From Streptomyces sp. LUP47B (GTDB lineage Bacteria; Actinomycetota; Actinomycetes; Streptomycetales; Streptomycetaceae): 64,000 nt of DNA. The position numbers and the translations under genes were made by a program. Positions 1-64,000 of this stretch are shown here, one piece after another (position 1 is the stretch's first letter; every line of letters begins with the position of its first letter). Location: the NCBI RefSeq assembly GCF_001746295.1, contig NZ_MJAH01000001.1:119192-183191 (forward strand). The letters run 5' to 3'. The notes under the pieces were generated by a model that worked only from the letters and a program-made list of their open reading frames with translations, had not been told where the DNA came from and did not search any database.

Positions 1-269
1 TGGTCGGGGGCGTCCTTGCCGAGCATGGTGTGGTGGATCGGGGTGGCCGGCCCGAAGTCGAGCTGTTGCGCGCTCAGGGTGGGGTTGCGGATCAGCCGGG
101 CGACGTCCTCGTAGCGGGAGACGACGTACAGGCCGACCGGATGCCTGTAGACAGGGTGCTCCTGCCGCAGCCGCGCGTAGTACGGGTACGGGTCCGCACG
201 GAAGCCGGGGTCACGGAAGGGCAGCAGATCCTCGGTGGCGGACGCGGGTCCGGCCGTGGTGACGGTCAT
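1..269 (-). CDS. Cytochrome P450, N-terminal part (runs off left edge)
   Basis: Only the first ~89 codons of this leftward gene are in the window. From the ATG at 269 the protein begins MTVTTAGPASATEDLLPFRD and continues with DPYPYYARLRQEHPVYR and VVSRYEDVARLIRN. This is the helix A/beta-1 signature of bacterial class I P450s (D-P-x-x-x-Y/F-x-x-L-R, then the W/Y-x-V-x-R-Y-x-D-V strand). The heme-binding cysteine and I-helix lie outside, so no subfamily can be given. It would receive electrons from a ferredoxin/reductase pair such as the one at 5239-6659. A palindrome shared with the ferredoxin/GS promoter region lies 86 bp upstream, so it is probably co-regulated with that cluster. The family assignment is fairly sure; the substrate is unknown. 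Confidence 0.8.
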   Translation of the reverse strand, partial: MTVTTAGPASATEDLLPFRDPGFRADPYPYYARLRQEHPVYRHPVGLYVVSRYEDVARLIRNPTLSAQQLDFGPATPIHHTMLGKDAPD

Positions 270-354
270 GTCGTGACACTCCTCGTATCGGGCGCGAGGC
301 GGAGGGAACTGGGGAGGAGAAGAGAGGGCGACCAGTGGGCCCTGCACCACCGAG

Positions 355-374
355 AATTATCCACGCGGATAATT
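355..374. promoter_or_regulatory. Palindromic operator, copy 1
   Basis: The sequence AATTATCCACGCGGATAATT has two perfect 8-base arms (AATTATCC / GGATAATT) around a 4-base centre. It lies upstream of the left-edge P450 and downstream of the tetR gene. A close copy (TATCC-ATGC-GGATA with similar AT flanks) is at 6822-6835 in the ferredoxin/GS promoter region. Size and symmetry fit a TetR-family operator; that the local TetR binds it is inference. Confidence 0.65.
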
Positions 375-427
375 TCGTCAATGCTTCGCGCGCACGTAAT
401 CAACTCTTTATGCCGCCGAAAACAGGC

Positions 428-456
428 GAGTCCCCGTCGCTGGGCGACGGGGACTC
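428..456 (-). terminator. Stem-loop terminator after tetR
   Basis: GAGTCCCCGTCG (428-439) and CGACGGGGACTC (445-456) pair perfectly over 12 bp around a 5-base loop. The hairpin lies about 40 bp past the tetR stop codon on the minus strand. Only a short T-run follows (TGTTTTC), which is common for actinomycete terminators. Confidence 0.7.
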
Positions 457-496
457 GTCCTGACCTGCCGTTATGGCAGGGGTTACGACATGGCGG

Positions 497-1099
497 CTAC
501 TCTGCGCCTTCACGCTGCCGGGTCAGCAGTGACCGCAGCTCCTTCAGCGCGGCCTCGGTGACGTCCGGCTCGTCGAGGACCAGCTGGTGCAGTACGAGAC
601 CCTCCAGAGCGGCGAAGACGAGCCGGGTCAGGGCAGGGCTGGTGCCGTCGGGCAGGCTGCGGGACAGCTCCCTCTCCGTGGCCTCGAAGTACTCCTCGTA
701 CAGCGCGCGGATCTGCGGCAGCAGCTCGGGCCTGCGCCGGGACTCGAGCATGAGCTCGTACTGGAACATCTGCATGGCCGGCTCGCGGGTGACCATGTCC
801 GCCAGTCCCGCCGCGAAGTCCGCGATGTCGCCCGTGCCGGGTTCCAGGGAGCTCGTGCGCGCGCTGGTGCGTACCGCGTGTTCGAGGGCTGCCTCGATCA
901 GTGCGTCCCGCGAACCGAAGTGGTGCACCACGAGCCCGTGCGTGACACCCGCCTCCTCCGCGACGGCACGATAGGTGAGCTTCCGCAGCCCGCCCCGGGC
1001 CACCACGCGCACGGCCGCGTTGAGCAGGGCCTCACGGCCGGTCCCGTAGTCCACGCGCTTGCGGGGCCTGGCGGGGGGCTTCTCGGAGGAATCGCTCAT
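497..1099 (-). CDS. TetR/AcrR family transcriptional regulator
   Basis: A 200-residue protein with a basic N-terminus and a typical TetR DNA-binding domain at about residues 22-68: helix 1 (GREALLNAAVRVVARGG), helix 2 (TYRAVAEEAGV) and the recognition helix THGLVVHHFGSRDALIEAAL. The rest is a helical ligand and dimer domain with no recognisable specificity. It is the last gene of the leftward run from the ferredoxin, 48 bp after the FAH-family gene, and is followed by a hairpin. It is the natural candidate to bind the TATCC-N4-GGATA palindromes at 355-374 and 6822-6835, with a pathway intermediate as inducer. The family is certain; the target is inferred from position. Confidence 0.88.
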   Translation of the reverse strand: MSDSSEKPPARPRKRVDYGTGREALLNAAVRVVARGGLRKLTYRAVAEEAGVTHGLVVHHFGSRDALIEAALEHAVRTSARTSSLEPGTGDIADFAAGLADMVTREPAMQMFQYELMLESRRRPELLPQIRALYEEYFEATERELSRSLPDGTSPALTRLVFAALEGLVLHQLVLDEPDVTEAALKELRSLLTRQREGAE

Positions 1100-1147
1100 G
1101 GACGCGACCCTACCCGCGCGTCGGGACCGGCAGACCGCCCAGGGGCG

Positions 1148-1993
1148 TCATCGCTTCGGCGGACGGATGCCGCGGAACTCCCAGTCGCCGCCGAGCGCGG
1201 TGGACAGCACCTCCTCCGATTCGGTGGGCTGGGCGCCGACGTCGGTGCGGATGGAGGTGGGGCCGGTGACGATGTGGTTGGTGAGGCGGCCCAGGCCCTC
1301 GACCTCGACCTCGACGACATCGCCCGGCTGTACGGGGCGGGAGTTGGCGGGGGTGCCTGACAGCAGGACGTCGCCGGGGTACAGGGTGATGGTGCGGGCG
1401 ATATCGGCGACGAGATAGTGCATGTCCCACTTCATCTCGTCGGTCGAACCGTCCTGGACCACCTTTCCATTGACGTAGGTGCGCAGGCTCTTGCCGTGGA
1501 AGTCCCAGTCGGTGACCAGGCCGGGGCCGAGCGGGCAGAGCGTGTCGGAGCCCTTGACCCGGAGCATGGAGCCGGCGTCGGTGTCGCGGAAGTCGTGCAA
1601 TCCGTAGTCGTTGGCGATCGTGTATCCGGCGATGTACTCGCCCGCTTCGGCCGGGGAGATGTTGCGCGCGGTCTTTCCGATGACGATGGCCACCTCGCCC
1701 TCGTAGTTGAGCCACTTGCAGCCCTCGGGGCGGACGATGGCGCCCTTGTGCGAGTTGAGGGCCGAGGTCGGCTTGTGGAAGTAGGTGGGCGTGTCGGGGA
1801 GGTCGATATCGAACTCGTCGACACGGCTGCGGTGGTTGAGATGGACCGCGATGACCTTGGAGGGGACGACCGGGGGCAGGTGCTGGGCGTCCTCGGTCTT
1901 GACGCGGCGGCCGTCCGCGGCGACGAGTTCGTCACCGTCGACGGTGACCTGGACGGCGGCGCCGTCGAGGAGGATGCGGCGGTATTCGGGCAT
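1148..1993 (-). CDS. FAH-family isomerase/decarboxylase (HpaG-like)
   Basis: A 281-residue fumarylacetoacetate-hydrolase-fold enzyme. After a ~55-residue N-terminal segment come SKVIAVHLNHRSRVDEF, the metal-binding NYEGEVAIVIGK (two acidic ligands) and the Asp of IAGYTIANDYGLHDF, then YPGDVLLSGTP and VQPGDVVEVEVEGLG. These match HpaG-type 5-oxopent-3-ene-1,2,5-tricarboxylate decarboxylase/2-hydroxyhepta-2,4-diene-dioate isomerases and related 4-oxalocrotonate decarboxylases. It would act in the cytosol on the product of the aldehyde dehydrogenase upstream in the operon. The ATG at 1993 has AGGAG about 8 bases upstream. Related enzymes also hydrolyse acylpyruvates, so the exact reaction is inferred from the neighbouring extradiol dioxygenase. 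Confidence 0.85.
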   Translation of the reverse strand: MPEYRRILLDGAAVQVTVDGDELVAADGRRVKTEDAQHLPPVVPSKVIAVHLNHRSRVDEFDIDLPDTPTYFHKPTSALNSHKGAIVRPEGCKWLNYEGEVAIVIGKTARNISPAEAGEYIAGYTIANDYGLHDFRDTDAGSMLRVKGSDTLCPLGPGLVTDWDFHGKSLRTYVNGKVVQDGSTDEMKWDMHYLVADIARTITLYPGDVLLSGTPANSRPVQPGDVVEVEVEGLGRLTNHIVTGPTSIRTDVGAQPTESEEVLSTALGGDWEFRGIRPPKR

Positions 1994-2003
1994 GGCAGTA
2001 CTC

Positions 2004-2939
2004 CTAGATACGGCTGTGAGGGCTGTGCGCGGAGGGGGCGGCGGGCAGGCCGGCGCCGGTCCAGCCATCGGCCGGGCGGTCGAACCAGAGGTGGACCTGG
2101 CCGGTGCCGATGGAGTTCTCGTACTCGCCGTACTGGCGGGCCTTGGCGACGCAGGCCTGTTCCCCGAGGGCACCGGCCATCATCAGGTAGTGGAAGAACT
2201 TCGCCTCGGGCCTGTACTTCGAGAACTCCGGCATGGTGTCGAGGACCTTGTCGTGGCGGCCCTCCTTGAACCAGGCGATCCGCTCGTAGTCGGCCTCGCG
2301 CGCCTCGGGCGTGAAGATGTGCACCGGGTCGCTCGACTCGTGGTCGCGCAGCTCGCGCAGCGGCCAGAAGGTGTGCGACAGCGCACCGGAGGCGATGACC
2401 AGGACCCGGCGGCCCGGGGTGGCGGCGATCCCGTCGGCCAGCGCCCGGCCCAGCCGCAGGTGGTCCTCCATGTCCCCGGTCTGACAGACCCCGATGGTCA
2501 CCCACCGCTTGTCCGGCAGCCCCTCCCCCAGGAACTTCCAGAGGTTGGTGGTGGCGTAGTAGATCGGCAGGTACTCGTCCTCGATCGCGGTGATCCAGGT
2601 CCCGTGCTTGTCGGCGAACTTCTCGATGTTGTGGGCCAATTCAGGATCACCGGGGAAGTCGTACGGCATCCGGCACATGCCGCGCGGTAGCTCCTCGGAG
2701 GTGAACAGACCGGCGCGGCGCTGCTGGGCTGTGACGACGAACTCGACGGTGGTCGCCCAGTGGGAGTCCAGGACGACGACGGTGTCGTAGTCGTCGCGCT
2801 CGAAGACGTCCTTGCGGAGCTGGTGCAGGCCGGTGACGAGGGTGATCTCCTTGCCCCCGTTCAGCTCCAGCCGGGTCTCCTCGGGCAGCACGATGGTGGG
2901 GACGTGGGCGAGGAGGCCCGCCCCGACGATCTCACCCAT
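2004..2939 (-). CDS. Class III extradiol ring-cleavage dioxygenase (HpaD-like)
   Basis: A 311-residue LigB-fold protein. Stretches recalling homoprotocatechuate 2,3-dioxygenase HpaD run through its length: LLAHVPTIVL with the first metal-ligand His, VVVLDSHWATT with the second, LFTSEELPRGM, YDFPGDPELAHNIEKFA, VIASGALSHTFW and SIGTGQVHLWF near the end. This family uses non-heme Fe(II), or sometimes Mn(II), to cleave a catechol ring next to the diol. A proline/serine-rich tail of about 12 residues follows. The gene overlaps the aldehyde dehydrogenase end by 8 bases. Homoprotocatechuate is the family precedent; an amino- or alkyl-substituted catechol is equally possible here. Confidence 0.88.
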   Translation of the reverse strand: MGEIVGAGLLAHVPTIVLPEETRLELNGGKEITLVTGLHQLRKDVFERDDYDTVVVLDSHWATTVEFVVTAQQRRAGLFTSEELPRGMCRMPYDFPGDPELAHNIEKFADKHGTWITAIEDEYLPIYYATTNLWKFLGEGLPDKRWVTIGVCQTGDMEDHLRLGRALADGIAATPGRRVLVIASGALSHTFWPLRELRDHESSDPVHIFTPEAREADYERIAWFKEGRHDKVLDTMPEFSKYRPEAKFFHYLMMAGALGEQACVAKARQYGEYENSIGTGQVHLWFDRPADGWTGAGLPAAPSAHSPHSRI

Positions 2940-4395
2940 GGTTGTTCCATCCGTTCGGCGAGGTCACGGTGTTCTTGAGGTCGCAGTAGAAGTCGAAGCT
3001 CCAGGTGCCGCCCTCGCGGCCGACGCCCGAGTGGCGGGAGCCGCCGAACGGCGCCTGCAGGTCGCGGACGAAGAAGCAGTTGGTCCAGACCGTGCCTGCG
3101 ACAAGCTGGGCGGTGACGCGTTCGGCGCGCTCGGGGTCACCGGTGGCGAGCGTGGCAGCCAGCCCGAAGCGGGTGTCGTTGGCGAGGCGGACGGCTTCGT
3201 CTTCGGTGGCGAAGGTCTGCAGGGTCAGGACCGGGCCGAAGACCTCCTCCTGCACGATCTCCGAGTCCTGGGCGACGGCGGTCAGGAGGGTCGGCGCGTA
3301 GTACTGGCCGTCCTTGCGGTGGCCGCCGATGACCGCGCGGGCACCGGCCGCCACGGCACGCTGCACGAAGCCGTCGATCTTCTCCAGCTGGAGCGGGTGG
3401 ATGTTCGGCCCGATGTCGGTAGCCTCGCCGCGCGGGTCGCCCTGGGTGAGCTGCCCGGCCTTCTCGACGAAGCGGCGGGTGAACTCCTCGGCGACCGACT
3501 CCTCGACCAGGAAGCGCGTCGCAGCCAGGCACACCTGGCCAGCGTTGTCGTACTGCTCCACCGCCAGGTCGACGGCCAGGTCCAGGTCCGCGTCGGCGAA
3601 CACCAACAGCGGCGACTTGCCCCCCAGTTCGAGACTCAAGGGCGTGAGGTTCGCGGCCGCCGACTCCGCGATCCGCTTGGCCGTGGGCACGGAGCCGGTG
3701 AAGCTGATCCGGCGCACGTCGGGATGCGAGGTCAGCGCGTCGCCGATCTCGGAGCCGTAGCCCTGGACGACGTTGAGCACACCTGCCGGGAGCCCGGCCT
3801 CGGCGGCGATGTCGGCCAGCAGGGAGGCAGTCAGCGGGGTCCACTCGGCGGGCTTGAGGATCACCGTGTTGCCGGCCGCGAGAGCCGGGGCGACCTTCCA
3901 AGTGGCCAGCATCAACGGGGCGTTCCACGGTGTGATCAGCACGGAGGGGCCCGCTGGGTCCCAGCTGACGTGGTTGGTGTGCCCGCGCGTCTCGAAGTCC
4001 TCGTGCTCCAGTTTCAGCAGCCAGTCCGCGAAGAAGCGGAAGTTGTGGGCGACGCGGGGCATGACGCCCCGGCGGTGGGAGCGCAGAAGGGCTCCGTTGT
4101 CGGTGGTCTCGACGATGGAGAGCTCTTCGATCCGCTTCTCGACCCCGTCGGCGATGGCGTGCAGGATGCGTGCGCGTTCCGCGCGGGAGGTGGCCGCCCA
4201 GGCGGGGAACGCGGCCTTCGCGGCGGCCACGGCGGCGGCTGCCTCCATGGCCGTGCCCCGGGAGATGCCGCCGATCGTGCTGCCGTCGATGGGCGAGACG
4301 TCCGGGAACGTCTGTGCCGAGGCGACGCGCTCGCCGCCGATCCAGTGCCGGGTGTCGACGGCGACCCCGGCAACGGTGATGGTGTGTTCGCTCAT
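2932..4395 (-). CDS. Aldehyde dehydrogenase (HpaE-like semialdehyde dehydrogenase)
   Basis: A 487-residue NAD(P)-dependent aldehyde dehydrogenase of usual length. Visible motifs are SVLITPWNAPLMLATWK (cofactor domain), the general-base Glu in LSLELGGKSPLL, the nucleophile Cys in NAGQVCLAATRF, and EEVFGPVLTLQTF. The ATG at 4395 has GGAGGAG 6 bases upstream and is preferred to upstream in-frame alternatives. In an operon with an HpaD-like dioxygenase and HpaG-like FAH enzyme, the expected role is oxidation of the ring-cleavage semialdehyde to the dicarboxylate, as HpaE does. ALDH substrate cannot be read from sequence, so this rests on context. Confidence 0.87.
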   Translation of the reverse strand: MSEHTITVAGVAVDTRHWIGGERVASAQTFPDVSPIDGSTIGGISRGTAMEAAAAVAAAKAAFPAWAATSRAERARILHAIADGVEKRIEELSIVETTDNGALLRSHRRGVMPRVAHNFRFFADWLLKLEHEDFETRGHTNHVSWDPAGPSVLITPWNAPLMLATWKVAPALAAGNTVILKPAEWTPLTASLLADIAAEAGLPAGVLNVVQGYGSEIGDALTSHPDVRRISFTGSVPTAKRIAESAAANLTPLSLELGGKSPLLVFADADLDLAVDLAVEQYDNAGQVCLAATRFLVEESVAEEFTRRFVEKAGQLTQGDPRGEATDIGPNIHPLQLEKIDGFVQRAVAAGARAVIGGHRKDGQYYAPTLLTAVAQDSEIVQEEVFGPVLTLQTFATEDEAVRLANDTRFGLAATLATGDPERAERVTAQLVAGTVWTNCFFVRDLQAPFGGSRHSGVGREGGTWSFDFYCDLKNTVTSPNGWNNHG

Positions 4396-4429
4396 GCTCT
4401 GCTCCTCCGGTCTCACGAGGTGGTGGGGT

Positions 4430-5236
4430 CTACTCGGCGCCGGAGGTGCCGGATTCCAGCAGTCGGCCGCCGTCCCAGACGACGCCGACCTGGCGGTAGT
4501 AGGCGGCGATCGGCTCGCGGATCTCCAGGCGGGCCAGTTCTTCGGTGGGCGCCTCGAACAGCTCCAGCTCGGCGTCGCCGCGCCAGGCCTGTCCCGCCTC
4601 GAAGGACGCGGCGCCCGACTCGATCAGCTCGTCCAGAGCGAGGCCCTTGCCCTTCTCGATGGAGGGCAGCCAGCGGTGGTGGGCCATCGAGTGGGCGTTG
4701 ACGAAGCCGTTCGTCTGCGACGGCTCGCGCAGGGTGACCGTGGTCTGGGCCAGGCGCCGGTCGGCGGCGGCGAGCGTGGCGCCGAAACGGGCCCCCGCCT
4801 CGATGCGCGGCGCGGGGCCGTACGGGTGCGGGCGGGTCTGGTGGATCGAGCCGAGCTTCTTCGGGTAGCCCTGGTGCAGGCCGCGGGCGATGGCGAAGTC
4901 CTTGTCGACCCAGATGTAGACGCACCGCGAGTACGTCTGGCCCCGGTACTTGCAGCGGACGACCGCGAACGCCTCCTTGTACTGGGAGAGCACGGGATCG
5001 AGCAGCTCCTCGCCGGACGCCGAGCAGGACTGCCAGTCGGCCCAGATCAGCGCCACCGCGCCCGGGTCCTCGTCGGCGAGCTCCAGTGGCTCGGGAAGCA
5101 GTTCACGCACGCGCGCCGGGTCGGTGCGGTACTCGACGGTGAGCAGGTCCCCGGAGTACCGCCAGGGCGGTGAGGGGACCAGCGACGAGGCACCGCTCGC
5201 CGTCTTGGGGAAGAAGAATCCGTGAACAGTGTTCAT
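4430..5236 (-). CDS. Acetoacetate decarboxylase-fold enzyme
   Basis: A 268-residue protein of the acetoacetate decarboxylase (ADC) superfamily. LVPSPPWRYSGDLLTVEYRT at the N-terminus and LHQGYPKKLGSIHQTRP mid-protein carry the family signature; the paired lysines of PKK correspond to the ADC Schiff-base lysine and the neighbour that lowers its pKa. Some superfamily members are hydratases or aldolases that form a pyruvate Schiff base rather than decarboxylases. The gene overlaps the reductase stop region and lies in the ring-cleavage operon, where no hydratase (HpaH) or aldolase (HpaI) is visible. A role in that lower step is therefore plausible but unproven. Confidence 0.8.
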   Translation of the reverse strand: MNTVHGFFFPKTASGASSLVPSPPWRYSGDLLTVEYRTDPARVRELLPEPLELADEDPGAVALIWADWQSCSASGEELLDPVLSQYKEAFAVVRCKYRGQTYSRCVYIWVDKDFAIARGLHQGYPKKLGSIHQTRPHPYGPAPRIEAGARFGATLAAADRRLAQTTVTLREPSQTNGFVNAHSMAHHRWLPSIEKGKGLALDELIESGAASFEAGQAWRGDAELELFEAPTEELARLEIREPIAAYYRQVGVVWDGGRLLESGTSGAE

Positions 5237-5238
5237 GA

Positions 5239-6468
5239 TCAGCGAAGTCCTTTGGCGGTGAGGGCGGGCTGCTCGAGCAGTTCGGCGCGGTATCGGGAGG
5301 CGGCGGCCACCGCGGCCGGACCGCCAAGGGCGACGACACCGGCCAGTCGGCCGCCGGCGTGGTAGCCGACGACGACATCTCCGTCGAGGTCGCCGTCCAG
5401 GACCCGTACGTCCTCCTTGCCGAGTACCGGTGCGCCGAAGGACTGCAGGCGGAAGTCGTGCTGGTCGCTCCAGAAAGTGGGCAGCGGCGCGAACGGGGAC
5501 AGGCCGTGGCTGGTGCCGGCCAGCTGGGCGACGAGGGTCTTCGCGGCGTGCTTGGCGGTGTCCGTGGGGATGCACCAGTGCTCCACACGGCGTGGTACGC
5601 CGTCGTAGCGGGCGTTGGGGAAGCGGGCGACGTCGCCGACGGCCACCACGTCGGGCCGTCCGCCGGCGCGCAGGTGCTCGTCGGTGAGCACGCCGTCGCT
5701 CAGGTCGAGGCCGTTGCCGTCCAGCCACTCGGTGTTGGCGACCGACCCGACCGACTCGACCACCACGTCGGCGGGAAGGACGGTGCCGTCGCCGAGGGCA
5801 ACGCCGGTGACGTGGTCGTCGCCGGTGAAGCCGGTCACGCCCGTGCCGAGGGCGAAGCGCACGCCGCGCTCCTCGTGGCGCTTCAGCAGGACCCTGGCGA
5901 GGAGCTCGCCGAGGGGGCCGACCATCGGCAGGGGCAGCGGGTCGACGACCGTCACCTCCCGGGCGCCCAGAGCGAGGGCGGTGGCGGCGACCTCGCAGCC
6001 GATGAAGCCGCCTCCGACGACGACCACGCGGGCTCCGGGCCTGGTCAGGGCCTGCCGCAGACCCTGCGCGTCGTCGATGGTGCGGACCGTGTGCCGGCCC
6101 GCGAGCGGGCCGGGGCAGCGCAGGCGCCGGGGCCGCATTCCGGTGGCGACGACCAGACCGTCGTAGGAGAGTGCCTCGCCGCCGTCGAACTCGACGATGT
6201 TCTCCGCGAGCCGGGTGGCGACGACCTTGGCGCCCAGCCGCCATTCCGCATCGGCCACACTCGCCCGCGGGCGGAAGGCGAGTGACTCGAAGGGTGCCTT
6301 GCCGGCCAGAACCTCCTTGGACAGGGGCGGCCGGTTGTAGGGCATGTGCGGCTCGTCACCGACGAGGGTGATGGCTTCGGTCCAGCCGGCGGCCCGCAGC
6401 TGCTCGGCCGCGCGCAGGCCGGCCATGGAGGCGCCGGCCACGACGATGCGTGCACTCCGCGAAGTCAT
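5239..6468 (-). CDS. NAD(P)H-dependent ferredoxin reductase (FAD)
   Basis: A 409-residue flavoprotein of the putidaredoxin-reductase type. The N-terminal FAD motif is RIVVAGASMAGLRAAEQL, the central NAD(P) motif is VVVVGGGFIGCEVAATAL, and DVVAVGDVARFPN is the second FAD-binding stretch. Length and order match P450-linked reductases. It starts 2 bases after the ferredoxin stop, so the two are translated together and very probably form the electron chain NAD(P)H to FAD to Fe-S to P450. The likely partners are the P450s at 8364-9650 and 1-269. Confidence 0.9.
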   Translation of the reverse strand: MTSRSARIVVAGASMAGLRAAEQLRAAGWTEAITLVGDEPHMPYNRPPLSKEVLAGKAPFESLAFRPRASVADAEWRLGAKVVATRLAENIVEFDGGEALSYDGLVVATGMRPRRLRCPGPLAGRHTVRTIDDAQGLRQALTRPGARVVVVGGGFIGCEVAATALALGAREVTVVDPLPLPMVGPLGELLARVLLKRHEERGVRFALGTGVTGFTGDDHVTGVALGDGTVLPADVVVESVGSVANTEWLDGNGLDLSDGVLTDEHLRAGGRPDVVAVGDVARFPNARYDGVPRRVEHWCIPTDTAKHAAKTLVAQLAGTSHGLSPFAPLPTFWSDQHDFRLQSFGAPVLGKEDVRVLDGDLDGDVVVGYHAGGRLAGVVALGGPAAVAAASRYRAELLEQPALTAKGLR

Positions 6469-6470
6469 GG

Positions 6471-6659
6471 TCAGCCCTCGATACGGATGGCCTGGAGCGG
6501 ACACACATCGGCGGCTTCCTCGACCTCGTCGCGCAGCGCGTCGTCGGGGTCGGGGACGTAGGCCAGGTGACCGCTGTCGTCCATGGAGAAGACATCGGGT
6601 GCGGCGAAGACGCACTGGCCGTGGTCCTGGCACTTGTTCATGTCGACGACGACCTTCAT
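6471..6659 (-). CDS. Small P450-type ferredoxin, probably [3Fe-4S]
   Basis: A 62-residue acidic ferredoxin. It starts MKVVVDMNKCQDHGQCVFAA and ends with ADVCPLQAIRIEG. Only three cluster cysteines are visible, C10 and C16 (C-x5-C) plus the C of C-P; the fourth cysteine of 4Fe-4S ferredoxins is absent. This is typical of the [3Fe-4S] ferredoxins that serve actinomycete P450s. It is first in the leftward operon, with its promoter in the divergent region 6660-6978. Confidence 0.92.
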   Translation of the reverse strand: MKVVVDMNKCQDHGQCVFAAPDVFSMDDSGHLAYVPDPDDALRDEVEEAADVCPLQAIRIEG

Positions 6660-6775
6660 GGCCGGTCCTCCTGAATGTGAGGGCGTCGGGGCGGGGACGA
6701 GCGGAGGGAGAGGGGCCCGACCGGCGTCGGCCGGGCCCCGGCCAAAGGTCCGGCAACTGACCGAACCCTTACTCA

Positions 6776-6790
6776 TTTGGCTTCAAACAA
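6776..6790. repeat. TTTGGC box, copy 1 (ferredoxin side)
   Basis: TTTGGCTTCAAACAA differs at one of 15 positions from the copy at 6883-6897 and has the same orientation. The core is a weak dyad (TTTG-N4-CAAA). It is likely a regulator site for the leftward promoter; the protein is unknown. Confidence 0.5.
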
Positions 6791-6820
6791 CATAGGAAGC
6801 CGCCCGACCCTGGTCAATAC

Positions 6821-6839
6821 CTATCCATGCGGATAATTT
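6821..6839. promoter_or_regulatory. Palindromic operator, copy 2
   Basis: CTATCCATGCGGATAATTT contains the dyad TATCC-ATGC-GGATA with the same 4-base spacing as 355-374. Over the 16-bp core TTATCCACGCGGATAA it differs at two positions. It sits almost midway between the two TTTGGC boxes. Confidence 0.65.
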
Positions 6840-6882
6840 TTTTCCTGCCGCCCCTTGCGGGGTACTCGAAGTCCTCATACCG

Positions 6883-6897
6883 TTTGGCATCAAACAA
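6883..6897. repeat. TTTGGC box, copy 2 (GS side)
   Basis: TTTGGCATCAAACAA, with the preceding G, forms a clean dyad GTTTG-GCAT-CAAAC. It pairs with the copy at 6776-6790 and lies about 80 bp upstream of the GS-like start. Confidence 0.5.
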
Positions 6898-6978
6898 GCT
6901 ATTCCTGCCGCGCCCCCACCCGTACCGGCCCTCTGAATCCCCTCACCATCCACACGCCTAGCGCCCGAGGAGACATCG

Positions 6979-8346
6979 GTGAGCGCAGACCCAACCCCCA
7001 GCCTCCGTCAGCACATGCAGCGACTCGCCGCCGACGGCATCGACGTGGTGCGCGTGACCTATCCCGACCTGATCGGCACCGACCGAGCGCGCGACGTGCT
7101 GTTGGACCACCTGCCGTCGGCCTGCGACCACGGCCTGGCCTTCTGCCGGGCCGTGTACCACACCAGCCCCCAGGGCCACGTGGTGCCCGTCTCCGGAGGT
7201 CTCGACGCCGGCCTGCCCGACATCACCGTGCGACCGGACCTGGACACCCTGGTCCCCCTCCCCTGGGAACCCGGCGTCGCCTCCTGCCTCGCCGACGTCA
7301 CCGACCCGGCCACCGGCCTGCCCGCGCCCGAGTCACCCCGCGATCTGCTGCGCACCGTCCTCGACCGATGTGCCGAACACGGCCTGCGTCCGGTGGTCGG
7401 CCCCGAGCTCGAGTACTTCCTCTGCGCCGAGGACCCGGCCTCCCCGAGCGGCTGGAAGCGTTACTCGAGTGCCACCGGCGTCGTCTACACCGCCGGTCTG
7501 CGCGCCGACGGCGACAATCACCTGCTCCGCACGCTGCGTCTGCTGCGGGACATGAACATCGGCGTGACCAGCGGAAACCACGAGTTCGACGGCAGCCAGT
7601 TCGAGATCAACCTCACCCACTCCGACGCCCTGTCCGCCGCGGACCGCGCCTTCCGCTTCAAGTCCGCGATCAAGGAACTGGCCCGGCAGGAGGGCAAACT
7701 CGCCACCTTCATGGCCAAGCCGTTCAACGACGCCGGAGGCTCCGGTTTCCACCTCCACCTGTCCTGCGACAGCTCCTCCGACGAGGAAGGCGCCGGTAAC
7801 TCCTTCGACGATCCCGCCGGGCCGTACGGACTGTCCGCCACCGCACGCCACGCCGTCGCCGGCATCCTCGCCCACGCCCCGGCCCTGGCCGCACTGGCCA
7901 ACCCGACCGTGAACTCCTACCGGCGTTTCGGCCCGGACACCCTCGCCCCCTGGCTGATCGACTGGGGCCTGGACAACCGCAGCGCCATGATCCGCATCCC
8001 GCCCGAGCGCGGCTCCGGCGCCCGGTTCGAACTGCGCCTCGGTGACGCCAGCGCCAACCCGTATCTGCTGATCGCGGGCACGGTCGCCGCCGCACTGCTC
8101 GGGGTTCTGACCGGCGAGGAACCCCCCGCCCCGCTGGAGGGGTACGGCTACGACACTGCCAAGGCAGCCATGCTGCCCATGAACCTGCCGGCCGCGCTCG
8201 ACGCCCTGGAAGCGGACACGGAGCTGACCGACATCCTCGGCAAGGACTTCACCGCCTCGTTCCTCTCCTACAAGCGCAACGAAATCGAACGCTTCCAACG
8301 GCACGTCACCGACTGGGAGTTCACCGAGTACGCCTACCACCTGTGA
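6979..8346 (+). CDS. Glutamine synthetase-like gamma-glutamyl ligase
   Basis: A 455-residue protein of the GS superfamily, probably ATP-dependent gamma-glutamylation of an amine rather than ammonia. Visible motifs are VVGPELEYFL (metal-binding Glu), GNHEFDGSQFEINL, GSGFHLHLS (ATP/metal), NSYRRFGPD and RSAMIRIPP. The pattern resembles PuuA/IpuC-type gamma-glutamylamide synthetases and the non-housekeeping actinomycete GlnA paralogues. The GTG at 6979 has GAGGAG 6 bases upstream. It is translationally coupled to a P450 and divergent from the ring-cleavage operon, so an amine or aniline-type substrate or intermediate is likely. Which one cannot be read from the sequence. Confidence 0.85.
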   Translation: MSADPTPSLRQHMQRLAADGIDVVRVTYPDLIGTDRARDVLLDHLPSACDHGLAFCRAVYHTSPQGHVVPVSGGLDAGLPDITVRPDLDTLVPLPWEPGVASCLADVTDPATGLPAPESPRDLLRTVLDRCAEHGLRPVVGPELEYFLCAEDPASPSGWKRYSSATGVVYTAGLRADGDNHLLRTLRLLRDMNIGVTSGNHEFDGSQFEINLTHSDALSAADRAFRFKSAIKELARQEGKLATFMAKPFNDAGGSGFHLHLSCDSSSDEEGAGNSFDDPAGPYGLSATARHAVAGILAHAPALAALANPTVNSYRRFGPDTLAPWLIDWGLDNRSAMIRIPPERGSGARFELRLGDASANPYLLIAGTVAAALLGVLTGEEPPAPLEGYGYDTAKAAMLPMNLPAALDALEADTELTDILGKDFTASFLSYKRNEIERFQRHVTDWEFTEYAYHL

Positions 8347-8363
8347 CGACTGGGAGCCATGCG

Positions 8364-9650
8364 ATGACGACCGAGACACCGACCGCCGCCGTGAACGAAC
8401 CGATGCCACTGGCAGACGTCAACCTCGCCGATCTGGACAACTTCACCGACGGCATCACCCCATGGCGCATGTTCCACACCCTGCGCCACCAGGACCCGGT
8501 GCACTGGCAGCCCGAGGACGCCCCCAACTCCGGCTTCTGGGCCGTGACCCGCCACGCCGACATCGCCCGCGTCGACCGTGACGCCGAGACCTTCACCTCC
8601 ACGAAGTTCGTCAACCTCGAAGAGGTCGACGAGGATCAGATCAAGACCCGCGCCTCCATCCTGGAGCTGGACGGTGTCCGCCACCGCGCGCTGCGCAGTC
8701 TGCTTCAGCGCCAGTTCGGCGCGAGCGTCATCAACAGCTACACCGACTTCCTGCGTGGCCTGACCGCCACCACGCTGGACGCGGCGCTGGCCAAGGGGAC
8801 CTTCGACTTCGTCAAAGAGATCTCCGCCGACTTCCCCATCAACGTCCTCGCCCGCCTCCTCGACGTACCGCCGGAGGACAACCAGCAGCTCATCGACTGG
8901 GGCAACCGCATCATCGGCAACACCGACCCCGACTACGCCGATGTCCTGCTGGACAGCGCGGAGAGCGAGCAGTACCGGCACCTGCCCTTCCGCTCCCCTG
9001 CCTCGCTGGAGGTCTTCGAGTACGGCCGTGAGCTGGCCCGGCAGCGGCGCGGCGGCGACGGCACCGACCTGGTGTCGAAGCTGGTGAACACCATCCCGAA
9101 GGACGGTGTGCCGCTCTCGTCACAGGACTTCGACAACTACTTCCTGCTCCTCGTCGTGGCCGGCAACGAGACCACCCGCCACACCATCACCCACTCCATG
9201 CTGGCCCTCCTCCAGCACCCCGACCAGCTGGCCCGCCTCAAGGACGACCCGTCCCTGATCCCGGGCGCGGTCGAGGAGTTCCTGCGCTGGGCCTCCCCCG
9301 TCTACCACTTCCGCCGCACCGCCACCCAGGACGTCGAACTCGGCGGCAAGCGGATCAAGGAGGGCGACAAGGTCGTCATGTGGTACGCCTCCGGCAACCG
9401 TGACGAGGCGGCCTTCGGCAACCCGTACGACTTGGATGTCACCCGCGCCGACAACGACCACGTCACCTTCGGCAAGGGCAGCCCCCACCTGTGCCTGGGC
9501 AACCTGCTCGCCCGCACCGAGATCCGCATCATGTTCGAGGAGCTGATCCCCAGGATCGCCGACATCCGCCTCGTCGGCGATGTCCCGCGCGTCCGCTCCA
9601 ACTTCGTCAACGGCATCAAGAAACTACCCGTCGAAGTCACCCTCGCCTGA
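8364..9650 (+). CDS. Cytochrome P450
   Basis: A 428-residue bacterial P450. The I-helix is LLVVAGNETTRHTITHSM (acid/alcohol pair replaced by N-E-T-T), the K-helix ExxR is EEFLRWASPVYHFRR, and the heme loop is TFGKGSPHLCLGNLLARTE. The 11-residue F-G-x4-H-x-C-x-G spacing recalls the CYP124/125/142-like actinobacterial group. An in-frame GTG at 8343 overlaps the GS stop, but the ATG at 8364 has GGGAG at the right distance and is preferred. Being cotranscribed with the GS-like ligase suggests it oxidises the gamma-glutamylated compound or its free amine. It probably uses the 6471-6659 ferredoxin. Confidence 0.92.
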   Translation: MTTETPTAAVNEPMPLADVNLADLDNFTDGITPWRMFHTLRHQDPVHWQPEDAPNSGFWAVTRHADIARVDRDAETFTSTKFVNLEEVDEDQIKTRASILELDGVRHRALRSLLQRQFGASVINSYTDFLRGLTATTLDAALAKGTFDFVKEISADFPINVLARLLDVPPEDNQQLIDWGNRIIGNTDPDYADVLLDSAESEQYRHLPFRSPASLEVFEYGRELARQRRGGDGTDLVSKLVNTIPKDGVPLSSQDFDNYFLLLVVAGNETTRHTITHSMLALLQHPDQLARLKDDPSLIPGAVEEFLRWASPVYHFRRTATQDVELGGKRIKEGDKVVMWYASGNRDEAAFGNPYDLDVTRADNDHVTFGKGSPHLCLGNLLARTEIRIMFEELIPRIADIRLVGDVPRVRSNFVNGIKKLPVEVTLA

Positions 9651-9723
9651 TCGCAGCGGCCCATCCGCACGGCGGCTCACGAAGGTGGGCACGAGCCCAA
9701 GGGCCAGCCCCTCATGTTTGTTG

Positions 9724-10378
9724 TCAAGCGAACTCCGTCTCGAGGATTGCAACGATGACCGATTTCAGGTTGGCGAAGCCGTGCTCGACGGCGGCGCGTT
9801 CGCGGTTGAGCAGGCGGTTCGCTTCTCTCTCCGCGTCGGTGAGCTGGTGGTTGCGGGTGGCCTTGCGGCCGGTGATGATCACCGGGTGGTCGTCGGGGTC
9901 GTCGTCCAGGCCGACGAGTCCGAGATCGGCCAGGGCTCCGAGACCGGCCTCGCGCAGGTGTCCGGTGATCTTGTTGTGGCGGGCGGTGGTGATCTCGCTG
10001 GACCGGCCCGGCTTCGCCGCCGGGATCCAGATCACGTTGCCTTGCTCGTCGGTCAGCGCGAGAAACAGCAGGCCATGGGACCTGTGTTTGCCGCTGTAGT
10101 TCTTCCGGTTGTCCTTCCCGGTGCGGCGCCGGGTGCGGATGAGGGCCGCCCAGCAGGACCACGACCCCGCCGGCACGGGCGATCTTCTTCAGCGCGCGGT
10201 CCAGGCGCGGGGCGCGGGCGAACAGCAGGCGGATCACTTCCATCACCCAGCGGCGCACGGTGGAGGCGGAGACCGCGTTGCCGCCGGCCATGTCGGCAAG
10301 ACGCTGGTCGTGACGGAGCACGGCGAGCACGATGACCGCCTGGGTTCCGGAACTGACCTTGCGCCAGCGGGTTTGCAC
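9724..10378 (-). pseudogene. Decayed DDE transposase (IS5-group) fragment
   Basis: On the minus strand, transposase-like sequence continues across a frameshift near 10160. One frame holds SSGTQAVIVLAVLRHDQRL and STVRRWVMEVIRLLFARAP; the other holds HGLLFLALTDEQGNVIWIPA, GALADLGLVGLDD and NRERAAVEHGFANLK up to the stop at 9724. This is the C-terminal two-thirds of a DDE_Tnp_4/IS5-type transposase. The N-terminus is missing, and the first catalytic Asp appears replaced (VVVLLGG where VVLDG is usual). It abuts and truncates the gene at 10379-10827. It is inactive. Confidence 0.7.
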
Positions 10379-10827
<449 letters not shown>

Positions 10828-10988
10828 CAGGAGGCTATGCAGCGGCCCGCTGCCCCGGCCCCGGGAATCCCAGAGGCCGCCCGTGACGGACGATCACGTG
10901 CTAACGATCTCTCGCCCGACCAGCACGAGAACCCCGCGGAGACCTCACACCAGCCCTGCTGACCAGCGGAAATCAGGATGGCAGATCT

Positions 10989-13539
<2,551 letters not shown>

Positions 13540-13543
<4 letters not shown>

Positions 13544-15273
13544 GAGGCCAGCTCTCCCTTCAGTAGGAGCGCGACGACCGTGCGGTCCCGGTCGCTGACC
13601 CGGCCCAGCGCGGCATTCCAGGCGGCTGGGCCCACTCTGTCGCGCATGTCGTTCAGGCGTAGCAGGTGGTCGTGCCAGCGCGCCGTCCAGGTGTGATCGG
13701 GCAGCACCGAGCGAAGGCTCATCAGTTGCTGATGCAGATGGGCGAGGCGGGGGTGGTGACCGGGGTGGACATGGGCGTTGCCGCAGGCCAGGCAGAGTAG
13801 GAAGTCCGCTGCGCAGCCCCCGTCCGGGGCGGGCCAGGGGCTGGTGGTGTCGTCCTCGCAATCGGCCGTCGCGGTCTCGTGATGCGCGGGGTTCGGCTCA
13901 CGTGCGAGGTGTCCGCCGAAGACGGTTGCCTGCGCTTGCTGGAGTGCTTCGTGGGCGCCGGCTTCGAAGACTGCTTGGGATGCTCGCTGGACTCGCTGGT
14001 CGGGCAGCACGTAGACGCTCTCGTGGGTGCCCTGGGTGTGCTGCATGGGTCTGCCCTCGCGGGTGACCGTCGTGCGCCTGGTGCGTTGGAACGGCGATCC
14101 GCTCAGCCCGTGGCTTCGAGCCCAGCTGGTGGCGTCGACACGGGAGACACCGAAGACCAGGGGGCCGATGCGTGGTGGGCGATCCAGATCGCGGCGCTCG
14201 CGCCCGACTTGTTGCAGGCGTGCGGTCATCAGCAGGTCGGTGCCGGGGGCCAGCTTCGCGGCGAGCGCGCGGCCGTGTGCGGTGGCGTCCAGGGCCTGTG
14301 TGATCAGACGTCCCGGGGAGGCGGCTCCCGAGTCGGTGATGTTCTCCGTGCTGAACCACCGGCCCGCCCCGGGTCGTCGCTTCTCCACCTGCACCAGGTA
14401 TGTCACCGTCGTCCTCTCACCAACCGACGGCGCACGGGTGGGCGCGGGCATGCGGTCGTAGACGGACAGATTCCAGGCAAAGCGGTCGGTCAGCAGCACG
14501 GCCAGGGCAGTCAGCTCGTGCCGGGTCAAGAACAGCCGGCCCCACGTTCGTTCGACGCTGCCCCCGCCGAGGAGACCACGGTGCCTCAGGTTGGTCAGGC
14601 CATCGCTCCGCCGTGCGCGGGGCACGTCTCCGGTGCACGCGATCACGTCGAGGATCTGGCCGAGCTGCGCTTCATGGCTGCCTTCGGGCAGTTGCCCGAG
14701 CCGCCAGCGCTCCAGGACGATGGTGTTGTCCCGGATGCGCATCCAGGCGGCGCGGAACTGGCGCTGCGCGGTGAGTAGCACTTGCTCGCGTTCCGCATCC
14801 TCGTACGACTGCTTGCTCGGCGTTCCCTGTGGCACCCGGCGGGCGAGCTCTTCGGCCACTTGGCCGGTGTGCAGCCTCGGGTCCGCGCGTAGCAGGACCC
14901 GAATGGTGGCCAGCGTGATCCTGCCCGTGTTGGTCTTGATGTTCCGCTCGCGCCAGCGTTTCAGGGCGGCGGCGGTCAGGCCGTCGAGATCCTGAGGCGG
15001 GTTGTCCAGGCGGGAAAGGAAGCGCACGAAGACCAGCAGTTGGTTCCAGTAGTGGTCGGCGGAGGAGTGGCTCGTCCACCGACGGGACTGGGCAGCAAAG
15101 AGCGCGGCCAGCGAGTGCTGCATACGCTCTGGGGCGGGCAGCTTCGCGAAGTCGAACTCCTTCTTCTCGCCGGCCTTGTTGCCTACCGTCACTACCAGTC
15201 CGTCCAGGGGACGCGGCGGTCCGGTGCGATAGTCGGCCGGCGGCAACACGGCCCTCCGTCCCCGCCCGCTCAT
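13540..15273 (-). CDS. Degenerate tyrosine recombinase-like protein (middle of trio)
   Basis: A 577-residue protein lying between two clearer recombinases and overlapping both by 4 bases. A core-binding-like region (SADHYWNQLLVFVRFLSRLD, LTAAALKRWRERN) is followed by LTALAVLLTDRFAWNLSVYD where catalytic Arg I would be. No G-x-R-x-x-E box is present there. FQRTRRTTVTREGR and MQHTQGTHESVYVL correspond to the HxxR and Tyr regions, with only the Tyr kept. The C-terminus has CLACGNAHVHPGH, a possible Cys/His metal site. It is probably a structural member of the recombination complex rather than a catalyst; that is inference. Confidence 0.65.
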
Positions 15274-16838
15274 CCGGTCACCCTGAGCAGCGTGTCGACG
15301 TCCTGGATGCCGGCCGTCTCCCGAGCCAGCCGGGTGAACACGTCGTCGATGCCCTCGCCTCCCACCGCGCCCTGGCCGTCGGTGATCTCAGCAGTGGCGA
15401 GGATGGACTCCAGCTGCAGGTGCGCGACGGGCGCGAGGTAGTGGCGCTTGGTCACCTCCACGTCCGCGTGCCCGAGGAGGGTCTTCACCAACCACCAGGG
15501 GTCGCCGAACAGCAGCGCGAAGTCCCGCCGGTCTGCCGCGGTGAGCCCGTAGCGGGTCTCCATGAGCTGGTTCAGCACGATGAGCATGTAGAGCGCGAAT
15601 GAGTGCCGCGCGGCGTGAGGGGTCGCGTAGGGACTCTTCCCGCGGACATCTGCCAGCCGCAGCTCCCGCTTGACCACCCGCTCCGCCGGGGCGAGCAGCA
15701 CCTCGTCGCAACGCAGATTCGCGCTCCTGAACACGCCGTTCCACCGGCCCGGGAGCATCGGAAGCCCTTGCTCGGTCAGCCACAACCAGGCCGGCTCGGG
15801 CCCTTCCGGGCCATCCAGGAAGAGCCACTGACGCTCTCGCCAGCCCAGCAGACCAAGCTCGCGGCCCCCAGCGACGCCGTCCCGGTCTACCCACTCGACC
15901 TTCGGCTTCGGGCCACGGGTCACTTTCGTGAGCAGCCGAATCTCAGGCAGCCGCTCGTAGCGGCCCGCGGCCTGAGCGCGCTGTACTGCCCAGGCCCGCT
16001 CGGACGCCACATACGCTTCGACCTGACCGACCGCATCGACCGAGGCGTAGAAGACTCGCCCGCACTTCGACCTGGTGACGGCGCCCGCGACCCGGCCGTG
16101 GCAGTACCGGCCGGAGCGAAGCCGCTGGGTCGGAACCTCGAATGTCAGCAGCGCCCCGCCCTCCTGCCGGCGAAGTCCGGAACTAAGGAGCAGTTGCACG
16201 AAACTGGTGTTCCGCAGCTCCGTCCGCGCATCCCAACCCGGTGCAGCGCCCCCGCCAGCCGCGTGACCGCGCAGTCCGATGTCCGACCACAGGGCCCAGG
16301 TCCGCGGCGTCAGCCACGACACCCGTGCGCTGACCGAGTCCGGGGCCCGGTCCTCCCGGCGGGAGAGGTCGACAGGCAGCGGAGAGACCTTCGCCCAGCG
16401 GAACAGCTTGGTGAACGCGGCTCCCTCCCGGTTCCACTTCGTACCGCTGATTCGCTCCGGATTTGCCGGCGCCGAGCAACGCCAGTCTCGGTAATCGGCC
16501 AGGTCCTGTTCACTCGCCTGGCGCCACGGCACGCCGCGGGAGGACAGAAATTCCAGTAACAGACGAATGTCGGTGGCGTAGTTGCGCTTTGATTCCGGCT
16601 CCAGATTTCGGAACGCCTTGGAGCGAACGAAGTCCAACAGGTCCGCATCGATCATGCCGTCCGGCCCTACGAAGACCGGATCCCCCGGACGAAGCCCGAT
16701 TCGGGCGACCGCCTCCGGCAGGTCCCCGACGCCGAGAACCCCCTCCGCGGGCATCGTCCCCCACCGCCCCGGGTCCGGGACCCTGGCCACGTACCACGCC
16801 CTCAACAGGCACCTCCCCTGAAGCTTGAACTCGCTCAA
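15270..16838 (-). CDS. Tyrosine recombinase/integrase (first of trio)
   Basis: A 522-residue site-specific recombinase with a full catalytic set: QLLLSSGLRRQEGGALL (Arg I), TPHAARHSFALYML (HxxR), and VKTLLGHADVEVTKRHYLAP (second His and the Tyr nucleophile). The N-terminal SAM-like domain is seen in ESKRNYATDIRLLLEFLSSR. The ATG at 16838 lies at the junction with the truncated CoiA-like gene; an internal ATG at 16754 (MPAEGVLGVGDL) could be the real start. It heads a four-gene overlapping operon that ends at 10989. The family is certain; the target site is unknown. Confidence 0.85.
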   Translation of the reverse strand: MSEFKLQGRCLLRAWYVARVPDPGRWGTMPAEGVLGVGDLPEAVARIGLRPGDPVFVGPDGMIDADLLDFVRSKAFRNLEPESKRNYATDIRLLLEFLSSRGVPWRQASEQDLADYRDWRCSAPANPERISGTKWNREGAAFTKLFRWAKVSPLPVDLSRREDRAPDSVSARVSWLTPRTWALWSDIGLRGHAAGGGAAPGWDARTELRNTSFVQLLLSSGLRRQEGGALLTFEVPTQRLRSGRYCHGRVAGAVTRSKCGRVFYASVDAVGQVEAYVASERAWAVQRAQAAGRYERLPEIRLLTKVTRGPKPKVEWVDRDGVAGGRELGLLGWRERQWLFLDGPEGPEPAWLWLTEQGLPMLPGRWNGVFRSANLRCDEVLLAPAERVVKRELRLADVRGKSPYATPHAARHSFALYMLIVLNQLMETRYGLTAADRRDFALLFGDPWWLVKTLLGHADVEVTKRHYLAPVAHLQLESILATAEITDGQGAVGGEGIDDVFTRLARETAGIQDVDTLLRVTG

Positions 16839-16845
16839 TCATCAG

Positions 16846-17349
16846 GGAATTCACGTAGAGGTGATCGGCGCTGGTCACGTCCCGGGCCCGGCGCGCACAC
16901 GGCGTCCGCGTCGTGTCCGTGTCGGGGTGATGGGCGAAGTGGCACACGCGATCCACGTACAGCTTCGTCGTCAGCTGCCGGCCGCAGCCGCCCAGCCAGC
17001 TTCCACACCAGAACGTCTGGCCCTCGTACTGCTTGCGGAACTCGTCCAGTTCGATCGCTTCCAGCGGCAGCACGAGAGGCTGCTGGGAATCCGTCGATCC
17101 CAGCACCGCCGTCTGGATCCGCCGCCGGTCCCCGACCGGTAACCCGCCACTGCCCAACTCCGCACCCCCGCACGGTGAGTCAGTTCCTGAACTCGATGCT
17201 GCCACCTCCATCCCCACCGACGGCAGACCCGAACCCCTGATCCTGTCCAGCCACGGCCACGCCTCGGAGACCCATTTGGCGAAATCCGGGCCGGCTGGCA
17301 GGTCCGGCCGCGTACGGTCTGCTGTGACTGGCTGGTCACGCCGGGTCAA
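16846..17349 (-). pseudogene. Truncated CoiA-like (competence/nuclease-domain) gene
   Basis: The minus-strand frame contains PLVLPLEAIELDEFRKQYEG, QTFWCGSWLGGCGRQLTTKL and YVDRVCHFAHHPDTDTTRTP, then SADHLYV. This is the N-terminal Cys/His-containing segment of actinomycete proteins annotated as competence protein CoiA-like; the paired W-C-G and H-F-A-H motifs are probably a zinc site. Similarity ends at DHLYVNS (about 16845), exactly where the recombinase element begins, so the C-terminal nuclease part is lost. The exact start is uncertain, because the first ~80 codons of the open frame look noncoding. Confidence 0.6.
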
Positions 17350-17370
17350 TGGCTATGGGGAGGGCCGAAC

Positions 17371-17640
17371 ATGGTGAACGCTGGGACGTATCCGCTGTGG
17401 CAGCAACTCGCCGCCACCGAGGGCCTGCCGGCGGAGGCTCTGCCCACGGTGATCGAGGCGCTGTGTGCGCCCTCTCGCGCCTTCTACGGCATCGACAACC
17501 GCGGCGAAGAGTGGCGTAAGAAGGCCTTCGCGGACGCGCTGCCCGCCCTGCTGCCGCGCACGACCGATCCTGCGCTGCGCCGGCGGCTGCTGGAGCAGGC
17601 CGACGACAAACAGATCGCCGACCTGGCGACCAGGGCGTGA
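17371..17640 (+). CDS. Hypothetical protein (89 aa)
   Basis: A short helical protein: MVNAGTYPLWQQLAATEGLP, VIEALCAPSRAFYGIDN, and LLPRTTDPALRRRLLEQADD. No known domain was recognised. It overlaps the next gene by GTGA (17637), so the two are translationally coupled and likely work together. An upstream GGGGAGGG serves as ribosome binding site. Confidence 0.65.
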   Translation: MVNAGTYPLWQQLAATEGLPAEALPTVIEALCAPSRAFYGIDNRGEEWRKKAFADALPALLPRTTDPALRRRLLEQADDKQIADLATRA

Positions 17641-19169
17641 TCACCGCGGCCGACCTTCCAGCAATCCTGCGCACCCGCCCCCCGACACCTGAACTGGCCA
17701 TCGGCCTGGCCCGCCACCCTGACCAAATCGACGACGCCATCGGCCTGCTCTGCCACTTCCCCGACACCGAGCTCGAGCAGGTCGTCAGCGCGTGGAACCC
17801 GAACCGCTACCGCTCGAATGCCGAGCAGTACCCGCCCGTGCCGCCGGCCCTACTGGATGCGGTGCTGGAGTATGCCCTCACCCCGCTCGCCCACCTCCTT
17901 CAAAACCCCGGCCCCCACACCGGATGGGAGATCTCCGAACACCCCGGGCTGAGCATGCCGCATGAGTTCGGCGATGGCGCCTCCTGGCACATCCTCGCCA
18001 CCTGCCCCGAACGCTGGCGCGAGCTGGTCGACCACCCCACCCTCGGCACGGCCGTGCAGCATCTCCTCCTGGACCACGCTGAAGCGGAGCAGGACCTCAA
18101 CCGGAAGAAGGCAGAAACCGGCAGCTCCTTCCTCATGCGCGGCATCCACGACGATGCGCAAGAGAACCGGGAGCCAGGACTGTCACTCAACGACAATCTG
18201 CTCCAGGCCTGCCTGCCCGCCCTGTGTCTGCCAGAGATGGCCGGCCTGCCCAAGCCGAGCATCACCGCCCGCCACCGCCTGCACCGCATCGCCGACCGGG
18301 TGCGCTCCAACCCCCGCCTCCTCGACATCGTGGCCGAGCAGCTGCATGCGGCCGCCGACGAATGCGTGCGCCGCGGCCGCCTGCTCACCCCGCCCCACAA
18401 GCCGAAGGACGATCTGCGCTACAAGAGCGTCACAGTGGCCGAGGACCTGGCACTGCTCAGCGCCAACCCCACGCACCTGGCCAAGGCCTGCGCCCTGCTC
18501 ACCACGCTGGAACAGCCCACCGTCGTCTCCCGTCCGCCCAGCGCCCAGCTGGATCGCATCACCGAGGGCACCGACCTGCTCACTCCGGTCCGTCTCCTGG
18601 AGAGCAACTACCAGCACCGCCGTGCCGAAACGCTGATCGCCCTCGCCAGCAATCCGCACACCCCGCGCACCGCGGTCACCGACGCGCTCCCCATGCTGCA
18701 CCCGCTCGAACTCTCCTGGATCTGCCACCAGCACGACGTCCCTGACTGGCTGCGCGCCGCCGCGGCCGGCCTCGCGCCGGCCGACGAGACCGAGGCCGTA
18801 CTGCGGCTGCTGACCGACGATGAACTCGATGGCCACGCTGACCCGGGCGCCGTGCTGCAGTCGTGGCTGGACGCTCCCGAGACTGACGGCGTGTGGACGG
18901 AAGGGGAGGTTCACCGGGCCGTCCTCAAATCCCGCCACCACACCCTGCAGCACCTGCGCCAGCTGCCCGCTAGGGACGTCGCCACCGAGCCCAACCTCGC
19001 CTTGCCCCGTCTGCTTGACCTCTGCGGCAACCAGCCCGAAAGGTGGAAGGCCCTGCTCAAGGCCCTCGACTATGGTCCCCGGGACGAGAAGATCACTATT
19101 GGGCAGCTGCTCGACAGCATCAAGGCCTCACCTACTGGCGCGAGTTCGCCGGAGGGCACAGGCAGATGA
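17637..19169 (+). CDS. Large hypothetical protein (510 aa)
   Basis: Starts at a GTG overlapping the preceding stop. It is rich in helices and leucine, with repeat-like stretches such as LLESNYQHRRAETLIALASN and AVTDALPMLHPLELSWICHQ that resemble HEAT/leucine-rich-variant repeats. No catalytic motif, signal peptide or membrane segment is visible. Codon use is the normal high-GC pattern, so it is a real gene. It forms a two-gene unit with 17371-17640. Large helical proteins paired with a small partner near SUKH genes are common in actinomycete accessory islands; function unknown. Confidence 0.7.
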   Translation: MITAADLPAILRTRPPTPELAIGLARHPDQIDDAIGLLCHFPDTELEQVVSAWNPNRYRSNAEQYPPVPPALLDAVLEYALTPLAHLLQNPGPHTGWEISEHPGLSMPHEFGDGASWHILATCPERWRELVDHPTLGTAVQHLLLDHAEAEQDLNRKKAETGSSFLMRGIHDDAQENREPGLSLNDNLLQACLPALCLPEMAGLPKPSITARHRLHRIADRVRSNPRLLDIVAEQLHAAADECVRRGRLLTPPHKPKDDLRYKSVTVAEDLALLSANPTHLAKACALLTTLEQPTVVSRPPSAQLDRITEGTDLLTPVRLLESNYQHRRAETLIALASNPHTPRTAVTDALPMLHPLELSWICHQHDVPDWLRAAAAGLAPADETEAVLRLLTDDELDGHADPGAVLQSWLDAPETDGVWTEGEVHRAVLKSRHHTLQHLRQLPARDVATEPNLALPRLLDLCGNQPERWKALLKALDYGPRDEKITIGQLLDSIKASPTGASSPEGTGR

Positions 19170-19322
19170 GGCGGTGGCCTCGGTCATCGACGTCCGTGTC
19201 TTGGGGAAGGTCACAGGACTCCGCGCTGGCCGCGCAAGCGACGGCGACACCGGCCGAGACGATTCCGAACCCATCTCAAATTCTCCCGTTCAGCGGCGCG
19301 TCAGAACTGGCAGGATCCCAGG

Positions 19323-19904
19323 ATGACTTCGTCGATTGCCGAGTCGTGGGCCCGTATAGAGGCTTGGCTCGCCCAGTACACGCCTCGTACGTTTGCTGCT
19401 CTTGACCCCCCGGCGGAGCGCTCTGCAATTGCTGTGGCCGAACAAGCCATCGGTCGGCCGTTCCCCGAGCCCTTGGTGGAGTCCTTGCTGCGGCACAACG
19501 GCATGGGCCACCGCGACCTGCTGCCGCCGTTCTGGTCCCTGCTTGGGGTGGAGGGCATCACCAGTGCCTGGCAGACACGCATGAGGATCTACGGAGAGGT
19601 GCTGGCGGGAGCAGAGGAAGGCGACCCGGATGGGGAATACGGGCCGTGGTGGCATGCGCAGTGGATCCCTATCGCCTATAACGGCGGAGGGGATTACCTC
19701 ATCATCGACCAGCGCTCCTATCGTCGCCGCGGAAGGATCGGCAAGGCCGATCATGAAACTGGATGCTCCTTTTCGCGCCACCCCATGTGGGCCACGCTCC
19801 CGGCTCTCCTGGATGCGACAGCCACGGCTCTGGAGACCGGCGAGGCGGTGGACGGTTACCTGCCTCTCGCGGTCGACGAGGATGAACTGGACTGGGAATT
19901 CTGA
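19323..19904 (+). CDS. SMI1/KNR4 (SUKH) family protein
   Basis: A 193-residue SUKH-superfamily protein: EQAIGRPFPEPLVESLLRHN matches the N-terminal helix-strand motif (I-G-R-x-F-P-x-x-L), GMGHRDLLPPFWSLLGVEGI follows, then WIPIAYNGGGDYLIIDQ, the strongly conserved P-x-A-x-x-G-G-x-x-x-x-x-D motif. The C-terminus ends DEDELDWEF. SUKH proteins are often immunity proteins against polymorphic toxins, but no toxin gene is adjacent and streptomycetes carry many orphan copies. Family assignment is firm; immunity is only a possibility. Confidence 0.85.
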   Translation: MTSSIAESWARIEAWLAQYTPRTFAALDPPAERSAIAVAEQAIGRPFPEPLVESLLRHNGMGHRDLLPPFWSLLGVEGITSAWQTRMRIYGEVLAGAEEGDPDGEYGPWWHAQWIPIAYNGGGDYLIIDQRSYRRRGRIGKADHETGCSFSRHPMWATLPALLDATATALETGEAVDGYLPLAVDEDELDWEF

Positions 19905-20071
19905 TGCTCAGGCCGCTGCGACGGCCTCGAGGTCATGGTCGGACTCATGGCTTACCTTGCGCGCCGCCGCGCCGGAGAACCGTCCGAGCGGTACCCCTGG
20001 CTCACTGACGGCACGCGCTCGTGACTCCGGACTCCCGCCTTCATGCGCGTGTTCGCGGGCAAGCCGCGCCC

Positions 20072-21112
20072 TCATGCCGTGTCGTTGGTGGTGGGAGAAG
20101 GTGAGCGGCGATAGTGGTCTAGAGCCGCTGCGTGTTCGTGGTAGGGAATGCGTGGCAGCCGGGAGACCAGGGACCACATGGTGCGCTCGGCGGCGAGTTC
20201 CCTGGGGATATCCAAGCCGAGCGATGCGGCCAGGGGGTGTCGTCCGACGTTGACCAAGGCCCGTACGGCGGCCGCCCATTCATCCGTGGCGCTGACGGCA
20301 CAGCGGTACCACACGGGGACCAGGGCGGCGAGGACGACAGCGGTCGTCGCTGCGGCCGGCGCGCCGGTGGAAGTGGAGGTGAGGGTGACGGCTGCGGCGA
20401 GTAGTACGGCGAGGTGGCCGTAGAGCAGGCAGACGAAGAAGTCGACGCTGGTACGTGCGGTGTCGACCTGGCGGCGGGCCTGTTCGGGGGCGGTGGCGGT
20501 CAACTCGTTCCACAGGAGCTGCGATTCCAGCAGGTATCGGTCGTAGGCGTAGACCTCAAATCGGCGGATGGCATTGCCGAGCCGGGTCGGGGCCAGGTGG
20601 CCGTCGCCGACGGGGTAGCGGGCGAGGCGTTCTTGCAGGAGAGCCCGGCGGGTGACGGTGCTGCGCTGGTCAAGGTCGCGGTAGCGGGCCAGGTGAGGGC
20701 TGTGACGTAGGAGGGTGAGGTCTGCTCTGTCGACGGCGGAGAGGCTGGTCTCTGCGGCACGGCGTTCGAGACGCATGAGCAGAAGCCGGTCGGTCAGGCC
20801 GCGTCGGATGGCCTGATGACGGCGGCAGCCGTACACGTACGCGAGCGAGGGCCACAGCAAGTAGCCCTCCAGGATGCGGTAGAGAGGGTTCTGCAGGGCG
20901 TTGAGGACCAACCCCAGCATCAGCGAGGCGGTGAGAAAGGCCAGTGCGCCGCGTCCTGCAGCCAGGCTCCATACGTGTTCGAACGGCGGAACCTTGCGAA
21001 GGCTGGGGAGCAGGGTCGTGGTGAGGATGGCGAGGTTGAGCGCGGTGGGAAGCACCCACCCGACCAGCAGACTCCAGGCACCTCCAAGCGCCCCCTTGGC
21101 GATGTCTCCCAT
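20072..21112 (-). CDS. Hypothetical integral membrane protein
   Basis: A 346-residue protein starting at ATG 21112 (MGDIAKGALGGAWSLLVGWV), with the ATG overlapping the stop of the upstream regulator (TGATG). Hydrophobic segments are near residues 13-35, around LAFLTASLMLGLVLNAL, and a pair in the C-terminal half (FFVCLLYGHLAVLLAAAVTL, TTAVVLAALVPVWY). A large charged cytosolic domain lies between the pairs. No enzymatic motif was recognised. Coupling to the GlxA-like gene may be a chance fusion. Confidence 0.7.
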   Translation of the reverse strand: MGDIAKGALGGAWSLLVGWVLPTALNLAILTTTLLPSLRKVPPFEHVWSLAAGRGALAFLTASLMLGLVLNALQNPLYRILEGYLLWPSLAYVYGCRRHQAIRRGLTDRLLLMRLERRAAETSLSAVDRADLTLLRHSPHLARYRDLDQRSTVTRRALLQERLARYPVGDGHLAPTRLGNAIRRFEVYAYDRYLLESQLLWNELTATAPEQARRQVDTARTSVDFFVCLLYGHLAVLLAAAVTLTSTSTGAPAAATTAVVLAALVPVWYRCAVSATDEWAAAVRALVNVGRHPLAASLGLDIPRELAAERTMWSLVSRLPRIPYHEHAAALDHYRRSPSPTTNDTA

Positions 21113-22175
21113 CAGGCGCCAGCACCCCGTTGCGCACGGACAGGAGCGATCGGGGGGATGGGCGGCGGGGCCGGCCACTCGTCGTCGTCCGGGGCGGGCG
21201 AAGGCCCGGGTGAGGTGTGCAGGGTCCCGCCCAAGGGGTGACGAGCGCGGTAGGCGTCCCGGTACGCGGCCGGGGAGGAGCCCAGTTGGCGGCGGAAGTG
21301 GGCGCGAAGGGACGTCGGCGATCGGAAGCCGCAGCGTTCGGCGATCTCGTCGACGGAGTACTCGGAGGTCTCCAGCAAGCGCTGGGCCCCTGGAGAACCC
21401 GCTGAGTGATCAGCCACTGCATGGGGGCGCTTCCCGGGAGTTCACGGAAGCGCCGGTCGAAGGTGCGCCGGCTCAGGTACGCGCGCGCCGCGAGCGTCTC
21501 GACGTCGAACTGCTCGTGCAGGTGCTCCAGCGCCCAGGCGACGACCTCCGCGAGCGGGCCGGCGCCAACTTCGTCCGGCAGCGACCGGTCCAGGTAGCGT
21601 TCCTGGCCTCCCGTCCGGCGTGGGGGAACGACCAGGCGGCGAGCGAGCGCGCCGGCCGCCTCGTTGCCGTGGTCGGTGCGCACGATGTGAAGGCACAGGT
21701 CGACTCCGGCCGCGGTGCCGGCGGACGTCAGGACGTCTCCGTCGTCGACGAAGAGTTCTCTCGGATCCACATGGACCGACGGGTAGCGCTTGGCCAGCGC
21801 CGGTGCGTACATCCAGTGCGTCGTCGCCGGGCGGCCGTCCAGCAGACCGGCCGCGGCAAGGACGAACGCCCCGGTGTTGAGGCCGACGATGCGGGCGCCT
21901 TCCTCGTGCGCGCGGCGCAGCGCGTCGAGCGCTTCCTCCGGCGGTTGGGAGGTGATCGAACGCCACGCCGGCACCACGACCGTCCCGGCGCGTGAGATCG
22001 AGTCCAGACCGTGCGGCGCAATGAGTTCGAGGCCCCCTGTGGTCGACAGCGGGCCTTCCTCGCCGGCCGCCACCAGCAGGCGGTAGCGAGGCACGCCCGC
22101 GTCCTGGCGGTCGATCCCGAACACCGACAGCGGAATGGAACTCTCGAAGATGGGGCCGCCCCGGAACAGCAGCAC
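21112..22175 (-). pseudogene. GlxA-type AraC regulator, frameshifted
   Basis: The N-terminal part, from the GTG at 22175 (AAGGAGGT about 8 bases upstream), is a DJ-1/PfpI-like domain: LLFRGGPIFESSIPLSVFGI, RIVGLNTGAFVLAAAGLLDG and THWMYAPALAKRYPSV. The first AraC helix-turn-helix follows (DVETLAARAYLSRRTFDRRF). Near 21390 the frame changes: QWLITQRVL is followed by unrelated residues, while the family continuation QRLLETSEYSVDEIAERCGF / RSPTSLRAHFRRQLGSSPAA is intact in another frame, ending at 21112. A single-base loss explains this. The regulator would lack its second HTH if the shift is real; a sequencing error is the alternative. Confidence 0.75.
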
Positions 22176-22196
22176 CGCGACGACCTCCTTGCGGCG

Positions 22197-22709
22197 TTAA
22201 ACTTCGCGAGAGGGCGCTGCGGAGACCACATGAGGCTGACCGACTCGGAGGCCGGGTTCCCTTGGCCCACCGGTTGCCGGCAGGAATTGGCTCACCAGAA
22301 GCCGGAGTGGAGTGCTTGCACGTGGCCGGTCGCGCAGGACACGACGCAAGCGCATCCGCAGTTCTGCTTCCACATCGGCAGCCGTCTCCTCCTCGCCACG
22401 CTCGAGGGCTTGGAGCAGGTCACCGCGTGCCCGCTCCAAGCCCTGCCGGACCTCCTTTGCGCGCGTTACGCTGCCCGGTTCGTTGTCGACGAGGAACGTG
22501 ACGAGGGCGTCACCCACCAGCGGCCAGGACCCCTCCCGCATGTGCTTGATGAGCGCAGCCGCGCAGACCGTGACGAAGTCTTTCAAGGAGGTCCCCCGTT
22601 TCCCCAGCAGCGTCCGGGCAGTCCGTGAGCTGCCGGAAACACGGTAGGAGGTAGTGACCAACTCTGCACAATCGAGCCGGACTTGAGAGCCTTCCCATGG
22701 GAGACACAC
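22197..22709 (-). CDS. Hypothetical protein (about 170 aa)
   Basis: A mostly helical protein: ELVTTSYRVSGSSRTARTLL, SLKDFVTVCAAALIKHMREG, SWPLVGDALVTFLVDNEPGS and a C-terminal coiled-coil-like RGDLLQALERGEEETAADVE. Codon use and composition support a real gene. No family was recognised. The first ~12 residues look non-native, so the N-terminus may be rearranged or the start may lie a little downstream. Confidence 0.5.
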   Translation of the reverse strand: MCLPWEGSQVRLDCAELVTTSYRVSGSSRTARTLLGKRGTSLKDFVTVCAAALIKHMREGSWPLVGDALVTFLVDNEPGSVTRAKEVRQGLERARGDLLQALERGEEETAADVEAELRMRLRRVLRDRPRASTPLRLLVSQFLPATGGPREPGLRVGQPHVVSAAPSREV

Positions 22710-22769
22710 GGAGGTCCGGCCGACACTTGCTGCTCGAAGAGGGTTAGGGGGTTCGGTACCGGCTTCAAC

Positions 22770-23060
22770 TCACTTATACCGATAGAGCTGTCGGAGCTGC
22801 AGGGCGTCGGTCTGCCACTGTGAGCGGGCCGCCTGAGTGTCATCGGGCACCGCCCTGCCAAGCCGACGAGCCGCCTGCTGGAACACCGACGTCGAGGTGG
22901 TGTCGGTGGCCGCTACAAGCGCCGTGAGGAGGGGTTCGTCGGCCGACGTGTGGACGTCGACCTGGGCGAGAACGGCGACCTGGTCGTCGGGGTGAAGGTG
23001 ATGGGGCAGGGCGGAGCCGAGCTGGCGGTGCAGCCACGTTCCTGGGCCGGGCCGCCCCAT
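22770..23060 (-). CDS. Small hypothetical protein (96 aa)
   Basis: From the ATG at 23060 (MGRPGPGTWLHRQLGSALPH) through HLHPDDQVAVLAQVDVHTSA to a C-terminus ending LQLRQLYRYK. No domain recognised. Its start is only 15 bases from the divergent methyltransferase start, so any shared promoter would overlap both. Composition is protein-like, but the call rests on that alone. Confidence 0.45.
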   Translation of the reverse strand: MGRPGPGTWLHRQLGSALPHHLHPDDQVAVLAQVDVHTSADEPLLTALVAATDTTSTSVFQQAARRLGRAVPDDTQAARSQWQTDALQLRQLYRYK

Positions 23061-23074
23061 GTCATGGTTGTCGC

Positions 23075-23896
23075 GTGGACAGCCAGGTGAGATTCGACCC
23101 CGACCTCTACCAGGGGACGGCCGGATACTACGAGCAGTTTCGGCTCCCCTACCCCGACGCGATGATCGCCGACCTCGCACGCCGAGCCGCCCCCTCAGGG
23201 CGCGGACGCCTGCTGGATCTGGCATGCGGCACCGGCCAACTCACCTTCCCACTGCGCGACCGGTTCACAGACGTATGGGCCGTGGACGCCGAACCGGGCA
23301 TGACCGAGGTGGTCCGCGCCAAGGCAGACGCCGTCGGCGCAACCCACGTCCGCGCGGTCACCGCCCGTGCAGAAGACCTGGATGCCGAGCCGGGCGGCTT
23401 CGAGCTGATCGTCATCGGCAATGCGTTTCACCGGCTGAACCGCTCCCTGGTGGCCCAGCGCGCCTACACCTGGCTCAAACCCGGCGGCTGCCTCGCGTTG
23501 TGCTGGTCAACCTCGCCATGGGCCGGGCCCCGGGACTGGCAGCAGGCGCTCGACAAGCTGCTGCGCTCGTGGCAAAACACCCTCGGCGCGTCCGGTCGCG
23601 TCCCGCCCGGTTGGGACCGAGCACGACAGCAGGACCCCGACCACGAAGTACTGGCCCGTGCCGGGTTCGACGTCGCCGGACGCCACGAGTTCTCGGTCGA
23701 GTACCACTGGACGATTCCCGAACTCGCCGGCCATATCCGGTCTACCTCGTTCCTACCGTCCTCAGTGCTCGCCGATCATGCCTCCGAGTTCGACGCCGAC
23801 CTCCTTGCCAAACTCGGCCGCCATACGGCCAACGACCGCCTCACCGAAACGGTCGACTTCGCCTACGAACAGGCTCGCGTGTCAGCTCCCGCATGA
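23075..23896 (+). CDS. Class I SAM-dependent methyltransferase
   Basis: A 273-residue Rossmann-fold methyltransferase. Motif I is GRGRLLDLACGTGQLTFPL, the acidic end of strand 2 is DVWAVDAEPGM, and motif IV/post-I follows in GGFELIVIGNAFHRLNRSL. The GTG start (VDSQVRFDPDLYQGTAGYYE) is preceded by weak ribosome-binding sequence. It resembles small-molecule methyltransferases of the Methyltransf_11/25 group. No neighbouring biosynthetic genes indicate the substrate. Confidence 0.82.
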   Translation: MDSQVRFDPDLYQGTAGYYEQFRLPYPDAMIADLARRAAPSGRGRLLDLACGTGQLTFPLRDRFTDVWAVDAEPGMTEVVRAKADAVGATHVRAVTARAEDLDAEPGGFELIVIGNAFHRLNRSLVAQRAYTWLKPGGCLALCWSTSPWAGPRDWQQALDKLLRSWQNTLGASGRVPPGWDRARQQDPDHEVLARAGFDVAGRHEFSVEYHWTIPELAGHIRSTSFLPSSVLADHASEFDADLLAKLGRHTANDRLTETVDFAYEQARVSAPA

Positions 23897-24052
23897 CTGC
23901 CCGGACAAAGTCACCGCGCTGAGGCGCTGCCGGGACAGTGCCGACACTGCGAGTGATTGCACCACACCATGTGGACCAGAGCCCGAGAAGGGACAGCACC
24001 GCCAGCCATTGCCGTGGCGTTCGGCAGCAACCGCAATGACGTCAGCCAGCTT

Positions 24053-24565
24053 CTAAAGCGGGTGGTGGTACCAGCGCCGGTGCACCACAGGTTCGACGCA
24101 CAGCACAGCGGCGCCTGCGATCGCGCCGACCAGCAGGGCGGAACCACCGCCGCCGTTGATGACCGCGCCGAGGCACGCGGCGGCAACGGCGAGCGGACGC
24201 ATCAGGGTCAGCGGGCCGAGGCCGATGACCATCGCGAGGGTGCTGGCACGAAATGGCAGGACGAAGTAGGCGGCGAGCGAGAGCAGTACGGCGGTGGCGT
24301 AGACGGTGAGAGGGAGCAGGTATCCGAGGCCGCCGGCAGTCAGGGTGTTGTATGTCCGGGCCTGGGCTGGTGCGGTGAGCAGCAGGAGGGCTGCGGTCAG
24401 CGCGGGCGCGAGCAGCAGGACGGCCCCGACTGTCAGTCCACGCAGGGCGGCCCGGGTGATGGCCCGGTGTTTACCAATGCGGGCGTCGCGGCCGGCATAA
24501 GCGCGGAAGCCGCTGAATGCCGCGTCGACCAGACCAAGCAGCGCGAGTGGTACGGCGGGGGTCAT
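24053..24565 (-). CDS. Hypothetical membrane protein
   Basis: A 170-residue hydrophobic protein beginning MTPAVPLALLGLVDAAFSGF. It has about four or five membrane segments, including LTVGAVLLLAPALTAALLLL, LLPLTVYATAVLLSLAAYFV and a glycine-rich GSALLVGAIAGAAVLCVEPV. It overlaps the upstream methyltransferase stop by ATGA (24562-24565), so it is in the same operon and may be a partner of it. Function unknown. Confidence 0.7.
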   Translation of the reverse strand: MTPAVPLALLGLVDAAFSGFRAYAGRDARIGKHRAITRAALRGLTVGAVLLLAPALTAALLLLTAPAQARTYNTLTAGGLGYLLPLTVYATAVLLSLAAYFVLPFRASTLAMVIGLGPLTLMRPLAVAAACLGAVINGGGGSALLVGAIAGAAVLCVEPVVHRRWYHHPL

Positions 24566-25497
24566 CGGGCGGCCTCGGCGAGATGCTCCGGACCGACCAG
24601 TCGGCGTGCTGCCCGCCCGAGGGCCCGGCGAAGCGGCTCCTCCAACTGCGGGCGCACTCCGATGACCGGGCGCAATGTGGTGCAGAACGGGTTCACCGCG
24701 CCGCGCGGCTCGTACAGCAGCGGCCGGATGCCGGGTAGGTCGGCGGCGCGCAACAGTGTCTCGTCGCTGTGCGCGCGCCGCGCGGAGGCGACGCCGTCGT
24801 GACGGCCGAGCGGGTGGCGCATCCGGGCACGGTGGAAGATCCATGCACCGATGGGTGCGAGGCGGGTTGCGGCGATGTCGAAGTGGCAGAAGGCCTGCGC
24901 CGGTGAGGTGGCCTGGGCATGAAAGAACTTGGCCAGGGCGGGACCACGGAAATGGTGCAGCACACCGGTGGAGACGTAGACGGTCGCCGCCTTCGGCAGG
25001 TCGAAGGCATTGCCGTGGATGAAGTGGCAGTTGAGCCCCTCTGCGTGGGCAAGGCGTTCCGCTTCGCCGACCAGCGTGGCGTCGAGGTCGACCCCGATCA
25101 GCTCCACGTCCGCGCCGAGGGCGTTGGTAGCCGCCAGCCAGCGGACCAGGTAGCCCAGGCCGCAACCGACGTCGACCAGGCAGTACGGCCCAGACTGCCG
25201 GGTAGTTGCGCGGATGGCGGTGAAGAGCGGGCCGAGCACATGGATCAGGCGTTCGCCGATCCGGAGTTCCTCGCTCAGGCGCTGGAGTTCGGTGTGCACG
25301 CTGATGAGCAGGCGGTCCACGGCGTGTGGGTCGAGTACGCCGTCTTGGTCAGCGGGCAACCCGGCGACGATCCCGGCCGCGCGCTCGTCACCGCTCGCGC
25401 GGAGCTGCTTGATCACCTTGGCGCGCCGGACCGGGAGCCGGTGGCCGCTGTGGGGATCCACCGCCGTGATCAGGTCGGAAATCTCAAGCTGGTGCAC
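24562..25497 (-). CDS. SAM-dependent methyltransferase-like protein
   Basis: About 311 residues from the GTG at 25497 (VHQLEISDLITAVDPHSGHR), with AGGG 8 bases upstream; an in-frame ATG further upstream is possible. The Rossmann core is clear: YCLVDVGCGLGYLVRWLAAT (motif I), ADVELIGVDLDATLVGEAER and ATVYVSTGVLHHFRGPALAK. A C-terminal region with Arg-rich helices (LEEPLRRALGRAARRL) follows. It is coupled to the membrane protein downstream. The substrate is unknown. Confidence 0.75.
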   Translation of the reverse strand: MHQLEISDLITAVDPHSGHRLPVRRAKVIKQLRASGDERAAGIVAGLPADQDGVLDPHAVDRLLISVHTELQRLSEELRIGERLIHVLGPLFTAIRATTRQSGPYCLVDVGCGLGYLVRWLAATNALGADVELIGVDLDATLVGEAERLAHAEGLNCHFIHGNAFDLPKAATVYVSTGVLHHFRGPALAKFFHAQATSPAQAFCHFDIAATRLAPIGAWIFHRARMRHPLGRHDGVASARRAHSDETLLRAADLPGIRPLLYEPRGAVNPFCTTLRPVIGVRPQLEEPLRRALGRAARRLVGPEHLAEAAR

Positions 25498-25811
25498 GAG
25501 GCAGACCCTACGTTCTCCCCTGCCCAGCGCAGCGGGCCAGCTGCCCCCGCCTGTGGGGAGGGGGACGACGTGTGCACGGATGTACACGATTGCTCGCGTC
25601 ACCTGGCTGACCGAAGCAAAGCTGAAGGGCGTGTCCACAACCTCTCGCATTCCCTCGGCACCGATGCTGTCGAGACCCGTCCGTTCTCGTGGACATAGCG
25701 CGCCTCCCCTACCGCCTGAGCTCGCCCGCACCTCGCGAACCCGCCCACTGATCATCCAGGGCTGCTGACTAACGTGGGTGTATGGGCCCGGGTTGGTGAA
25801 GTCCGGCGGGC

Positions 25812-26765
25812 TCAGCCGACGCGGCGGGGGCGGCCGACCGGGGTGGATGCCACGCCGAGGTGTTCGAGCAGAAGCCCTTCCCTGGTGGACCAGGGGCAGA
25901 TCTCGACGCTCGTGGCTCCGCAAGCTTCCATGAGCGCCTGGGCGATCAGGGCTCCGGCCAGGGACTGCTCGGCACGGTGCCGGGAAATGCCCGGCAGCTT
26001 GGCCCGGCGGGACGGTGCCGCGTCGGCCAGCAAGGAGACTGCCGTGTGCAGTCGGGGCAGGGTCAGCCGCCGTCGCGTGCGGGGTGTCCCGCTCTGGGCG
26101 GCGGCGAGCCGGGCAAGCTGCTCGAAGGTCTTGGAGCAGGCCAGCACCCGCACTCCCGGCTCCGCTTGCGGCAGGCCGGGGACGGCTTCCAGGGACCGGC
26201 GGAGGTGCTGAAGGATCCTGGCCAGGGATTGTCGGGACGGCACTGTGCCGCCGGGAAGCCAGTCCCGGGTGATCCTGCGGGCGCCCAGCGGCAGCGAGTG
26301 GACGACGCGGGGCTGGTCCTTGGTGCCGGCGGCGATCTCCACGGTGCCGCCGCCGATGTCCAGGACCAACAACTGCCCGGCCGTCGGGCCTGCCCATTGG
26401 CGGGCGGCCACATAGGCCAGCCGCGCCTCCTCTTCGCCGGGCAGCACGCGCAGGCGTGTGCCGGTGGCGCGGGCCACTCGCGCGATGACCTCGTCGCAGT
26501 TGGGCGCGTCCCGGATGACGGAGGTCGCGAACGCGAACACCTCCAGTCCGCGCGGACGCGGGTCGGCGGCGACGGCCTCGGCAACCGCCCGCTCGACACT
26601 CTTCATGCCGTCATTGTCCAGACGGCCCTTGCGGTCGAGGGTCTCGTGCAGGCTCAGCCGCACCTTGCGGGAAAACACCGGCTCCAGCACCGCACCCGGA
26701 CGCCGCTGCACCACTGTCAGCAGAGCACTGTGGCACCCGACATCGAGCACCCCTGCCTGCCGCAT
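25812..26765 (-). CDS. Ppx/GppA family phosphatase
   Basis: A 317-residue ASKHA-fold exopolyphosphatase/guanosine pentaphosphatase homologue. It begins MRQAGVLDVGCHSALLTVVQ (phosphate-1 loop), carries the ATSVIRDAPNCDEVIARV and PGEEEARLAYVAAR stretch, and the second phosphate loop QLLVLDIGGGTVEIAAGT. Length suits a short-form Ppx lacking the C-terminal HD domain. It would act on polyphosphate or (p)ppGpp in the cytosol. Monocistronic; residues in the first loop differ slightly from classical Ppx (G-C-H-S for G-S-N-S), so specificity is uncertain. Confidence 0.85.
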   Translation of the reverse strand: MRQAGVLDVGCHSALLTVVQRRPGAVLEPVFSRKVRLSLHETLDRKGRLDNDGMKSVERAVAEAVAADPRPRGLEVFAFATSVIRDAPNCDEVIARVARATGTRLRVLPGEEEARLAYVAARQWAGPTAGQLLVLDIGGGTVEIAAGTKDQPRVVHSLPLGARRITRDWLPGGTVPSRQSLARILQHLRRSLEAVPGLPQAEPGVRVLACSKTFEQLARLAAAQSGTPRTRRRLTLPRLHTAVSLLADAAPSRRAKLPGISRHRAEQSLAGALIAQALMEACGATSVEICPWSTREGLLLEHLGVASTPVGRPRRVG

Positions 26766-26903
26766 CCCATCGCCTCCCCTGGTCCCGCAACCGGCCCAGC
26801 CGGCCTCCCCAACTTCCGGCGCCCCTCGACGACAGCAAGCCTGGATCCGGGCCAGCGTGCAAGCATATCGTCACCACGCGTGCACCCTCCGCGCCTGGCC
26901 CAC

Positions 26904-27540
26904 GGTGAGGATGGAGGACTGGTCGACCGGTTTCCCTGCCGCAGGCAGGAAGGAGGCGTGGTTCCCCACCCCCTACCGTGCGCGGCTCGCCTGCAAGTGG
27001 CCCGAGCTGCGCGTGCGCCGGCCCTCGCGGGCGGTGTCCGATCCGACCGCCGTGCGGTTGACGGTGGGCCGCGCCTTGACAGTTGCCGAGCCTCCGCTTG
27101 CCTTCCTCCAGGACGCGCGGAGCCACGGCGGCGTGTGCCGGCCACTGGACTGGATGGCCGAGGTCCACCACCCGATCGGCAACGGCGAGGCCGTCATCCC
27201 CGACGCCCTCCTGTACTCCCAGCGCGGCCCAGTCAGCAGTGACGGCGGCCCGATGCTGCGGGCGTTCGTGGAAGTCGACCGCGCCCCATGGCCCCGGAAC
27301 GTCTCGCCGCCAAGCTGACCGCCTACGCTCGCCTCCACTTCTGCGTGCCCCGGTCCCGGGGGCCCGGGCGAACTTCCAGCAGCAGTGGCTGGAGGAATTG
27401 CGGCGGCGCTACCCGCTCTTACGCGGCCGCCCGGGACTTGGTGCCCTTCCTGCACCAGGTCCCCGTCCTCGCGGCCCCGCTGACCGTCCTGTTCCAGCAC
27501 GGCCCAGCCGAACCGGTAGGGCACCCCGTTCAGAACCTTC
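26904..27540 (+). pseudogene. Replication-relaxation family gene remnant
   Basis: Three plus-strand frames must be joined to follow one protein: WFPTPYRARLACKWPELRVR, WMAEVHHPIGNGEAVIPDAL and GGPMLRAFVEVDRA in the first; APERLAAKLTAYARLH in the second; ANFQQQWLEELRRRYPLLRG in the third; and VPVLAAPLTVLFQHGPAEPV back in the second. This order matches the C-terminal domain of actinomycete replication-relaxation proteins found on conjugative plasmids and integrative elements. At least two frameshifts and an internal deletion make it nonfunctional. It marks a lost plasmid or integrative element. Confidence 0.6.
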
Positions 27541-27676
27541 GACAGCAGAGTGAGCTGGTACCCGTCCTGGCACCGGTAGCCCACCCGTCGCACCTCGTTC
27601 ATACCCGCTGCAGACGGTGCTACGGCGGGCGGCGCGTGAGCCGGCGGGGAACCATCGAACACGTGCGCCAGGACGC

Positions 27677-27815
27677 CTACCAGCTGATCAGCATCACGCT
27701 GCCGCTGGCGCCGCTGGCCATGCCGAACAGGACGACCGGTGTGCCCGGTCGTAGTCGGCCTTGGTCCGCGGCGAGGGCGAGTTGGAGGGGGAGGGTGGCT
27801 GCGTGAGCGGCTGCC
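27677..27815 (-). pseudogene. C-terminal fragment of a KAS III-like gene
   Basis: On the minus strand HAATLPLQLALAADQGRLRP and GTPVVLFGMASGASGSVMLI end in S-W-stop. This is the conserved C-terminus of 3-oxoacyl-ACP synthase III proteins (N-T-x-A-A-x-x-P-x-x-L, then G-D-x-V-x-x-x-G-x-G-x-G). Upstream codons do not continue the family, so only the tail remains. Confidence 0.45.
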
Positions 27816-28034
27816 CGGCACACGGCAAGGCGGTGCGGCGCGACGGCACTCAGCCTGCACTTCGGTTGGCGGGTTAGCGCTTGAGCTGGCGGGGCCGGCC
27901 TCCTGGTCGCGGAAGAGGACGTCGCCGTCGGGGTTGCCCTCGGGCGGCGGACCGAGGACTGCCACGCACACACGGATACCACCCACCGGGGATGCCCGGG
28001 ACGCTCACGCTCCCGGCAGTGCGCTGTCTGGAGA

Positions 28035-29537
28035 TCACTCCCGCGCCCGGGCGGCGAGGCTCGTCGGACGGGTGCGCAGGACGACCTCGACGGACGACAG
28101 GGCGAAGCGGACCGCGCCGGTCAGCACGCCGTCGTCGCCGAGGGCGGACAGCCGCCAGTGCGGCGGGTCGACCAGCAGTGTCCGCGCGTGCCGACGGGCG
28201 GCGGCGAGCAGGAGGTCGGCGGCCGGGGCGGTCTCGGGGTTCGGGAACTGGCCGGTGCCGATGACGACCAAGGCCGGATCGAGGGCGAGCAGTACGGGAG
28301 CGATGCCTTCGGCGAGCCGTCGGCCGTACGACTCGACGGCGGCGACCGCGTCCGCCTCACCGGCCGCGGCAGCCGCGACGACGGCCGCGGGCAGGGGTTC
28401 CAGTCCGGGGTCATCCGGTGAACCAGCGAAGCCGAGCGGGGCAGAGGAGCCGCGGGTACCGGACGGACCCGGAAAGCGGATGAATCCGATCTCCCCGGCC
28501 GCCCCGTGATGCCCCCGCAGCAAACGGCCGCCGGTGATGACGCCGGCGCCGAGGCGCTCGCCGAGCAGCACGAACACCATCTCGTCGACCATCCTGCCGC
28601 CCGCTGCGCCGCTTCCCTGACCGGACGGTTCGGAAGGCCGGTCCTGCGACCGCTCACCGACCGATGCCGTCGCGCGTAGACCGGCCGGTGCTGCGGGGCG
28701 CTCACCGGACGGTTGCGCGGGCCGTTCAGATCGCCCCCCACCCGGAGGGGGCTCGGGCGACCACTCGCGGGTCCGTCGGCCGTCGGCCGTCCGTTCGCGT
28801 TCGAAACCGCCTCGCGGCGCGACCCGGGCCCGACCGACCCCCCGCCACTGCTCGCCGAGTGCGGCGAGGTTGGCGTCGTTCTCCACGGCCACCGGGCAGT
28901 GCAGAAGGTCGCGCAGGATGGCGGCGATGTCGGTGTCGGCCCAGGTACGCAGGTTGTCGGCCTTGCGTACGCGGGCGTTGGCCCGGTCGACGAGGCCGGG
29001 GGTGCCGACGGTGGCCGCCCAGACCCGGGCGGGGTCGATTGCGGCCTCGGCCATGGCTTGCTGGATCAGCGAGGTGACGGTGCGGGCGCGGGCCGCACCC
29101 GCGAGATCGGCGCGCACCGTCCGGCGCCGCACGACGACCGGTTCGCCGTCGAGGTCGGCGAGGCAGGCGGTGACCGAGCGGGGACGGACGTCGACGCCGA
29201 CGACGAAGCCGGCGTGCGCGCGGAAGCGGAAACGGCGGGCCGGGCGGCCCGGCGAGCGCTGGCCGCGCGCGGACAACGCGGGCGCGGCCTCGATCAACTC
29301 GCAGTCGGCCAGTTCCTCGACGATGGCCTCCACCGTGGGGCGCGACAGGCTGGTGGCCTGGGCGAGTTCGGACAGTCGCGGGTGCGGGTCGGCCGAGCGT
29401 ACGACGGCGAGCACGGCCGCCGCGTTCGTCGCACGCAGGTCCGCCACGGCGACCACCGCCGGTGTGCTCGGTGCCGTCGGCTGCGCGGCTCCGCTCAGCG
29501 GCCAGAGGGCCTCCGTATCCGGGAACGCCACTGCCAC
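28035..29537 (-). CDS. ROK family transcriptional regulator with inserted segment
   Basis: A 500-residue ROK repressor, about 100 longer than usual. A winged-helix domain at about residues 31-95 (RLSELAQATSLSRPTVEAIV) is followed by an ASKHA sugar-binding fold: FVVGVDVRPRSVTACLADLD, ATVGTPGLVDRANA, VENDANLAALGEQW, then GERLGAGVITGGRLLRGHHG and GAAGEIGF. Between WRGVGRA (~237) and MVFVLLGE (~319) lies an ~80-residue low-complexity insert rich in Arg, Pro, Glu and Gly. The usual Cys zinc site is not seen. It is divergent from the sugar ABC operon and should repress it, released by the imported sugar or its phosphate. Confidence 0.88.
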   Translation of the reverse strand: MAVAFPDTEALWPLSGAAQPTAPSTPAVVAVADLRATNAAAVLAVVRSADPHPRLSELAQATSLSRPTVEAIVEELADCELIEAAPALSARGQRSPGRPARRFRFRAHAGFVVGVDVRPRSVTACLADLDGEPVVVRRRTVRADLAGAARARTVTSLIQQAMAEAAIDPARVWAATVGTPGLVDRANARVRKADNLRTWADTDIAAILRDLLHCPVAVENDANLAALGEQWRGVGRARVAPRGGFERERTADGRRTREWSPEPPPGGGRSERPAQPSGERPAAPAGLRATASVGERSQDRPSEPSGQGSGAAGGRMVDEMVFVLLGERLGAGVITGGRLLRGHHGAAGEIGFIRFPGPSGTRGSSAPLGFAGSPDDPGLEPLPAAVVAAAAAGEADAVAAVESYGRRLAEGIAPVLLALDPALVVIGTGQFPNPETAPAADLLLAAARRHARTLLVDPPHWRLSALGDDGVLTGAVRFALSSVEVVLRTRPTSLAARARE

Positions 29538-29574
29538 CTCCTCGTGAAGTCTTGACGCCGACCGGCGTCATGCT

Positions 29575-29602
29575 GATTATAAAACGCAGCTGCTTTATTA
29601 AA
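29575..29602. promoter_or_regulatory. ROK-type operator / promoter element
   Basis: TTATAAAACGCAGCTGCTTT runs on into ATTAA. The arms ATAAA (29579-29583) and TTTAT (29594-29598) flank a GC core, an AT-arm/GC-core layout like NagC/Mlc boxes. It is the only AT-rich stretch of the 177-bp region between the ROK gene and the binding-protein gene. Confidence 0.55.
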
Positions 29603-29714
29603 AGCCCTGTGCGGCGCTGGATTCTGCGCAGCGCCCGCCTTCCCACGGCCCAAGCCCCGGACCGGCCCCACCCGGCGCCCTGTATCCCTCTCCGCCGTTC
29701 CAGGAGACACCGCC

Positions 29715-31064
29715 ATGAGCCACAGCCGCCCCCGTCCTCCGGCACACCTGCCCAGACGCCTCTTCCTCGCCGCCGCCGGAACAACTCTGCTCGCCGCATG
29801 CGGCAGTTCCCTCACCCCAGGGGCCAAGTCGGCCGCGAGCACCAGCACTTCCGGCCCCGCGGCGACCGCCATCCCGACCGACAAGAAGATCACCCTGGTG
29901 GTCGCCGACGCGGACGACACCACCATGACGCCCGCCCTGCTGGCAGCCTTTCACGCCAAGCACCCCAACATCACCTTCAAGCGCCAGTACACCGGCTGGG
30001 ACGACTACCTCAAGAGCATGAACACGACGATGTCGGCGGACACCGCCCCCGACATCGCCCAGTTCGTGTCCGGCATGAACAACCTGGTCAAGGGCCGGCT
30101 CCTGCTCGACGTCGGCGCGTACAGCACGGCGTACGGCTGGCCGGACAGGTTTCCCGGCCTCGACCAGATCACCTTCACCGCCGATGGCCGCACCACCGGC
30201 ACCGGCGCCCTGTACGGCGTGCCCGGCGGGCTGTCCTTCGAGGGCGTCTACTACAACAAGGCCAAGGTGAACAAGCTCGGCATCACCGTTCCCCCTGCTT
30301 CCATCGCCGAGTTGGAGGCGATGTTCGCCAAGGCCAAGGCGGCCGGTGAGACCGCGCTCGTCGCGGGCAACCTCGACGGCGGCCTCAACCACCCCTTCAA
30401 CGTGCTGCTGTCCGTCTACATGAAGCCGGCCGACCGGCAGGCCTGGGCGTTCGGCCACAAGGGCGCCAAGATCACCGGCGCGGAGGCCGTCGCCGCGGCC
30501 GACACCCTCAAACGCTGGATGGACAAGGGCTACATGACGCCGAAGGTCAACGGCGTCAGCGACAACGACGCCACCGCCGCCTTCGCCAAGGGCACCGGCG
30601 TCTTCCGCATCAGCGGCAACTGGGCGGCGGCCGCGGTCGCCAAGGGCCTCGGCGACAACGCGGGTCTGTTCAACGCGCCGCCCGCCGACAAGGGCGCCGC
30701 CCTGCACACCACCGGCGCCGGCGTGTACTACTGCGTGTCCGGCAACACGAAGAACGCCGCCGCGGCCGCCGCCTTCCTCGAGTTCTGCGCAAGCGCCGAG
30801 GCCGCGCCCATCATCGCCAAGTCCGGCTTCATGGCCCCCGACGCCACCTCCATGCCACAGCAGAGCGGGCTGCTCGGCGACGTCGGCAGCGGCTGGCAGG
30901 CGATCGCCAAGGACTCCGGCCTGGAACCGTTCATCCAGAACGCCTCCACCCCCACCATGCCGGACACGCTCACCACCCAGCTGCAACTCCTGGCCGGCGG
31001 CAAGGTCGGCGTCGAGAAGTTCCTGGCCAACCTGCAGTCCAACTTCGACCAGTACCACGCCTGA
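29715..31064 (+). CDS. Sugar ABC transporter substrate-binding lipoprotein
   Basis: A 449-residue extracellular solute-binding protein (family 1, CUT1). The N-terminus combines a twin-arginine-like LPRRLFLAAAGTTLLAACGS with a lipobox (L-A-A-C), so it is a membrane-anchored lipoprotein. IAQFVSGMNNLVKGRLLLDV and GALYGVPGGLSFEGVYYNKA are typical of maltose/oligosaccharide binders. It overlaps the permease start by TGATG. No ATPase gene is present, so a shared MsiK-type ATPase is presumed. Sugar specificity unknown. Confidence 0.92.
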   Translation: MSHSRPRPPAHLPRRLFLAAAGTTLLAACGSSLTPGAKSAASTSTSGPAATAIPTDKKITLVVADADDTTMTPALLAAFHAKHPNITFKRQYTGWDDYLKSMNTTMSADTAPDIAQFVSGMNNLVKGRLLLDVGAYSTAYGWPDRFPGLDQITFTADGRTTGTGALYGVPGGLSFEGVYYNKAKVNKLGITVPPASIAELEAMFAKAKAAGETALVAGNLDGGLNHPFNVLLSVYMKPADRQAWAFGHKGAKITGAEAVAAADTLKRWMDKGYMTPKVNGVSDNDATAAFAKGTGVFRISGNWAAAAVAKGLGDNAGLFNAPPADKGAALHTTGAGVYYCVSGNTKNAAAAAAFLEFCASAEAAPIIAKSGFMAPDATSMPQQSGLLGDVGSGWQAIAKDSGLEPFIQNASTPTMPDTLTTQLQLLAGGKVGVEKFLANLQSNFDQYHA

Positions 31065-32014
31065 TGGCCCTCACCACCCACCGTCCCCCGCCCGTGCCGC
31101 CCGGCCCCGCCCGCACCCGGGCCGGGCGCCAGACCGGGGCCCGCCGGCGCAGGCGCCGCCGCGCGACGGCCCTGCTGTACGTGCTGCCGGCCCTGCTGCC
31201 GTACACGCTGTTCGCCGTGCTGCCCGCCCTGCACACCGCCTACCTGTCCCTGTTCGACTGGGACGGTGTGACCCTGCCGTCCTTCACCGGGTTCGCCAAC
31301 TACCGCAAGGTCTTCAGCGATCCGCAACTGCGCGCGGCGGCCTGGCACGCGGGCGCCCTCGTCCTGTTCTTCTCCGTGCTGCCCATCTTCATCGGCCTGG
31401 TCTCGGCGGCCATCGCCGCCCGCCGCTCCGGCCGCCGCGGCACCGCCGCCGTCCGCACGCTGCTGTTCCTGCCGCAGGTCGTCCCGCTGGTCGCGGTCGC
31501 CATCATCTGGCGCTGGGTGTACGCCGAGGACGGCACCCTCAACCAGCTGCTCCGTGCGGTCGGCCTCGGCCGCTTCGCCGACTCGTGGCTGGGCAGCTTC
31601 ACCTGGTCGCTGCCCGCCGTGGGACTGATCGGCACCTGGGTGGTGGCCGGGCTGTGCATGGTGCTGTTCCTGTCCGGCACACAACGCATCGACCAGGAGA
31701 TTTACGAGGCCGCGCGGATGGACGGCGCAGGCCCGGTACGGGAGTTCTGCTCCATCACCGTGCCGCTGCTGCGCCCCGAGATCGCCGTCGCCCTGTCCAT
31801 CACCGTGATCGCGGCACTGTCCAGCTTCGACCTGATCTACATCACCACCGGCGGCGGGCCGGGCAACAGCACCGTGGTGCCCGGCATCCTCATCTACCGT
31901 CTCGCCTTCGGCGGCGGCCAGGTGGGGCTGGCCAGCGCGCTCGCGGTGGTCCTGACGGCGGTCATCTCCATCGCCGTGCTGGTCATCAACCGCCTTGCCC
32001 GGGAGGCCCCGTGA
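31064..32014 (+). CDS. Sugar ABC transporter permease (MalF/UgpA type)
   Basis: A 316-residue CUT1 permease with six membrane segments. After a basic, proline-rich N-terminus comes TALLYVLPALLPYTLFAVLP; later SFTWSLPAVGLIGTWVVAGL and the ATPase-contact EAA loop YEAARMDGAGPVREFCSITV. It starts at the ATG overlapping the binding-protein stop and ends overlapping the second permease (GTGA). It forms the inner-membrane channel with 32011-32850. Confidence 0.93.
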   Translation: MALTTHRPPPVPPGPARTRAGRQTGARRRRRRRATALLYVLPALLPYTLFAVLPALHTAYLSLFDWDGVTLPSFTGFANYRKVFSDPQLRAAAWHAGALVLFFSVLPIFIGLVSAAIAARRSGRRGTAAVRTLLFLPQVVPLVAVAIIWRWVYAEDGTLNQLLRAVGLGRFADSWLGSFTWSLPAVGLIGTWVVAGLCMVLFLSGTQRIDQEIYEAARMDGAGPVREFCSITVPLLRPEIAVALSITVIAALSSFDLIYITTGGGPGNSTVVPGILIYRLAFGGGQVGLASALAVVLTAVISIAVLVINRLAREAP

Positions 32015-32850
32015 CGACCCCCGCACCCGTCCGCACCGTACGGGGCCTGGCCGCGCCCGTCGTGCTCGCCGTGTTCTGCGCCGCCGTCCTCGTCCCGTTC
32101 CTGTCCCTCCTGCTGGCCTCGGTACAGCCCGCCGGGACACCCCTGACCGGGCTGGCCCTGCCCCGGCACGGCATCCATCTGGAGAACTTCGCGCACGCCT
32201 GGTCACGGGCCGGGTTCGGGCCGCTGCTGCGCTCCAGCGCGGTCATCGCCCTCGCGGTCGTCCCGGCCGCGGTCCTGTGCGCCACCCTCGCCGGGTACGC
32301 GCTGGCCACCATGGACGTCCCCGGCGGCGGAAAGCTGTACACATACCTGCTGCTGGGACTGTCGATCCCGACCGAGGTCACCGTCATCCCGCTCTACTAC
32401 GACCTGCGGGCGCTGGGGCTGACCAACACCGTGCCGGGCCTGGCGCTGGCGGAGATCGCCGCCTTCATGCCGTTCGGCGTGTTCTGGATGCGGGCGCACT
32501 TCGCGACCATGCCGCGCAGCCTCATCGAGGCCGCCCGGCTGGACGGCGCCTCGTCCTGGACCACGCTGTGGCGGGTCCTGATGCCCAGCTCCCGGCCGGC
32601 CGTCACCACGCTCGGCGTCCTGTACTTCGTGTGGAGCTGGAACCAGTTCCTGCTGCCCCTGATCCTCATCCAGGACCCGAGCAGGCGCACCGCTCCGGCC
32701 GGACTCGGCTTCTTCACCGGACAGTACGGCGTCGACGTGCCCTCGCTCGCCGCGGCGACACTCATCGTCATCGCCCCGGTCCTCGCCGTCTACCTGTTCT
32801 TCCAGCGGCACTTCATCAACGGCGTGCTCAGCGGCGCGCTCAAGGGCTAG
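32011..32850 (+). CDS. Sugar ABC transporter permease (MalG/UgpE type)
   Basis: A 279-residue CUT1 permease starting at the GTG overlapping the previous stop (VTTPAPVRTVRGLAAPVVLA). AAVLVPFLSLLLASVQPAG is the first membrane span, LIEAARLDGASSWTTLWRVL the EAA loop, and the conserved C-terminal YLFFQRHFINGVLSGALKG closes the protein. Partner of the 31064 permease. Confidence 0.93.
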   Translation: MTTPAPVRTVRGLAAPVVLAVFCAAVLVPFLSLLLASVQPAGTPLTGLALPRHGIHLENFAHAWSRAGFGPLLRSSAVIALAVVPAAVLCATLAGYALATMDVPGGGKLYTYLLLGLSIPTEVTVIPLYYDLRALGLTNTVPGLALAEIAAFMPFGVFWMRAHFATMPRSLIEAARLDGASSWTTLWRVLMPSSRPAVTTLGVLYFVWSWNQFLLPLILIQDPSRRTAPAGLGFFTGQYGVDVPSLAAATLIVIAPVLAVYLFFQRHFINGVLSGALKG

Positions 32851-32864
32851 GAGGCCCCCGGCAG

Positions 32865-33869
32865 ATGGCAGAACTCGACGTGGCGCTGATCGGCGCGGGC
32901 GGCATCGCCCGTACCCATCTGCCCGCCTGGACCGCACTGCGTGCCCATGTCCGCATCTACGCACCCGACGACCGGGCCCCCGCCCTGGCCCGTGAGTTCG
33001 GCGCCACCCTCGCCGGCACGCGCAAGGAGGCGATCGCCGGAGCGACCGTGGTGGACGTGTGCACCCCCACCGACACCCACCCCGAAATCGCGCTCGCCGC
33101 GCTCGCCGCCGGCGCGCACGTCCTGTGCGAGAAGCCCCTGGCGCTCACCACCGCCGACGCCGCGCTGCTCGCCGCCACCGCCCAGGCCGCTGGTCTGCGC
33201 CTGTACCCCGGGCACGTGGTGCGCTTCTTCCCCGCCTACGCCCGGCTGCGCGATCTGGTCGCCGACGGGGCGCTGGGCCGTGTCGCGGTGGCCCGGTTCA
33301 CCCGCACCGGCCGCTACCCCACATGGAGCCCCTGGTTCGCCGACCCGGCGCGCTCCGGGGGGATCCTCGTCGACCAGATGATCCACGACTTCGACATCGC
33401 CCGCTGGCTGTTCGGCGAGGTCATCCGCGTCCACGCCCACCAGCGCGGCCACCTCACCGCTCCCGCCCCGGACGGTGCCGTGGCCTGCGGCACCGCCGTA
33501 CTCACCCACGAGAGCGGTGTGATCACGCAAGTGGTGGGCGTGTGGGCACCGCCGAACACTCCCTTCCGCACGACCTTCCACGTCTCCGGCACCGGAGGCA
33601 CCCTCAGCCACGACTCGCTGGACTCCCCCGGCCTGCGGGTCACCGGCAGCGACCGCGGCGCCGCCGGAGCGCAGGGAATCCCGTCCGGCGACTTCGGCGA
33701 GTCCCCGTACACCACCCAGATAGCCGAGTTCACCGCCGCCTTCGCCGGGCACGGCCCCGAGCCCCGGGTGAGCGCCACAGACGGCGTGGCGGCCGTCCGC
33801 ATCGCCGAAGCCGCCGTCGCGTCCGCCCGCACCGGGCAGGCCGTGGCCCTCGAAGGGAGCCCCGCGTGA
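32865..33869 (+). CDS. Gfo/Idh/MocA family oxidoreductase (1)
   Basis: A 334-residue NAD(P)-dependent sugar dehydrogenase-like protein. The Rossmann motif is LDVALIGAGGIARTHLPAWT, the conserved GAHVLCEKPLALTTADAALL contains the catalytic EKP, and GGILVDQMIHDFDIARWLFG is the C-terminal domain D-x-x-x-H active-site motif. It is third from the end of the importer operon, 14 bases after the permease stop, so it probably oxidises or epimerises the imported carbohydrate. The substrate, for example an inositol, deoxy sugar or sugar acid, is not defined. Confidence 0.88.
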   Translation: MAELDVALIGAGGIARTHLPAWTALRAHVRIYAPDDRAPALAREFGATLAGTRKEAIAGATVVDVCTPTDTHPEIALAALAAGAHVLCEKPLALTTADAALLAATAQAAGLRLYPGHVVRFFPAYARLRDLVADGALGRVAVARFTRTGRYPTWSPWFADPARSGGILVDQMIHDFDIARWLFGEVIRVHAHQRGHLTAPAPDGAVACGTAVLTHESGVITQVVGVWAPPNTPFRTTFHVSGTGGTLSHDSLDSPGLRVTGSDRGAAGAQGIPSGDFGESPYTTQIAEFTAAFAGHGPEPRVSATDGVAAVRIAEAAVASARTGQAVALEGSPA

Positions 33870-34879
33870 GAGTCGCCGTCCTGTCCTTCGCCCACGTGCA
33901 CGCCGCCACCTACCTCACCCTGCTGCGCGACCGCGACGACGTCGAACTCGTCGCCGCCGACCCCGACGCCCCGCCCGGCGACCCCGACCGCGGCCGGGCC
34001 CTGGCCGAGCGGCTCGCAGTGCCGTACGCCGAATCCTGGGACGAGGTCTTCGCGCAGCCCCTCGACGCGGCCATCGTCACCAGCGAGAACACCCGCCACC
34101 GCAGACTCGTCGAGCGGGCCGCGGCCGCCGGCGCCCACGTGCTGTGCGAGAAGCCGCTGGCCACCACCGAGGCCGACGCCCGCGCCGTCATCGACGCCTG
34201 CGCCCGCGCCGGGGTCGGCCTGATGACCGCCTACCCGGTCCGCTTCGGCCCCGCCTTCACCGCGCTGCACCACGCCGTCAGCGACGGCTCCCTCGGCCGC
34301 CTGGTCAGCGTCCACGGCACCAACAACGGCTCGAATCCGGCACGTTCGAGCCCGTGGTTCGGCAGCCGCGAACTCGCCGGCGGCGGCGCGATCATGGACC
34401 ACACGGTGCACATCGCCGACCTGCTGGACGTACTCCTCGACGGCGAACAGGCCGCCGAGGTCTACGCCCAGGCCAACGCCGTCCTGGACACCGACCTCGG
34501 CCTCGACGTCGAGACCGCCGGCCTGGTCACCATCCGCTACCCCGGCGGCACCGTCGCCGCCATCGACTGCAGCTGGAGCCACCCCAAGGACCACCCCACC
34601 TGGGGCGGCCTGACGCTGACCTGTGTGGGCGAGCGGGCGATCGTCGAACTCGACGCCTTTCCCCGGCTGTTGGGCGGCTTCGACACCGCCACCGCCCGCG
34701 CCCGCTGGGAGTCCGGCGGCGACGACCTCGACGCGGCGATGCTCGATGCCTTCCTCGATGCGGCCCGCACCGGCCGCCGGCCCACCCCGGACGGGGAGGC
34801 GGGACTGCGGTCCCTGCGGGTGGTGCTGGCGGCCTATGAATCACTGCGGACAGGACAGCCGGTGGCACTGCCGGACTGA
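33866..34879 (+). CDS. Gfo/Idh/MocA family oxidoreductase (2)
   Basis: A 337-residue paralogue-like enzyme overlapping the previous stop (GTGA at 33866). It begins VRVAVLSFAHVHAATYLTLL, where the Rossmann glycines are replaced by S-F-A-H-V-H, a variant typical of a Gfo/Idh/MocA subgroup whose dinucleotide loop lacks G-x-G-x-x-G. GAHVLCEKPLATTEADARAV (EKP) and GGGAIMDHTVHIADLLDVLL (D-x-x-x-H) are kept. Two different oxidoreductases in series suggest a two-step redox conversion, such as keto-sugar formation and re-reduction. That is inference. Confidence 0.86.
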   Translation: MRVAVLSFAHVHAATYLTLLRDRDDVELVAADPDAPPGDPDRGRALAERLAVPYAESWDEVFAQPLDAAIVTSENTRHRRLVERAAAAGAHVLCEKPLATTEADARAVIDACARAGVGLMTAYPVRFGPAFTALHHAVSDGSLGRLVSVHGTNNGSNPARSSPWFGSRELAGGGAIMDHTVHIADLLDVLLDGEQAAEVYAQANAVLDTDLGLDVETAGLVTIRYPGGTVAAIDCSWSHPKDHPTWGGLTLTCVGERAIVELDAFPRLLGGFDTATARARWESGGDDLDAAMLDAFLDAARTGRRPTPDGEAGLRSLRVVLAAYESLRTGQPVALPD

Positions 34880-35015
34880 GGCCCGCGCTCACCCGACCGG
34901 ACCCGCGCTCGGCGGCCGCGTGGACCGGGCTGGACTCCCGCTCACCGAGCCCTGTCCGAGGCGAGAGGACCTGTCCGGCCGATCATGGTCGTGGAAGGTC
35001 CGGCATGATGCCGGG

Positions 35016-35451
35016 GTGAGCACCATCGTCGAGTTCTTCGCGGCTCCGGATGACGCGTCAGCGGCTCTGGTTCTTCAGACCGGGCCGCGCCGCGCATTCG
35101 AGTCGCTCTCCTTCGGCAACTTTGATCCCGAAGAGGGTGTGGTCGAGTGGGGAGTGCCTGTTTGCCGGCGTCACCTTCGAGTAACTCGTTGAAGCTGACG
35201 AGCCTCGTCTCGTCGCCGGCCAGGGCGATGACGGGTGCGTCGTCTTCGTGATCTCACCTCGCCTGTCCGCAGCGCTCGCCGAGGCCGAGCGGTCCGAGTT
35301 GAAGGATGCCGCTGTCGCATGGTCCTTTCATCGGGCGGAGGACGGCGAGGTCATCGACCCGGAGATCGCCGAAGTGATCCTGAGTGATCTGGCTGCTCTC
35401 GTCAGCAGAGCCCGACGCCAGGGCCAGAACGTCTACTGCTGGGTCGCGTAG
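35016..35451 (+). pseudogene. Broken small hypothetical gene
   Basis: From GTG 35016 the frame reads VSTIVEFFAAPDDASAALVL and RAFESLSFGNFDPEEGVVEW. It then shifts near 35150; the continuation ECLFAGVTFE is followed by an in-frame TAA and then LVEADEPRLVAGQGDDGCVV and VISPRLSAALAEAERSELKD to the stop at 35451. One indel plus one nonsense change inactivate what is otherwise a ~140-residue protein of a streptomycete hypothetical family. Function unknown. Confidence 0.6.
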
Positions 35452-35586
35452 GAGTTCACGTTCGGAGCCAACTCCACGGCGGTGTCAGTCACTTGACGTC
35501 TCTCCCGTGATCGTCGGATCCGCCGTTAGATTTAGGTGCTTCGGCGGTAGCGCTCCGTACGAGGTCGCCCAGTCCTGCTGCCGGGG

Positions 35587-36061
35587 CGCGATCAACAGCA
35601 TCCTCAACCTGGCGCCGACGGACATCGAGGGCATCGAGGCAGCCAGGGACGCTGTCACGGATGCAGCCAAGTCCGCCGTCGCAGTCTGTCGTGCCGACGG
35701 CTCCGTCCCGCAAGGGCTGCTGGATGAACTTGCTGCTGCGGTCGATGCGCTGCGCGCGGAGGAAGCAAATCCGGTCGGGCGGCGCATCCGTCAGATCGGG
35801 CACCTGGTGCAGGAACTGACGCGCCAGGAGAGGGGCCTGGCCGAGGTGGAGGCCGTGCGCAGCTCCTGGACCCGGTTCTACCGGGACACCTCCGGCGTCG
35901 TGCACGGGTCGGGCGCCACGCCCGAACAGTCCCGCGAGCGGTTCGAGGGCGTGGTGGCCGCCTTCGAGCAGCTCGCGGGACTGTTCGGGCGTGGCGAACG
36001 GCTGAGGCAACTGGCGCTCAGTGAGCAGCCCTCGCGCGCCCGGCTCACAGGCGCACGCTGA
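35587..36061 (+). pseudogene. C-terminal fragment of a hypothetical helical protein
   Basis: The readable protein, AINSILNLAPTDIEGIEAAR through NPVGRRIRQIGHLVQELTRQ and YRDTSGVVHGSGATPEQSRE to AFEQLAGLFGRGERLRQLAL, is alpha-helical and coding-like. No convincing N-terminus precedes it. The stop TGA at 36059-36061 is formed exactly at the IS end (CTG followed by ACTGGCTC), so the 3' end was probably altered by insertion. Confidence 0.45.
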
Positions 36062-36480
36062 CTGGCTCTAACAAAGCGAGTTGATCATGTGACTGTCGGT
36101 CTGGTTGCTGGTTGATGAGGGCATAGGGAAGCGTCAGTCGCGGCCGTGGATGGTGTCGGACGAACCGTGGTCGTTGATCGAGCCGTTGTTGCCAGAGCAG
36201 GCGCCGAAGCTGGTGGAGGGACGGCCGCGAGTGCCCGACCGGCAGGCGTTGTGCGGCATTCTGTTCGTGCTGCACACCGGCATCCAGTGGGAGTTACTGC
36301 CCCAGGAGCTGGGCTTCGGCTCAGGGATGACCTGCTGGCGCCGCCTGGCGGCCTGGAACGAGGCCGGCGTCTGGCAGACGCTGCTGCTGAACAAGCCTGC
36401 GCCCGAAGGACCAGCTGGACTGGTCGCGGGCGATGATCGACTCCCAATCCCACCCCGGGACGTCGTCGAGATGAACCGCG
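36061..36480 (+). pseudogene. Truncated IS5-family insertion sequence and transposase
   Basis: The IS end ACTGGCTCTAACAAAG at 36061 is followed by a transposase reading RPWMVSDEPWSLIEPLLPEQ, PRVPDRQALCGILFVLHTGI and WRRLAAWNEAGVWQTLLLNK. This is the N-terminal domain of IS5/IS112-like transposases. Near 36405 the frame shifts: DQLDWSRAMIDSQSHPG continues the family (first catalytic Asp) in another frame and soon stops. The catalytic core and the other end are missing. The same terminal sequence occurs at both ends of 40179-40267. Confidence 0.72.
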
Positions 36481-36594
36481 GCGCCCACCGGTGACCACGC
36501 CTGTCGTCGACCCGCGGCGCACACCCCGTACGAGAAGCGCCCCACATCCCCTCTCGTGCGGAGCGCCGCGGCCAAGTTCCACGCACGCCTGGGC

Positions 36595-36661
36595 GGTCAG
36601 CGACGAGTTCAGTCAGCACATCGGCCGTCAGGCCCGTGATCGGCCGGTTGCTGATGATCAC
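36595..36661 (-). pseudogene. Possible transposase N-terminal scrap
   Basis: On the minus strand MIISNRPITGLTADVLTELV resembles the N-terminus of a helix-turn-helix/DDE transposase group. It continues for only about 22 residues before unrelated sequence. It lies within the decayed IS zone. Confidence 0.3.
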
Positions 36662-37110
36662 TGCATGAGTCGCTTTCCCCCCACCTGACCGTGATCAACG
36701 GTCAAGCGCGTGGCGTCTCACCGCTGACCATGCACGAGATCGTTAGCCCAACGGCAACCGGATGCCGGACCTCGTCAGCGCGATGGATCTGCTGGTCATC
36801 GGCATCGCCGTACCCCTGGTTGGAAAGGACGTATTCGAGGGGCTGCCGCCTGGTGTCGGAGGTGAGCCACTCGAAGAGCAGGGCCAGGGACAGTGCGGGC
36901 ACATCGAGCAGTTCCGCTTCTGCGCGGATGCCGACGGACGGGCTCAATCGCCTGCACGGCATCCTGGACGTGCACGCTGTGCTGCCGACGCAGGTGCTCG
37001 TAGAGGTCTCCGGCCTCAGTTCCTCCGTGGCCAGGGTGGCGGCTCCCCCACTTCCCTAGCCTCGCCTACAACTTCTCAACTCAGCGATGCCATGGGGGAC
37101 TTCCCTGGTC
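36662..37110. other. Intergenic stretch without a recognised gene
   Basis: About 450 bp between IS remnants and the GH18 promoter. Short open frames exist on both strands (for example minus 36702-36962), but none shows a known motif or a clear ribosome binding site. Probably decayed sequence. Confidence 0.4.
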
Positions 37111-37117
37111 GCACCTC

Positions 37118-37146
37118 TTGACGGCTTTGGTTTAGACCTTTAGGTT
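37118..37146 (+). promoter_or_regulatory. GH18-gene promoter with DasR-like site
   Basis: A -35 TTGACG (37118-37123) and a -10 TAGGTT (37141-37146) are 17 bp apart. The spacer contains TTTGGTTTAGACCTTT (37126-37141). Its core GGTTTAGACC differs by one base from the GGTCTAGACC core of DasR (dre) sites that control chitin/GlcNAc genes in Streptomyces. Binding there would block the promoter. Confidence 0.6.
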
Positions 37147-37270
37147 CACCAGCCAGCAGACCTTCCATGCATGCATCCCTTGCACACATACGTGAACACC
37201 CGTGTTCGCTTCTCATCGCGCCCACATAGGCGGCGTCCACCCCCCACCTCAGGACGAAAGGCCCCTCTCC

Positions 37271-38644
37271 ATGCAACGTCTGGCCCTGCGCTGCGCTCTC
37301 GCCCTCTCGCTTGGCCTCACCGCCGTTGGCACGCTCGCAGCCCCCTCCGCCTCGGCCGCCACCGGCACGATCACCGGCCTGGCCGGCAAGTGCCTCGACG
37401 TGGCCGGAGCAAGTTCGGCCGACGGCACAGCCGTACTGCTCTACGACTGCAACGGCACCACTGCTCAGCAGTGGACGGTCGGTTCCGACGGCACTATCCG
37501 GGCGCTCGGCAAGTGCCTTGACGTCACTGGCAGTTCGACCGCCAACGGGGCCCAGCTCCAGCTCTGGACATGCGGTGGCGGCGCCAACCAGAAGTGGACA
37601 GTCAGCGCCGCCCGCGACATCGTCAACCCGGCCGCCAACAAGTGCCTGGACGTCACCGGCAACTCCTCCGCCAACGGCACCCGCACCCAGATCTGGACCT
37701 GCACCGGAGCCGCCAACCAGAAGTGGAACGCGCCCGCCGCCGACGGCGGCACGACTCCCCCAAACTCCGCACCGATGGCCGTTGCGCCCTACCTCTACAA
37801 CGGCTGGGGCAATCCGCCCAGCCCTACGACTGTCATGAACGCGACCGGCGTGAAGTGGTTCACGCTGGCTTTCGTCCTGAGCAACGGCTACTGCAACCCG
37901 CAGTGGGACGGCGGCCGCGCGCTGACAGGCGGAGTCGACCAGCAGACGATCAGCACAGTGCGTGCGAACGGCGGCGATGTCGTCCCGTCCTTCGGCGGCT
38001 ACAGCGGCAACAAGCTGGAGAGTTCCTGCTCCAGCGCCGGCGAGCTGGCGGCGGCGTACCAGAAGGTCATCAGCACCTACTCGCTGAAGGCGATAGACAT
38101 CGACCTGGAGGCCGACGCGTACAGCAACCCCACCGTGCAGCAACGGACCGTGGACGCGCTCAAGACCGTCAAGGCCAGCAACCCGGGCATCAAGGTGTAC
38201 GTCACCATCGGCACCGGGCAGAGCGGTCCCGACACGAGCCTGATCAACCGAGCCGCATCCTCCGGGCTGACCGTGGACGCCTGGACAATCATGCCGTTCG
38301 ACTTCGGCGGCGCCGGCCAGAACATGGGCACCCTCACCCAGCGGGCGGCCGAGGGGCTGAAGACCGCGCTGAAGAACGCGTACGGCTACAGCGACGACGC
38401 GGCCTACCGCGCCATGGGCATCTCGTCGATGAACGGCATCACCGACGACAACGAGACCGTCACCACCACCGACTTCCAGACCATCCTCGGCTACGCGCAG
38501 GCCCATCACCTGGCGCGGTTGACGTTCTGGTCCGCGAACCGTGACCGCCCCTGTGCGGGTGCCTACCCGAACGACGACACCTGCTCGGGCGTGAGCCAGA
38601 GCAACTGGCAGTTCACCAGCATCTTCGCCCGGTACACCGGCTGA
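37271..38644 (+). CDS. Secreted GH18-like chitinase with ricin-B lectin domain
   Basis: A 457-residue protein with a signal peptide (MQRLALRCALALSLGLTAVG to A-S-A). An N-terminal ricin-type beta-trefoil/CBM13 of about residues 35-155 has three Q-x-W-type repeats (CLDVAGASSADGTAVLLYDC, GKCLDVTGSSTANGAQLQLW, NKCLDVTGNSSANGTRTQIW). A GH18 TIM barrel follows. The strand-4 motif is LKAIDIDLEADA, keeping D-x-D-x-E with the catalytic Glu, though the first Asp of DxxDxDxE is Lys. VYVTIGTGQ and WTIMPFDFGG fit the bacterial GH18 set with D-x-x-M-x-Y/F. The DasR-like promoter site supports a chitin/GlcNAc role. Confidence 0.87.
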   Translation: MQRLALRCALALSLGLTAVGTLAAPSASAATGTITGLAGKCLDVAGASSADGTAVLLYDCNGTTAQQWTVGSDGTIRALGKCLDVTGSSTANGAQLQLWTCGGGANQKWTVSAARDIVNPAANKCLDVTGNSSANGTRTQIWTCTGAANQKWNAPAADGGTTPPNSAPMAVAPYLYNGWGNPPSPTTVMNATGVKWFTLAFVLSNGYCNPQWDGGRALTGGVDQQTISTVRANGGDVVPSFGGYSGNKLESSCSSAGELAAAYQKVISTYSLKAIDIDLEADAYSNPTVQQRTVDALKTVKASNPGIKVYVTIGTGQSGPDTSLINRAASSGLTVDAWTIMPFDFGGAGQNMGTLTQRAAEGLKTALKNAYGYSDDAAYRAMGISSMNGITDDNETVTTTDFQTILGYAQAHHLARLTFWSANRDRPCAGAYPNDDTCSGVSQSNWQFTSIFARYTG

Positions 38645-38860
38645 CGCACGCACTCCGCACCCGAACCCCGACTCCGCGCACCACAGCAGTATCCGTGCTC
38701 CGAGCAGAAACCGACCAGCCCCCTCCCCTGACGAGAGCGCTCATGGCGACGGCCGGCCACCAGGTGAAGGGCAACCGGACACCCGCGAGCCATCCGACTA
38801 CGGCAGCCATCGCCATCTGAGCAACTACCCGTAGACCACACGGAAAGGATCGACCAGAAG

Positions 38861-40159
38861 ATGAGCACCGTCCGATCCGGCTCCACCCGCGCACTGCTGC
38901 GGGTCCTGCTCCTGCTGGCCACACTGCTGGGCCTCACGGCCGTACCGCCCGTCGCACAGGCGAGCACCGCCGCGACCCCGTTCAGGGTCCTCGCCCTGTA
39001 CAGCGGCACTTACGACGCGGCGCACATCGACTTCGACAAGGAGGCGAACGTATGGTTCCCGCAGCAGGCGGCCGCCAACGGCTTCACCTACACGGCCAGT
39101 ACCAACTGGGACCTGCTCGCCAACGGCGGGGTCAACGCCTACCAAGTCGTCTTATTTCTGGATGATCTGCCGCAGACATCCGCCCAACGCTCCGGTTTCG
39201 AGGCGTACATGAGGGGTGGGGGCGGCTTCATGGGCTTCCACGTCTCGGCGTTCACGACCGACGCGGCAAGCTGGTCCTGGTACCACAACACATTCCTGGG
39301 TTCAGGCAACTTCGCGTCCAACACCTGGGGGCCGACCGCGGTAACCCTGAAGGTCGAGGACCACACGAGCCCGGCCACCGTGAACCTGCCGGCCACCTTC
39401 ACCTCGTCGGTCAGCGAGTGGTACAGCTGGTCCACGGACCTGCGGCAGAACCCGGACATCAAGATCCTGGCATCGATCGACCCCAGCAGTTTTCCGGTCG
39501 GCACCGACCCCAACCAATCCTGGTACAGCGGCTATTACCCGATCCTGTGGACCAACACGAAGTACCGGATGCTGTACGCAAACTTCGGCCACAACGCGAT
39601 GAAATACACGACCAACACACGGCTCTCCTCCACGTTCGCAAGCGCGACCCAGAACCGATTCCTGCTTGACGGGCTCAAGTGGCTGGGCGGGGGCGGAACC
39701 ACGACCCCGCCGACCGGCGACCAGATCTCCGAGACCGCCTGGTACACCGTTCAGAACGGCGGTAACGGCACGTGCGTGGACGCCCGTTCGGCAGCCACCG
39801 TAAACGGGACGGCAATCCAGCAGTACGCCTGCAACGGCACAACCGCGCAGCAGTACCAATTCCGGAGCACCGACAGCGGGTACATGCAGATCACCGCCCG
39901 CGGCAACCCCGCGCAGGTGATCGACGTGACCGACCGCTCGACGGCGGACAACGCGCCGTTGCAGCTGTGGGCCTACTCCGGTGGCACGAATCAGCAATGG
40001 CAGCCGGTGCGTGAGACAAGCGGGCGCTATCACTTCGTCGCCCGGCACAGCGGCAAGTGTCTGACGGCCGCCCCAATACCGACGAACAGTATCCAGCTCA
40101 CCAAGCGGACCTGCGACGGATCGGCCACGCAGGACTTCCAGCTCACTGCACAGTCGTGA
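38861..40159 (+). CDS. Secreted ThuA-domain protein with ricin-B lectin domain
   Basis: A 432-residue secreted protein: signal peptide LLRVLLLLATLLGLTAVPPV ending near A-Q-A. A ThuA/class I glutamine amidotransferase-like domain of about residues 40-265 follows (FRVLALYSGTYDAAHIDFDK, GGGGFMGFHVSAFTT, WYSGYYPILWTNTKYRMLYA). After a T-T-T-P-P linker comes a C-terminal ricin-type trefoil (CVDARSAATVNGTAIQQYAC, GNPAQVIDVTDRSTADNAPL, SGKCLTAAPIPTNSIQLTKR). ThuA domains are found in carbohydrate-active proteins, but their reaction is poorly defined. It follows the GH18 gene by 216 bp and shares its lectin type, suggesting a shared polysaccharide target. Confidence 0.85.
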   Translation: MSTVRSGSTRALLRVLLLLATLLGLTAVPPVAQASTAATPFRVLALYSGTYDAAHIDFDKEANVWFPQQAAANGFTYTASTNWDLLANGGVNAYQVVLFLDDLPQTSAQRSGFEAYMRGGGGFMGFHVSAFTTDAASWSWYHNTFLGSGNFASNTWGPTAVTLKVEDHTSPATVNLPATFTSSVSEWYSWSTDLRQNPDIKILASIDPSSFPVGTDPNQSWYSGYYPILWTNTKYRMLYANFGHNAMKYTTNTRLSSTFASATQNRFLLDGLKWLGGGGTTTPPTGDQISETAWYTVQNGGNGTCVDARSAATVNGTAIQQYACNGTTAQQYQFRSTDSGYMQITARGNPAQVIDVTDRSTADNAPLQLWAYSGGTNQQWQPVRETSGRYHFVARHSGKCLTAAPIPTNSIQLTKRTCDGSATQDFQLTAQS

Positions 40160-40178
40160 GCCACCGCACGGCTGGGCA

Positions 40179-40267
40179 TAACTGGCCCTGACAAAGCCTC
40201 TGGATGTGTTGGTGGGTGATCAGGCAGACGGCGATTCCCAGGAACTCACTTTTGTTAGAGCCAGTTA
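40179..40267. repeat. MITE-like IS remnant with both ends
   Basis: The left end TAACTGGCCCTGACAAA (40179-40195) and right end TTTGTTAGAGCCAGTTA (40251-40267) are inverted repeats matching at 15 of 17 positions, with 55 bp between. The right end, inverted, gives ACTGGCTCTAACAAA, identical to the IS end at 36061-36075. It is therefore an internally deleted copy of the same IS family. Its right end supplies the stop codon of the adjacent hydrolase pseudogene. Confidence 0.7.
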
Positions 40268-41141
40268 CGCCGCTGGGGTTGCGTCCCGGGGAGCGTCTGC
40301 GGGGTGGGTGAACTCACGGATGTGCGTGCGAGTTCTGTCGGCTGGTCCAGAGGGATGAGAGTGTAGCTGTCCGCGATGTCGACCAGTCGTCCGTGAGGGA
40401 GCAGTTCGGCGAGGCGTCGGCCGTGCTCGGGGGGCATCACGCGGTCGCCGCTCGCCCAGACCACCAGGGCGGGACGCTCGAAGCTCGGCAGGCGTTCGGC
40501 TGCGGCGAGCAGGAGTTCGGCGTCGGCCGGCGCGGCTCGAAGCATTCGTACGGCGTCGTAGCGAACCCCGGGCTGCTTCATGACCGGCCGCTCCACCGGG
40601 CGGTGGCGGCGTCTCCGCGCAGGGTCAGCCACCCGAACGCGAAGGGCAGGCGCCGGAGCGGCCGCAGCCTCATCTGCTGCATGAACAGTCCGAACATGCG
40701 GGGCGGGAGCTTGACGGTGAGCGCAAGGGTCTTGCCTGTCAGGCCCGGCGGGAAGTTGTCGAACGCGTCGCATGAAACGAGCACAGCCCTTCCCACACGT
40801 GCGGCCCCGTCACACATGAGCAGTTGGACGAGTGCTCCGCCGGTGTCGTTGCCGACGAGGGTGACGTCGTGGAGATCGAGGCGGTCGAGGAACTCCGTGA
40901 CCAGCCGTGCGATGCCGGGCAGCGACAGGTCGGCGTCGGCGGACATCGAGTGACGGTGCGCGCCGAACGGCAGGGTCGGTGCGATGCACCGGTGGTCGGC
41001 GGACAGGTCGGCGATCGGCCCGTCCCACAGCGAGGCGTCCATCATCCATCCGTGCAGGAGCACGACCGTAGGGCCCTCGCCGCCGGTGTCCTCGTAGGCG
41101 ATTGTTCCGGTGGACAGTTCGATCTCCCTCACGGCGATCAC
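40255..41141 (-). pseudogene. Alpha/beta hydrolase, frameshifted
   Basis: From GTG 41141 (overlapping the upstream stop): GPTVVLLHGWMMDASLWDGP with the oxyanion H-G, LVGNDTGGALVQLLMCDG with a nucleophile elbow carrying Asp (haloalkane-dehalogenase/epoxide-hydrolase type), then RLPFAFGWLTLRGDAATARW. The frame shifts near 40590 and continues as RPVMKQPGVRYDAVRMLRAA, PALVVWASGDRVMPPEHGRR and VDIADSYTLIPLDQP (catalytic Asp; the His region is altered). The last residues before the stop come from the MITE-like remnant. It probably no longer yields a full enzyme. Confidence 0.75.
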
Positions 41142-41701
41142 CTTCCTGTCCGTTGGCGCAGTGCGGAGTCCTCCGGTGCCGCCGGGAGTTCGTCGGGCGG
41201 CGAAGCCGGTGTTTCCTGCTGGGGGCCGTGCGACGTTCTCGTCGCGTCGGCGATCAGAGCTCCGAACGCGAGCACGGCCGCGCTGGTCCGCACGCTGTGG
41301 GCGATCTGCCAGCGATCACGTACGGACGCCCAGTCCGCGGGCGGTGCCTGCACGCTCCAGTCGAGCTGGTCGGCGTTGATGGGCATGTTGATCACGAGGG
41401 TCAGGGCGAGGACCCCGACCAGCAGGGTGAGTGCCGTCAGCATCCACCAGGAGGTGCGTCTTCCCTGCCTGAACGTGGAGGCGACGAGCAGTCCTGTGAT
41501 GATCAGTGCAGGCAGGAGCGTGACGACCGCAAGCTTGTCCAGTGCATCGAGTTCGACCTGACGGACCTGGGTGTAGACGTGACGGTCGAAACCCCGCAGG
41601 GACCGTTCGAGGACGAGTACGGCGACGAGGAAGCCTGTGAAGACGCCCGTGAACAACAAGCCGGCCCCTCGCGCCGCCTTGGCAACCGGGCTGTACGGCA
41701 T
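41138..41701 (-). CDS. DUF1772-like membrane protein
   Basis: A 187-residue protein from ATG 41701. Four membrane segments are visible: GLLFTGVFTGFLVAVLVLER, VVTLLPALIITGLLVAS, WWMLTALTLLVGVLALTLVI and a final VRTSAAVLAFGALIAD. The N-INMPINADQLDW motif matches the DUF1772 (anthrone oxygenase-like) family. It lies between the NmrA-type gene and the hydrolase and is coupled to both. The family includes enzymes acting on anthrones, but many are of unknown function. Confidence 0.72.
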   Translation of the reverse strand: MPYSPVAKAARGAGLLFTGVFTGFLVAVLVLERSLRGFDRHVYTQVRQVELDALDKLAVVTLLPALIITGLLVASTFRQGRRTSWWMLTALTLLVGVLALTLVINMPINADQLDWSVQAPPADWASVRDRWQIAHSVRTSAAVLAFGALIADATRTSHGPQQETPASPPDELPAAPEDSALRQRTGR

Positions 41702-41730
41702 CTTCGTCTCTCCTCTCCGGCGCCGCGGGT

Positions 41731-42591
41731 TCATGAGCCGACCGGGGGCCTGAAAGCGGCGCTGTTCTCGGCGGCCCAGGCGGCGAAGGTGAGTGCCGGG
41801 CGGCCCAGGAGTTGCTCCACGGTGTCCGTGGAGGGGCCCGGCTTGTTCGCATAATCGGCAAGGGAGCCGAGGAGCCGGTCGGGAATGTCCTCGGCGAGGC
41901 CCTGGTCGAGCATGGCCTGGCGGACCTGAGCGGGGGCGAGTTCCTGGAAGGCCAGGTCCCAGCCGATGGCTTCGCCGATGAGCCGGACCTTGTCCCGCTG
42001 GTCGAGCGACTGTGGGCCGGTGAGCAGGTAGGCGCGGCCCGCATGCACCGCGTGCGCACGGTCGGCGAGTGCCCGTACGGCCACCTCCGCGACGTCGCGC
42101 TGATGGATCGGCGAAGTCACCGCGTCGCCGTAGGCGCCCCGTACGACGCCGGTCGCGCGGATCTGCGGAGCCCAGGCCAGAGCGTTGGCGGCGAAATCGG
42201 CGCACCGCAGGAACGTCCACTGCAGACCGGAGCGCCTGACCGCTTCCTCCACCGCCCTGAACTCGTCGGCGAACCGCCGGTGGCCGGCAGGGTGTTCCAC
42301 GGTCGAGGCCGACAATGTCACCACCCGCCGCGCGCCCCGCGCCGCGGCCAGCGCCAGCAGCTCAGCGGCGGCTCCACTGACAGCACGTGGGCTGAGCAGG
42401 ACCGCCTCCACGCCGTCCGGCAGTGCTGTGAGGCTGTCCGGCCTGGACGGATCCCCGGTCACCACCTGCGCACCATCGGGCAGAACGGCGGCTGGATCGC
42501 GGGTGACCGCCACCACCTTCTCACCGGCCTGAAGCAAGAGGCGGACCGCTTCCCGTCCGACGCTCCCTGTCGCTCCGATCACCACGAACAT
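41731..42591 (-). CDS. NmrA-like NAD(P)-binding protein
   Basis: A 286-residue atypical short-chain dehydrogenase/NmrA protein. MFVVIGATGSVGREAVRLLL is the G-x-x-G-x-x-G dinucleotide site, VVAVTRDPAAVLPDGAQVV the next strand, and RRVVTLSASTVEHPAGHRRF and LQWTFLRCADFAANALAWAP the rest of the fold. The Y-x-x-x-K catalytic pair is absent, as usual for NmrA-type proteins (redox sensors or quinone reductases). It is divergent from marR across operator-like repeats. Confidence 0.85.
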   Translation of the reverse strand: MFVVIGATGSVGREAVRLLLQAGEKVVAVTRDPAAVLPDGAQVVTGDPSRPDSLTALPDGVEAVLLSPRAVSGAAAELLALAAARGARRVVTLSASTVEHPAGHRRFADEFRAVEEAVRRSGLQWTFLRCADFAANALAWAPQIRATGVVRGAYGDAVTSPIHQRDVAEVAVRALADRAHAVHAGRAYLLTGPQSLDQRDKVRLIGEAIGWDLAFQELAPAQVRQAMLDQGLAEDIPDRLLGSLADYANKPGPSTDTVEQLLGRPALTFAAWAAENSAAFRPPVGS

Positions 42592-42629
42592 GACGGTGCC
42601 CCCTTCATCCGGCCCTCGTTCGAGTGCCG

Positions 42630-42686
42630 TAATATACGAGAACCGTAGCATATTAGTTTGAGGGGCGTACATTATGGTTCCCGTAT
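42630..42686. promoter_or_regulatory. MarR-type operators in divergent promoter
   Basis: An ATACGAGAACCGT motif at 42634-42646 is repeated in inverted orientation as ATGGTTCCCGTAT at 42674-42686 (reverse complement ATACGGGAACCAT), and TAATAT...ATATTA frame the first. The second half-site covers the marR start codon. The arrangement suggests autorepression and control of the NmrA gene. Confidence 0.55.
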
Positions 42687-43159
42687 CATCTGAGGATGCG
42701 GACCGTCGTCGACGGCGGGCCACCGTCGAGGTCAAGCAGGGACTGCGGGAGCTGGGCGCCGAGCTGACTCTGCTCAACCGCCGGGTCGGCACGCGCCTTG
42801 GACTCAAGGACATCGACCTCGACTGCCTCGACCTCATCAACACCCACGGCCCACTGAGCCCGACCGCGCTGGCCCGACGGGCCGGGCTGCACGCCGCCAC
42901 GACGACAGGGGTTCTCGACCGGCTCGAACGTGCCGGCTGGGTGGCCCGCGACCGCGACCCGGCGGACCGCCGGGCCTTCCTGGTCCGAGCCCTGCGCGAC
43001 CGCAACGCCGAACTGCTGGAGCTCTTCGCCGGGATGAACTCCTCGGTGGACCGGATCTGCGCCGATTACGACGACGCCGACCTCGAACGGCTCGCCGACT
43101 TCCTCCGCCGCACAGCCGACGCCGGGCGAAACGCGGCCGAGGAACTGGCCGGCAACTGA
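42674..43159 (+). CDS. MarR family transcriptional regulator
   Basis: A 161-residue winged-helix regulator: LDLINTHGPLSPTALARRAG, LHAATTTGVLDRLERAGWVA (recognition helix) and RDRDPADRRAFLVRAL (wing with D-x-R). The ATG at 42674 has GAGGGG about 9 bases upstream. Divergent from the NmrA/DUF1772/hydrolase operon, which it probably represses. Confidence 0.88.
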   Translation: MVPVSSEDADRRRRRATVEVKQGLRELGAELTLLNRRVGTRLGLKDIDLDCLDLINTHGPLSPTALARRAGLHAATTTGVLDRLERAGWVARDRDPADRRAFLVRALRDRNAELLELFAGMNSSVDRICADYDDADLERLADFLRRTADAGRNAAEELAGN

Positions 43160-43538
43160 CGCCCCTCCTCTGACCGGGTGGCGTCCTGCCGACGATCGCA
43201 ACGGGGTGCTGGAGGCCGAAACCAGCGAGCCTGGCATCCACGACGGCCATCACCTCGCTGATTCCGTCACCGGCAACCGGCTGAGCCTTGCCTTCTTCGA
43301 GGACGAAGCCGCCCCTCAGCACACCAGCAACACATCAGGCCAGCCGCCACTCCACACACCAACAAACCCCCCTTCGAGCGTCACCCGGCCTGTCAGGTTG
43401 CGAATAGCGGTGTAGTCCACAGCCGACTGCGCTTGCGCGGGATGTAGGAGACGACGATCAGGTGCCGGACCGGCTGACCGTGCAGGCCGTAGCGATCGAT
43501 GAGTTGGCACGGTCAACTGCCCTCAATGTGAACAATCA
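43160..43538. other. Intergenic stretch with a possible protein remnant
   Basis: Between the convergent marR and sugar-acid kinase genes. On the minus strand (about 43390-43510) GQPVRHLIVVSYIPRKRSRL ends W-T-T-P-L-F-A-T-stop; it looks like a C-terminal protein scrap but I could not place it. Nothing else was recognised. Confidence 0.3.
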
Positions 43539-44579
43539 TCAGGCTGGCTTGGCCCCCCGGTGCCCGTCTTCGCGCCTCTTTATTGCGGACCTCGGTGGCT
43601 CCTCGTACGCCTCCCATTCCTTATCCGTGAGGACGAGGAACTGGTCGACGGTGCTGGGCGGCGGGAGTGGGCCGTGGTCTGCGGTCACCTGCAGGGCGGA
43701 GACCGCTGTGATGTGGCCCATGCGCAGGGCACGGTTCATGGGTTCGCCGCGCATCATGCCGGCGAGAAAGCCTGCTGCGAAGGCGTCGCCCGCGCCTACG
43801 GGCTCGACCACGGCGGCGCGCAGAGCGGGAACTTTCACGGCACCGGCATCGGTGAACGCGGTGGCCTCGCGTGAGCCGTCCTTGACGACGACGATCCGCG
43901 GTTCCGGGAGAAGTTCACGTACGCCGGTGGCGGTCAGGTTCGTACCCCACAGGTCCTGGGCCTCGTCGAGTCCGACGAGGACGATGTCGGCGCGCCCGGC
44001 AAGGCTGCGCAGTACGTGCGAGGCGGTGGTGTCCTTGGGCCACAGTGGGGCGCGGTGGTTGACGTCGAAGCTGATCGCGTAGGGGCGTTCGGCAGCGGGG
44101 ACGGCGAGGGCGCGAGTGACCAGCTCACGGCAGGATGTGGACAGGGCTGGTGTGATGCCGGTGAAGTGCACGACGGCGGCGGTGCGCAGCACCTCGAGGT
44201 CGAGCAGGTCCGGGCCGAGCGCGGACGCCGCGGACCCCTTGCGGTAGTAGTGAACGCGGGTGCCGGTGGGCGCCGGGTCCTTGAACATCAGGCCCGTCTG
44301 CCGGTCGGGGTCGGTGCGTACATGGGTGACCTCGACCCCGGAGGCGGCCACAGCGGCACGTACCCGACTGCCCAGTGGATCGTCGCCGAGTGCCGAGAGC
44401 CAGGTGGCCGACACGCCAAGGTCCGCGAGGTACATCGCCACGTTGGATTCTGCTCCCGCGACCGACAACCGCAGGCGGCGAGCGTCGCCCAGGGGCGCGG
44501 GCGGGTCGGGGGCGAGAGCTGCCATGGTCTCGCCGATGCAGACCACGCGTCCTCGTGCCGGACGCCAGCTGTCCGTCAT
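43539..44579 (-). CDS. PfkB-family 2-keto-3-deoxy-sugar-acid kinase
   Basis: A 346-residue ribokinase-fold enzyme. It begins RVVCIGETMAALAPDPPAPL, has GAESNVAMYLADLGVSATWL (sugar-binding G-G/A-x-x-N-V-A), a central DVNHRAPLWPKD, and the C-terminal EPVGAGDAFAAGFLAGMMRG with the catalytic Asp. It matches KdgK/DgoK-like 2-dehydro-3-deoxygluconate or galactonate kinases. ATGA overlap with the lactonase places it last in the galactonate operon. With DgoD and the aldolase upstream, it should phosphorylate 2-keto-3-deoxy-galactonate to the 6-phosphate. Confidence 0.87.
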   Translation of the reverse strand: MTDSWRPARGRVVCIGETMAALAPDPPAPLGDARRLRLSVAGAESNVAMYLADLGVSATWLSALGDDPLGSRVRAAVAASGVEVTHVRTDPDRQTGLMFKDPAPTGTRVHYYRKGSAASALGPDLLDLEVLRTAAVVHFTGITPALSTSCRELVTRALAVPAAERPYAISFDVNHRAPLWPKDTTASHVLRSLAGRADIVLVGLDEAQDLWGTNLTATGVRELLPEPRIVVVKDGSREATAFTDAGAVKVPALRAAVVEPVGAGDAFAAGFLAGMMRGEPMNRALRMGHITAVSALQVTADHGPLPPPSTVDQFLVLTDKEWEAYEEPPRSAIKRREDGHRGAKPA

Positions 44580-45466
44580 GCGAGGCCTCCGGCCACGGGT
44601 GCCGACGGGTTGAGCCGGAACGCAGGCGTCGGCGTGCCGGGCACCTCGACGGGAATGCTGAAGACTGCGCCGTCGTAGGGGCCGGGGGCGTCGAGGCCCA
44701 CGGTAGCGGTGGTGACGTGCAGCAGCGTGCCTTCGAGGCAGACGCCGGCAGGCTGTCCGGCAGGAAGGCGCACGATCCGGTCGAGGGTGCCGTGTGGGAG
44801 GTACCGGCGGACTGTGCCGGTACCCCAGACGGCGCACCACAGGGCGCCTTCGGCGTCGACCGTCATGCCGTCCGGGCTGCCCTCGTCCACGGTGAGGAAG
44901 TTCTGGGGGGCGCCGATGGTGCCGGTGTCGGGGTCGATCGGGTATTTGCGGATGACGGCGTGGGCGCTGTCGGCCAGGTACATGGTGCGGCCATCGGCAG
45001 TGAAGGCCGGGCCGTTGGGGATGGTGAGCCCTTTCAGGGCAGGGGTAACGGTGCCGTCGTGGTCGACGCGGTAGACGGTGCCCGCGCCCTCGGTGGTGTT
45101 GTAGGCCATGCTGCCCGCCCAGAAGCGGCCCGAGGGATCTGCGACTCCGTCGTTCATGCGCATGTCCGGTCCGGGGCGATCCTCGGGCGTGGCGAGCCAG
45201 GTGGTGATGCCTTCCGCAGAGAGGAGGCAGACGCCGGTACCGGCAGCGGCGATCCAGGTGCCGGGCCGGCCGGCGACGGGTGCCACCGCACCCAGCGAGA
45301 CGGGGAGCCGGAGCACCTCGCAAAGCGGGGAATGGGGGTCGCCAGGGGCGGTGAGCAGGCGGCCCTTGAGAATGTCCACCAGGACGATGCCGTCGCCGGT
45401 CCAGCGGATGCCCTCGCCAAGTTCGAGGCGGTCGGGCCGGGTTGGCCGGAGTTGCTGCTCGGTCAT
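44576..45466 (-). CDS. SMP-30/gluconolactonase-family sugar lactonase
   Basis: A 296-residue six-bladed beta-propeller. ELGEGIRWTGDGIVLVDILK has the metal-ligand Glu, DMRMNDGVADPSGRFWAGSM the Asn/Asp ligands, IPNGPAFTADGRTMYLADSA a third, and GSPDGMTVDAEGALWCAVWG the last Asp. This is the divalent-metal lactonase set. It overlaps the aldolase stop and the kinase start. In this operon it would hydrolyse D-galactono-lactone made by the SDR dehydrogenase to galactonate. Confidence 0.9.
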   Translation of the reverse strand: MTEQQLRPTRPDRLELGEGIRWTGDGIVLVDILKGRLLTAPGDPHSPLCEVLRLPVSLGAVAPVAGRPGTWIAAAGTGVCLLSAEGITTWLATPEDRPGPDMRMNDGVADPSGRFWAGSMAYNTTEGAGTVYRVDHDGTVTPALKGLTIPNGPAFTADGRTMYLADSAHAVIRKYPIDPDTGTIGAPQNFLTVDEGSPDGMTVDAEGALWCAVWGTGTVRRYLPHGTLDRIVRLPAGQPAGVCLEGTLLHVTTATVGLDAPGPYDGAVFSIPVEVPGTPTPAFRLNPSAPVAGGLA

Positions 45467-46095
45467 GCGCTGGCCTCCTCAACGGTGGCGCGGAAGGCGC
45501 GGGCACGCTCCCGCAGAGCGGCGAGGCTGCCGCCGTCGGCCGCATCGGCGACGAGCGGGGAGCCGACACCGACGGCAGTGGCACCGGCGGCGAGATAGGC
45601 GCGGGCGGCATCGAGGTCCACGCCGCCGACGGGCACGAACACGGCGTCCGGGAAGGGAGCGCGCAGGGCCTTGAGGTAGGCCGGTCCCCCGATGTCGCCG
45701 GCCGGGAAAAGCTTGAGCGCGTCGGTGTGCTGAGCGCGGGCGGCGATGATCTCGGTGGGGGTCATGACTCCTGCGAGGACCGGTAGTCCGAGGTCGCGTG
45801 CAGTGACGGAGCCCGCGCCGAGCCCGGGGGTGACGGCGAAGGTGGCGCCGGCATCCCGCGAGGCGTGCGCGTCGTCGGCGGTCAGCACGGTACCCGCGCC
45901 GATCGGCCGGTCCGGTCCGAGTTCCGCGGCGGTTCGTGCGATGACGCCGAGCGCGTCGGCACCGCTGAGGGACACCTCGATGAGATCGATACCCTCCTCG
46001 GCCAGCGCAAGTACGGTGCGCAGCGCGGCGTCCGGGTCGCTTCCGCGGACAATGGCGACGAGACGGCGGTCGGCCAGGGCGGCTCGAAGGTCCAC
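45463..46095 (-). CDS. KDPG/KDPGal aldolase (Eda/DgoA type)
   Basis: A 210-residue class I aldolase. RLVAIVRGSDPDAALRTVLA holds the phosphate/catalytic Arg, EGIDLIEVSLSGADALGVIA the catalytic Glu, GAGTVLTADDAHASRDAGAT follows, and HTDALKLFPAGDIGGPAYLK carries the Schiff-base Lys. It cleaves 2-keto-3-deoxy-6-phospho-galactonate (or -gluconate) to pyruvate and glyceraldehyde-3-phosphate. It overlaps the lactonase by 4 bases. Confidence 0.9.
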   Translation of the reverse strand: MDLRAALADRRLVAIVRGSDPDAALRTVLALAEEGIDLIEVSLSGADALGVIARTAAELGPDRPIGAGTVLTADDAHASRDAGATFAVTPGLGAGSVTARDLGLPVLAGVMTPTEIIAARAQHTDALKLFPAGDIGGPAYLKALRAPFPDAVFVPVGGVDLDAARAYLAAGATAVGVGSPLVADAADGGSLAALRERARAFRATVEEASA

Positions 46096-46125
46096 GAGCA
46101 GGGGCTCCTTCTGTATCGATTTTCG

Positions 46126-47004
46126 CTACTTGTGGCGTGCCCCAGGGCGGATGCGCCCGCTGCTGCCCCCGGCAGAGCAGCAGCCGGAGGGTCGGGGACA
46201 GATGCAACTGGCGGTCAAGGTGAGCCGCCAGTGCACCTCGCCGGAGGCTGGCACCTGGGCGGCGTCGCCCGGGCCTGCATCGGCGAGGTCGAAGGTACGG
46301 CCGAGCATCGGCTCGACCCCGGTGCTGCGGTAGGGGTCGGGGGGCGGGAAGCCGCCGAGGTTGCGCCACAGTGCGATTGACACCGGCTGTCCCTCGGCTT
46401 CGACGGCGAGGGACAACCGGTCGGCGCCGTCGTGGACGCAGGCACGGCCGCACGTGAGGACGGCGCCGACAGCCGTACCGTCGTCCGGGCCGAACCGGTC
46501 CAGGCGCAGTCCGCCCGGTGCGGGCCAGTTGCCCTCCACCCAGGCAGCGCCGTTCGGCCAAGGGGCGTCAAGCAGGGAGGAAGCCTCAGGGAAGACGCGG
46601 GTGGGTGTGCCCGCGCGGGCCCGGAGTTCGGCCCCCTCGGAGAGGTCGAGCAGGGCGTGGGCGGCCCACACGAAGCGGTAGCCGGGGTCGGCTACGAGCG
46701 TGTAGTCCGCCCGGACGCCGTCGGCGGTGGCCCGGACGGTACGGGCGAGGGTGAACGCCTTGCACGCGACGCGTTCGGTGTCGCCATGGCGGCTCCAGGC
46801 CCGCGACCACACGTCACCGTGATCGGGCGTGCCCCGCACGGTCGGCACGCACTCCTCCAGGCCGCCCGCATCCACGAAGGCGTCGCCCGGGGACACCCGC
46901 TCGCGCCCGACGCCCTGACGCCGCCACAGCCACTCGCGACCGCCCGCGTTCAGCGAGGTCCAACGCCCGCCGTGCGCGGCATCAGTAGTGAACAGGAGCG
47001 GCAT
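46126..47004 (-). CDS. Aldose epimerase-like carbohydrate protein
   Basis: A 292-residue protein from ATG 47004 (MPLLFTTDAAHGGRWTSLNA). The beta-rich middle (REWLWRRQGVGRERVSPGDA, LEECVPTVRGTPDHGDVWSR, TLVADPGYRFVWAAHALLDL) recalls galactose-mutarotase-fold proteins, with H-G-D-x-W in the expected place. The last ~30 residues (CICPRPSGCCSAGG) look like read-through after the natural end at LTLTAS. It sits 2 bases from DgoD in the operon; mutarotation of galactose is a reasonable guess. Confidence 0.65.
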   Translation of the reverse strand: MPLLFTTDAAHGGRWTSLNAGGREWLWRRQGVGRERVSPGDAFVDAGGLEECVPTVRGTPDHGDVWSRAWSRHGDTERVACKAFTLARTVRATADGVRADYTLVADPGYRFVWAAHALLDLSEGAELRARAGTPTRVFPEASSLLDAPWPNGAAWVEGNWPAPGGLRLDRFGPDDGTAVGAVLTCGRACVHDGADRLSLAVEAEGQPVSIALWRNLGGFPPPDPYRSTGVEPMLGRTFDLADAGPGDAAQVPASGEVHWRLTLTASCICPRPSGCCSAGGSSGRIRPGARHK

Positions 47005-47006
47005 GG

Positions 47007-48152
47007 TCACCACTCCGCGAACGAACCGTCGGGGTGCCGCCACACCGGGTTGCGCCAGGCGTGCCCCGTGCGGTCGGCAGCGCGTACAGCGGCTTCGTCG
47101 ACGGTGATGCCGAGGCCGGGGGCGTCACCGCGCGGCGCGTACCCGTCCACGAACCGGAACGGCTCGGGGTCGACGACGTACGAGAGCAGGTCGGCGCCCT
47201 TGTTGTAGTGGATGCCGCGGCTCTGCTCCTGGATGAGGAAGTTCGGTGTCGCGAAGGCGACCTGGAGGCTGGCCGCCAATGCGATCGGGCCGAGCGGGCA
47301 GTGCGGGGCGAGCTGGGCGCCGTAGGTCTCGGCGAGCGAGGCGATGCGGTGCACCTCGGAGATCCCGCCGGCGTGCGAGAGGTCGGGCTGGGCCACGGCG
47401 ACGCCTGCGCCGAGCACGGGCAGGAACTCGGCACGCGAGTACAGGCGTTCACCGGTGGCGAGCGGCACACTGGTCGAGGTGACCAGGCCCGGCAGCAGGT
47501 GATTCTGCTCGGGCAGGACGGGCTCCTCCACGAACAGCGGGTGCAACGGGGCGAGTTCGGCGAGAACGCGGCGGGAGGCGGCGGCACTGAAGCGGCCGTG
47601 GAAGTCGACGGCGACGTCCCGGTCCGGGCCGAGGGCCTCGCGCGCGGCGCTCACGCGGGCCACGACGGCCGCCGTCTCGGCGACGGTGGAGACGGGTGAG
47701 GTGGCTCCGGCGGCGTTCATCTTCACCGCGGTGAAGCCGGCCTCGACCTGCTCGGCGATCTGCTCGCCGAGCTCGGCGGGTTCGTCGCCGCCGACCCAGG
47801 CGTAGACCCGGACCCGGTCGCGCACGGGGCCGCCGAGCAGGGCGTGCACCGGGGCGCCGTATGTCTTGCCGGCGATGTCCCACAGGGCCTGATCGAGTCC
47901 GGCGACGGCGCTGGAGAGGATCGGGCCGCCCCGGTAGAAGCCGCCCTTGGTCAGGACCTGCCAGTGGTCCTGGACGTGCAGCGGGTCCCGGCCGATCAGG
48001 TACTCGGCCAGTACCTCCACGGCGGCCCGGACGACCTCGGCACGCCCCTCGACCACGGGTTCGCCCCAGCCGGTCACGCCGTCGTCGGTCTCGACGCGGC
48101 AGAACAGCCAGCGCGGCGGGACCAGGAAGGTTTCGATGCGGGTGATCTTCAC
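47007..48152 (-). CDS. dgoD: D-galactonate dehydratase
   Basis: A 381-residue enolase-superfamily (mandelate racemase group) enzyme. Its whole length parallels E. coli DgoD: MKITRIETFLVPPRWLFCRV, GWGEPVVEGRAEVVRAAVEV, GGFYRGGPILSSAVAGLDQA, DVAVDFHGRFSAAASRRVLA (metal Asp), LFVEEPVLPEQNHLLPGL (metal Glu), LATGERLYSRAEF, APHCPLGPIALAASLQVAF (general-base His), and IQEQSRGIHYNKGADLLSYV. It dehydrates D-galactonate to 2-keto-3-deoxy-galactonate using Mg2+. It overlaps gntR by 4 bases. Confidence 0.94.
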   Translation of the reverse strand: MKITRIETFLVPPRWLFCRVETDDGVTGWGEPVVEGRAEVVRAAVEVLAEYLIGRDPLHVQDHWQVLTKGGFYRGGPILSSAVAGLDQALWDIAGKTYGAPVHALLGGPVRDRVRVYAWVGGDEPAELGEQIAEQVEAGFTAVKMNAAGATSPVSTVAETAAVVARVSAAREALGPDRDVAVDFHGRFSAAASRRVLAELAPLHPLFVEEPVLPEQNHLLPGLVTSTSVPLATGERLYSRAEFLPVLGAGVAVAQPDLSHAGGISEVHRIASLAETYGAQLAPHCPLGPIALAASLQVAFATPNFLIQEQSRGIHYNKGADLLSYVVDPEPFRFVDGYAPRGDAPGLGITVDEAAVRAADRTGHAWRNPVWRHPDGSFAEW

Positions 48153-48889
48153 TGGGGGCGGGTGCCTTCCGTCTCGTCGTCGGAGGTGCCGACCCGGTCC
48201 AGGTCGCGCCCGGCCTGTTCGAGCAGGGCCCGCATGGCGGCCTCGGCGGCGAGCGGATCCCGCTCGCGTACGGCGTCCAGGACCGCGCGGTGGGCCGGCA
48301 GGGGGTCCTCGCTGTGCGGGGAGCTGTGCACGATGCGGTCGCGGTGGGCGAGACCGGACTCGAGCACCATCTCCATGCGTTCGAGGAGTTCGTTGTGGGT
48401 GGCGGCGAGCAGCGCGCGGTGGAAGGCGAGGTCGGCGTCGACGACATGCGCCGGATCGGATTCGCTACGATCCATCGCCGCGAGCGCCGCGTCCAGGGCG
48501 GCCAGGTCGGCGTCGGTGCGGCGCTCGGCGGCCAGGCGAACCGCGGCGGGTTCGATGATGGCGCGGACCTCGGCGAGGCTCTGCAGCAGAGCCCGGTCGG
48601 CCTCGCCGGTCCGGCCGCCCTCGAACTGCCAGCGCAGCACGTCGGCGTCGAGCAGGTTCCAGTCGGCGCGGGAGCGGACGAAGGTGCCACGCTTTTGCCG
48701 GGCGTCGACCATCCCCTTGGCGGCGAGCACCTTCAGGGACTCGCGCACCACGGTGAGGCTCACGTCCAGCTCGCTCTGCAGCGCCACCAGGTCGAGCGTG
48801 GCCCCCTCGGGGATCTCGCCGCCCAGAATGCGGCGCGCGAGGGCCTCCACGGTCTGGCCGTGCACGCCGCGGCGGGCATAGGGGGTCAT
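48149..48889 (-). CDS. FadR/FCD-type GntR regulator (DgoR-like)
   Basis: A 246-residue regulator. Winged helix: EALARRILGGEIPEGATLDL and LQSELDVSLTVVRESLKVLA, then AKGMVDARQKRGTFVRSRAD and NLLDADVLRWQF. The C-terminal FCD domain has E-x-R-x-x-x-E-x-x-A-A and the D-x-x-F-H-x-x-L metal motif (VVDADLAFHRALLAATHNEL). It lies inside the galactonate operon next to dgoD, as dgoR does in enterobacteria, so galactonate or a later intermediate is the likely effector. Confidence 0.88.
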   Translation of the reverse strand: MTPYARRGVHGQTVEALARRILGGEIPEGATLDLVALQSELDVSLTVVRESLKVLAAKGMVDARQKRGTFVRSRADWNLLDADVLRWQFEGGRTGEADRALLQSLAEVRAIIEPAAVRLAAERRTDADLAALDAALAAMDRSESDPAHVVDADLAFHRALLAATHNELLERMEMVLESGLAHRDRIVHSSPHSEDPLPAHRAVLDAVRERDPLAAEAAMRALLEQAGRDLDRVGTSDDETEGTRPQ

Positions 48890-48956
48890 GTTGTACGGCC
48901 TTTCTGCTGCGTCCTGCGTTTCGGGGGCGTGGTGTGTATCGGGGTTCCCGGGCTGG

Positions 48957-49730
48957 TCATGCGGAGGCCTTCACGACGCTCCAGCCGCCGTCCACGACGA
49001 GGCTCGTGCCGGTGATGTAGGAGGCCTCGTCGGCGGCGAGGAAGGCGATCGCCGCGGCCACCTCCTCGGGTGTGCCGAAGCGCCGGGCGGCAGTCTCGGC
49101 GACGCTGCGCTCGCGCTCGTCCTCGGACACCCGGTCCCAGGCCGCGGTCAGGATCGGCCCGGGTACGACGGCGTTGACGCGCACCTCGGGCCCGTACTCG
49201 ACGGCGAGCTGGCCGCACAGCGAGAGCAGGGCGCCCTTGGCGGCGGCGTACGCAGGATGCCCGGGGATGCCCCGGTGGGCGTGGACGGACGAGGTCAGCA
49301 CCACCGACCCTCGGCGCTCCTGCAGATCGGGCAGCACCGCGCGGAAGCCGAGGAAGCTGCCGGTCAGGTTCACATCCAGCTGCCGCTGCCACGACGGCAG
49401 GGTCATCGCGTGGGCAGGCGTGACGTCGACAGTGAAGGCGTTGCTGACGAGGACGTCCACGGGCCCGAAGTCGTGCGCGGCGGCGGCGACCCGCGCCCAG
49501 TCCTCCTCGAGGGCGACGTCGGCTCTCACGAACCGGGCCTGGCCCCCGTCCTTGCCGATCCGCTCCGCCAGGGCCTCGCCCTGCTCCTCGGCGACGTCGG
49601 CGAGCACGACGGCTGCTCCCTCCTCGGCCAGACGTGCGGCGGCTGCGGCTCCGATGCCGGAGGCCGCTCCGGTGACCACGGCTGTCCGGCCGGTGAAGCG
49701 TGCGCCATGCCGTCGTGCGGGCTGATCCAT
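48957..49730 (-). CDS. SDR dehydrogenase, probable galactose dehydrogenase
   Basis: A 257-residue classical short-chain dehydrogenase. TAVVTGAASGIGAAAAARLA is the NAD(P) motif, VDVLVSNAF the N-A-x-G-like strand (here S-N-A-F), SVVLTSSVHAHRGIPGHPAY gives the catalytic Ser and Tyr with YAAAKGALL supplying Y-x-x-x-K, and NAVVPGPILTAAW follows. GH36 supplies galactose, and lactonase and dgoD consume galactonate, so galactose 1-dehydrogenation is the missing step. Other sugar substrates remain possible. Confidence 0.85.
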   Translation of the reverse strand: MDQPARRHGARFTGRTAVVTGAASGIGAAAAARLAEEGAAVVLADVAEEQGEALAERIGKDGGQARFVRADVALEEDWARVAAAAHDFGPVDVLVSNAFTVDVTPAHAMTLPSWQRQLDVNLTGSFLGFRAVLPDLQERRGSVVLTSSVHAHRGIPGHPAYAAAKGALLSLCGQLAVEYGPEVRVNAVVPGPILTAAWDRVSEDERERSVAETAARRFGTPEEVAAAIAFLAADEASYITGTSLVVDGGWSVVKASA

Positions 49731-49781
49731 CGTGGAATCCGACTCCTTCGGGCGTAAGGGCTTGCTCGAAACATAAGGGGA

Positions 49782-51875
49782 TCACTCGCGTCTCAGTACG
49801 ACCAGGTCGGCGTCGTGCGCGGCGCTCCAGGCGAACGGGAGCCCGTGGTGCAGCAGATGGGCACCGCCGTATGCCGTTCCCGTCGCCGTGTCCCGGTAGC
49901 GCGCCGCCGGGTCGAGTCCGCGCAGCCGGAGCCGGTCAGGGCGGCCGGGAACGAGTGGAGCGCCGTCGAGGCGGCCGGTACTGAGCGCGGCCACGACCGT
50001 GCGCTCGCCGGTGTCGTACTGCACGCCGCAGGTGCGGTCGTCGGGGGTGCCGAGGAGCCGTGCCTCTCCGTGGTGGATCACGTCCCGCACCTCTTTGTAG
50101 CGGGTGATCCACGTCGCGGCCTCGGCCCGCTGCCCGGGCGTCCAGGCGCGCAGGTCGGCGCCGATGCCCAGGACCCCGCACATGGCGGTCACGAAGCGGA
50201 AGGCGAGGCTGCGCGGGCGCGGGTCGAAGACGCCGGGCGCGTCGGTGACCCAGGAGCTCATGACGTGCGGCGCGTGCGCGTGCAGAAAACCGAACTGGAT
50301 GGCGAGCCGGTCCAGCGGGGCGGTGTTGTCGCTGGGCCAGACGACGTCGGTGCGGGCGATCGTGGCGTGCTCGATCCGTCCGCCGCCGCCCGCGCAGCCC
50401 TCGATGATGACCTCGGGATGGGCCTCGCGCAGGTGGTCGAGGACGCGCAGGTATCCGGCGACGTGCCCGGCATCCAGGTCGAGGCGGTCTGCGGGGCCGG
50501 CGCCGGGCCGGCCGCGCTCGGTCGGCGGGCGGTTCATGTCCCACTTCAGGTAACCGATGTCGTAGGTGCCCAGGAGCCGGTCGAGTGTGCCGATCACGAA
50601 GTCCTGGACGTCGGTGCGGCCGAGGTCGAGCAGGAGCTGGTTACGCACCAGCCGATCGGGGCGGCCCTCTATCCGGTAGACCCACTCGGGGTGCTCGGCG
50701 TAAAGGCGGCTGCCGGGGCTGACCGCCTCGGGCTCCACCCACAGGCCGAAGTCCATACCCAGAAAGCGGACGTCGTCGACGAACCGGCCGAAGCCGTCCG
50801 GGAACGCCGCCGGGTCGGGGTGCCAGTCGCCGAGTCCTGCGGTGTCGTCGCTGCGCCCGGTGAACCAGCCGTCGTCCACGACGAAGAGCTCGGTCCCGAT
50901 GTCGGCGGCCGCCTTGGCCAGTTCGAGCTGTCCGGCCGCCTCGACGTCGAAGCCGGTGGCCTCCCAGGAGTTGTAGAGCACCTTGCGGGGGCGGTGCAGC
51001 CGCGCGCCGGACAGCCGGCGTTCGTAGCGGTGCCAGACACGGGAGAGGCCGTCGAGTCCGCTGGGGCTGAAGGCGCACGCGAGACGGGGTGTCACGAGGG
51101 TTTCACCGGGGGCGAGCAGGACCGCGCCCTCGTGCGGGACGCGCCCGGCGCGCACGCGCACGCTGCCGCCCGGTTCGGCCTCCGCCGTGATGTGCCAGTT
51201 GCCCGGCCACTCCAAGGCGATGCCGTACGTGGGGGTGATGTCGCCGTCGGACAGCGCCCCGTCCTGAATGGCCATCCAGGGGGCGTACGCGTGTCCGGGC
51301 GCACCCTGCCTGCTGCCCATGGTGAACGTGCCACGCTCCAGCTGGAGTTGGGTGCGCGTGAACTCCTGCGACCACTGTCCGGCGAGGTAGGTGAGCCGGG
51401 CTCCGGAGGTGATGGGCACGTTGACGGCGCCCGAGTCGAACCGCTCCAGGCGCAGTTCGCCGTCGCCGGTGCAGGTCAGCTCGGTCCAGCGCAAGATGAC
51501 GTCGGTGCAGGGCACGGCGGCGTAGCACAGCGTGGTCCGCAGTCCGGTGGCGTTGTCGGTGAACGTCAGTCGCAGTCCGTCCGCGTTCTGTTCGGCACCG
51601 TCGAACTCCCACCACACGCCGCGGTCCTCCCCCGGGCGTGCCGCCACCAGCTCGGCACCGGTGAACGGCCTCAGTCCGTACGGCAGGTACTCGGCGGGGG
51701 CGGCGTCGGCGGGTGTGATGAAGTGGGTGCGATGCGACCAGTCCAGGGCAGAGGGGCCGTCCTCGACGCCGAGTGGGCCCCAGGCGTCGAGTTCGGCCCA
51801 CGGTCCGTCCGGGGACAGACGCACGGTGTAGCTCGTGTGCTCCGTGCGGAGCGTCCAGCGTTCGTAGGAGGTCAC
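49782..51875 (-). CDS. GH36 alpha-galactosidase (cytoplasmic)
   Basis: A 697-residue GH36 enzyme from the GTG at 51875, overlapping the permease stop by GTGA; no signal peptide. The N-terminal beta-supersandwich domain (to about residue 290) is followed by the TIM barrel: VLYNSWEATGFDVEAAGQLE, ELFVVDDGWFTGRSDDTAGL, GLWVEPEAVSPGSRLYAEHP. The nucleophile Asp is in IGYLKWDMNRPPTERGRPGA and the acid/base Asp in VVWPSDNTAPLDRLAIQF, with EGCAGGGGRIEHATI between. It hydrolyses imported alpha-galactosides (raffinose, melibiose or galactosylated mannooligosaccharides) to galactose. Confidence 0.93.
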   Translation of the reverse strand: MTSYERWTLRTEHTSYTVRLSPDGPWAELDAWGPLGVEDGPSALDWSHRTHFITPADAAPAEYLPYGLRPFTGAELVAARPGEDRGVWWEFDGAEQNADGLRLTFTDNATGLRTTLCYAAVPCTDVILRWTELTCTGDGELRLERFDSGAVNVPITSGARLTYLAGQWSQEFTRTQLQLERGTFTMGSRQGAPGHAYAPWMAIQDGALSDGDITPTYGIALEWPGNWHITAEAEPGGSVRVRAGRVPHEGAVLLAPGETLVTPRLACAFSPSGLDGLSRVWHRYERRLSGARLHRPRKVLYNSWEATGFDVEAAGQLELAKAAADIGTELFVVDDGWFTGRSDDTAGLGDWHPDPAAFPDGFGRFVDDVRFLGMDFGLWVEPEAVSPGSRLYAEHPEWVYRIEGRPDRLVRNQLLLDLGRTDVQDFVIGTLDRLLGTYDIGYLKWDMNRPPTERGRPGAGPADRLDLDAGHVAGYLRVLDHLREAHPEVIIEGCAGGGGRIEHATIARTDVVWPSDNTAPLDRLAIQFGFLHAHAPHVMSSWVTDAPGVFDPRPRSLAFRFVTAMCGVLGIGADLRAWTPGQRAEAATWITRYKEVRDVIHHGEARLLGTPDDRTCGVQYDTGERTVVAALSTGRLDGAPLVPGRPDRLRLRGLDPAARYRDTATGTAYGGAHLLHHGLPFAWSAAHDADLVVLRRE

Positions 51876-52720
51876 TTCACCGCTCCCAGGTTGAGGCCGG
51901 CCACGAAGTGCCGCTGGAAGCGCAGGAAGACGGCGACCGTGGGTGCGGCGGCGATGACCGAACCGGCCGCGATCACGTTCCACATCGACACGTACTGTCC
52001 CTGAAGTCCGATGAGGGCGGCGGTGATGGGCATCTTGGTGTCGCTGCGCAGGACGGTGATGGCCCAGAGCAGGTCGTTGAAGATCCAGGTGAAGGACAGG
52101 GCGCTGAGTGCGGCCAGTGCGGGGCGGGTCAGGGGGAGGATGATCCGCCAGAAGATCTGCCAGGGGCCGGCCCCGTCGACGACCGCGGCCTGCTGGATCT
52201 CCGCTGGGATGGACCGCATGAAGCCGTGCAGGACGAAGACGTAGAAGCCGACGCCGAAGCCGATCTGCACGCCGATCAGCGCGGGAAGGGTGTCGTAGAC
52301 GCCCATCAGCTCGCTGAGTCTGGACACCGGGATGAGCAGGATCTGCGGGGGCAGCAGGTTGCCGCCGAGCATGAGCAGCAGCAGGCTGCGGCGCAGCGGC
52401 ATCTCGTAGCGGCTGAGGGCGAACGCGGCCATCGCGGCGAGCGCCAGGGTGATCAGCACGCACGGAATGGTGACGAGCAGGCTGTTGATGAGGGCTCGCT
52501 GCTGGCCGCCGTCGACCCAGGCCTGTCGGAAGTTGGCGAGGGTGAAGGAGTGCGGGAGGCTGCCGAGTCCGTTGGCGGCGATGTCGTCGAAGGAGCGCAG
52601 GCTGGTGACCAGGACCAGGAGGATCGGCAGCAGCCAGAGCAGGGACAGCAGTCCGGCGCTGAGGTGGAATCCGGCGGTCGCGGCTCGTCTGCGCTTCAGC
52701 GCGGTCGAGTGGGCGGACAT
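51872..52720 (-). CDS. Sugar ABC transporter permease (MalG type)
   Basis: A 282-residue CUT1 permease. GLLSLLWLLPILLVLVTSLR is the first span, IQQAAVVDGAGPWQIFWRII the EAA loop, and FLRFQRHFVAGLNLGAVK the conserved end. It is coupled upstream to the MalF-type permease and downstream to GH36, so it belongs to the alpha-galactoside importer. Confidence 0.93.
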   Translation of the reverse strand: MSAHSTALKRRRAATAGFHLSAGLLSLLWLLPILLVLVTSLRSFDDIAANGLGSLPHSFTLANFRQAWVDGGQQRALINSLLVTIPCVLITLALAAMAAFALSRYEMPLRRSLLLLMLGGNLLPPQILLIPVSRLSELMGVYDTLPALIGVQIGFGVGFYVFVLHGFMRSIPAEIQQAAVVDGAGPWQIFWRIILPLTRPALAALSALSFTWIFNDLLWAITVLRSDTKMPITAALIGLQGQYVSMWNVIAAGSVIAAAPTVAVFLRFQRHFVAGLNLGAVK

Positions 52721-53652
52721 CAGTCGGCCTCCCGGAACGCGCGGACGAGGTAGGAGCAGATGACGCCGAAGGCCAGCACGAAGATGACGACGGCGAGGGC
52801 GGAGCCGTAGCCCAGGCGCAGTGACTGGAACGCGGTGGAGTACATGTAGGTGCTCAGCAGCTCGGAGGAGTGGTAGGGGCCGCCGCGGGTCAGCGACCAC
52901 ACGACGTCGAAGGAGCGCAGCGAGTCGATGACGATGACGGACAGAACGACCGCGTTGACACTGCTCAGTTGGGGCAGCGTGACGTGGCGGAAGCGCTGCC
53001 AGGCGCTCGCGCCGTCGACCTTGGCGGCTTCGTGGAGCGCCGGGTCGATGCCCTTGAGGCCGGCCAGGTACAGGACCATGACGTAGCCGATCTGGCGCCA
53101 CAGGGCGGGCACGATCACCGCGTACAGGGCGGTGTCCTGGTCGGCGAGCCAGGCGTGGCGCAGGCTGCCGAGACCGATGGAGCCGAGGACCTGGTTGAGG
53201 ACGCCGTCCGGCTGGTAGATCGCCTGCCAGACCAGGGCGGTGGCGACCAGCGAGAAGACGACGGGCAGGAACAGCGCGGCCCGGTAGAAGCCCACGCCCC
53301 GCCGCTCCGCCTGGAGGAGGAGGGCGGCGGCCAGGCCGAGGAGCGCCGAGAGCCCGCCGAAGAGCACCAGCCACAGGACGGTGTCGATGGCCGCGGTCCG
53401 GAAGACCTCGTCGTGCACCATCTCGCGGAAGTTGCCGAGTCCGACGAACTGGGGCGCCGAGACACCGTCCCACTTGGTGAGGGCCAGGTAGAAGCCCTGC
53501 AGGGCTGGCCAGAACACCCACACGGACTCGGCGAGCAGCGGTATGAGGACGAAGGCGAGGACGAGCGGCGGGGTGCGGCGGCCGGGCCGCCGGCCGCGCC
53601 CGCCGCCGGGCGCGACGGCCGGCGTCTTGCGCGTGGGGGTGAGCACTGCCAC
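52720..53652 (-). CDS. Sugar ABC transporter permease (MalF type)
   Basis: A 310-residue CUT1 permease with an Arg/Gly-rich cytosolic start, then PPLVLAFVLIPLLAESVWVF. The EAA loop is HEAAKVDGASAWQRFRHVTL. It starts 1 base after the binding-protein stop and overlaps the second permease. Partner of 51872-52720. Confidence 0.93.
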   Translation of the reverse strand: MAVLTPTRKTPAVAPGGGRGRRPGRRTPPLVLAFVLIPLLAESVWVFWPALQGFYLALTKWDGVSAPQFVGLGNFREMVHDEVFRTAAIDTVLWLVLFGGLSALLGLAAALLLQAERRGVGFYRAALFLPVVFSLVATALVWQAIYQPDGVLNQVLGSIGLGSLRHAWLADQDTALYAVIVPALWRQIGYVMVLYLAGLKGIDPALHEAAKVDGASAWQRFRHVTLPQLSSVNAVVLSVIVIDSLRSFDVVWSLTRGGPYHSSELLSTYMYSTAFQSLRLGYGSALAVVIFVLAFGVICSYLVRAFREAD

Positions 53653-53653
53653 C

Positions 53654-54943
53654 TCAAGCGTTCCAGATCTTCTGGGCGTCGCGCTGCCAGTCGGTGAGGA
53701 TCGAGCCGATCGACTTGGGCTTGGCGATGAACTTAGTCAGCGCGGTGTCGGCGGTGGGCTGGAGCGCGTCGCTGGAGTCGCGGTTGAAGAACTGGGTGAT
53801 CTCGACGGCCGAGTCGACGTGCTCACGGCCCTTCTTCACCAGCGCGGTCCCGGCGTCCTTCGCGTCGGGGTTGCAGGGCAGGACCGTTCCGGAGGAGCCC
53901 TTGATGTAGATTTCCTGCGCCTCGGCGGTGGCGAGGTAGCGCATCAGGTCGTAGACCTGCTCGCGGCGGCCGGTGCGCGCGCTGGCGAAGTAGCCGTCGA
54001 CGGGGGCCTCTTCGGCGAGCGGGACCTTGGAGTCGATGACGGGGAAGCGGAAGAAGTCGATGTCGTCCAGGGCGTTCTTGGGTGCCGCGTCGGCGAAGAA
54101 GGTGCCGATGAGCATCATGCCGGTGCGGCCGTTGAGCAGGGCGGTCGTGGCGTCCTGGAAGGCGATGGCGGTGCCGTTGGGGTCGAAGTACGGCAGCACC
54201 TCCTGCCAGCGGTCGAAGACCTTGCGTACCTCGGGGTCGTCGAACCGGTGCTTCCCTGCGAGGAGTTCGCGGTGGTACGCGGCGCCGTTGATCCGGATGT
54301 CGAGGTAGTCGAACCAGGCGGAAGCCACCCAGGGGGTGTTGCCGCCGGCACCGAGGCCGATCGGGGCGACCCCCTTGCTCTTGAGCTTGTCGCACAGGTC
54401 GAGGAACTCGTCCCAGCTCTTGGGCTCCTTGACACCCCACTTGGCGAAGTGGGACTTCCGGTAGAACATGCCCCACCAGTAGGAGGTGGCGGGTACGAAG
54501 ACCTTCTTGCCGGAGGTCGCGGTGCACAGGCGGTTCTGCGCCTTGGAGTAGCGCTTGAGGTCGGGCGAGGAGTTCCACACGTCGTCGAGGTCGAGCAGCA
54601 GGTTCTTCCTGGCGTAGGCATCCGCCACCGAGCCGGGGTACCAGGTGAGGACGTCCGGCGGGTTGGCCGAGGTGAGGTATGTCGGCAGCTGGGTGCGGAA
54701 GGTCTCGGCGGCGACGGTGTTGAGGCTGAGGTGCTCGGACCCCTTCTTGGCGTAGGCGGCGGCCAGGTCCTCCATGGCGGCCTTGGCCTGCGGCGCCGAG
54801 AGGTTCGACTGGAGGGTCACCGCGCCCTTCGAGGAGGACTTGCTGGTGGAGGTGGAGGTGACACAGCCGCTGAGCAGGGCCGCCGTACCGGTGGCACCGA
54901 GTCCGGCGAGGAAACGCCGGCGGCTCGTCTGATGGTTCGTCAT
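53654..54943 (-). CDS. Alpha-galactoside ABC binding lipoprotein
   Basis: A 429-residue solute-binding protein. The N-terminus TSRRRFLAGLGATGTAALLS has a twin-arginine motif (S-R-R-R-F-L) and ends in a lipobox with Cys, so it is a Tat-exported lipoprotein. PDVLTWYPGSVADAYARKNL and SYWWGMFYRKSHFAKWGVKE are typical of CUT1 binders. It is the first gene of the long leftward operon running to 43539. The operon lacks an ATPase gene. Specificity for alpha-galactosides is inferred from GH36 and GH27 next to it. Confidence 0.9.
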   Translation of the reverse strand: MTNHQTSRRRFLAGLGATGTAALLSGCVTSTSTSKSSSKGAVTLQSNLSAPQAKAAMEDLAAAYAKKGSEHLSLNTVAAETFRTQLPTYLTSANPPDVLTWYPGSVADAYARKNLLLDLDDVWNSSPDLKRYSKAQNRLCTATSGKKVFVPATSYWWGMFYRKSHFAKWGVKEPKSWDEFLDLCDKLKSKGVAPIGLGAGGNTPWVASAWFDYLDIRINGAAYHRELLAGKHRFDDPEVRKVFDRWQEVLPYFDPNGTAIAFQDATTALLNGRTGMMLIGTFFADAAPKNALDDIDFFRFPVIDSKVPLAEEAPVDGYFASARTGRREQVYDLMRYLATAEAQEIYIKGSSGTVLPCNPDAKDAGTALVKKGREHVDSAVEITQFFNRDSSDALQPTADTALTKFIAKPKSIGSILTDWQRDAQKIWNA

Positions 54944-55021
54944 GAAACGCTCCCGGGGGATTCACGCGACGGGACCGTGCGGCCGGAGCCCCGTGGCCCG
55001 TCGCGGCGAATCAAGGTTCGT

Positions 55022-55037
55022 GTGGTGCTCGCACCAC
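55022..55037. promoter_or_regulatory. Dyad between GH27 and the importer operon
   Basis: GTGGTGC-TC-GCACCAC is a perfect 7-bp inverted repeat 19 bp past the GH27 stop and 79 bp before the binding-protein start. It may be a short terminator for GH27 or an operator for the importer operon; the sequence does not decide between them. Confidence 0.4.
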
Positions 55038-55055
55038 GTCGAGATCAATGACTGG

Positions 55056-57197
55056 TTACTTGAACTGGGTGCGGTGGACGGTGCCGTCGAGCCCCCGGTA
55101 GACCGCGTCCACCGTGCCGTCCGGGCCTGCGGCGACGCCGAGCGAACCCTCGAAGGCGGCGCTCGGGAACTCCTCGTGCTTGCTCCAGCCCTGCCAAGAA
55201 CCGGAGCTGTACCGCTGCTGCCAGAGCGTGTAGTCACCTGCGCGGACGTAGAGCAGCACGCTGTCGCCGGAGGCGACGAGGGTGGGGCTGCCGCTGACCG
55301 TGCCGCCGACGGAGGTCCAGTCGGACCACTCGCCGGTCGCGGTGCGGCTGCGGGTCCAGATGTCGTCGGCTGCGGAGCGCACGGCGACGTGGACGCGGCC
55401 CTCGGAATCGACGGCCGCCGAGGGCCTGCCGTACGCCGGGTGACTGCCGGGCGTACCGAGCGAGGTCCAGCCGGTGGTGGCCCCACGCTGTACGATCCGC
55501 CCGTCGGCGTCGGTGGCGAACAGCGTCCAGTGCGCGGGGTCGTCGAAGGCGACGCTCGGGGCGTCGGCGACCTTGCCGCCCAGGCTCTGCCAGCCGCCCC
55601 AGCGGCCGCCGGTGAACGCGCGCCGGTAGACGCGGGAGTCGGCGCCGCGGACGAAGACGTCGATCCGGCCGCCGGCCGAGGCGTAGGCGGCGGGCTGGCC
55701 GAGGACACCGCCGCTGACCGGGCGGCCCAGGTCGCGGACGCGGCTACCCGTACCGTCGGAGGTCTGCTGGAGCAGGGTGCCGCGCGGACCACGCACGAAG
55801 GTGTCCAGCGCCGAACCGGTGCGGACGGCAGCCGGGCTTGCGGTGGCGGGCAGGCCGAGCTTCGTGCCGGGCAACGCGTCGTCACCGGTGAGCTCGAGGA
55901 ACGCCGTGCCGTGTGCGGGAACCGTGACCGTGTACGACCCGGTGTGCGTGCCCTGGTCGGCGCGTGCGCGCAGGTCGCGGACCTCGACCCGGCCGCCGAG
56001 GGCGACGTCGGAGAATTTGACGGTTCGCTCGGCTGCCTGGTCGGAGCGGTTGAGCAGGACGACCGCCCGGCGGCCGTGCCCGGAGAGAACCTTGCTGTAG
56101 ACGTCGCCGGTGGGGTCCGTGGCGACGCGAACGCCCTGGATACCGAGGCGGTCCTGGTCCACGCCGATGATCTCCGGGTTGCGCAGGGTGGCCAGCATCG
56201 ACGGAGAGAGGGTGCGCGGGTCGGAGCCGAGGATCAGCGGGGAACCCATCTCCGCCCACATGACGAGTTGGGTGGTGGACTCCTCCTCGGTCAGCTCCAG
56301 GTTCCCGTCCGCCATGCGACGGGTCGGGATCAGGTAGTCGGGGTCGTTGTAGTGGCCGGGTCCCTGCGCCTCGGGGTGCCAGGCGTTGGCGTCCATGTTG
56401 CGCAGGACGTTGGGCCACTGGCCGGGGCTCGGGGTGCCCCAGGCGATGTCGGTGCCGGTGCGCCAGGAGTCGGCGATCGTCGGGGCGTAGACGTAGGTGT
56501 TGTGCGCGTCCTGCTCGGGGCTGTGCGGCAGGCCCCAGTCGTCGGTGAGCGGGTTGCACAGGTTGAGCAGCATCCGGCGGCCGGACTTGGCGACCGCGTC
56601 GCTGAACTCCTTGAACGCCGGCCCGGGATCGAGCTTCGCGCCGATCCCGCACAGGAAGTCGACCTTGATGGCGTCGACCTTCCACCCGGCGAACTGCTGG
56701 GCGTCCTGCTCGTAGTACCCGCGGCTGCCGAGGCCGCAGCTCTTGCCGCCGTCGTAGGTGCCGGCGTCGGTGTAGATGCCGGCCCGCAGGCCGCGCTTGT
56801 GCAGGTAGTTCACCAGGGAAGGGATGCCTGAGGGGAACCGCTCGGGGTTCGCCACCAGGTGGCCCTGGTCGTCGCGCGGGTTATCGGCCTGCCAGCCGCC
56901 GTCCAGCCACACGATGTCGTAGCCGGCATCCCGCAGACCGCTGCTGACCAGCTTGTCCGCGACCGAGCGCACCTCCTTCTCGGTGGGGGCGCCGAGGCCG
57001 TAGTAGGTGTTCCAGCCCATGTAGGGCGTGGGTGCGAGACCGCTGTCGTAGTAGTCGGGCGCACCCTGGTCCACGGCCTGGACGGCGTGGGCGGAGGGCG
57101 TCACGGTGGCGGCCAGGGCCACCGCGATGGCAGTGGCGAGCGTGGTCCGGGCGAACCGGACGGGTCGGTGATCGCGTACGGGCGGACGTGAAGTCAC
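55056..57197 (-). CDS. Secreted GH27 alpha-galactosidase with C-terminal beta-propeller
   Basis: About 713 residues from GTG 57197 (GGGAG 6 bases upstream); an ATG at 57203 is in frame but too close to that site. Signal peptide: TTLATAIAVALAATVTPSAH. GH27 barrel, about residues 45-440: LAPTPYMGWNTYYGLGAPTE, DIVWLDGGWQADNPRDDQGH, YTDAGTYDGGKSCGLGSRGY, nucleophile Asp in VDAIKVDFLCGIGAKLD, acid/base region SWRTGTDIAWGTPSPGQW. After an all-beta domain, ~250 C-terminal residues repeat W-x-x-W-x-S-L-G-G blocks (GGWQSLGGKVADAPSVAFDD), a PLL-type seven-bladed propeller that may bind fucose or galactose. It would release galactose from extracellular galactans or galactomannans. Confidence 0.9.
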   Translation of the reverse strand: MTSRPPVRDHRPVRFARTTLATAIAVALAATVTPSAHAVQAVDQGAPDYYDSGLAPTPYMGWNTYYGLGAPTEKEVRSVADKLVSSGLRDAGYDIVWLDGGWQADNPRDDQGHLVANPERFPSGIPSLVNYLHKRGLRAGIYTDAGTYDGGKSCGLGSRGYYEQDAQQFAGWKVDAIKVDFLCGIGAKLDPGPAFKEFSDAVAKSGRRMLLNLCNPLTDDWGLPHSPEQDAHNTYVYAPTIADSWRTGTDIAWGTPSPGQWPNVLRNMDANAWHPEAQGPGHYNDPDYLIPTRRMADGNLELTEEESTTQLVMWAEMGSPLILGSDPRTLSPSMLATLRNPEIIGVDQDRLGIQGVRVATDPTGDVYSKVLSGHGRRAVVLLNRSDQAAERTVKFSDVALGGRVEVRDLRARADQGTHTGSYTVTVPAHGTAFLELTGDDALPGTKLGLPATASPAAVRTGSALDTFVRGPRGTLLQQTSDGTGSRVRDLGRPVSGGVLGQPAAYASAGGRIDVFVRGADSRVYRRAFTGGRWGGWQSLGGKVADAPSVAFDDPAHWTLFATDADGRIVQRGATTGWTSLGTPGSHPAYGRPSAAVDSEGRVHVAVRSAADDIWTRSRTATGEWSDWTSVGGTVSGSPTLVASGDSVLLYVRAGDYTLWQQRYSSGSWQGWSKHEEFPSAAFEGSLGVAAGPDGTVDAVYRGLDGTVHRTQFK

Positions 57198-57353
57198 GTG
57201 CATCTCCCAGAGGTTGGGAAGCAGGAGGTGTGACGCGGGCCGCGCTGGATCCGGAGCCTGCGGCGTCACGGCGACGACTGTGACGCCCGGCCGAAAGCAT
57301 GTCAATATTTATTCCTAATTTAAGAGAAACAGAGCTGAAGTGCGCCCGACATC

Positions 57354-57382
57354 TTGACAGCCCGGTCGCGCGGCGGCAGTGT
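57354..57382 (+). promoter_or_regulatory. Promoter of the GH2 gene
   Basis: -35 TTGACA (57354-57359) and -10 CAGTGT (57377-57382) are spaced by 17 bp. The tandem operators begin 2 bases after the -10, so a bound repressor would cover the transcription start. Confidence 0.6.
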
Positions 57383-57384
57383 TC

Positions 57385-57417
57385 GGCAACGTTGTCAACC
57401 CGCTGGCAACGTTGTCA
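57385..57417. promoter_or_regulatory. Tandem LacI-type operators
   Basis: GGCAACGTTGTCA occurs at 57385-57397 and again at 57405-57417, 20 bp apart and on the same helix face. Each contains the 8-bp palindrome CAACGTTG with a central CG, the hallmark of LacI-family sites. No lacI gene is in the window. Confidence 0.65.
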
Positions 57418-57475
57418 TCCATCCCGGTCGACCCACCTCACCCTTCCTCGGTCTTGCCTGATCGGAGCCTTGTTC

Positions 57476-60400
57476 ATGTCGAATCAGTCCTCCGCACTGC
57501 CCCGGCGTGCCGTGCTTTCGGCAGGCTCCACCCTGCTGGCCGGATTCGGGCTCGGCATGGGCCCCCTCGCCTCCGCCGCCACGGCCGAAACCGGCCACCC
57601 CGACCGGGGCGCTTCCCCGGCCGAACTCGCCGCGTACCGACCGGTTTCGGTGTCCTCGACCGACTACGCCCCGACACCCGCCGAGTTCGCCGTGGACGAC
57701 CTCGCGGTACGCGGGGTCCGGGGCAGTGGCTGGCGGGCCGCCGACGGCGACCCCCAGTGGATCAAGGTGGACCTCCAGGCCCTGTGCGAAGTCTCCTCCG
57801 TGCGGCTGGTGTTCGAGGCCAACTCGGACGATCCACCGTTCAAGGAATCTCCCACCGGCAGCCCCCGCGACAACACCACCGGGCAGGAGATCCTGTCCAG
57901 TTGCGCCGTGGCCTTCGTCATCGAGACCTCCCGTGACGACAAGTCCTGGACGGCGGTGTACCGCACCGATTCCGGCAAGGGCGGCGAGATCGACGTCCCG
58001 CTGCCCGAGCTGGTCACCGCACGCTGGGTGCGCATGACGGTCACCAAGCGCTCCAACACCAACCCGCTCGGCCTCAACGGCCTCCAGGTCTACGGCGCCT
58101 GCCGCACCCGCCGCCCGGAGGTCACCGGCTGGACGGACTGGGGTGTGCGCGAGCGGCACCCCCAGCCGCTGAAGGTGGCCGCCGACGGCACGGTCCCGCT
58201 GGAGTCCGGCTGGGACCTGACGATGGACGACCGGGCCGATGCCGACGGTGCCGCTCTGTCGCGGACGGAGCACGACACGAGTCGCTGGCTTCCGGCGACC
58301 GTCCCCGGCACCGTGCTGACCTCGCTGGTGGACCAGGACCGGCTGCCCGACCCGGTGGCCGGGTTCGACAACCTGCACGCGCCCGAGGCCCTGTCCCGGC
58401 ACTCCTGGTGGTACCGGCGTGAGTTCACCCTGCCCAAGGGCCTGCGGACCGGCTCGGGGCGGCACATCTGGCTGGAGTTCGACGGCGTCAACCACACGGC
58501 CGAGGTCTGGTTCAACGGCACCAGGATCGGCGCCTTCACCAACCCGTTCTCCCGTGCCTCCTACGACGTCACGAGACTGCTGTCCTCCGACGGCCAGGCG
58601 CTCGCGGTGAAGATCACGCCGATGCCGTTCCCCGGCAGCCCCACCGACAAGGGCCCGGCAGGCCTCGCGTTCGTGGACGCGGGCGCCAACATGATGAACC
58701 GCAACTCGCCCACCTACCTGGCCTCCTCGGGCTGGGACTGGATGCCGGCGGTGCGCGACCGCGCGGCCGGCATCTGGAACCACGTCCGGCTGCGCTCCAC
58801 CGGCGCCGCCGTCATCGGCGACCCGCGCGTCGACACGCTTCTGCCCGATCTGCCCGACACCGGCACGGCGGAGGTGACCGTGGTCGTCCCGGTGCGCAAC
58901 GCCGACAGTGCCGACAAGCGCGTCACCGTCACCGCCGCGTTCGGCCGCGTCGAGGTCACCCGGACCGTGACGGTGCCCGGCGGCAAGAGCACGGACGTCA
59001 CCTTCTCCCCCGCCGACTTCCCGCAACTACGCCTGCGCGACCCCGAGCTGTGGTGGCCCAACGGCTACGGCGAGCCGAACCTGCACGACCTCACGCTGAC
59101 CGCTTCCGCGGACGGCCGGGAGAGCGACCGCCGCACCACCCGCTTCGGCATACGCCAGTTCGGCTACGAGTACGGCGCGGTGCCGATGACGTTCCGGTGG
59201 AGCAGCGACATCTCCGCCCAGACCGTGGACTTCACGCGCCAGAAGGCTCGGTACGTGCGCATCCTGTGCCACACCCGCGCCACTCAGTGGGGCTCCTCGA
59301 TGTGGACCCTGTCGGTCCTGAACAGCTCCACCCCCGGCGACGATCTGGCCCTCGGCAAGACGGCGTCCGCGTCGTCCTCCGACGACCCCTCACGCGCGGC
59401 AAACAACGTCACTGACGGCAACGGCGACACCCGCTGGTCGTCGTCCTTCGAGGACGAGCAATGGGTTCAGGTCGACCTCGGCTCCCCCATCTCCTTCGAC
59501 CGGATCGCCATCGACTGGGAGCAGGCATACGCCAAGACCTACACCGTGCAGGTCTCCGACGACGGCTCCGTCTGGACCGACGTGCGCGACGTCGACAACG
59601 GCGCCGCGCCGCTGCCCTTCAACACCTCGGGCGCGGCGAGCATGCAGAATGTCGAATTCGATGCGGTCACCGCGCGCTACATGCGTGTGTTCTGCCGGAC
59701 CCGCGCCACCGGCTGGGGCTTCTCGATGTGGGACCTGGCCGTCGTGGACAGCACCAGACCCGGCACCAACCTGGCGCTGCGCAAGACCGCCACCGCGTCC
59801 TCCGAGGGCGAGGGAACGGTCGCCGGCAATGCGGTCGACGGCGACATCAACACCCGCTGGACCTCCCTCTACGAGGACGACAGCTGGATCCAGTTCGACC
59901 TCGGCGCACCGGAGCGCTTCGACCGCGTGGCCATCACCTGGGAGCAGGCGTACGCACGGACCTACACCATCCAGATCTCCGACAACGGCACCGACTGGAA
60001 GGACGTCAAGTCGGTCGACAACTCCATCGCGCCACTGAAGATCAGCGTCAACGGCGTGCGGGTCTTCTGCCGGGGCGGCAACTGGGGCTGGGACGAACTG
60101 CTGCGCCGGATGCCGGCCGAGCGCATGGACACGGCGGTGCGCATGCACCGCGACATGAACTTCACCATGATCCGCAACTGGGTCGGCAGCTCCAACCGCG
60201 AGGAGTTCTACGCCAGTTGTGATCAGCACGGCCTGCTGGTGTGGAACGACTTCCCCAACGCCTGGGCGATGGACCCGCCGGACCACGACGCGTTCAACAG
60301 CACCGCGCGGGACGTGGTGCTGCGCTACCGCATCCACCCCAGCGTCGTCGTGTGGTGCGGGGCCAACGAAGGCAACCCGCCCGCCGCGATCAACGACGGC

Positions 60401-61552
60401 ATGCGCGACGCGGTCCACACCGGGGCGCCCGGTGTGCTGTACCAGAACAACTCAGCCGACGGCATCGTCACCGGCGGCGGCCCCTATGGATGGGTGGAAC
60501 CGGAGAAGTACTTCTCCGCCACGACGTACGGCAGCAAGAACTACGGCTTCCACACCGAGATCGGCATGCCCGTGGTCTCCACGGCCGAGACCATGCGCAA
60601 CCTCGTCGGCGACGAGCCTGAGTGGCCGGTCGGCGGCGCCTGGTACTACCACGACTGGAGCACCAGGGGAAATCAGGCGCCGCAGAACTACCGCGCCGCC
60701 ATCGAGACCCGGCTCGGCACGGCCAAGGACCTGGACGACTTCTGCCGCAAGGCTCAGTTCCTCAACTACGAGAACCACCGCGCCATGTTCGAGGCGTGGA
60801 ATGCCCACCTGTGGGACGACGCGAGCGCCCTGCTGCTGTGGATGTCCCATCCCGCCTGGTACAGCACGGTGTGGCAGACATACGACTACGACTTCGACGT
60901 CAACGGCGCCTACTATGGCGCCCGCAAGGCCGCCGAGCCCGTGCACGTGCAGGCGAGCCCGGTCGACGGGCAGGTCATCGCCGTCAACCACACACCGCGC
61001 CCGATCCGCGGGGCCACCGTGACGGCCCGCTGGTACGACCTCGACGGCCGCCAAGTGGCCGCCGAGCAGAAGGCGACCGTGGACGTCGCGGCCTCTGCAA
61101 CGGCGAAGGCATTCACCGCCGACCCGAAGGCCATCCTGCCCGGCCTGTACCTGCTGCGCCTGCGGCTCACGGACGAGGACGGCAAGGCACTCGCCGAGAA
61201 CACGTATTGGCGATACAGGACTCCGGAGGCCATGCAGGCCCTGAACAAGGCGCGGCGGACCAGGGTCTCCGTCGACGTCACCAGCTCACAGACCGGCTCC
61301 GGCGGACGGCACGAGCTGACCGCCAAGGTGACCAACCGCGGCTCGTCGGTGGCGGCGATGGTGCGTCTGTCCCTGGTGGACACGGGTTCCGGCCACCGGG
61401 TCCTGCCGGCCGAGTACAGCGACAACTACATGTGGCTGCTGCCCGGCGAGTCCCGGACGGTCATTGTGACCTGGCCCCACTACGCCCAGGGGACGCGGCC
61501 GGGGCTGAAAGCCGAGGGCTACAACGTCCCCGAGGTGACAGGCCGGACATAG
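57476..61552 (+). CDS. Secreted multidomain GH2 glycosidase with discoidin domains
   Basis: A 1358-residue enzyme from ATG 57476 (GGAG 9-10 bases upstream), with a Tat-like signal (LPRRAVLSAGSTLLAGFGLG). Order: F5/8C (CBM32-like) domain ~50-205; GH2 jelly roll ~220-400 (WWYRREFTLPKGLRTGSGRH); GH2 Ig-like ~440-570; two more discoidin units ~575-850 (NVTDGNGDTRWSSSFEDEQW and NAVDGDINTRWTSLYEDDSW); the TIM barrel from ~858 (VRVFCRGGNWGWDELLRRMP) with N964-E965 in VVVWCGANEGNPP as acid/base and E1028 in FHTEIGMPVV as nucleophile; C-terminal Ig-like domains. W-C-G-x-N-E suggests beta-mannosidase or related activity. The discoidin pair interrupts the GH2 core. With GH27 alongside, galactomannan is a reasonable substrate. 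Confidence 0.87.
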   Translation: MSNQSSALPRRAVLSAGSTLLAGFGLGMGPLASAATAETGHPDRGASPAELAAYRPVSVSSTDYAPTPAEFAVDDLAVRGVRGSGWRAADGDPQWIKVDLQALCEVSSVRLVFEANSDDPPFKESPTGSPRDNTTGQEILSSCAVAFVIETSRDDKSWTAVYRTDSGKGGEIDVPLPELVTARWVRMTVTKRSNTNPLGLNGLQVYGACRTRRPEVTGWTDWGVRERHPQPLKVAADGTVPLESGWDLTMDDRADADGAALSRTEHDTSRWLPATVPGTVLTSLVDQDRLPDPVAGFDNLHAPEALSRHSWWYRREFTLPKGLRTGSGRHIWLEFDGVNHTAEVWFNGTRIGAFTNPFSRASYDVTRLLSSDGQALAVKITPMPFPGSPTDKGPAGLAFVDAGANMMNRNSPTYLASSGWDWMPAVRDRAAGIWNHVRLRSTGAAVIGDPRVDTLLPDLPDTGTAEVTVVVPVRNADSADKRVTVTAAFGRVEVTRTVTVPGGKSTDVTFSPADFPQLRLRDPELWWPNGYGEPNLHDLTLTASADGRESDRRTTRFGIRQFGYEYGAVPMTFRWSSDISAQTVDFTRQKARYVRILCHTRATQWGSSMWTLSVLNSSTPGDDLALGKTASASSSDDPSRAANNVTDGNGDTRWSSSFEDEQWVQVDLGSPISFDRIAIDWEQAYAKTYTVQVSDDGSVWTDVRDVDNGAAPLPFNTSGAASMQNVEFDAVTARYMRVFCRTRATGWGFSMWDLAVVDSTRPGTNLALRKTATASSEGEGTVAGNAVDGDINTRWTSLYEDDSWIQFDLGAPERFDRVAITWEQAYARTYTIQISDNGTDWKDVKSVDNSIAPLKISVNGVRVFCRGGNWGWDELLRRMPAERMDTAVRMHRDMNFTMIRNWVGSSNREEFYASCDQHGLLVWNDFPNAWAMDPPDHDAFNSTARDVVLRYRIHPSVVVWCGANEGNPPAAINDGMRDAVHTGAPGVLYQNNSADGIVTGGGPYGWVEPEKYFSATTYGSKNYGFHTEIGMPVVSTAETMRNLVGDEPEWPVGGAWYYHDWSTRGNQAPQNYRAAIETRLGTAKDLDDFCRKAQFLNYENHRAMFEAWNAHLWDDASALLLWMSHPAWYSTVWQTYDYDFDVNGAYYGARKAAEPVHVQASPVDGQVIAVNHTPRPIRGATVTARWYDLDGRQVAAEQKATVDVAASATAKAFTADPKAILPGLYLLRLRLTDEDGKALAENTYWRYRTPEAMQALNKARRTRVSVDVTSSQTGSGGRHELTAKVTNRGSSVAAMVRLSLVDTGSGHRVLPAEYSDNYMWLLPGESRTVIVTWPHYAQGTRPGLKAEGYNVPEVTGRT

Positions 61553-61569
61553 CCGGACCTCGCCCACCC

Positions 61570-61605
61570 GGAGCCGACCTTCGGCTTCAAGTGAAGGCCG
61601 ACTCC
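61570..61605 (+). terminator. Probable terminator after the GH2 gene
   Basis: GGAGCCGACCTTC (61570-61582) and GAAGGCCGACTCC (61593-61605) pair at 11 of 13 positions (the rest can wobble) around a 10-base loop. It lies 18 bp past the GH2 stop. There is no strong T-run. Confidence 0.5.
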
Positions 61606-61869
61606 GTCGCCTCGTATGTCCGACAACGGCGCAGCCTGGTAGCGCGCACAGGCGGCCCAACCGGGAACCTCGTCTTCCGCGCAAAAGATGTGCCCCTCCC
61701 GACACCCCCCTGAGGGCGAGACGTCTGTCAACGCGAGGGAGCCACGTCGGGTTCTCGAACCCCTGTGAGGGTGCGCATGTCGCGGTGGTCCCAGCGTCGT
61801 GGTGATGCTGTACCGAGCCGGCCTGGCGGATGTGCGCCCTTGCTGAGGCGTTCAGACATGCCGCAGAGA

Positions 61870-62360
61870 AGGAAACGCTGTGAGAAGGACACACCGGGCA
61901 CTCTGCGGCGCGCCGCTGCGCCTCGGTCTGCTGTCGCCCCTGAGCGGTGAGCAACTGAAGTTTGGCCACGGTCTCGTCTAGGAGGCTCAGGGGTGTGAAG
62001 TCCCGGCGCATACGCACGGTGTCGGCGATGACCAGGGCGTCCTTCGCGTCGGTCTTTCCGTCACCGTGGTAGGCACCGGACATGGTTGACCGTGCGGGCA
62101 GGCACATGGACCACGCTTTGGCCATTGGCGATCAACAGTGCCAGCGGCAGCGTCGAGGCCCGGCCACAGATGTCCACTGCCCACCGCACTTCGTCGGCCA
62201 TCTCGCACGCGGCCACGATCAGGACCAGGATCTCGTCCTCAACGTTGACGACCCTCCTCGAGAACACCTTCCCTCCGCTGGCGTTGACTCCGACCGCCCA
62301 TGGGCCTTGCCAGCATCGATGCCGGCCCAGACCTGCTCGTGACGTTCCGTCACCGTCCTC
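61870..62360 (-). pseudogene. IS110-family transposase remnant
   Basis: Minus-strand sequence in several frames gives EQVWAGIDAGKAHGRSES (DEDD first Asp region), FSRRVVNVEDEILVLIVAAC, EMADEVRWAVDICGRASTLP, LALLIANGQSVVHVPARTVN, then after a one-base slip SGAYHGDGKTDAKDALVIAD and FTPLSLLDETVAKLQLLTAQ. This is the N-terminal DEDD domain of IS110-like transposases. At least two frameshifts and loss of the C-terminal Ser domain leave it inactive. Confidence 0.7.
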
Positions 62361-62432
62361 CGATCCTCGACACCAGCACTCTCGCGGTCCGGGAACGCTC
62401 CGCCGCCAAGCTCATCACACGTCCTGGAGGTG

Positions 62433-63288
62433 TCAGGGAGCGATGCCGACCCCGTCGATCCGGCTCCAGGAATGCTCCTGCTGCGTGGTCATTGCAGGCC
62501 ATTTCAGACCGTTAGACCTGGGGTTGACCCTCGATGCGTACGCGGCTGGCTGGAAAGCCGGATCGTAGAGGCAACCGGTGGCGTAGGTCTTGTCGAAGGC
62601 CGAACAGGACGCTGCGATCGTCTGCGGAGAAGGCCTCTTACCGGTACGCACCCAGGTGTCGAGCGCAGTGATCGAGTTGGCATATTCGGAGTTGCTCAGT
62701 TCACTGTGCTCGCTCTCCTTGGTGAATGTCTGCACCAGGTACCAGCCCCGGTGAGCGCCCTCGACGCTAGCGCGGTAGGCCGCCTCGTGTTCCACGAAAG
62801 CTGTCGGGTCGTTGATCGCGTGCATCGTGAGAACGGGAATGTCGATCTTCCCCGTGAGGTCACTGTCGTAGGACAGATCGCGCACGGCCGTCGGATCGGC
62901 CGTGAACCGCTCGACGCCAGCATTGAGGGCGCTGTCGTCGTGCGATCCGGAATATCGCACGCCCTCGTTGCTGAACGGATTACGGCCGCCGAGGCGGTTG
63001 TGCACGATGTCACGGAAGGTATAGGTCGCAAAGCGCAAGTGTGACTCGAGAGTGCGCTCCGGGATGCGGGTCACGGCCAGAATGTCGTCGAGGTTGCGCT
63101 GCTGCAGTGCCGTGCGCTCGTCAGGCGCCGAGGCGTAACCCGTACATTCCTGTAGTCGGGCGCGCAGGCCGGTCGTGGTCAGTGTCGATCCGGCGCGCAG
63201 GCCCTCCCACAGTGGTGCCGCTCTGGCTACAGGCCGTGGAAGACGGTATGCACCCGGGACCAGGAACCTCTTCGACCGCAGATTGATT
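62433..63288 (-). pseudogene. Alpha/beta hydrolase fragment without a start
   Basis: The minus-strand frame is open from just after a TGA near 63290 through VPGAYRLPRPVARAAPLWEG, DERTALQQRNLDDILAVTRI, FATYTFRDIVHNRLGGRNPF, TGKIDIPVLTMHAINDPTAF (strand and Asp of a hydrolase core) and TFTKESEHSELSNSEYANSI (catalytic His region) to the stop at 62433. The nucleophile-bearing N-terminal half is absent and no proper start is visible; a GTG at 63074 is internal. It probably lost its 5' end by rearrangement near the IS110 scar. Confidence 0.55.
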
Positions 63289-63300
63289 GAGCGATAAGGT

Positions 63301-63310
63301 CATACGTATG
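63301..63310. promoter_or_regulatory. Palindrome over the FadR-type start codon
   Basis: CATACGTATG is a perfect 10-bp palindrome whose last three bases are the start codon of the gene at 63308. GntR-family sites often have such short AT-rich dyads, so autorepression is possible. Confidence 0.4.
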
Positions 63311-64000
63311 CCAAACGAGTCGCAGCCCGCCACCCGTCTGTTCCCGCCACGCCTGCCCGTCGGCCGCTTGGGTGTTGCAGTCGTTGCCGAGCTCGTCGAC
63401 CTCATCGTGACGGGCCAGTTGAAGGAAGGCGAGTTGCTGCCCCCGGAGGGTCCACTGAGCGAGCACTTCGGTGTGAGTCGCACGGTGCTGCGTGAATCGG
63501 TGAAGCGGCTCGAGGAGAAGGGCCTGGTGATCGTCTCCCAGGGTCGTGGCACCCAGGTGCGGGCACCGGGCTACTGGAACATGCTCGATCCGGTGGTGCT
63601 GTCCGCGTTGATCGACAACGATGAGACGCTCGGTGTCCTTGACGAGCTGACGGTCGTGCGGGCGAGCCTCGAGTCGGCGATGGCGGGGGCGGTTGCCGGT
63701 TCTCGCAGCGCAGATGGGTTGAGGAGGCTGGAGAACGCTTTGACCGCGATGCGTGAAAGCGCGTCCGAGACGGACTCCTTCCGGCAGGCGGACGTGGTGT
63801 TCCACTACGCGCTCATGGAGATCTCCGGCAACCGGCTGGCGGAGAACATCGCCAAGCATCTGTACAAGCGAGCCGTGGAGTCCAGCCGTTACCAGGGCAT
63901 CGACCCGCCTGATGCGTTCGCACTGACGCTGAAGGAACATGCGGCGATCGTCGATGCCATCTCAAGGCAGGACGTCGCGGCGGCCCAGAAGGCGATGCAT
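63308..64000 (+). CDS. FadR-type GntR regulator (cut by right edge)
   Basis: The first 231 codons of a GntR/FCD regulator. The wHTH is VAELVDLIVTGQLKEGELLP, EGPLSEHFGVSRTVLRESVK and RLEEKGLVIVSQGRGTQVRA, followed by the N-M-L-D-P-x-V-L signature (WNMLDPVVLSALIDNDETLG). The FCD domain shows the R-x-x-x-E start and Q-A-D-V-V-F-H-Y-A-L metal motif. The ATG at 63308 has AAGG 8 bases upstream. Sugar-acid catabolism is the usual target of this subgroup; its target genes are probably to the right of the window. Confidence 0.87.
   Translation, partial: MPNESQPATRLFPPRLPVGRLGVAVVAELVDLIVTGQLKEGELLPPEGPLSEHFGVSRTVLRESVKRLEEKGLVIVSQGRGTQVRAPGYWNMLDPVVLSALIDNDETLGVLDELTVVRASLESAMAGAVAGSRSADGLRRLENALTAMRESASETDSFRQADVVFHYALMEISGNRLAENIAKHLYKRAVESSRYQGIDPPDAFALTLKEHAAIVDAISRQDVAAAQKAMH

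Follow-up and report, generated by a model that had tools for sequence, protein, structure and literature searches.

Homoprotocatechuate, with its CH2-COOH side chain, is degraded to pyruvate and succinic semialdehyde, GcvT-FolD-PurU C1 cassettes occur in nicotine and sarcosine degradation, and mycobacteria possess GS/P450/ferredoxin operons for piperidine/morpholine with a CYP151-type P450. Putrescine is degraded via gamma-glutamylation by the PuuA-PuuC-PuuD (Puu) route, as described in the accessible part of PMC10135574. In aniline degradation of the AtdA1 type, a GS-like ligase and a glutamine-amidotransferase-like enzyme are linked to an oxygenase (PMC4539516, accessible part), and in the phenol meta pathway of S. 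solfataricus (Sso1221/1222), an ADC/MppR-related protein has been proposed as the aldolase, as far as the accessible part of PMC7820114 covers it.

In the window analyzed here, a stretch of 64,000 nucleotides from Streptomyces sp. LUP47B, we found an island that combines features of several of these systems. Pfam and NCBIfam searches confirmed all parts listed in the first-pass annotation, namely two P450s, a three-cysteine ferredoxin, a reductase, a GS-like ligase, HpaD/HpaE/HpaG-like enzymes, an ADC-fold protein, and a TetR regulator:

1 to 269, minus strand: P450 #1, N-terminal part, 89 aa within the window (PF00067)
357 to 372, no strand: putative TetR-type operator-like palindrome TTATCCACGCGGATAA, before P450 #1
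497 to 1099, minus strand: TetR1 regulator (PF00440/PF17940)
1148 to 1993, minus strand: FAH-fold decarboxylase/isomerase, HpaG C-terminal-like (PF01557)
2004 to 2939, minus strand: LigB-type extradiol dioxygenase, HpaD-like (PF02900)
2932 to 4395, minus strand: HpaE-like semialdehyde dehydrogenase, ALDH1 (PF00171), with an 8-base overlap with the dioxygenase gene
4430 to 5236, minus strand: ADC-fold enzyme, MppR-like (PF06314)
5239 to 6468, minus strand: FAD ferredoxin reductase (PF07992, PF14759)
6471 to 6659, minus strand: ferredoxin Fd1, CxxHxxC...CP, single-cluster (PF13370)
6776 to 6788, no strand: putative MarR-type operator-like site TTTGGCTTCAAAC
6821 to 6836, no strand: second putative TetR-type operator-like site CTATCCATGCGGATAA, two mismatches
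6883 to 6895, no strand: second putative MarR-type operator-like site TTTGGCATCAAAC
6979 to 8346, plus strand: GS-fold predicted gamma-glutamyl-amine ligase (PF00120)
8364 to 9650, plus strand: P450 #2 (PF00067), starting 17 bases after the ligase gene

The window truncates the island, which extends about 14 kb beyond its left edge within the same contig. This part comprises a PuuC-like aldehyde dehydrogenase (ALDH2), a PuuD-like gamma-glutamyl hydrolase, a permease, and a MarR regulator, as well as an LLM oxidoreductase and, as an optional module, P450/GcvT-PurU-FolD. Its right edge is a transposase remnant (9724 to 10176, PF13359); transposase and integrase genes were seen on its flanks. The LLM, Unk301, and SpoIIE-type proteins have no role in the scheme proposed below.

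Like the Hpa homoprotocatechuate pathway, the island has an HpaD/HpaE/HpaG-like core and a weakly HpaR-like MarR protein (45.6 bits; OhrR 46.1), but all three enzymes scored below the equivalog cut-offs, with 123.1 bits for LigB against TIGR02298 (cut-off 315.95), 519.5 bits for ALDH1 against its best family TIGR02299 (638.35), and 212.5 bits for the FAH protein against TIGR02303 (276.4). Since no core NCBIfam equivalog passes its cut-off, we infer the substrate of each core enzyme. The nearest solved chain to LigB was 8iq8, a 3,4-dihydroxyphenylacetate 2,3-dioxygenase; H60, H189, and E245 were invariant in nine orthologs and H12 in the eight with an aligned N-terminus. More distant LigB homologs (54–58%, seven loci) had different surroundings, which lacked all remaining island genes; by eye, HpaB-like and AsnB-like genes were seen at these loci.

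A further difference from the Hpa pathway is that searches with the HpaH hydratase and HpaI aldolase families resulted in no genome match at E ≤ 0.001, the same searches matching, below cut-off, 4 and 1 of 14 control genomes, respectively. An HpaF-type isomerase was not recognized among the scanned island genes. Instead, the island harbors the ADC-fold protein, in addition to a GS-type ligase, a P450, and a hydrolase. The best family of the ADC-fold protein was TIGR04460 (MppR; 174.3 bits, cut-off 380), its nearest PDB structures were 4jm3, 6eej/4zbo, and 5upb (MppR and kin), and its Lys126 matched Lys156 of MppR and Lys122 of 6eej in the alignment, a position presumably that of the Schiff-base lysine. 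We propose this protein to be a hydratase/retro-aldolase. ADC/MppR-related proteins in a meta-cleavage cluster are also a feature of the S. solfataricus phenol pathway, which, according to the accessible part of its description, involves no amine and no ligase and where the aldolase role is likewise a proposal.

With the Puu pathway, the island shares a GS-fold ligase, a PuuC-like dehydrogenase, a PuuD-like hydrolase, and a permease, as well as, by prediction, the intermediates 4-(gamma-glutamylamino)butanal and gamma-Glu-GABA. However, the PuuA-, PuuC-, and PuuD-like proteins were all below the Puu cut-offs: the ligase reached 290.8 bits with TIGR03105 (cut-off 469.6) and 247.2 bits with GGputSyn (650), ALDH2 had PuuC as its best NCBIfam family (568.4 bits, next 485; cut-off 850), and the hydrolase had gamma-Glu-GABA hydrolase (82.1 bits; cut-off 266). 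Moreover, the aldehyde would arise here when the ring of an aromatic amine is cleaved, and a PuuB-type FAD oxidase was absent among the Pfam-scanned island genes, the sole DAO match being below cut-off in the ferredoxin reductase. FDGSS, the ammonia-site motif, and FEAP, which holds the flap Glu of glutamine synthetase, were found in the genome's own GlnA (L155), on which this comparison rests and next to which L160 and the cluster proteins also align sensibly, but not in the island GS or two distant orthologs.

Regarding the P450s, which the first-pass annotation had placed together in one set, only P450 #2 belongs to the core. It was detected in 55 of 58 LigB genomes (E ≤ 1e-150; three without), not counting the genomes of the seven 54–58% LigB loci, whereas P450 #1 occurred in 7/58 as part of an optional module. 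All seven of these also carried a GcvT-like gene, found without P450 #1 in 1/58. The whole gene of P450 #1 (G000:C1:118264-119460) encodes 398 aa, and its full-length alignment gave 862.7 bits with PDB 8q5j, a Streptomyces scabiei P450 according to the accessible part of PMC11355015, followed by XplA with 334.6 bits. PurU and FolD of the module pass their NCBIfam equivalog cut-offs, and a second ferredoxin was also seen in it. Adjacent GcvT-like, PurU, and FolD genes resemble the GcvT-FolD-PurU cassettes, while here they are linked to an XplA-like P450 and not to a flavin oxidase domain; the module is probably demethylating. Among solved structures, P450 #2 was closest to an ancestral CYP125-type enzyme and CYP124, which we take to be aliphatic hydroxylases. 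The ferredoxin, of 62 aa, has three Cys and one His (C10-H13-C16...C53).

Shared operators, as postulated in the first-pass annotation, were recovered in the form of one palindrome type at 357 and 6821 and another at 6776 and 6883. In the Fd-GS intergenic region, recovered from 72 of 80 named loci, the MarR-type motif TTTGGCNTCAAAC was found with at most one mismatch in 72/72 orthologous regions vs 0/360 base shuffles, and the TetR-type motif with at most three mismatches in 65/72 vs 1/360. An extra copy of the TetR-type motif (two mismatches) was located at -10156 in the TetR2/GcvT divergent promoter. TetR1 was present in 61 of 67 named loci with full flanks, and the MarR gene extends further among relatives than TetR. 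In distant loci, the MarR operator in its Streptomyces form showed no clear enrichment (21 sites vs 14.8 expected); in 20 such loci, a more general palindrome gave 89 sites vs 15.2 expected, 70 of them outside matched genes, an enrichment that is partly post hoc because this palindrome was picked after viewing the Streptomyces-form sites in those loci. The conserved palindromes suggest one regulon.

The neighboring genes are also conserved together, so that the refuting condition named in the first-pass annotation, loss of this linkage across genomes, clearly does not hold: of 40 Streptomycetales loci, 29 have all eight core genes linked, and the gene order is conserved in 27 of these. Using 30% identity and half coverage (40% identity for AAperm, 50% for ALDH2), we detected the eight core genes in 70/80 named loci and the eight plus ALDH2 and PuuD in 64/80. 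In distant Actinomycetota, a large part of the set is found again. Outside Streptomycetales, LigB as bait recovered FAH and ALDH1 in 20/20 loci and GS, P450 #2, and ADC in 16/20 each, while 18 loci found with ADC contained FAH (17), GS (13), P450 #2 (12), LigB (7), and ALDH1 (7). ALDH2 (at least 50% identity) was found in 0/20 and 0/18 of these 38 loci, where absences are weak because several contigs are short; within the order, its linkage extends to another family (L054, 61%). On a plasmid of the alphaproteobacterium Novosphingobium, two ALDHs, FAH, ADC, GS, a P450, LigB, and a gene annotated as MarR lie within 10.5 kb; a PuuD/GATase-kind hydrolase had no match in the Novosphingobium stretch. 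Overall, the island is one conserved unit with common operator-like palindromes.

Some loci additionally carry PLP decarboxylase genes (tblastn), namely 8/20 of the distant loci found with LigB, including a weak match in L192 (36%), and 5/18 of those found with ADC; there is none in the window's own island or in most loci. PF00282 was confirmed in all three decarboxylases scanned. Their substrate is ambiguous: the best PDB match in profile searches was 4obu (275.6 and 291.8 bits), which we take to be R. gnavus tryptophan decarboxylase, single-sequence scores were 199 bits for DOPA decarboxylase, 199 for a desferrioxamine-type decarboxylase, and 197 for 4obu, and the best NCBIfam match was diaminobutyrate decarboxylase. 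Plasmid pSLUN1 carries permease, ligase, MarR, ADC, PuuD, ALDH2, ALDH1, LigB, FAH, and a divergent PF00282 protein (89.5 bits). P450 #2, Fd1, and FdR had no match in 28.8 kb of pSLUN1, nor did P450 #2 on the whole plasmid at E ≤ 1e-80.

The outline proposed in the first-pass annotation, in which an amine is gamma-glutamylated, oxidized by a P450, and its ring meta-cleaved, fits gene content and synteny. As for the amine, an aromatic one is retained, while aniline or a cyclic amine appears less likely than a 2-arylethylamine. Our preferred reading, which we hold to be somewhat probable, is that the island degrades 2-arylethylamines of the tyramine/dopamine type, with the glutamyl cap kept through an Hpa-type meta-cleavage and PuuC- and PuuD-like enzymes finishing the route. 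The permease would import the amine, the ligase would convert tyramine to gamma-Glu-tyramine, and P450 #2 with ferredoxin and reductase would hydroxylate the ring to gamma-Glu-dopamine. LigB would then perform 2,3-extradiol cleavage of the capped catechol, ALDH1 would oxidize the ring-fission semialdehyde, the FAH protein would act in decarboxylation/isomerization, and the ADC-fold protein, standing in for both HpaH and HpaI, would release pyruvate by hydration and retro-aldol cleavage. With CH2-CH2-NH-gammaGlu as side chain, the other product would be 4-(gamma-glutamylamino)butanal, the PuuC substrate, which ALDH2 would convert to gamma-Glu-GABA and the PuuD-like hydrolase to GABA and glutamate. 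The cap probably remains on through ring cleavage, where it would block condensation between the amine and the ring-fission aldehyde. Depending on the strain, substrate for this core may come from decarboxylases that turn an amino acid into the amine, from VanA-type demethylases, or from the P450 #1/GcvT-PurU-FolD module. The decarboxylase genes at distant loci support this reading, as does pSLUN1, which has such a gene and no P450 #2 match. Against it stand the missing ALDH2 link in the 38 loci outside the order, the ambiguous substrate of the decarboxylases and their absence from the window's own island and most loci, the aliphatic hydroxylases nearest to P450 #2, the three genomes without P450 #2, the lack of a recognized HpaF-type isomerase among the scanned genes, the Novosphingobium stretch without a hydrolase match, and the proteins with no role in the scheme. 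As ALDH2 had no match in those 38 loci, ALDH1 or an unlinked enzyme would need to perform the PuuC step there; an HpaE-type enzyme can oxidize succinic semialdehyde, as stated in the accessible part of PMC12718150.

An unlikely alternative is an aniline-like route, in which a ring-attached amine would be gamma-glutamylated and oxygenated with loss of the cap, followed by meta-cleavage of the free catechol. The known aniline set has the same kinds of ligase, amidotransferase-like enzyme, and oxygenase (PMC4539516, accessible part), and GATase-type proteins adjoin the ligase in many distant loci. However, a Pfam scan found no Rieske dioxygenase domain in the window's island, which has a P450 in place of the Rieske dioxygenase of the AtdA1 type, the ring-cleavage enzymes are HpaE/HpaG-like and not of the plain catechol type, the PuuC/PuuD-like pair is within the same island, and related loci hold decarboxylase genes. 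The arylethylamine route also differs in its substrate, an arylamine in AtdA1, and in the predicted survival of the cap.

Rather improbable is that GS and P450 act on a cyclic or aliphatic non-aromatic amine, with the extradiol genes serving a separate aromatic compound under the same regulator. The likeness to the mycobacterial operons and the CYP125/CYP124 relatives of P450 #2 would fit, but P450 #2 and GS are linked to the ring-cleavage genes in most of the loci read and across two phyla, and have palindromes in common with them. Slightly less probable still would be a biosynthetic role, with DOPA-type extradiol cleavage leading to a pyrrole- or pyridine-containing natural product, to which the separate context of the 54–58% LigB homologs with HpaB-like and AsnB-like genes nearby and the NRPS genes bordering the set on pSLUN1 point. 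Against this stand the complete oxidation/decarboxylation/hydrolysis chain with a permease, the weakly HpaR-like MarR, and the presence of the set in genomes as small as 1.3–1.9 Mb. Finally, two unrelated islands adjacent by chance, as transposase and integrase genes at the flanks and rearranged gene order in some loci might indicate, are highly improbable and contradicted by synteny, since most rearranged loci retain most genes and operator-like sites are common to both parts.

Returning to the arylethylamine route, we consider it about evenly balanced whether Actinomycetota and at least one alphaproteobacterium carry a pathway that takes catecholamine-type arylethylamines as gamma-glutamyl conjugates through meta-cleavage to gamma-Glu-GABA, with a single ADC-fold hydratase and aldolase. 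Ring cleavage of a glutamate-tagged amine was not described in the open-licence literature searched for this combination. If true, the pathway would unite the textbook Puu and Hpa routes, and would give a function to a GS-like ligase family, an ADC-fold family, and a P450 family found in many soil and freshwater actinobacteria. It would also show an amine being chemically protected while the ring is opened, with direct test substrates, and would be relevant to how soil microbes remove tyramine, dopamine, and related plant amines.

Annotation of the island confirmed the gene inventory of the first-pass annotation, since every gene named there was present in the window. The left edge of the window falls within the island, and the remaining genes continue leftward on the same contig (G000:C1; negative coordinates lie left of the window), as follows:

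-927..269 (G000:C1:118264-119460), P450 #1
-1181..-969, second ferredoxin
-2293..-1370, F420-type LLM oxidoreductase
-3920..-2511, amino-acid permease
-5527..-4037, ALDH2, a PuuC-like aldehyde dehydrogenase, with a 4-base overlap with the PuuD-like hydrolase gene
-6246..-5524, Peptidase_C26/PuuD-like hydrolase
-7159..-6254, unknown 301-aa protein (Unk301)
-10099..-7239, opposite strand, FolD, PurU and a GcvT-like protein
-10893..-10210, second TetR (TetR2)
left of TetR2, between TetR2 and MarR, SpoIIE-type protein
-13873..-13382, MarR (the plasmid orthologue carries a MarR annotation)

The right border is formed by the remnant of a DDE transposase (PF13359) together with three long ORFs (window 9724..16838), of which the last has phage-integrase domains; on a Streptomyces canus plasmid, the annotation of this block includes two integrase ORFs. 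A GGCTCC hexamer repeat at about 10583-10636 corresponds to a Glu-Pro run within an ORF on the minus strand (10243..10827). More than 50 kb leftward, a second pair of genes for an amino-acid permease and a GS-like ligase (G000:C1:64252-67037; L004:3061-5846 in the locus read) is possibly another gamma-glutamylation system.

The HpaD-like extradiol dioxygenase LigB was found in 65 of 391 genomes of the Streptomycetales (E<=1e-60). All eight core genes (FAH, LigB, ALDH1, the ADC-fold enzyme, ferredoxin reductase FdR, ferredoxin Fd, the GS-like ligase and P450 #2) were present in 29 of the 40 loci read, in identical order in 27 of these, with a partial set in L050, L052, L053 and L054, while seven loci with LigB homologues of 54-58% identity harbored none of the other core genes. 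Among the best 80 of 414 named loci, all from Streptomyces apart from one Kitasatospora, 70 possessed all eight and 64 also ALDH2 and PuuD. Conserved synteny, the check suggested beforehand, held in most of these loci. On a linear plasmid of Streptomyces canus, a 31.5-kb stretch matched the region with 98.5% identity. The LigB homologues of loci L055-L061 (54-58% identity) lie in a different gene context, perhaps a natural-product cluster; by eye, HpaB-like and AsnB-like genes adjoin the homologue in L055, L056, L059 and L061.

Concerning the chemistry, the best explanation overall would be a gamma-glutamyl-capped arylethylamine taken through homoprotocatechuate (Hpa)-type meta-cleavage. The GS-like ligase kept the catalytic motifs of glutamine synthetase, and FDGSS (the ammonia-site motif) and FEAP (the flap motif), both present in the genome's own GlnA, were absent. 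The HpaD-, HpaE- and HpaG-like enzymes all scored under the equivalog cut-offs, which would fit a side chain other than a carboxylate. A search confined to HpaH and HpaI gave no match in the genome. The scanned genes included none recognisable as an HpaF-type isomerase, a point against this explanation. The nearest solved relatives of the ADC-fold protein were MppR and its kin. For the meta pathway of S. solfataricus, MppR-related proteins are proposed as aldolase in PMC7820114, which also gives 77- and 82-fold induction of two of them on phenol. The aldolase of the 4-hydroxyphenylacetate pathway releases pyruvate and succinic semialdehyde, and the latter can also be oxidised by the HpaE-type dehydrogenase (PMC12718150). 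If the side chain CH2-COOH were swapped for CH2-CH2-NH-gammaGlu, succinic semialdehyde would become 4-(gamma-glutamylamino)butanal, the aldehyde of the putrescine (Puu) pathway (PMC10135574).

The idea of a Puu-like route arose from the Peptidase_C26 match. ALDH2, for which a match to PuuC was named as a test before its result was known, had PuuC as its best family, and the adjoining hydrolase had gamma-Glu-GABA hydrolase. Mainly because the capped side chain would yield the Puu aldehyde, together with these two assignments, we infer from the sequences that the substrate is an arylethylamine.

As further support for this substrate type, decarboxylase genes were detected by tblastn in 8 of 20 (LigB as bait) and 5 of 18 (ADC as bait) distant loci, in several directly behind the ferredoxin reductase gene, and PF00282 was confirmed in the three scanned. 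Profiles of five and of two sequences had 4obu, presumably the R. gnavus tryptophan decarboxylase, as best PDB match, 33 and 59 bits above the next, while a single-sequence search placed DOPA decarboxylase, a desferrioxamine-type decarboxylase and 4obu within 3 bits and the best NCBIfam was diaminobutyrate decarboxylase. The genome of the window harbors three PF00282 genes, at places other than the island. In S. lunaelactis plasmid pSLUN1, the island set is accompanied by a divergent PF00282 protein and adjoined by NRPS genes; the 28.8 kb read revealed no match to the core ferredoxin, FdR or P450 #2, and P450 #2 had no match anywhere on the plasmid, which would fit the use of an amino acid with a ready-made catechol ring.

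P450 #2 counts against the arylethylamine route, its nearest structures being of CYP125/CYP124 type. P450 #1 could be aligned almost from end to end with XplA and 8q5j. Its I-helix reads AVGHLDVKH (AVGHMAIGY in XplA) in place of the acid-threonine pair usual in P450s, suggesting unusual oxygen chemistry. Two kinds of genes may serve to remove methyl groups and thus also support the proposed route. Among 58 Streptomycetales genomes, 8 have the GcvT-like gene and 7 have P450 #1, every one of these 7 being among the 8 (exact test 2.7e-8, uncorrected for kinship). VanA-type genes were found in 4 of 20 distant loci, one of which (L202) was confirmed with PF19112 and Rieske domains.

The MarR-type operator-like motif TTTGGCNTCAAAC was present with up to one mismatch in 72/72 Fd-GS intergenic regions versus 0/360 base shuffles. 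In distant loci this form was not clearly enriched (21 sites, 14.8 expected), and the general palindrome GTTYGGNNNCRAAC occurred at 89 sites versus 15.2 expected from Markov resamples, a figure that is post hoc insofar as this form was picked after inspection of the TTTGGCNTCAAAC sites. Its sites, 70 of them outside matched genes, were present in 18 of 20 distant loci and precede, among others, permease, LLM, ADC, ALDH1, hydrolase, GS, P450 and MarR genes. Copies of a TetR-type palindrome lie before P450 #1 and in two promoters, Fd/GS and TetR2/GcvT, so that the optional module (P450 #1 with GcvT-like/PurU/FolD) may be under the same control. MarR and TetR would bind the respective palindromes.

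LLM, Unk301 and SpoIIE have no place in the proposed scheme. In L064, L039 and other Streptomyces loci with LLM, the genes behind it were named by eye as encoding an RbsA-like ABC transporter and an amidohydrolase-like protein. A family of 511-516 aa (L198:12622-14163, also in distant loci L195, L200 and L202), adjoining ferredoxin reductase or decarboxylase, matched neither Pfam (L198) nor NCBIfam (L198, L195). In the open-licence literature (subscription papers and preprints being outside its scope), no description of this combination of families was found; as far as could be searched, the assembled route is undescribed and its component families are known.

Beyond the order, LigB was found in 29 of 394 genomes drawn from other families of the class, same-genus relatives among them. 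The 20 loci read with this bait all possessed FAH and ALDH1; GS, P450 #2 and ADC were each found in 16, a PuuD- or GATase-type hydrolase and MarR each in 15, and LLM in 13. ADC, used as bait phylum-wide, matched in 24 of 296 genomes, with FAH in 17, GS in 13, P450 #2 in 12, the hydrolase in 9, LigB and ALDH1 in 7 each and MarR in 5 of 18 loci read. No ALDH2 of at least 50% identity was found in the 38 loci outside the order, which counts against the proposed route. Public records label two LigB-type extradiol enzymes (L247:21386-22360 and L248:14001-14858) as catechol 1,2-dioxygenase, which looks wrong. On a Novosphingobium plasmid, a 2Fe-2S protein, two ALDHs, FAH, ADC, GS, P450, LigB and MarR lie within 10.5 kb. 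Altogether, the simplest inference is that the gene set is inherited as a group and is sometimes mobile as a group.
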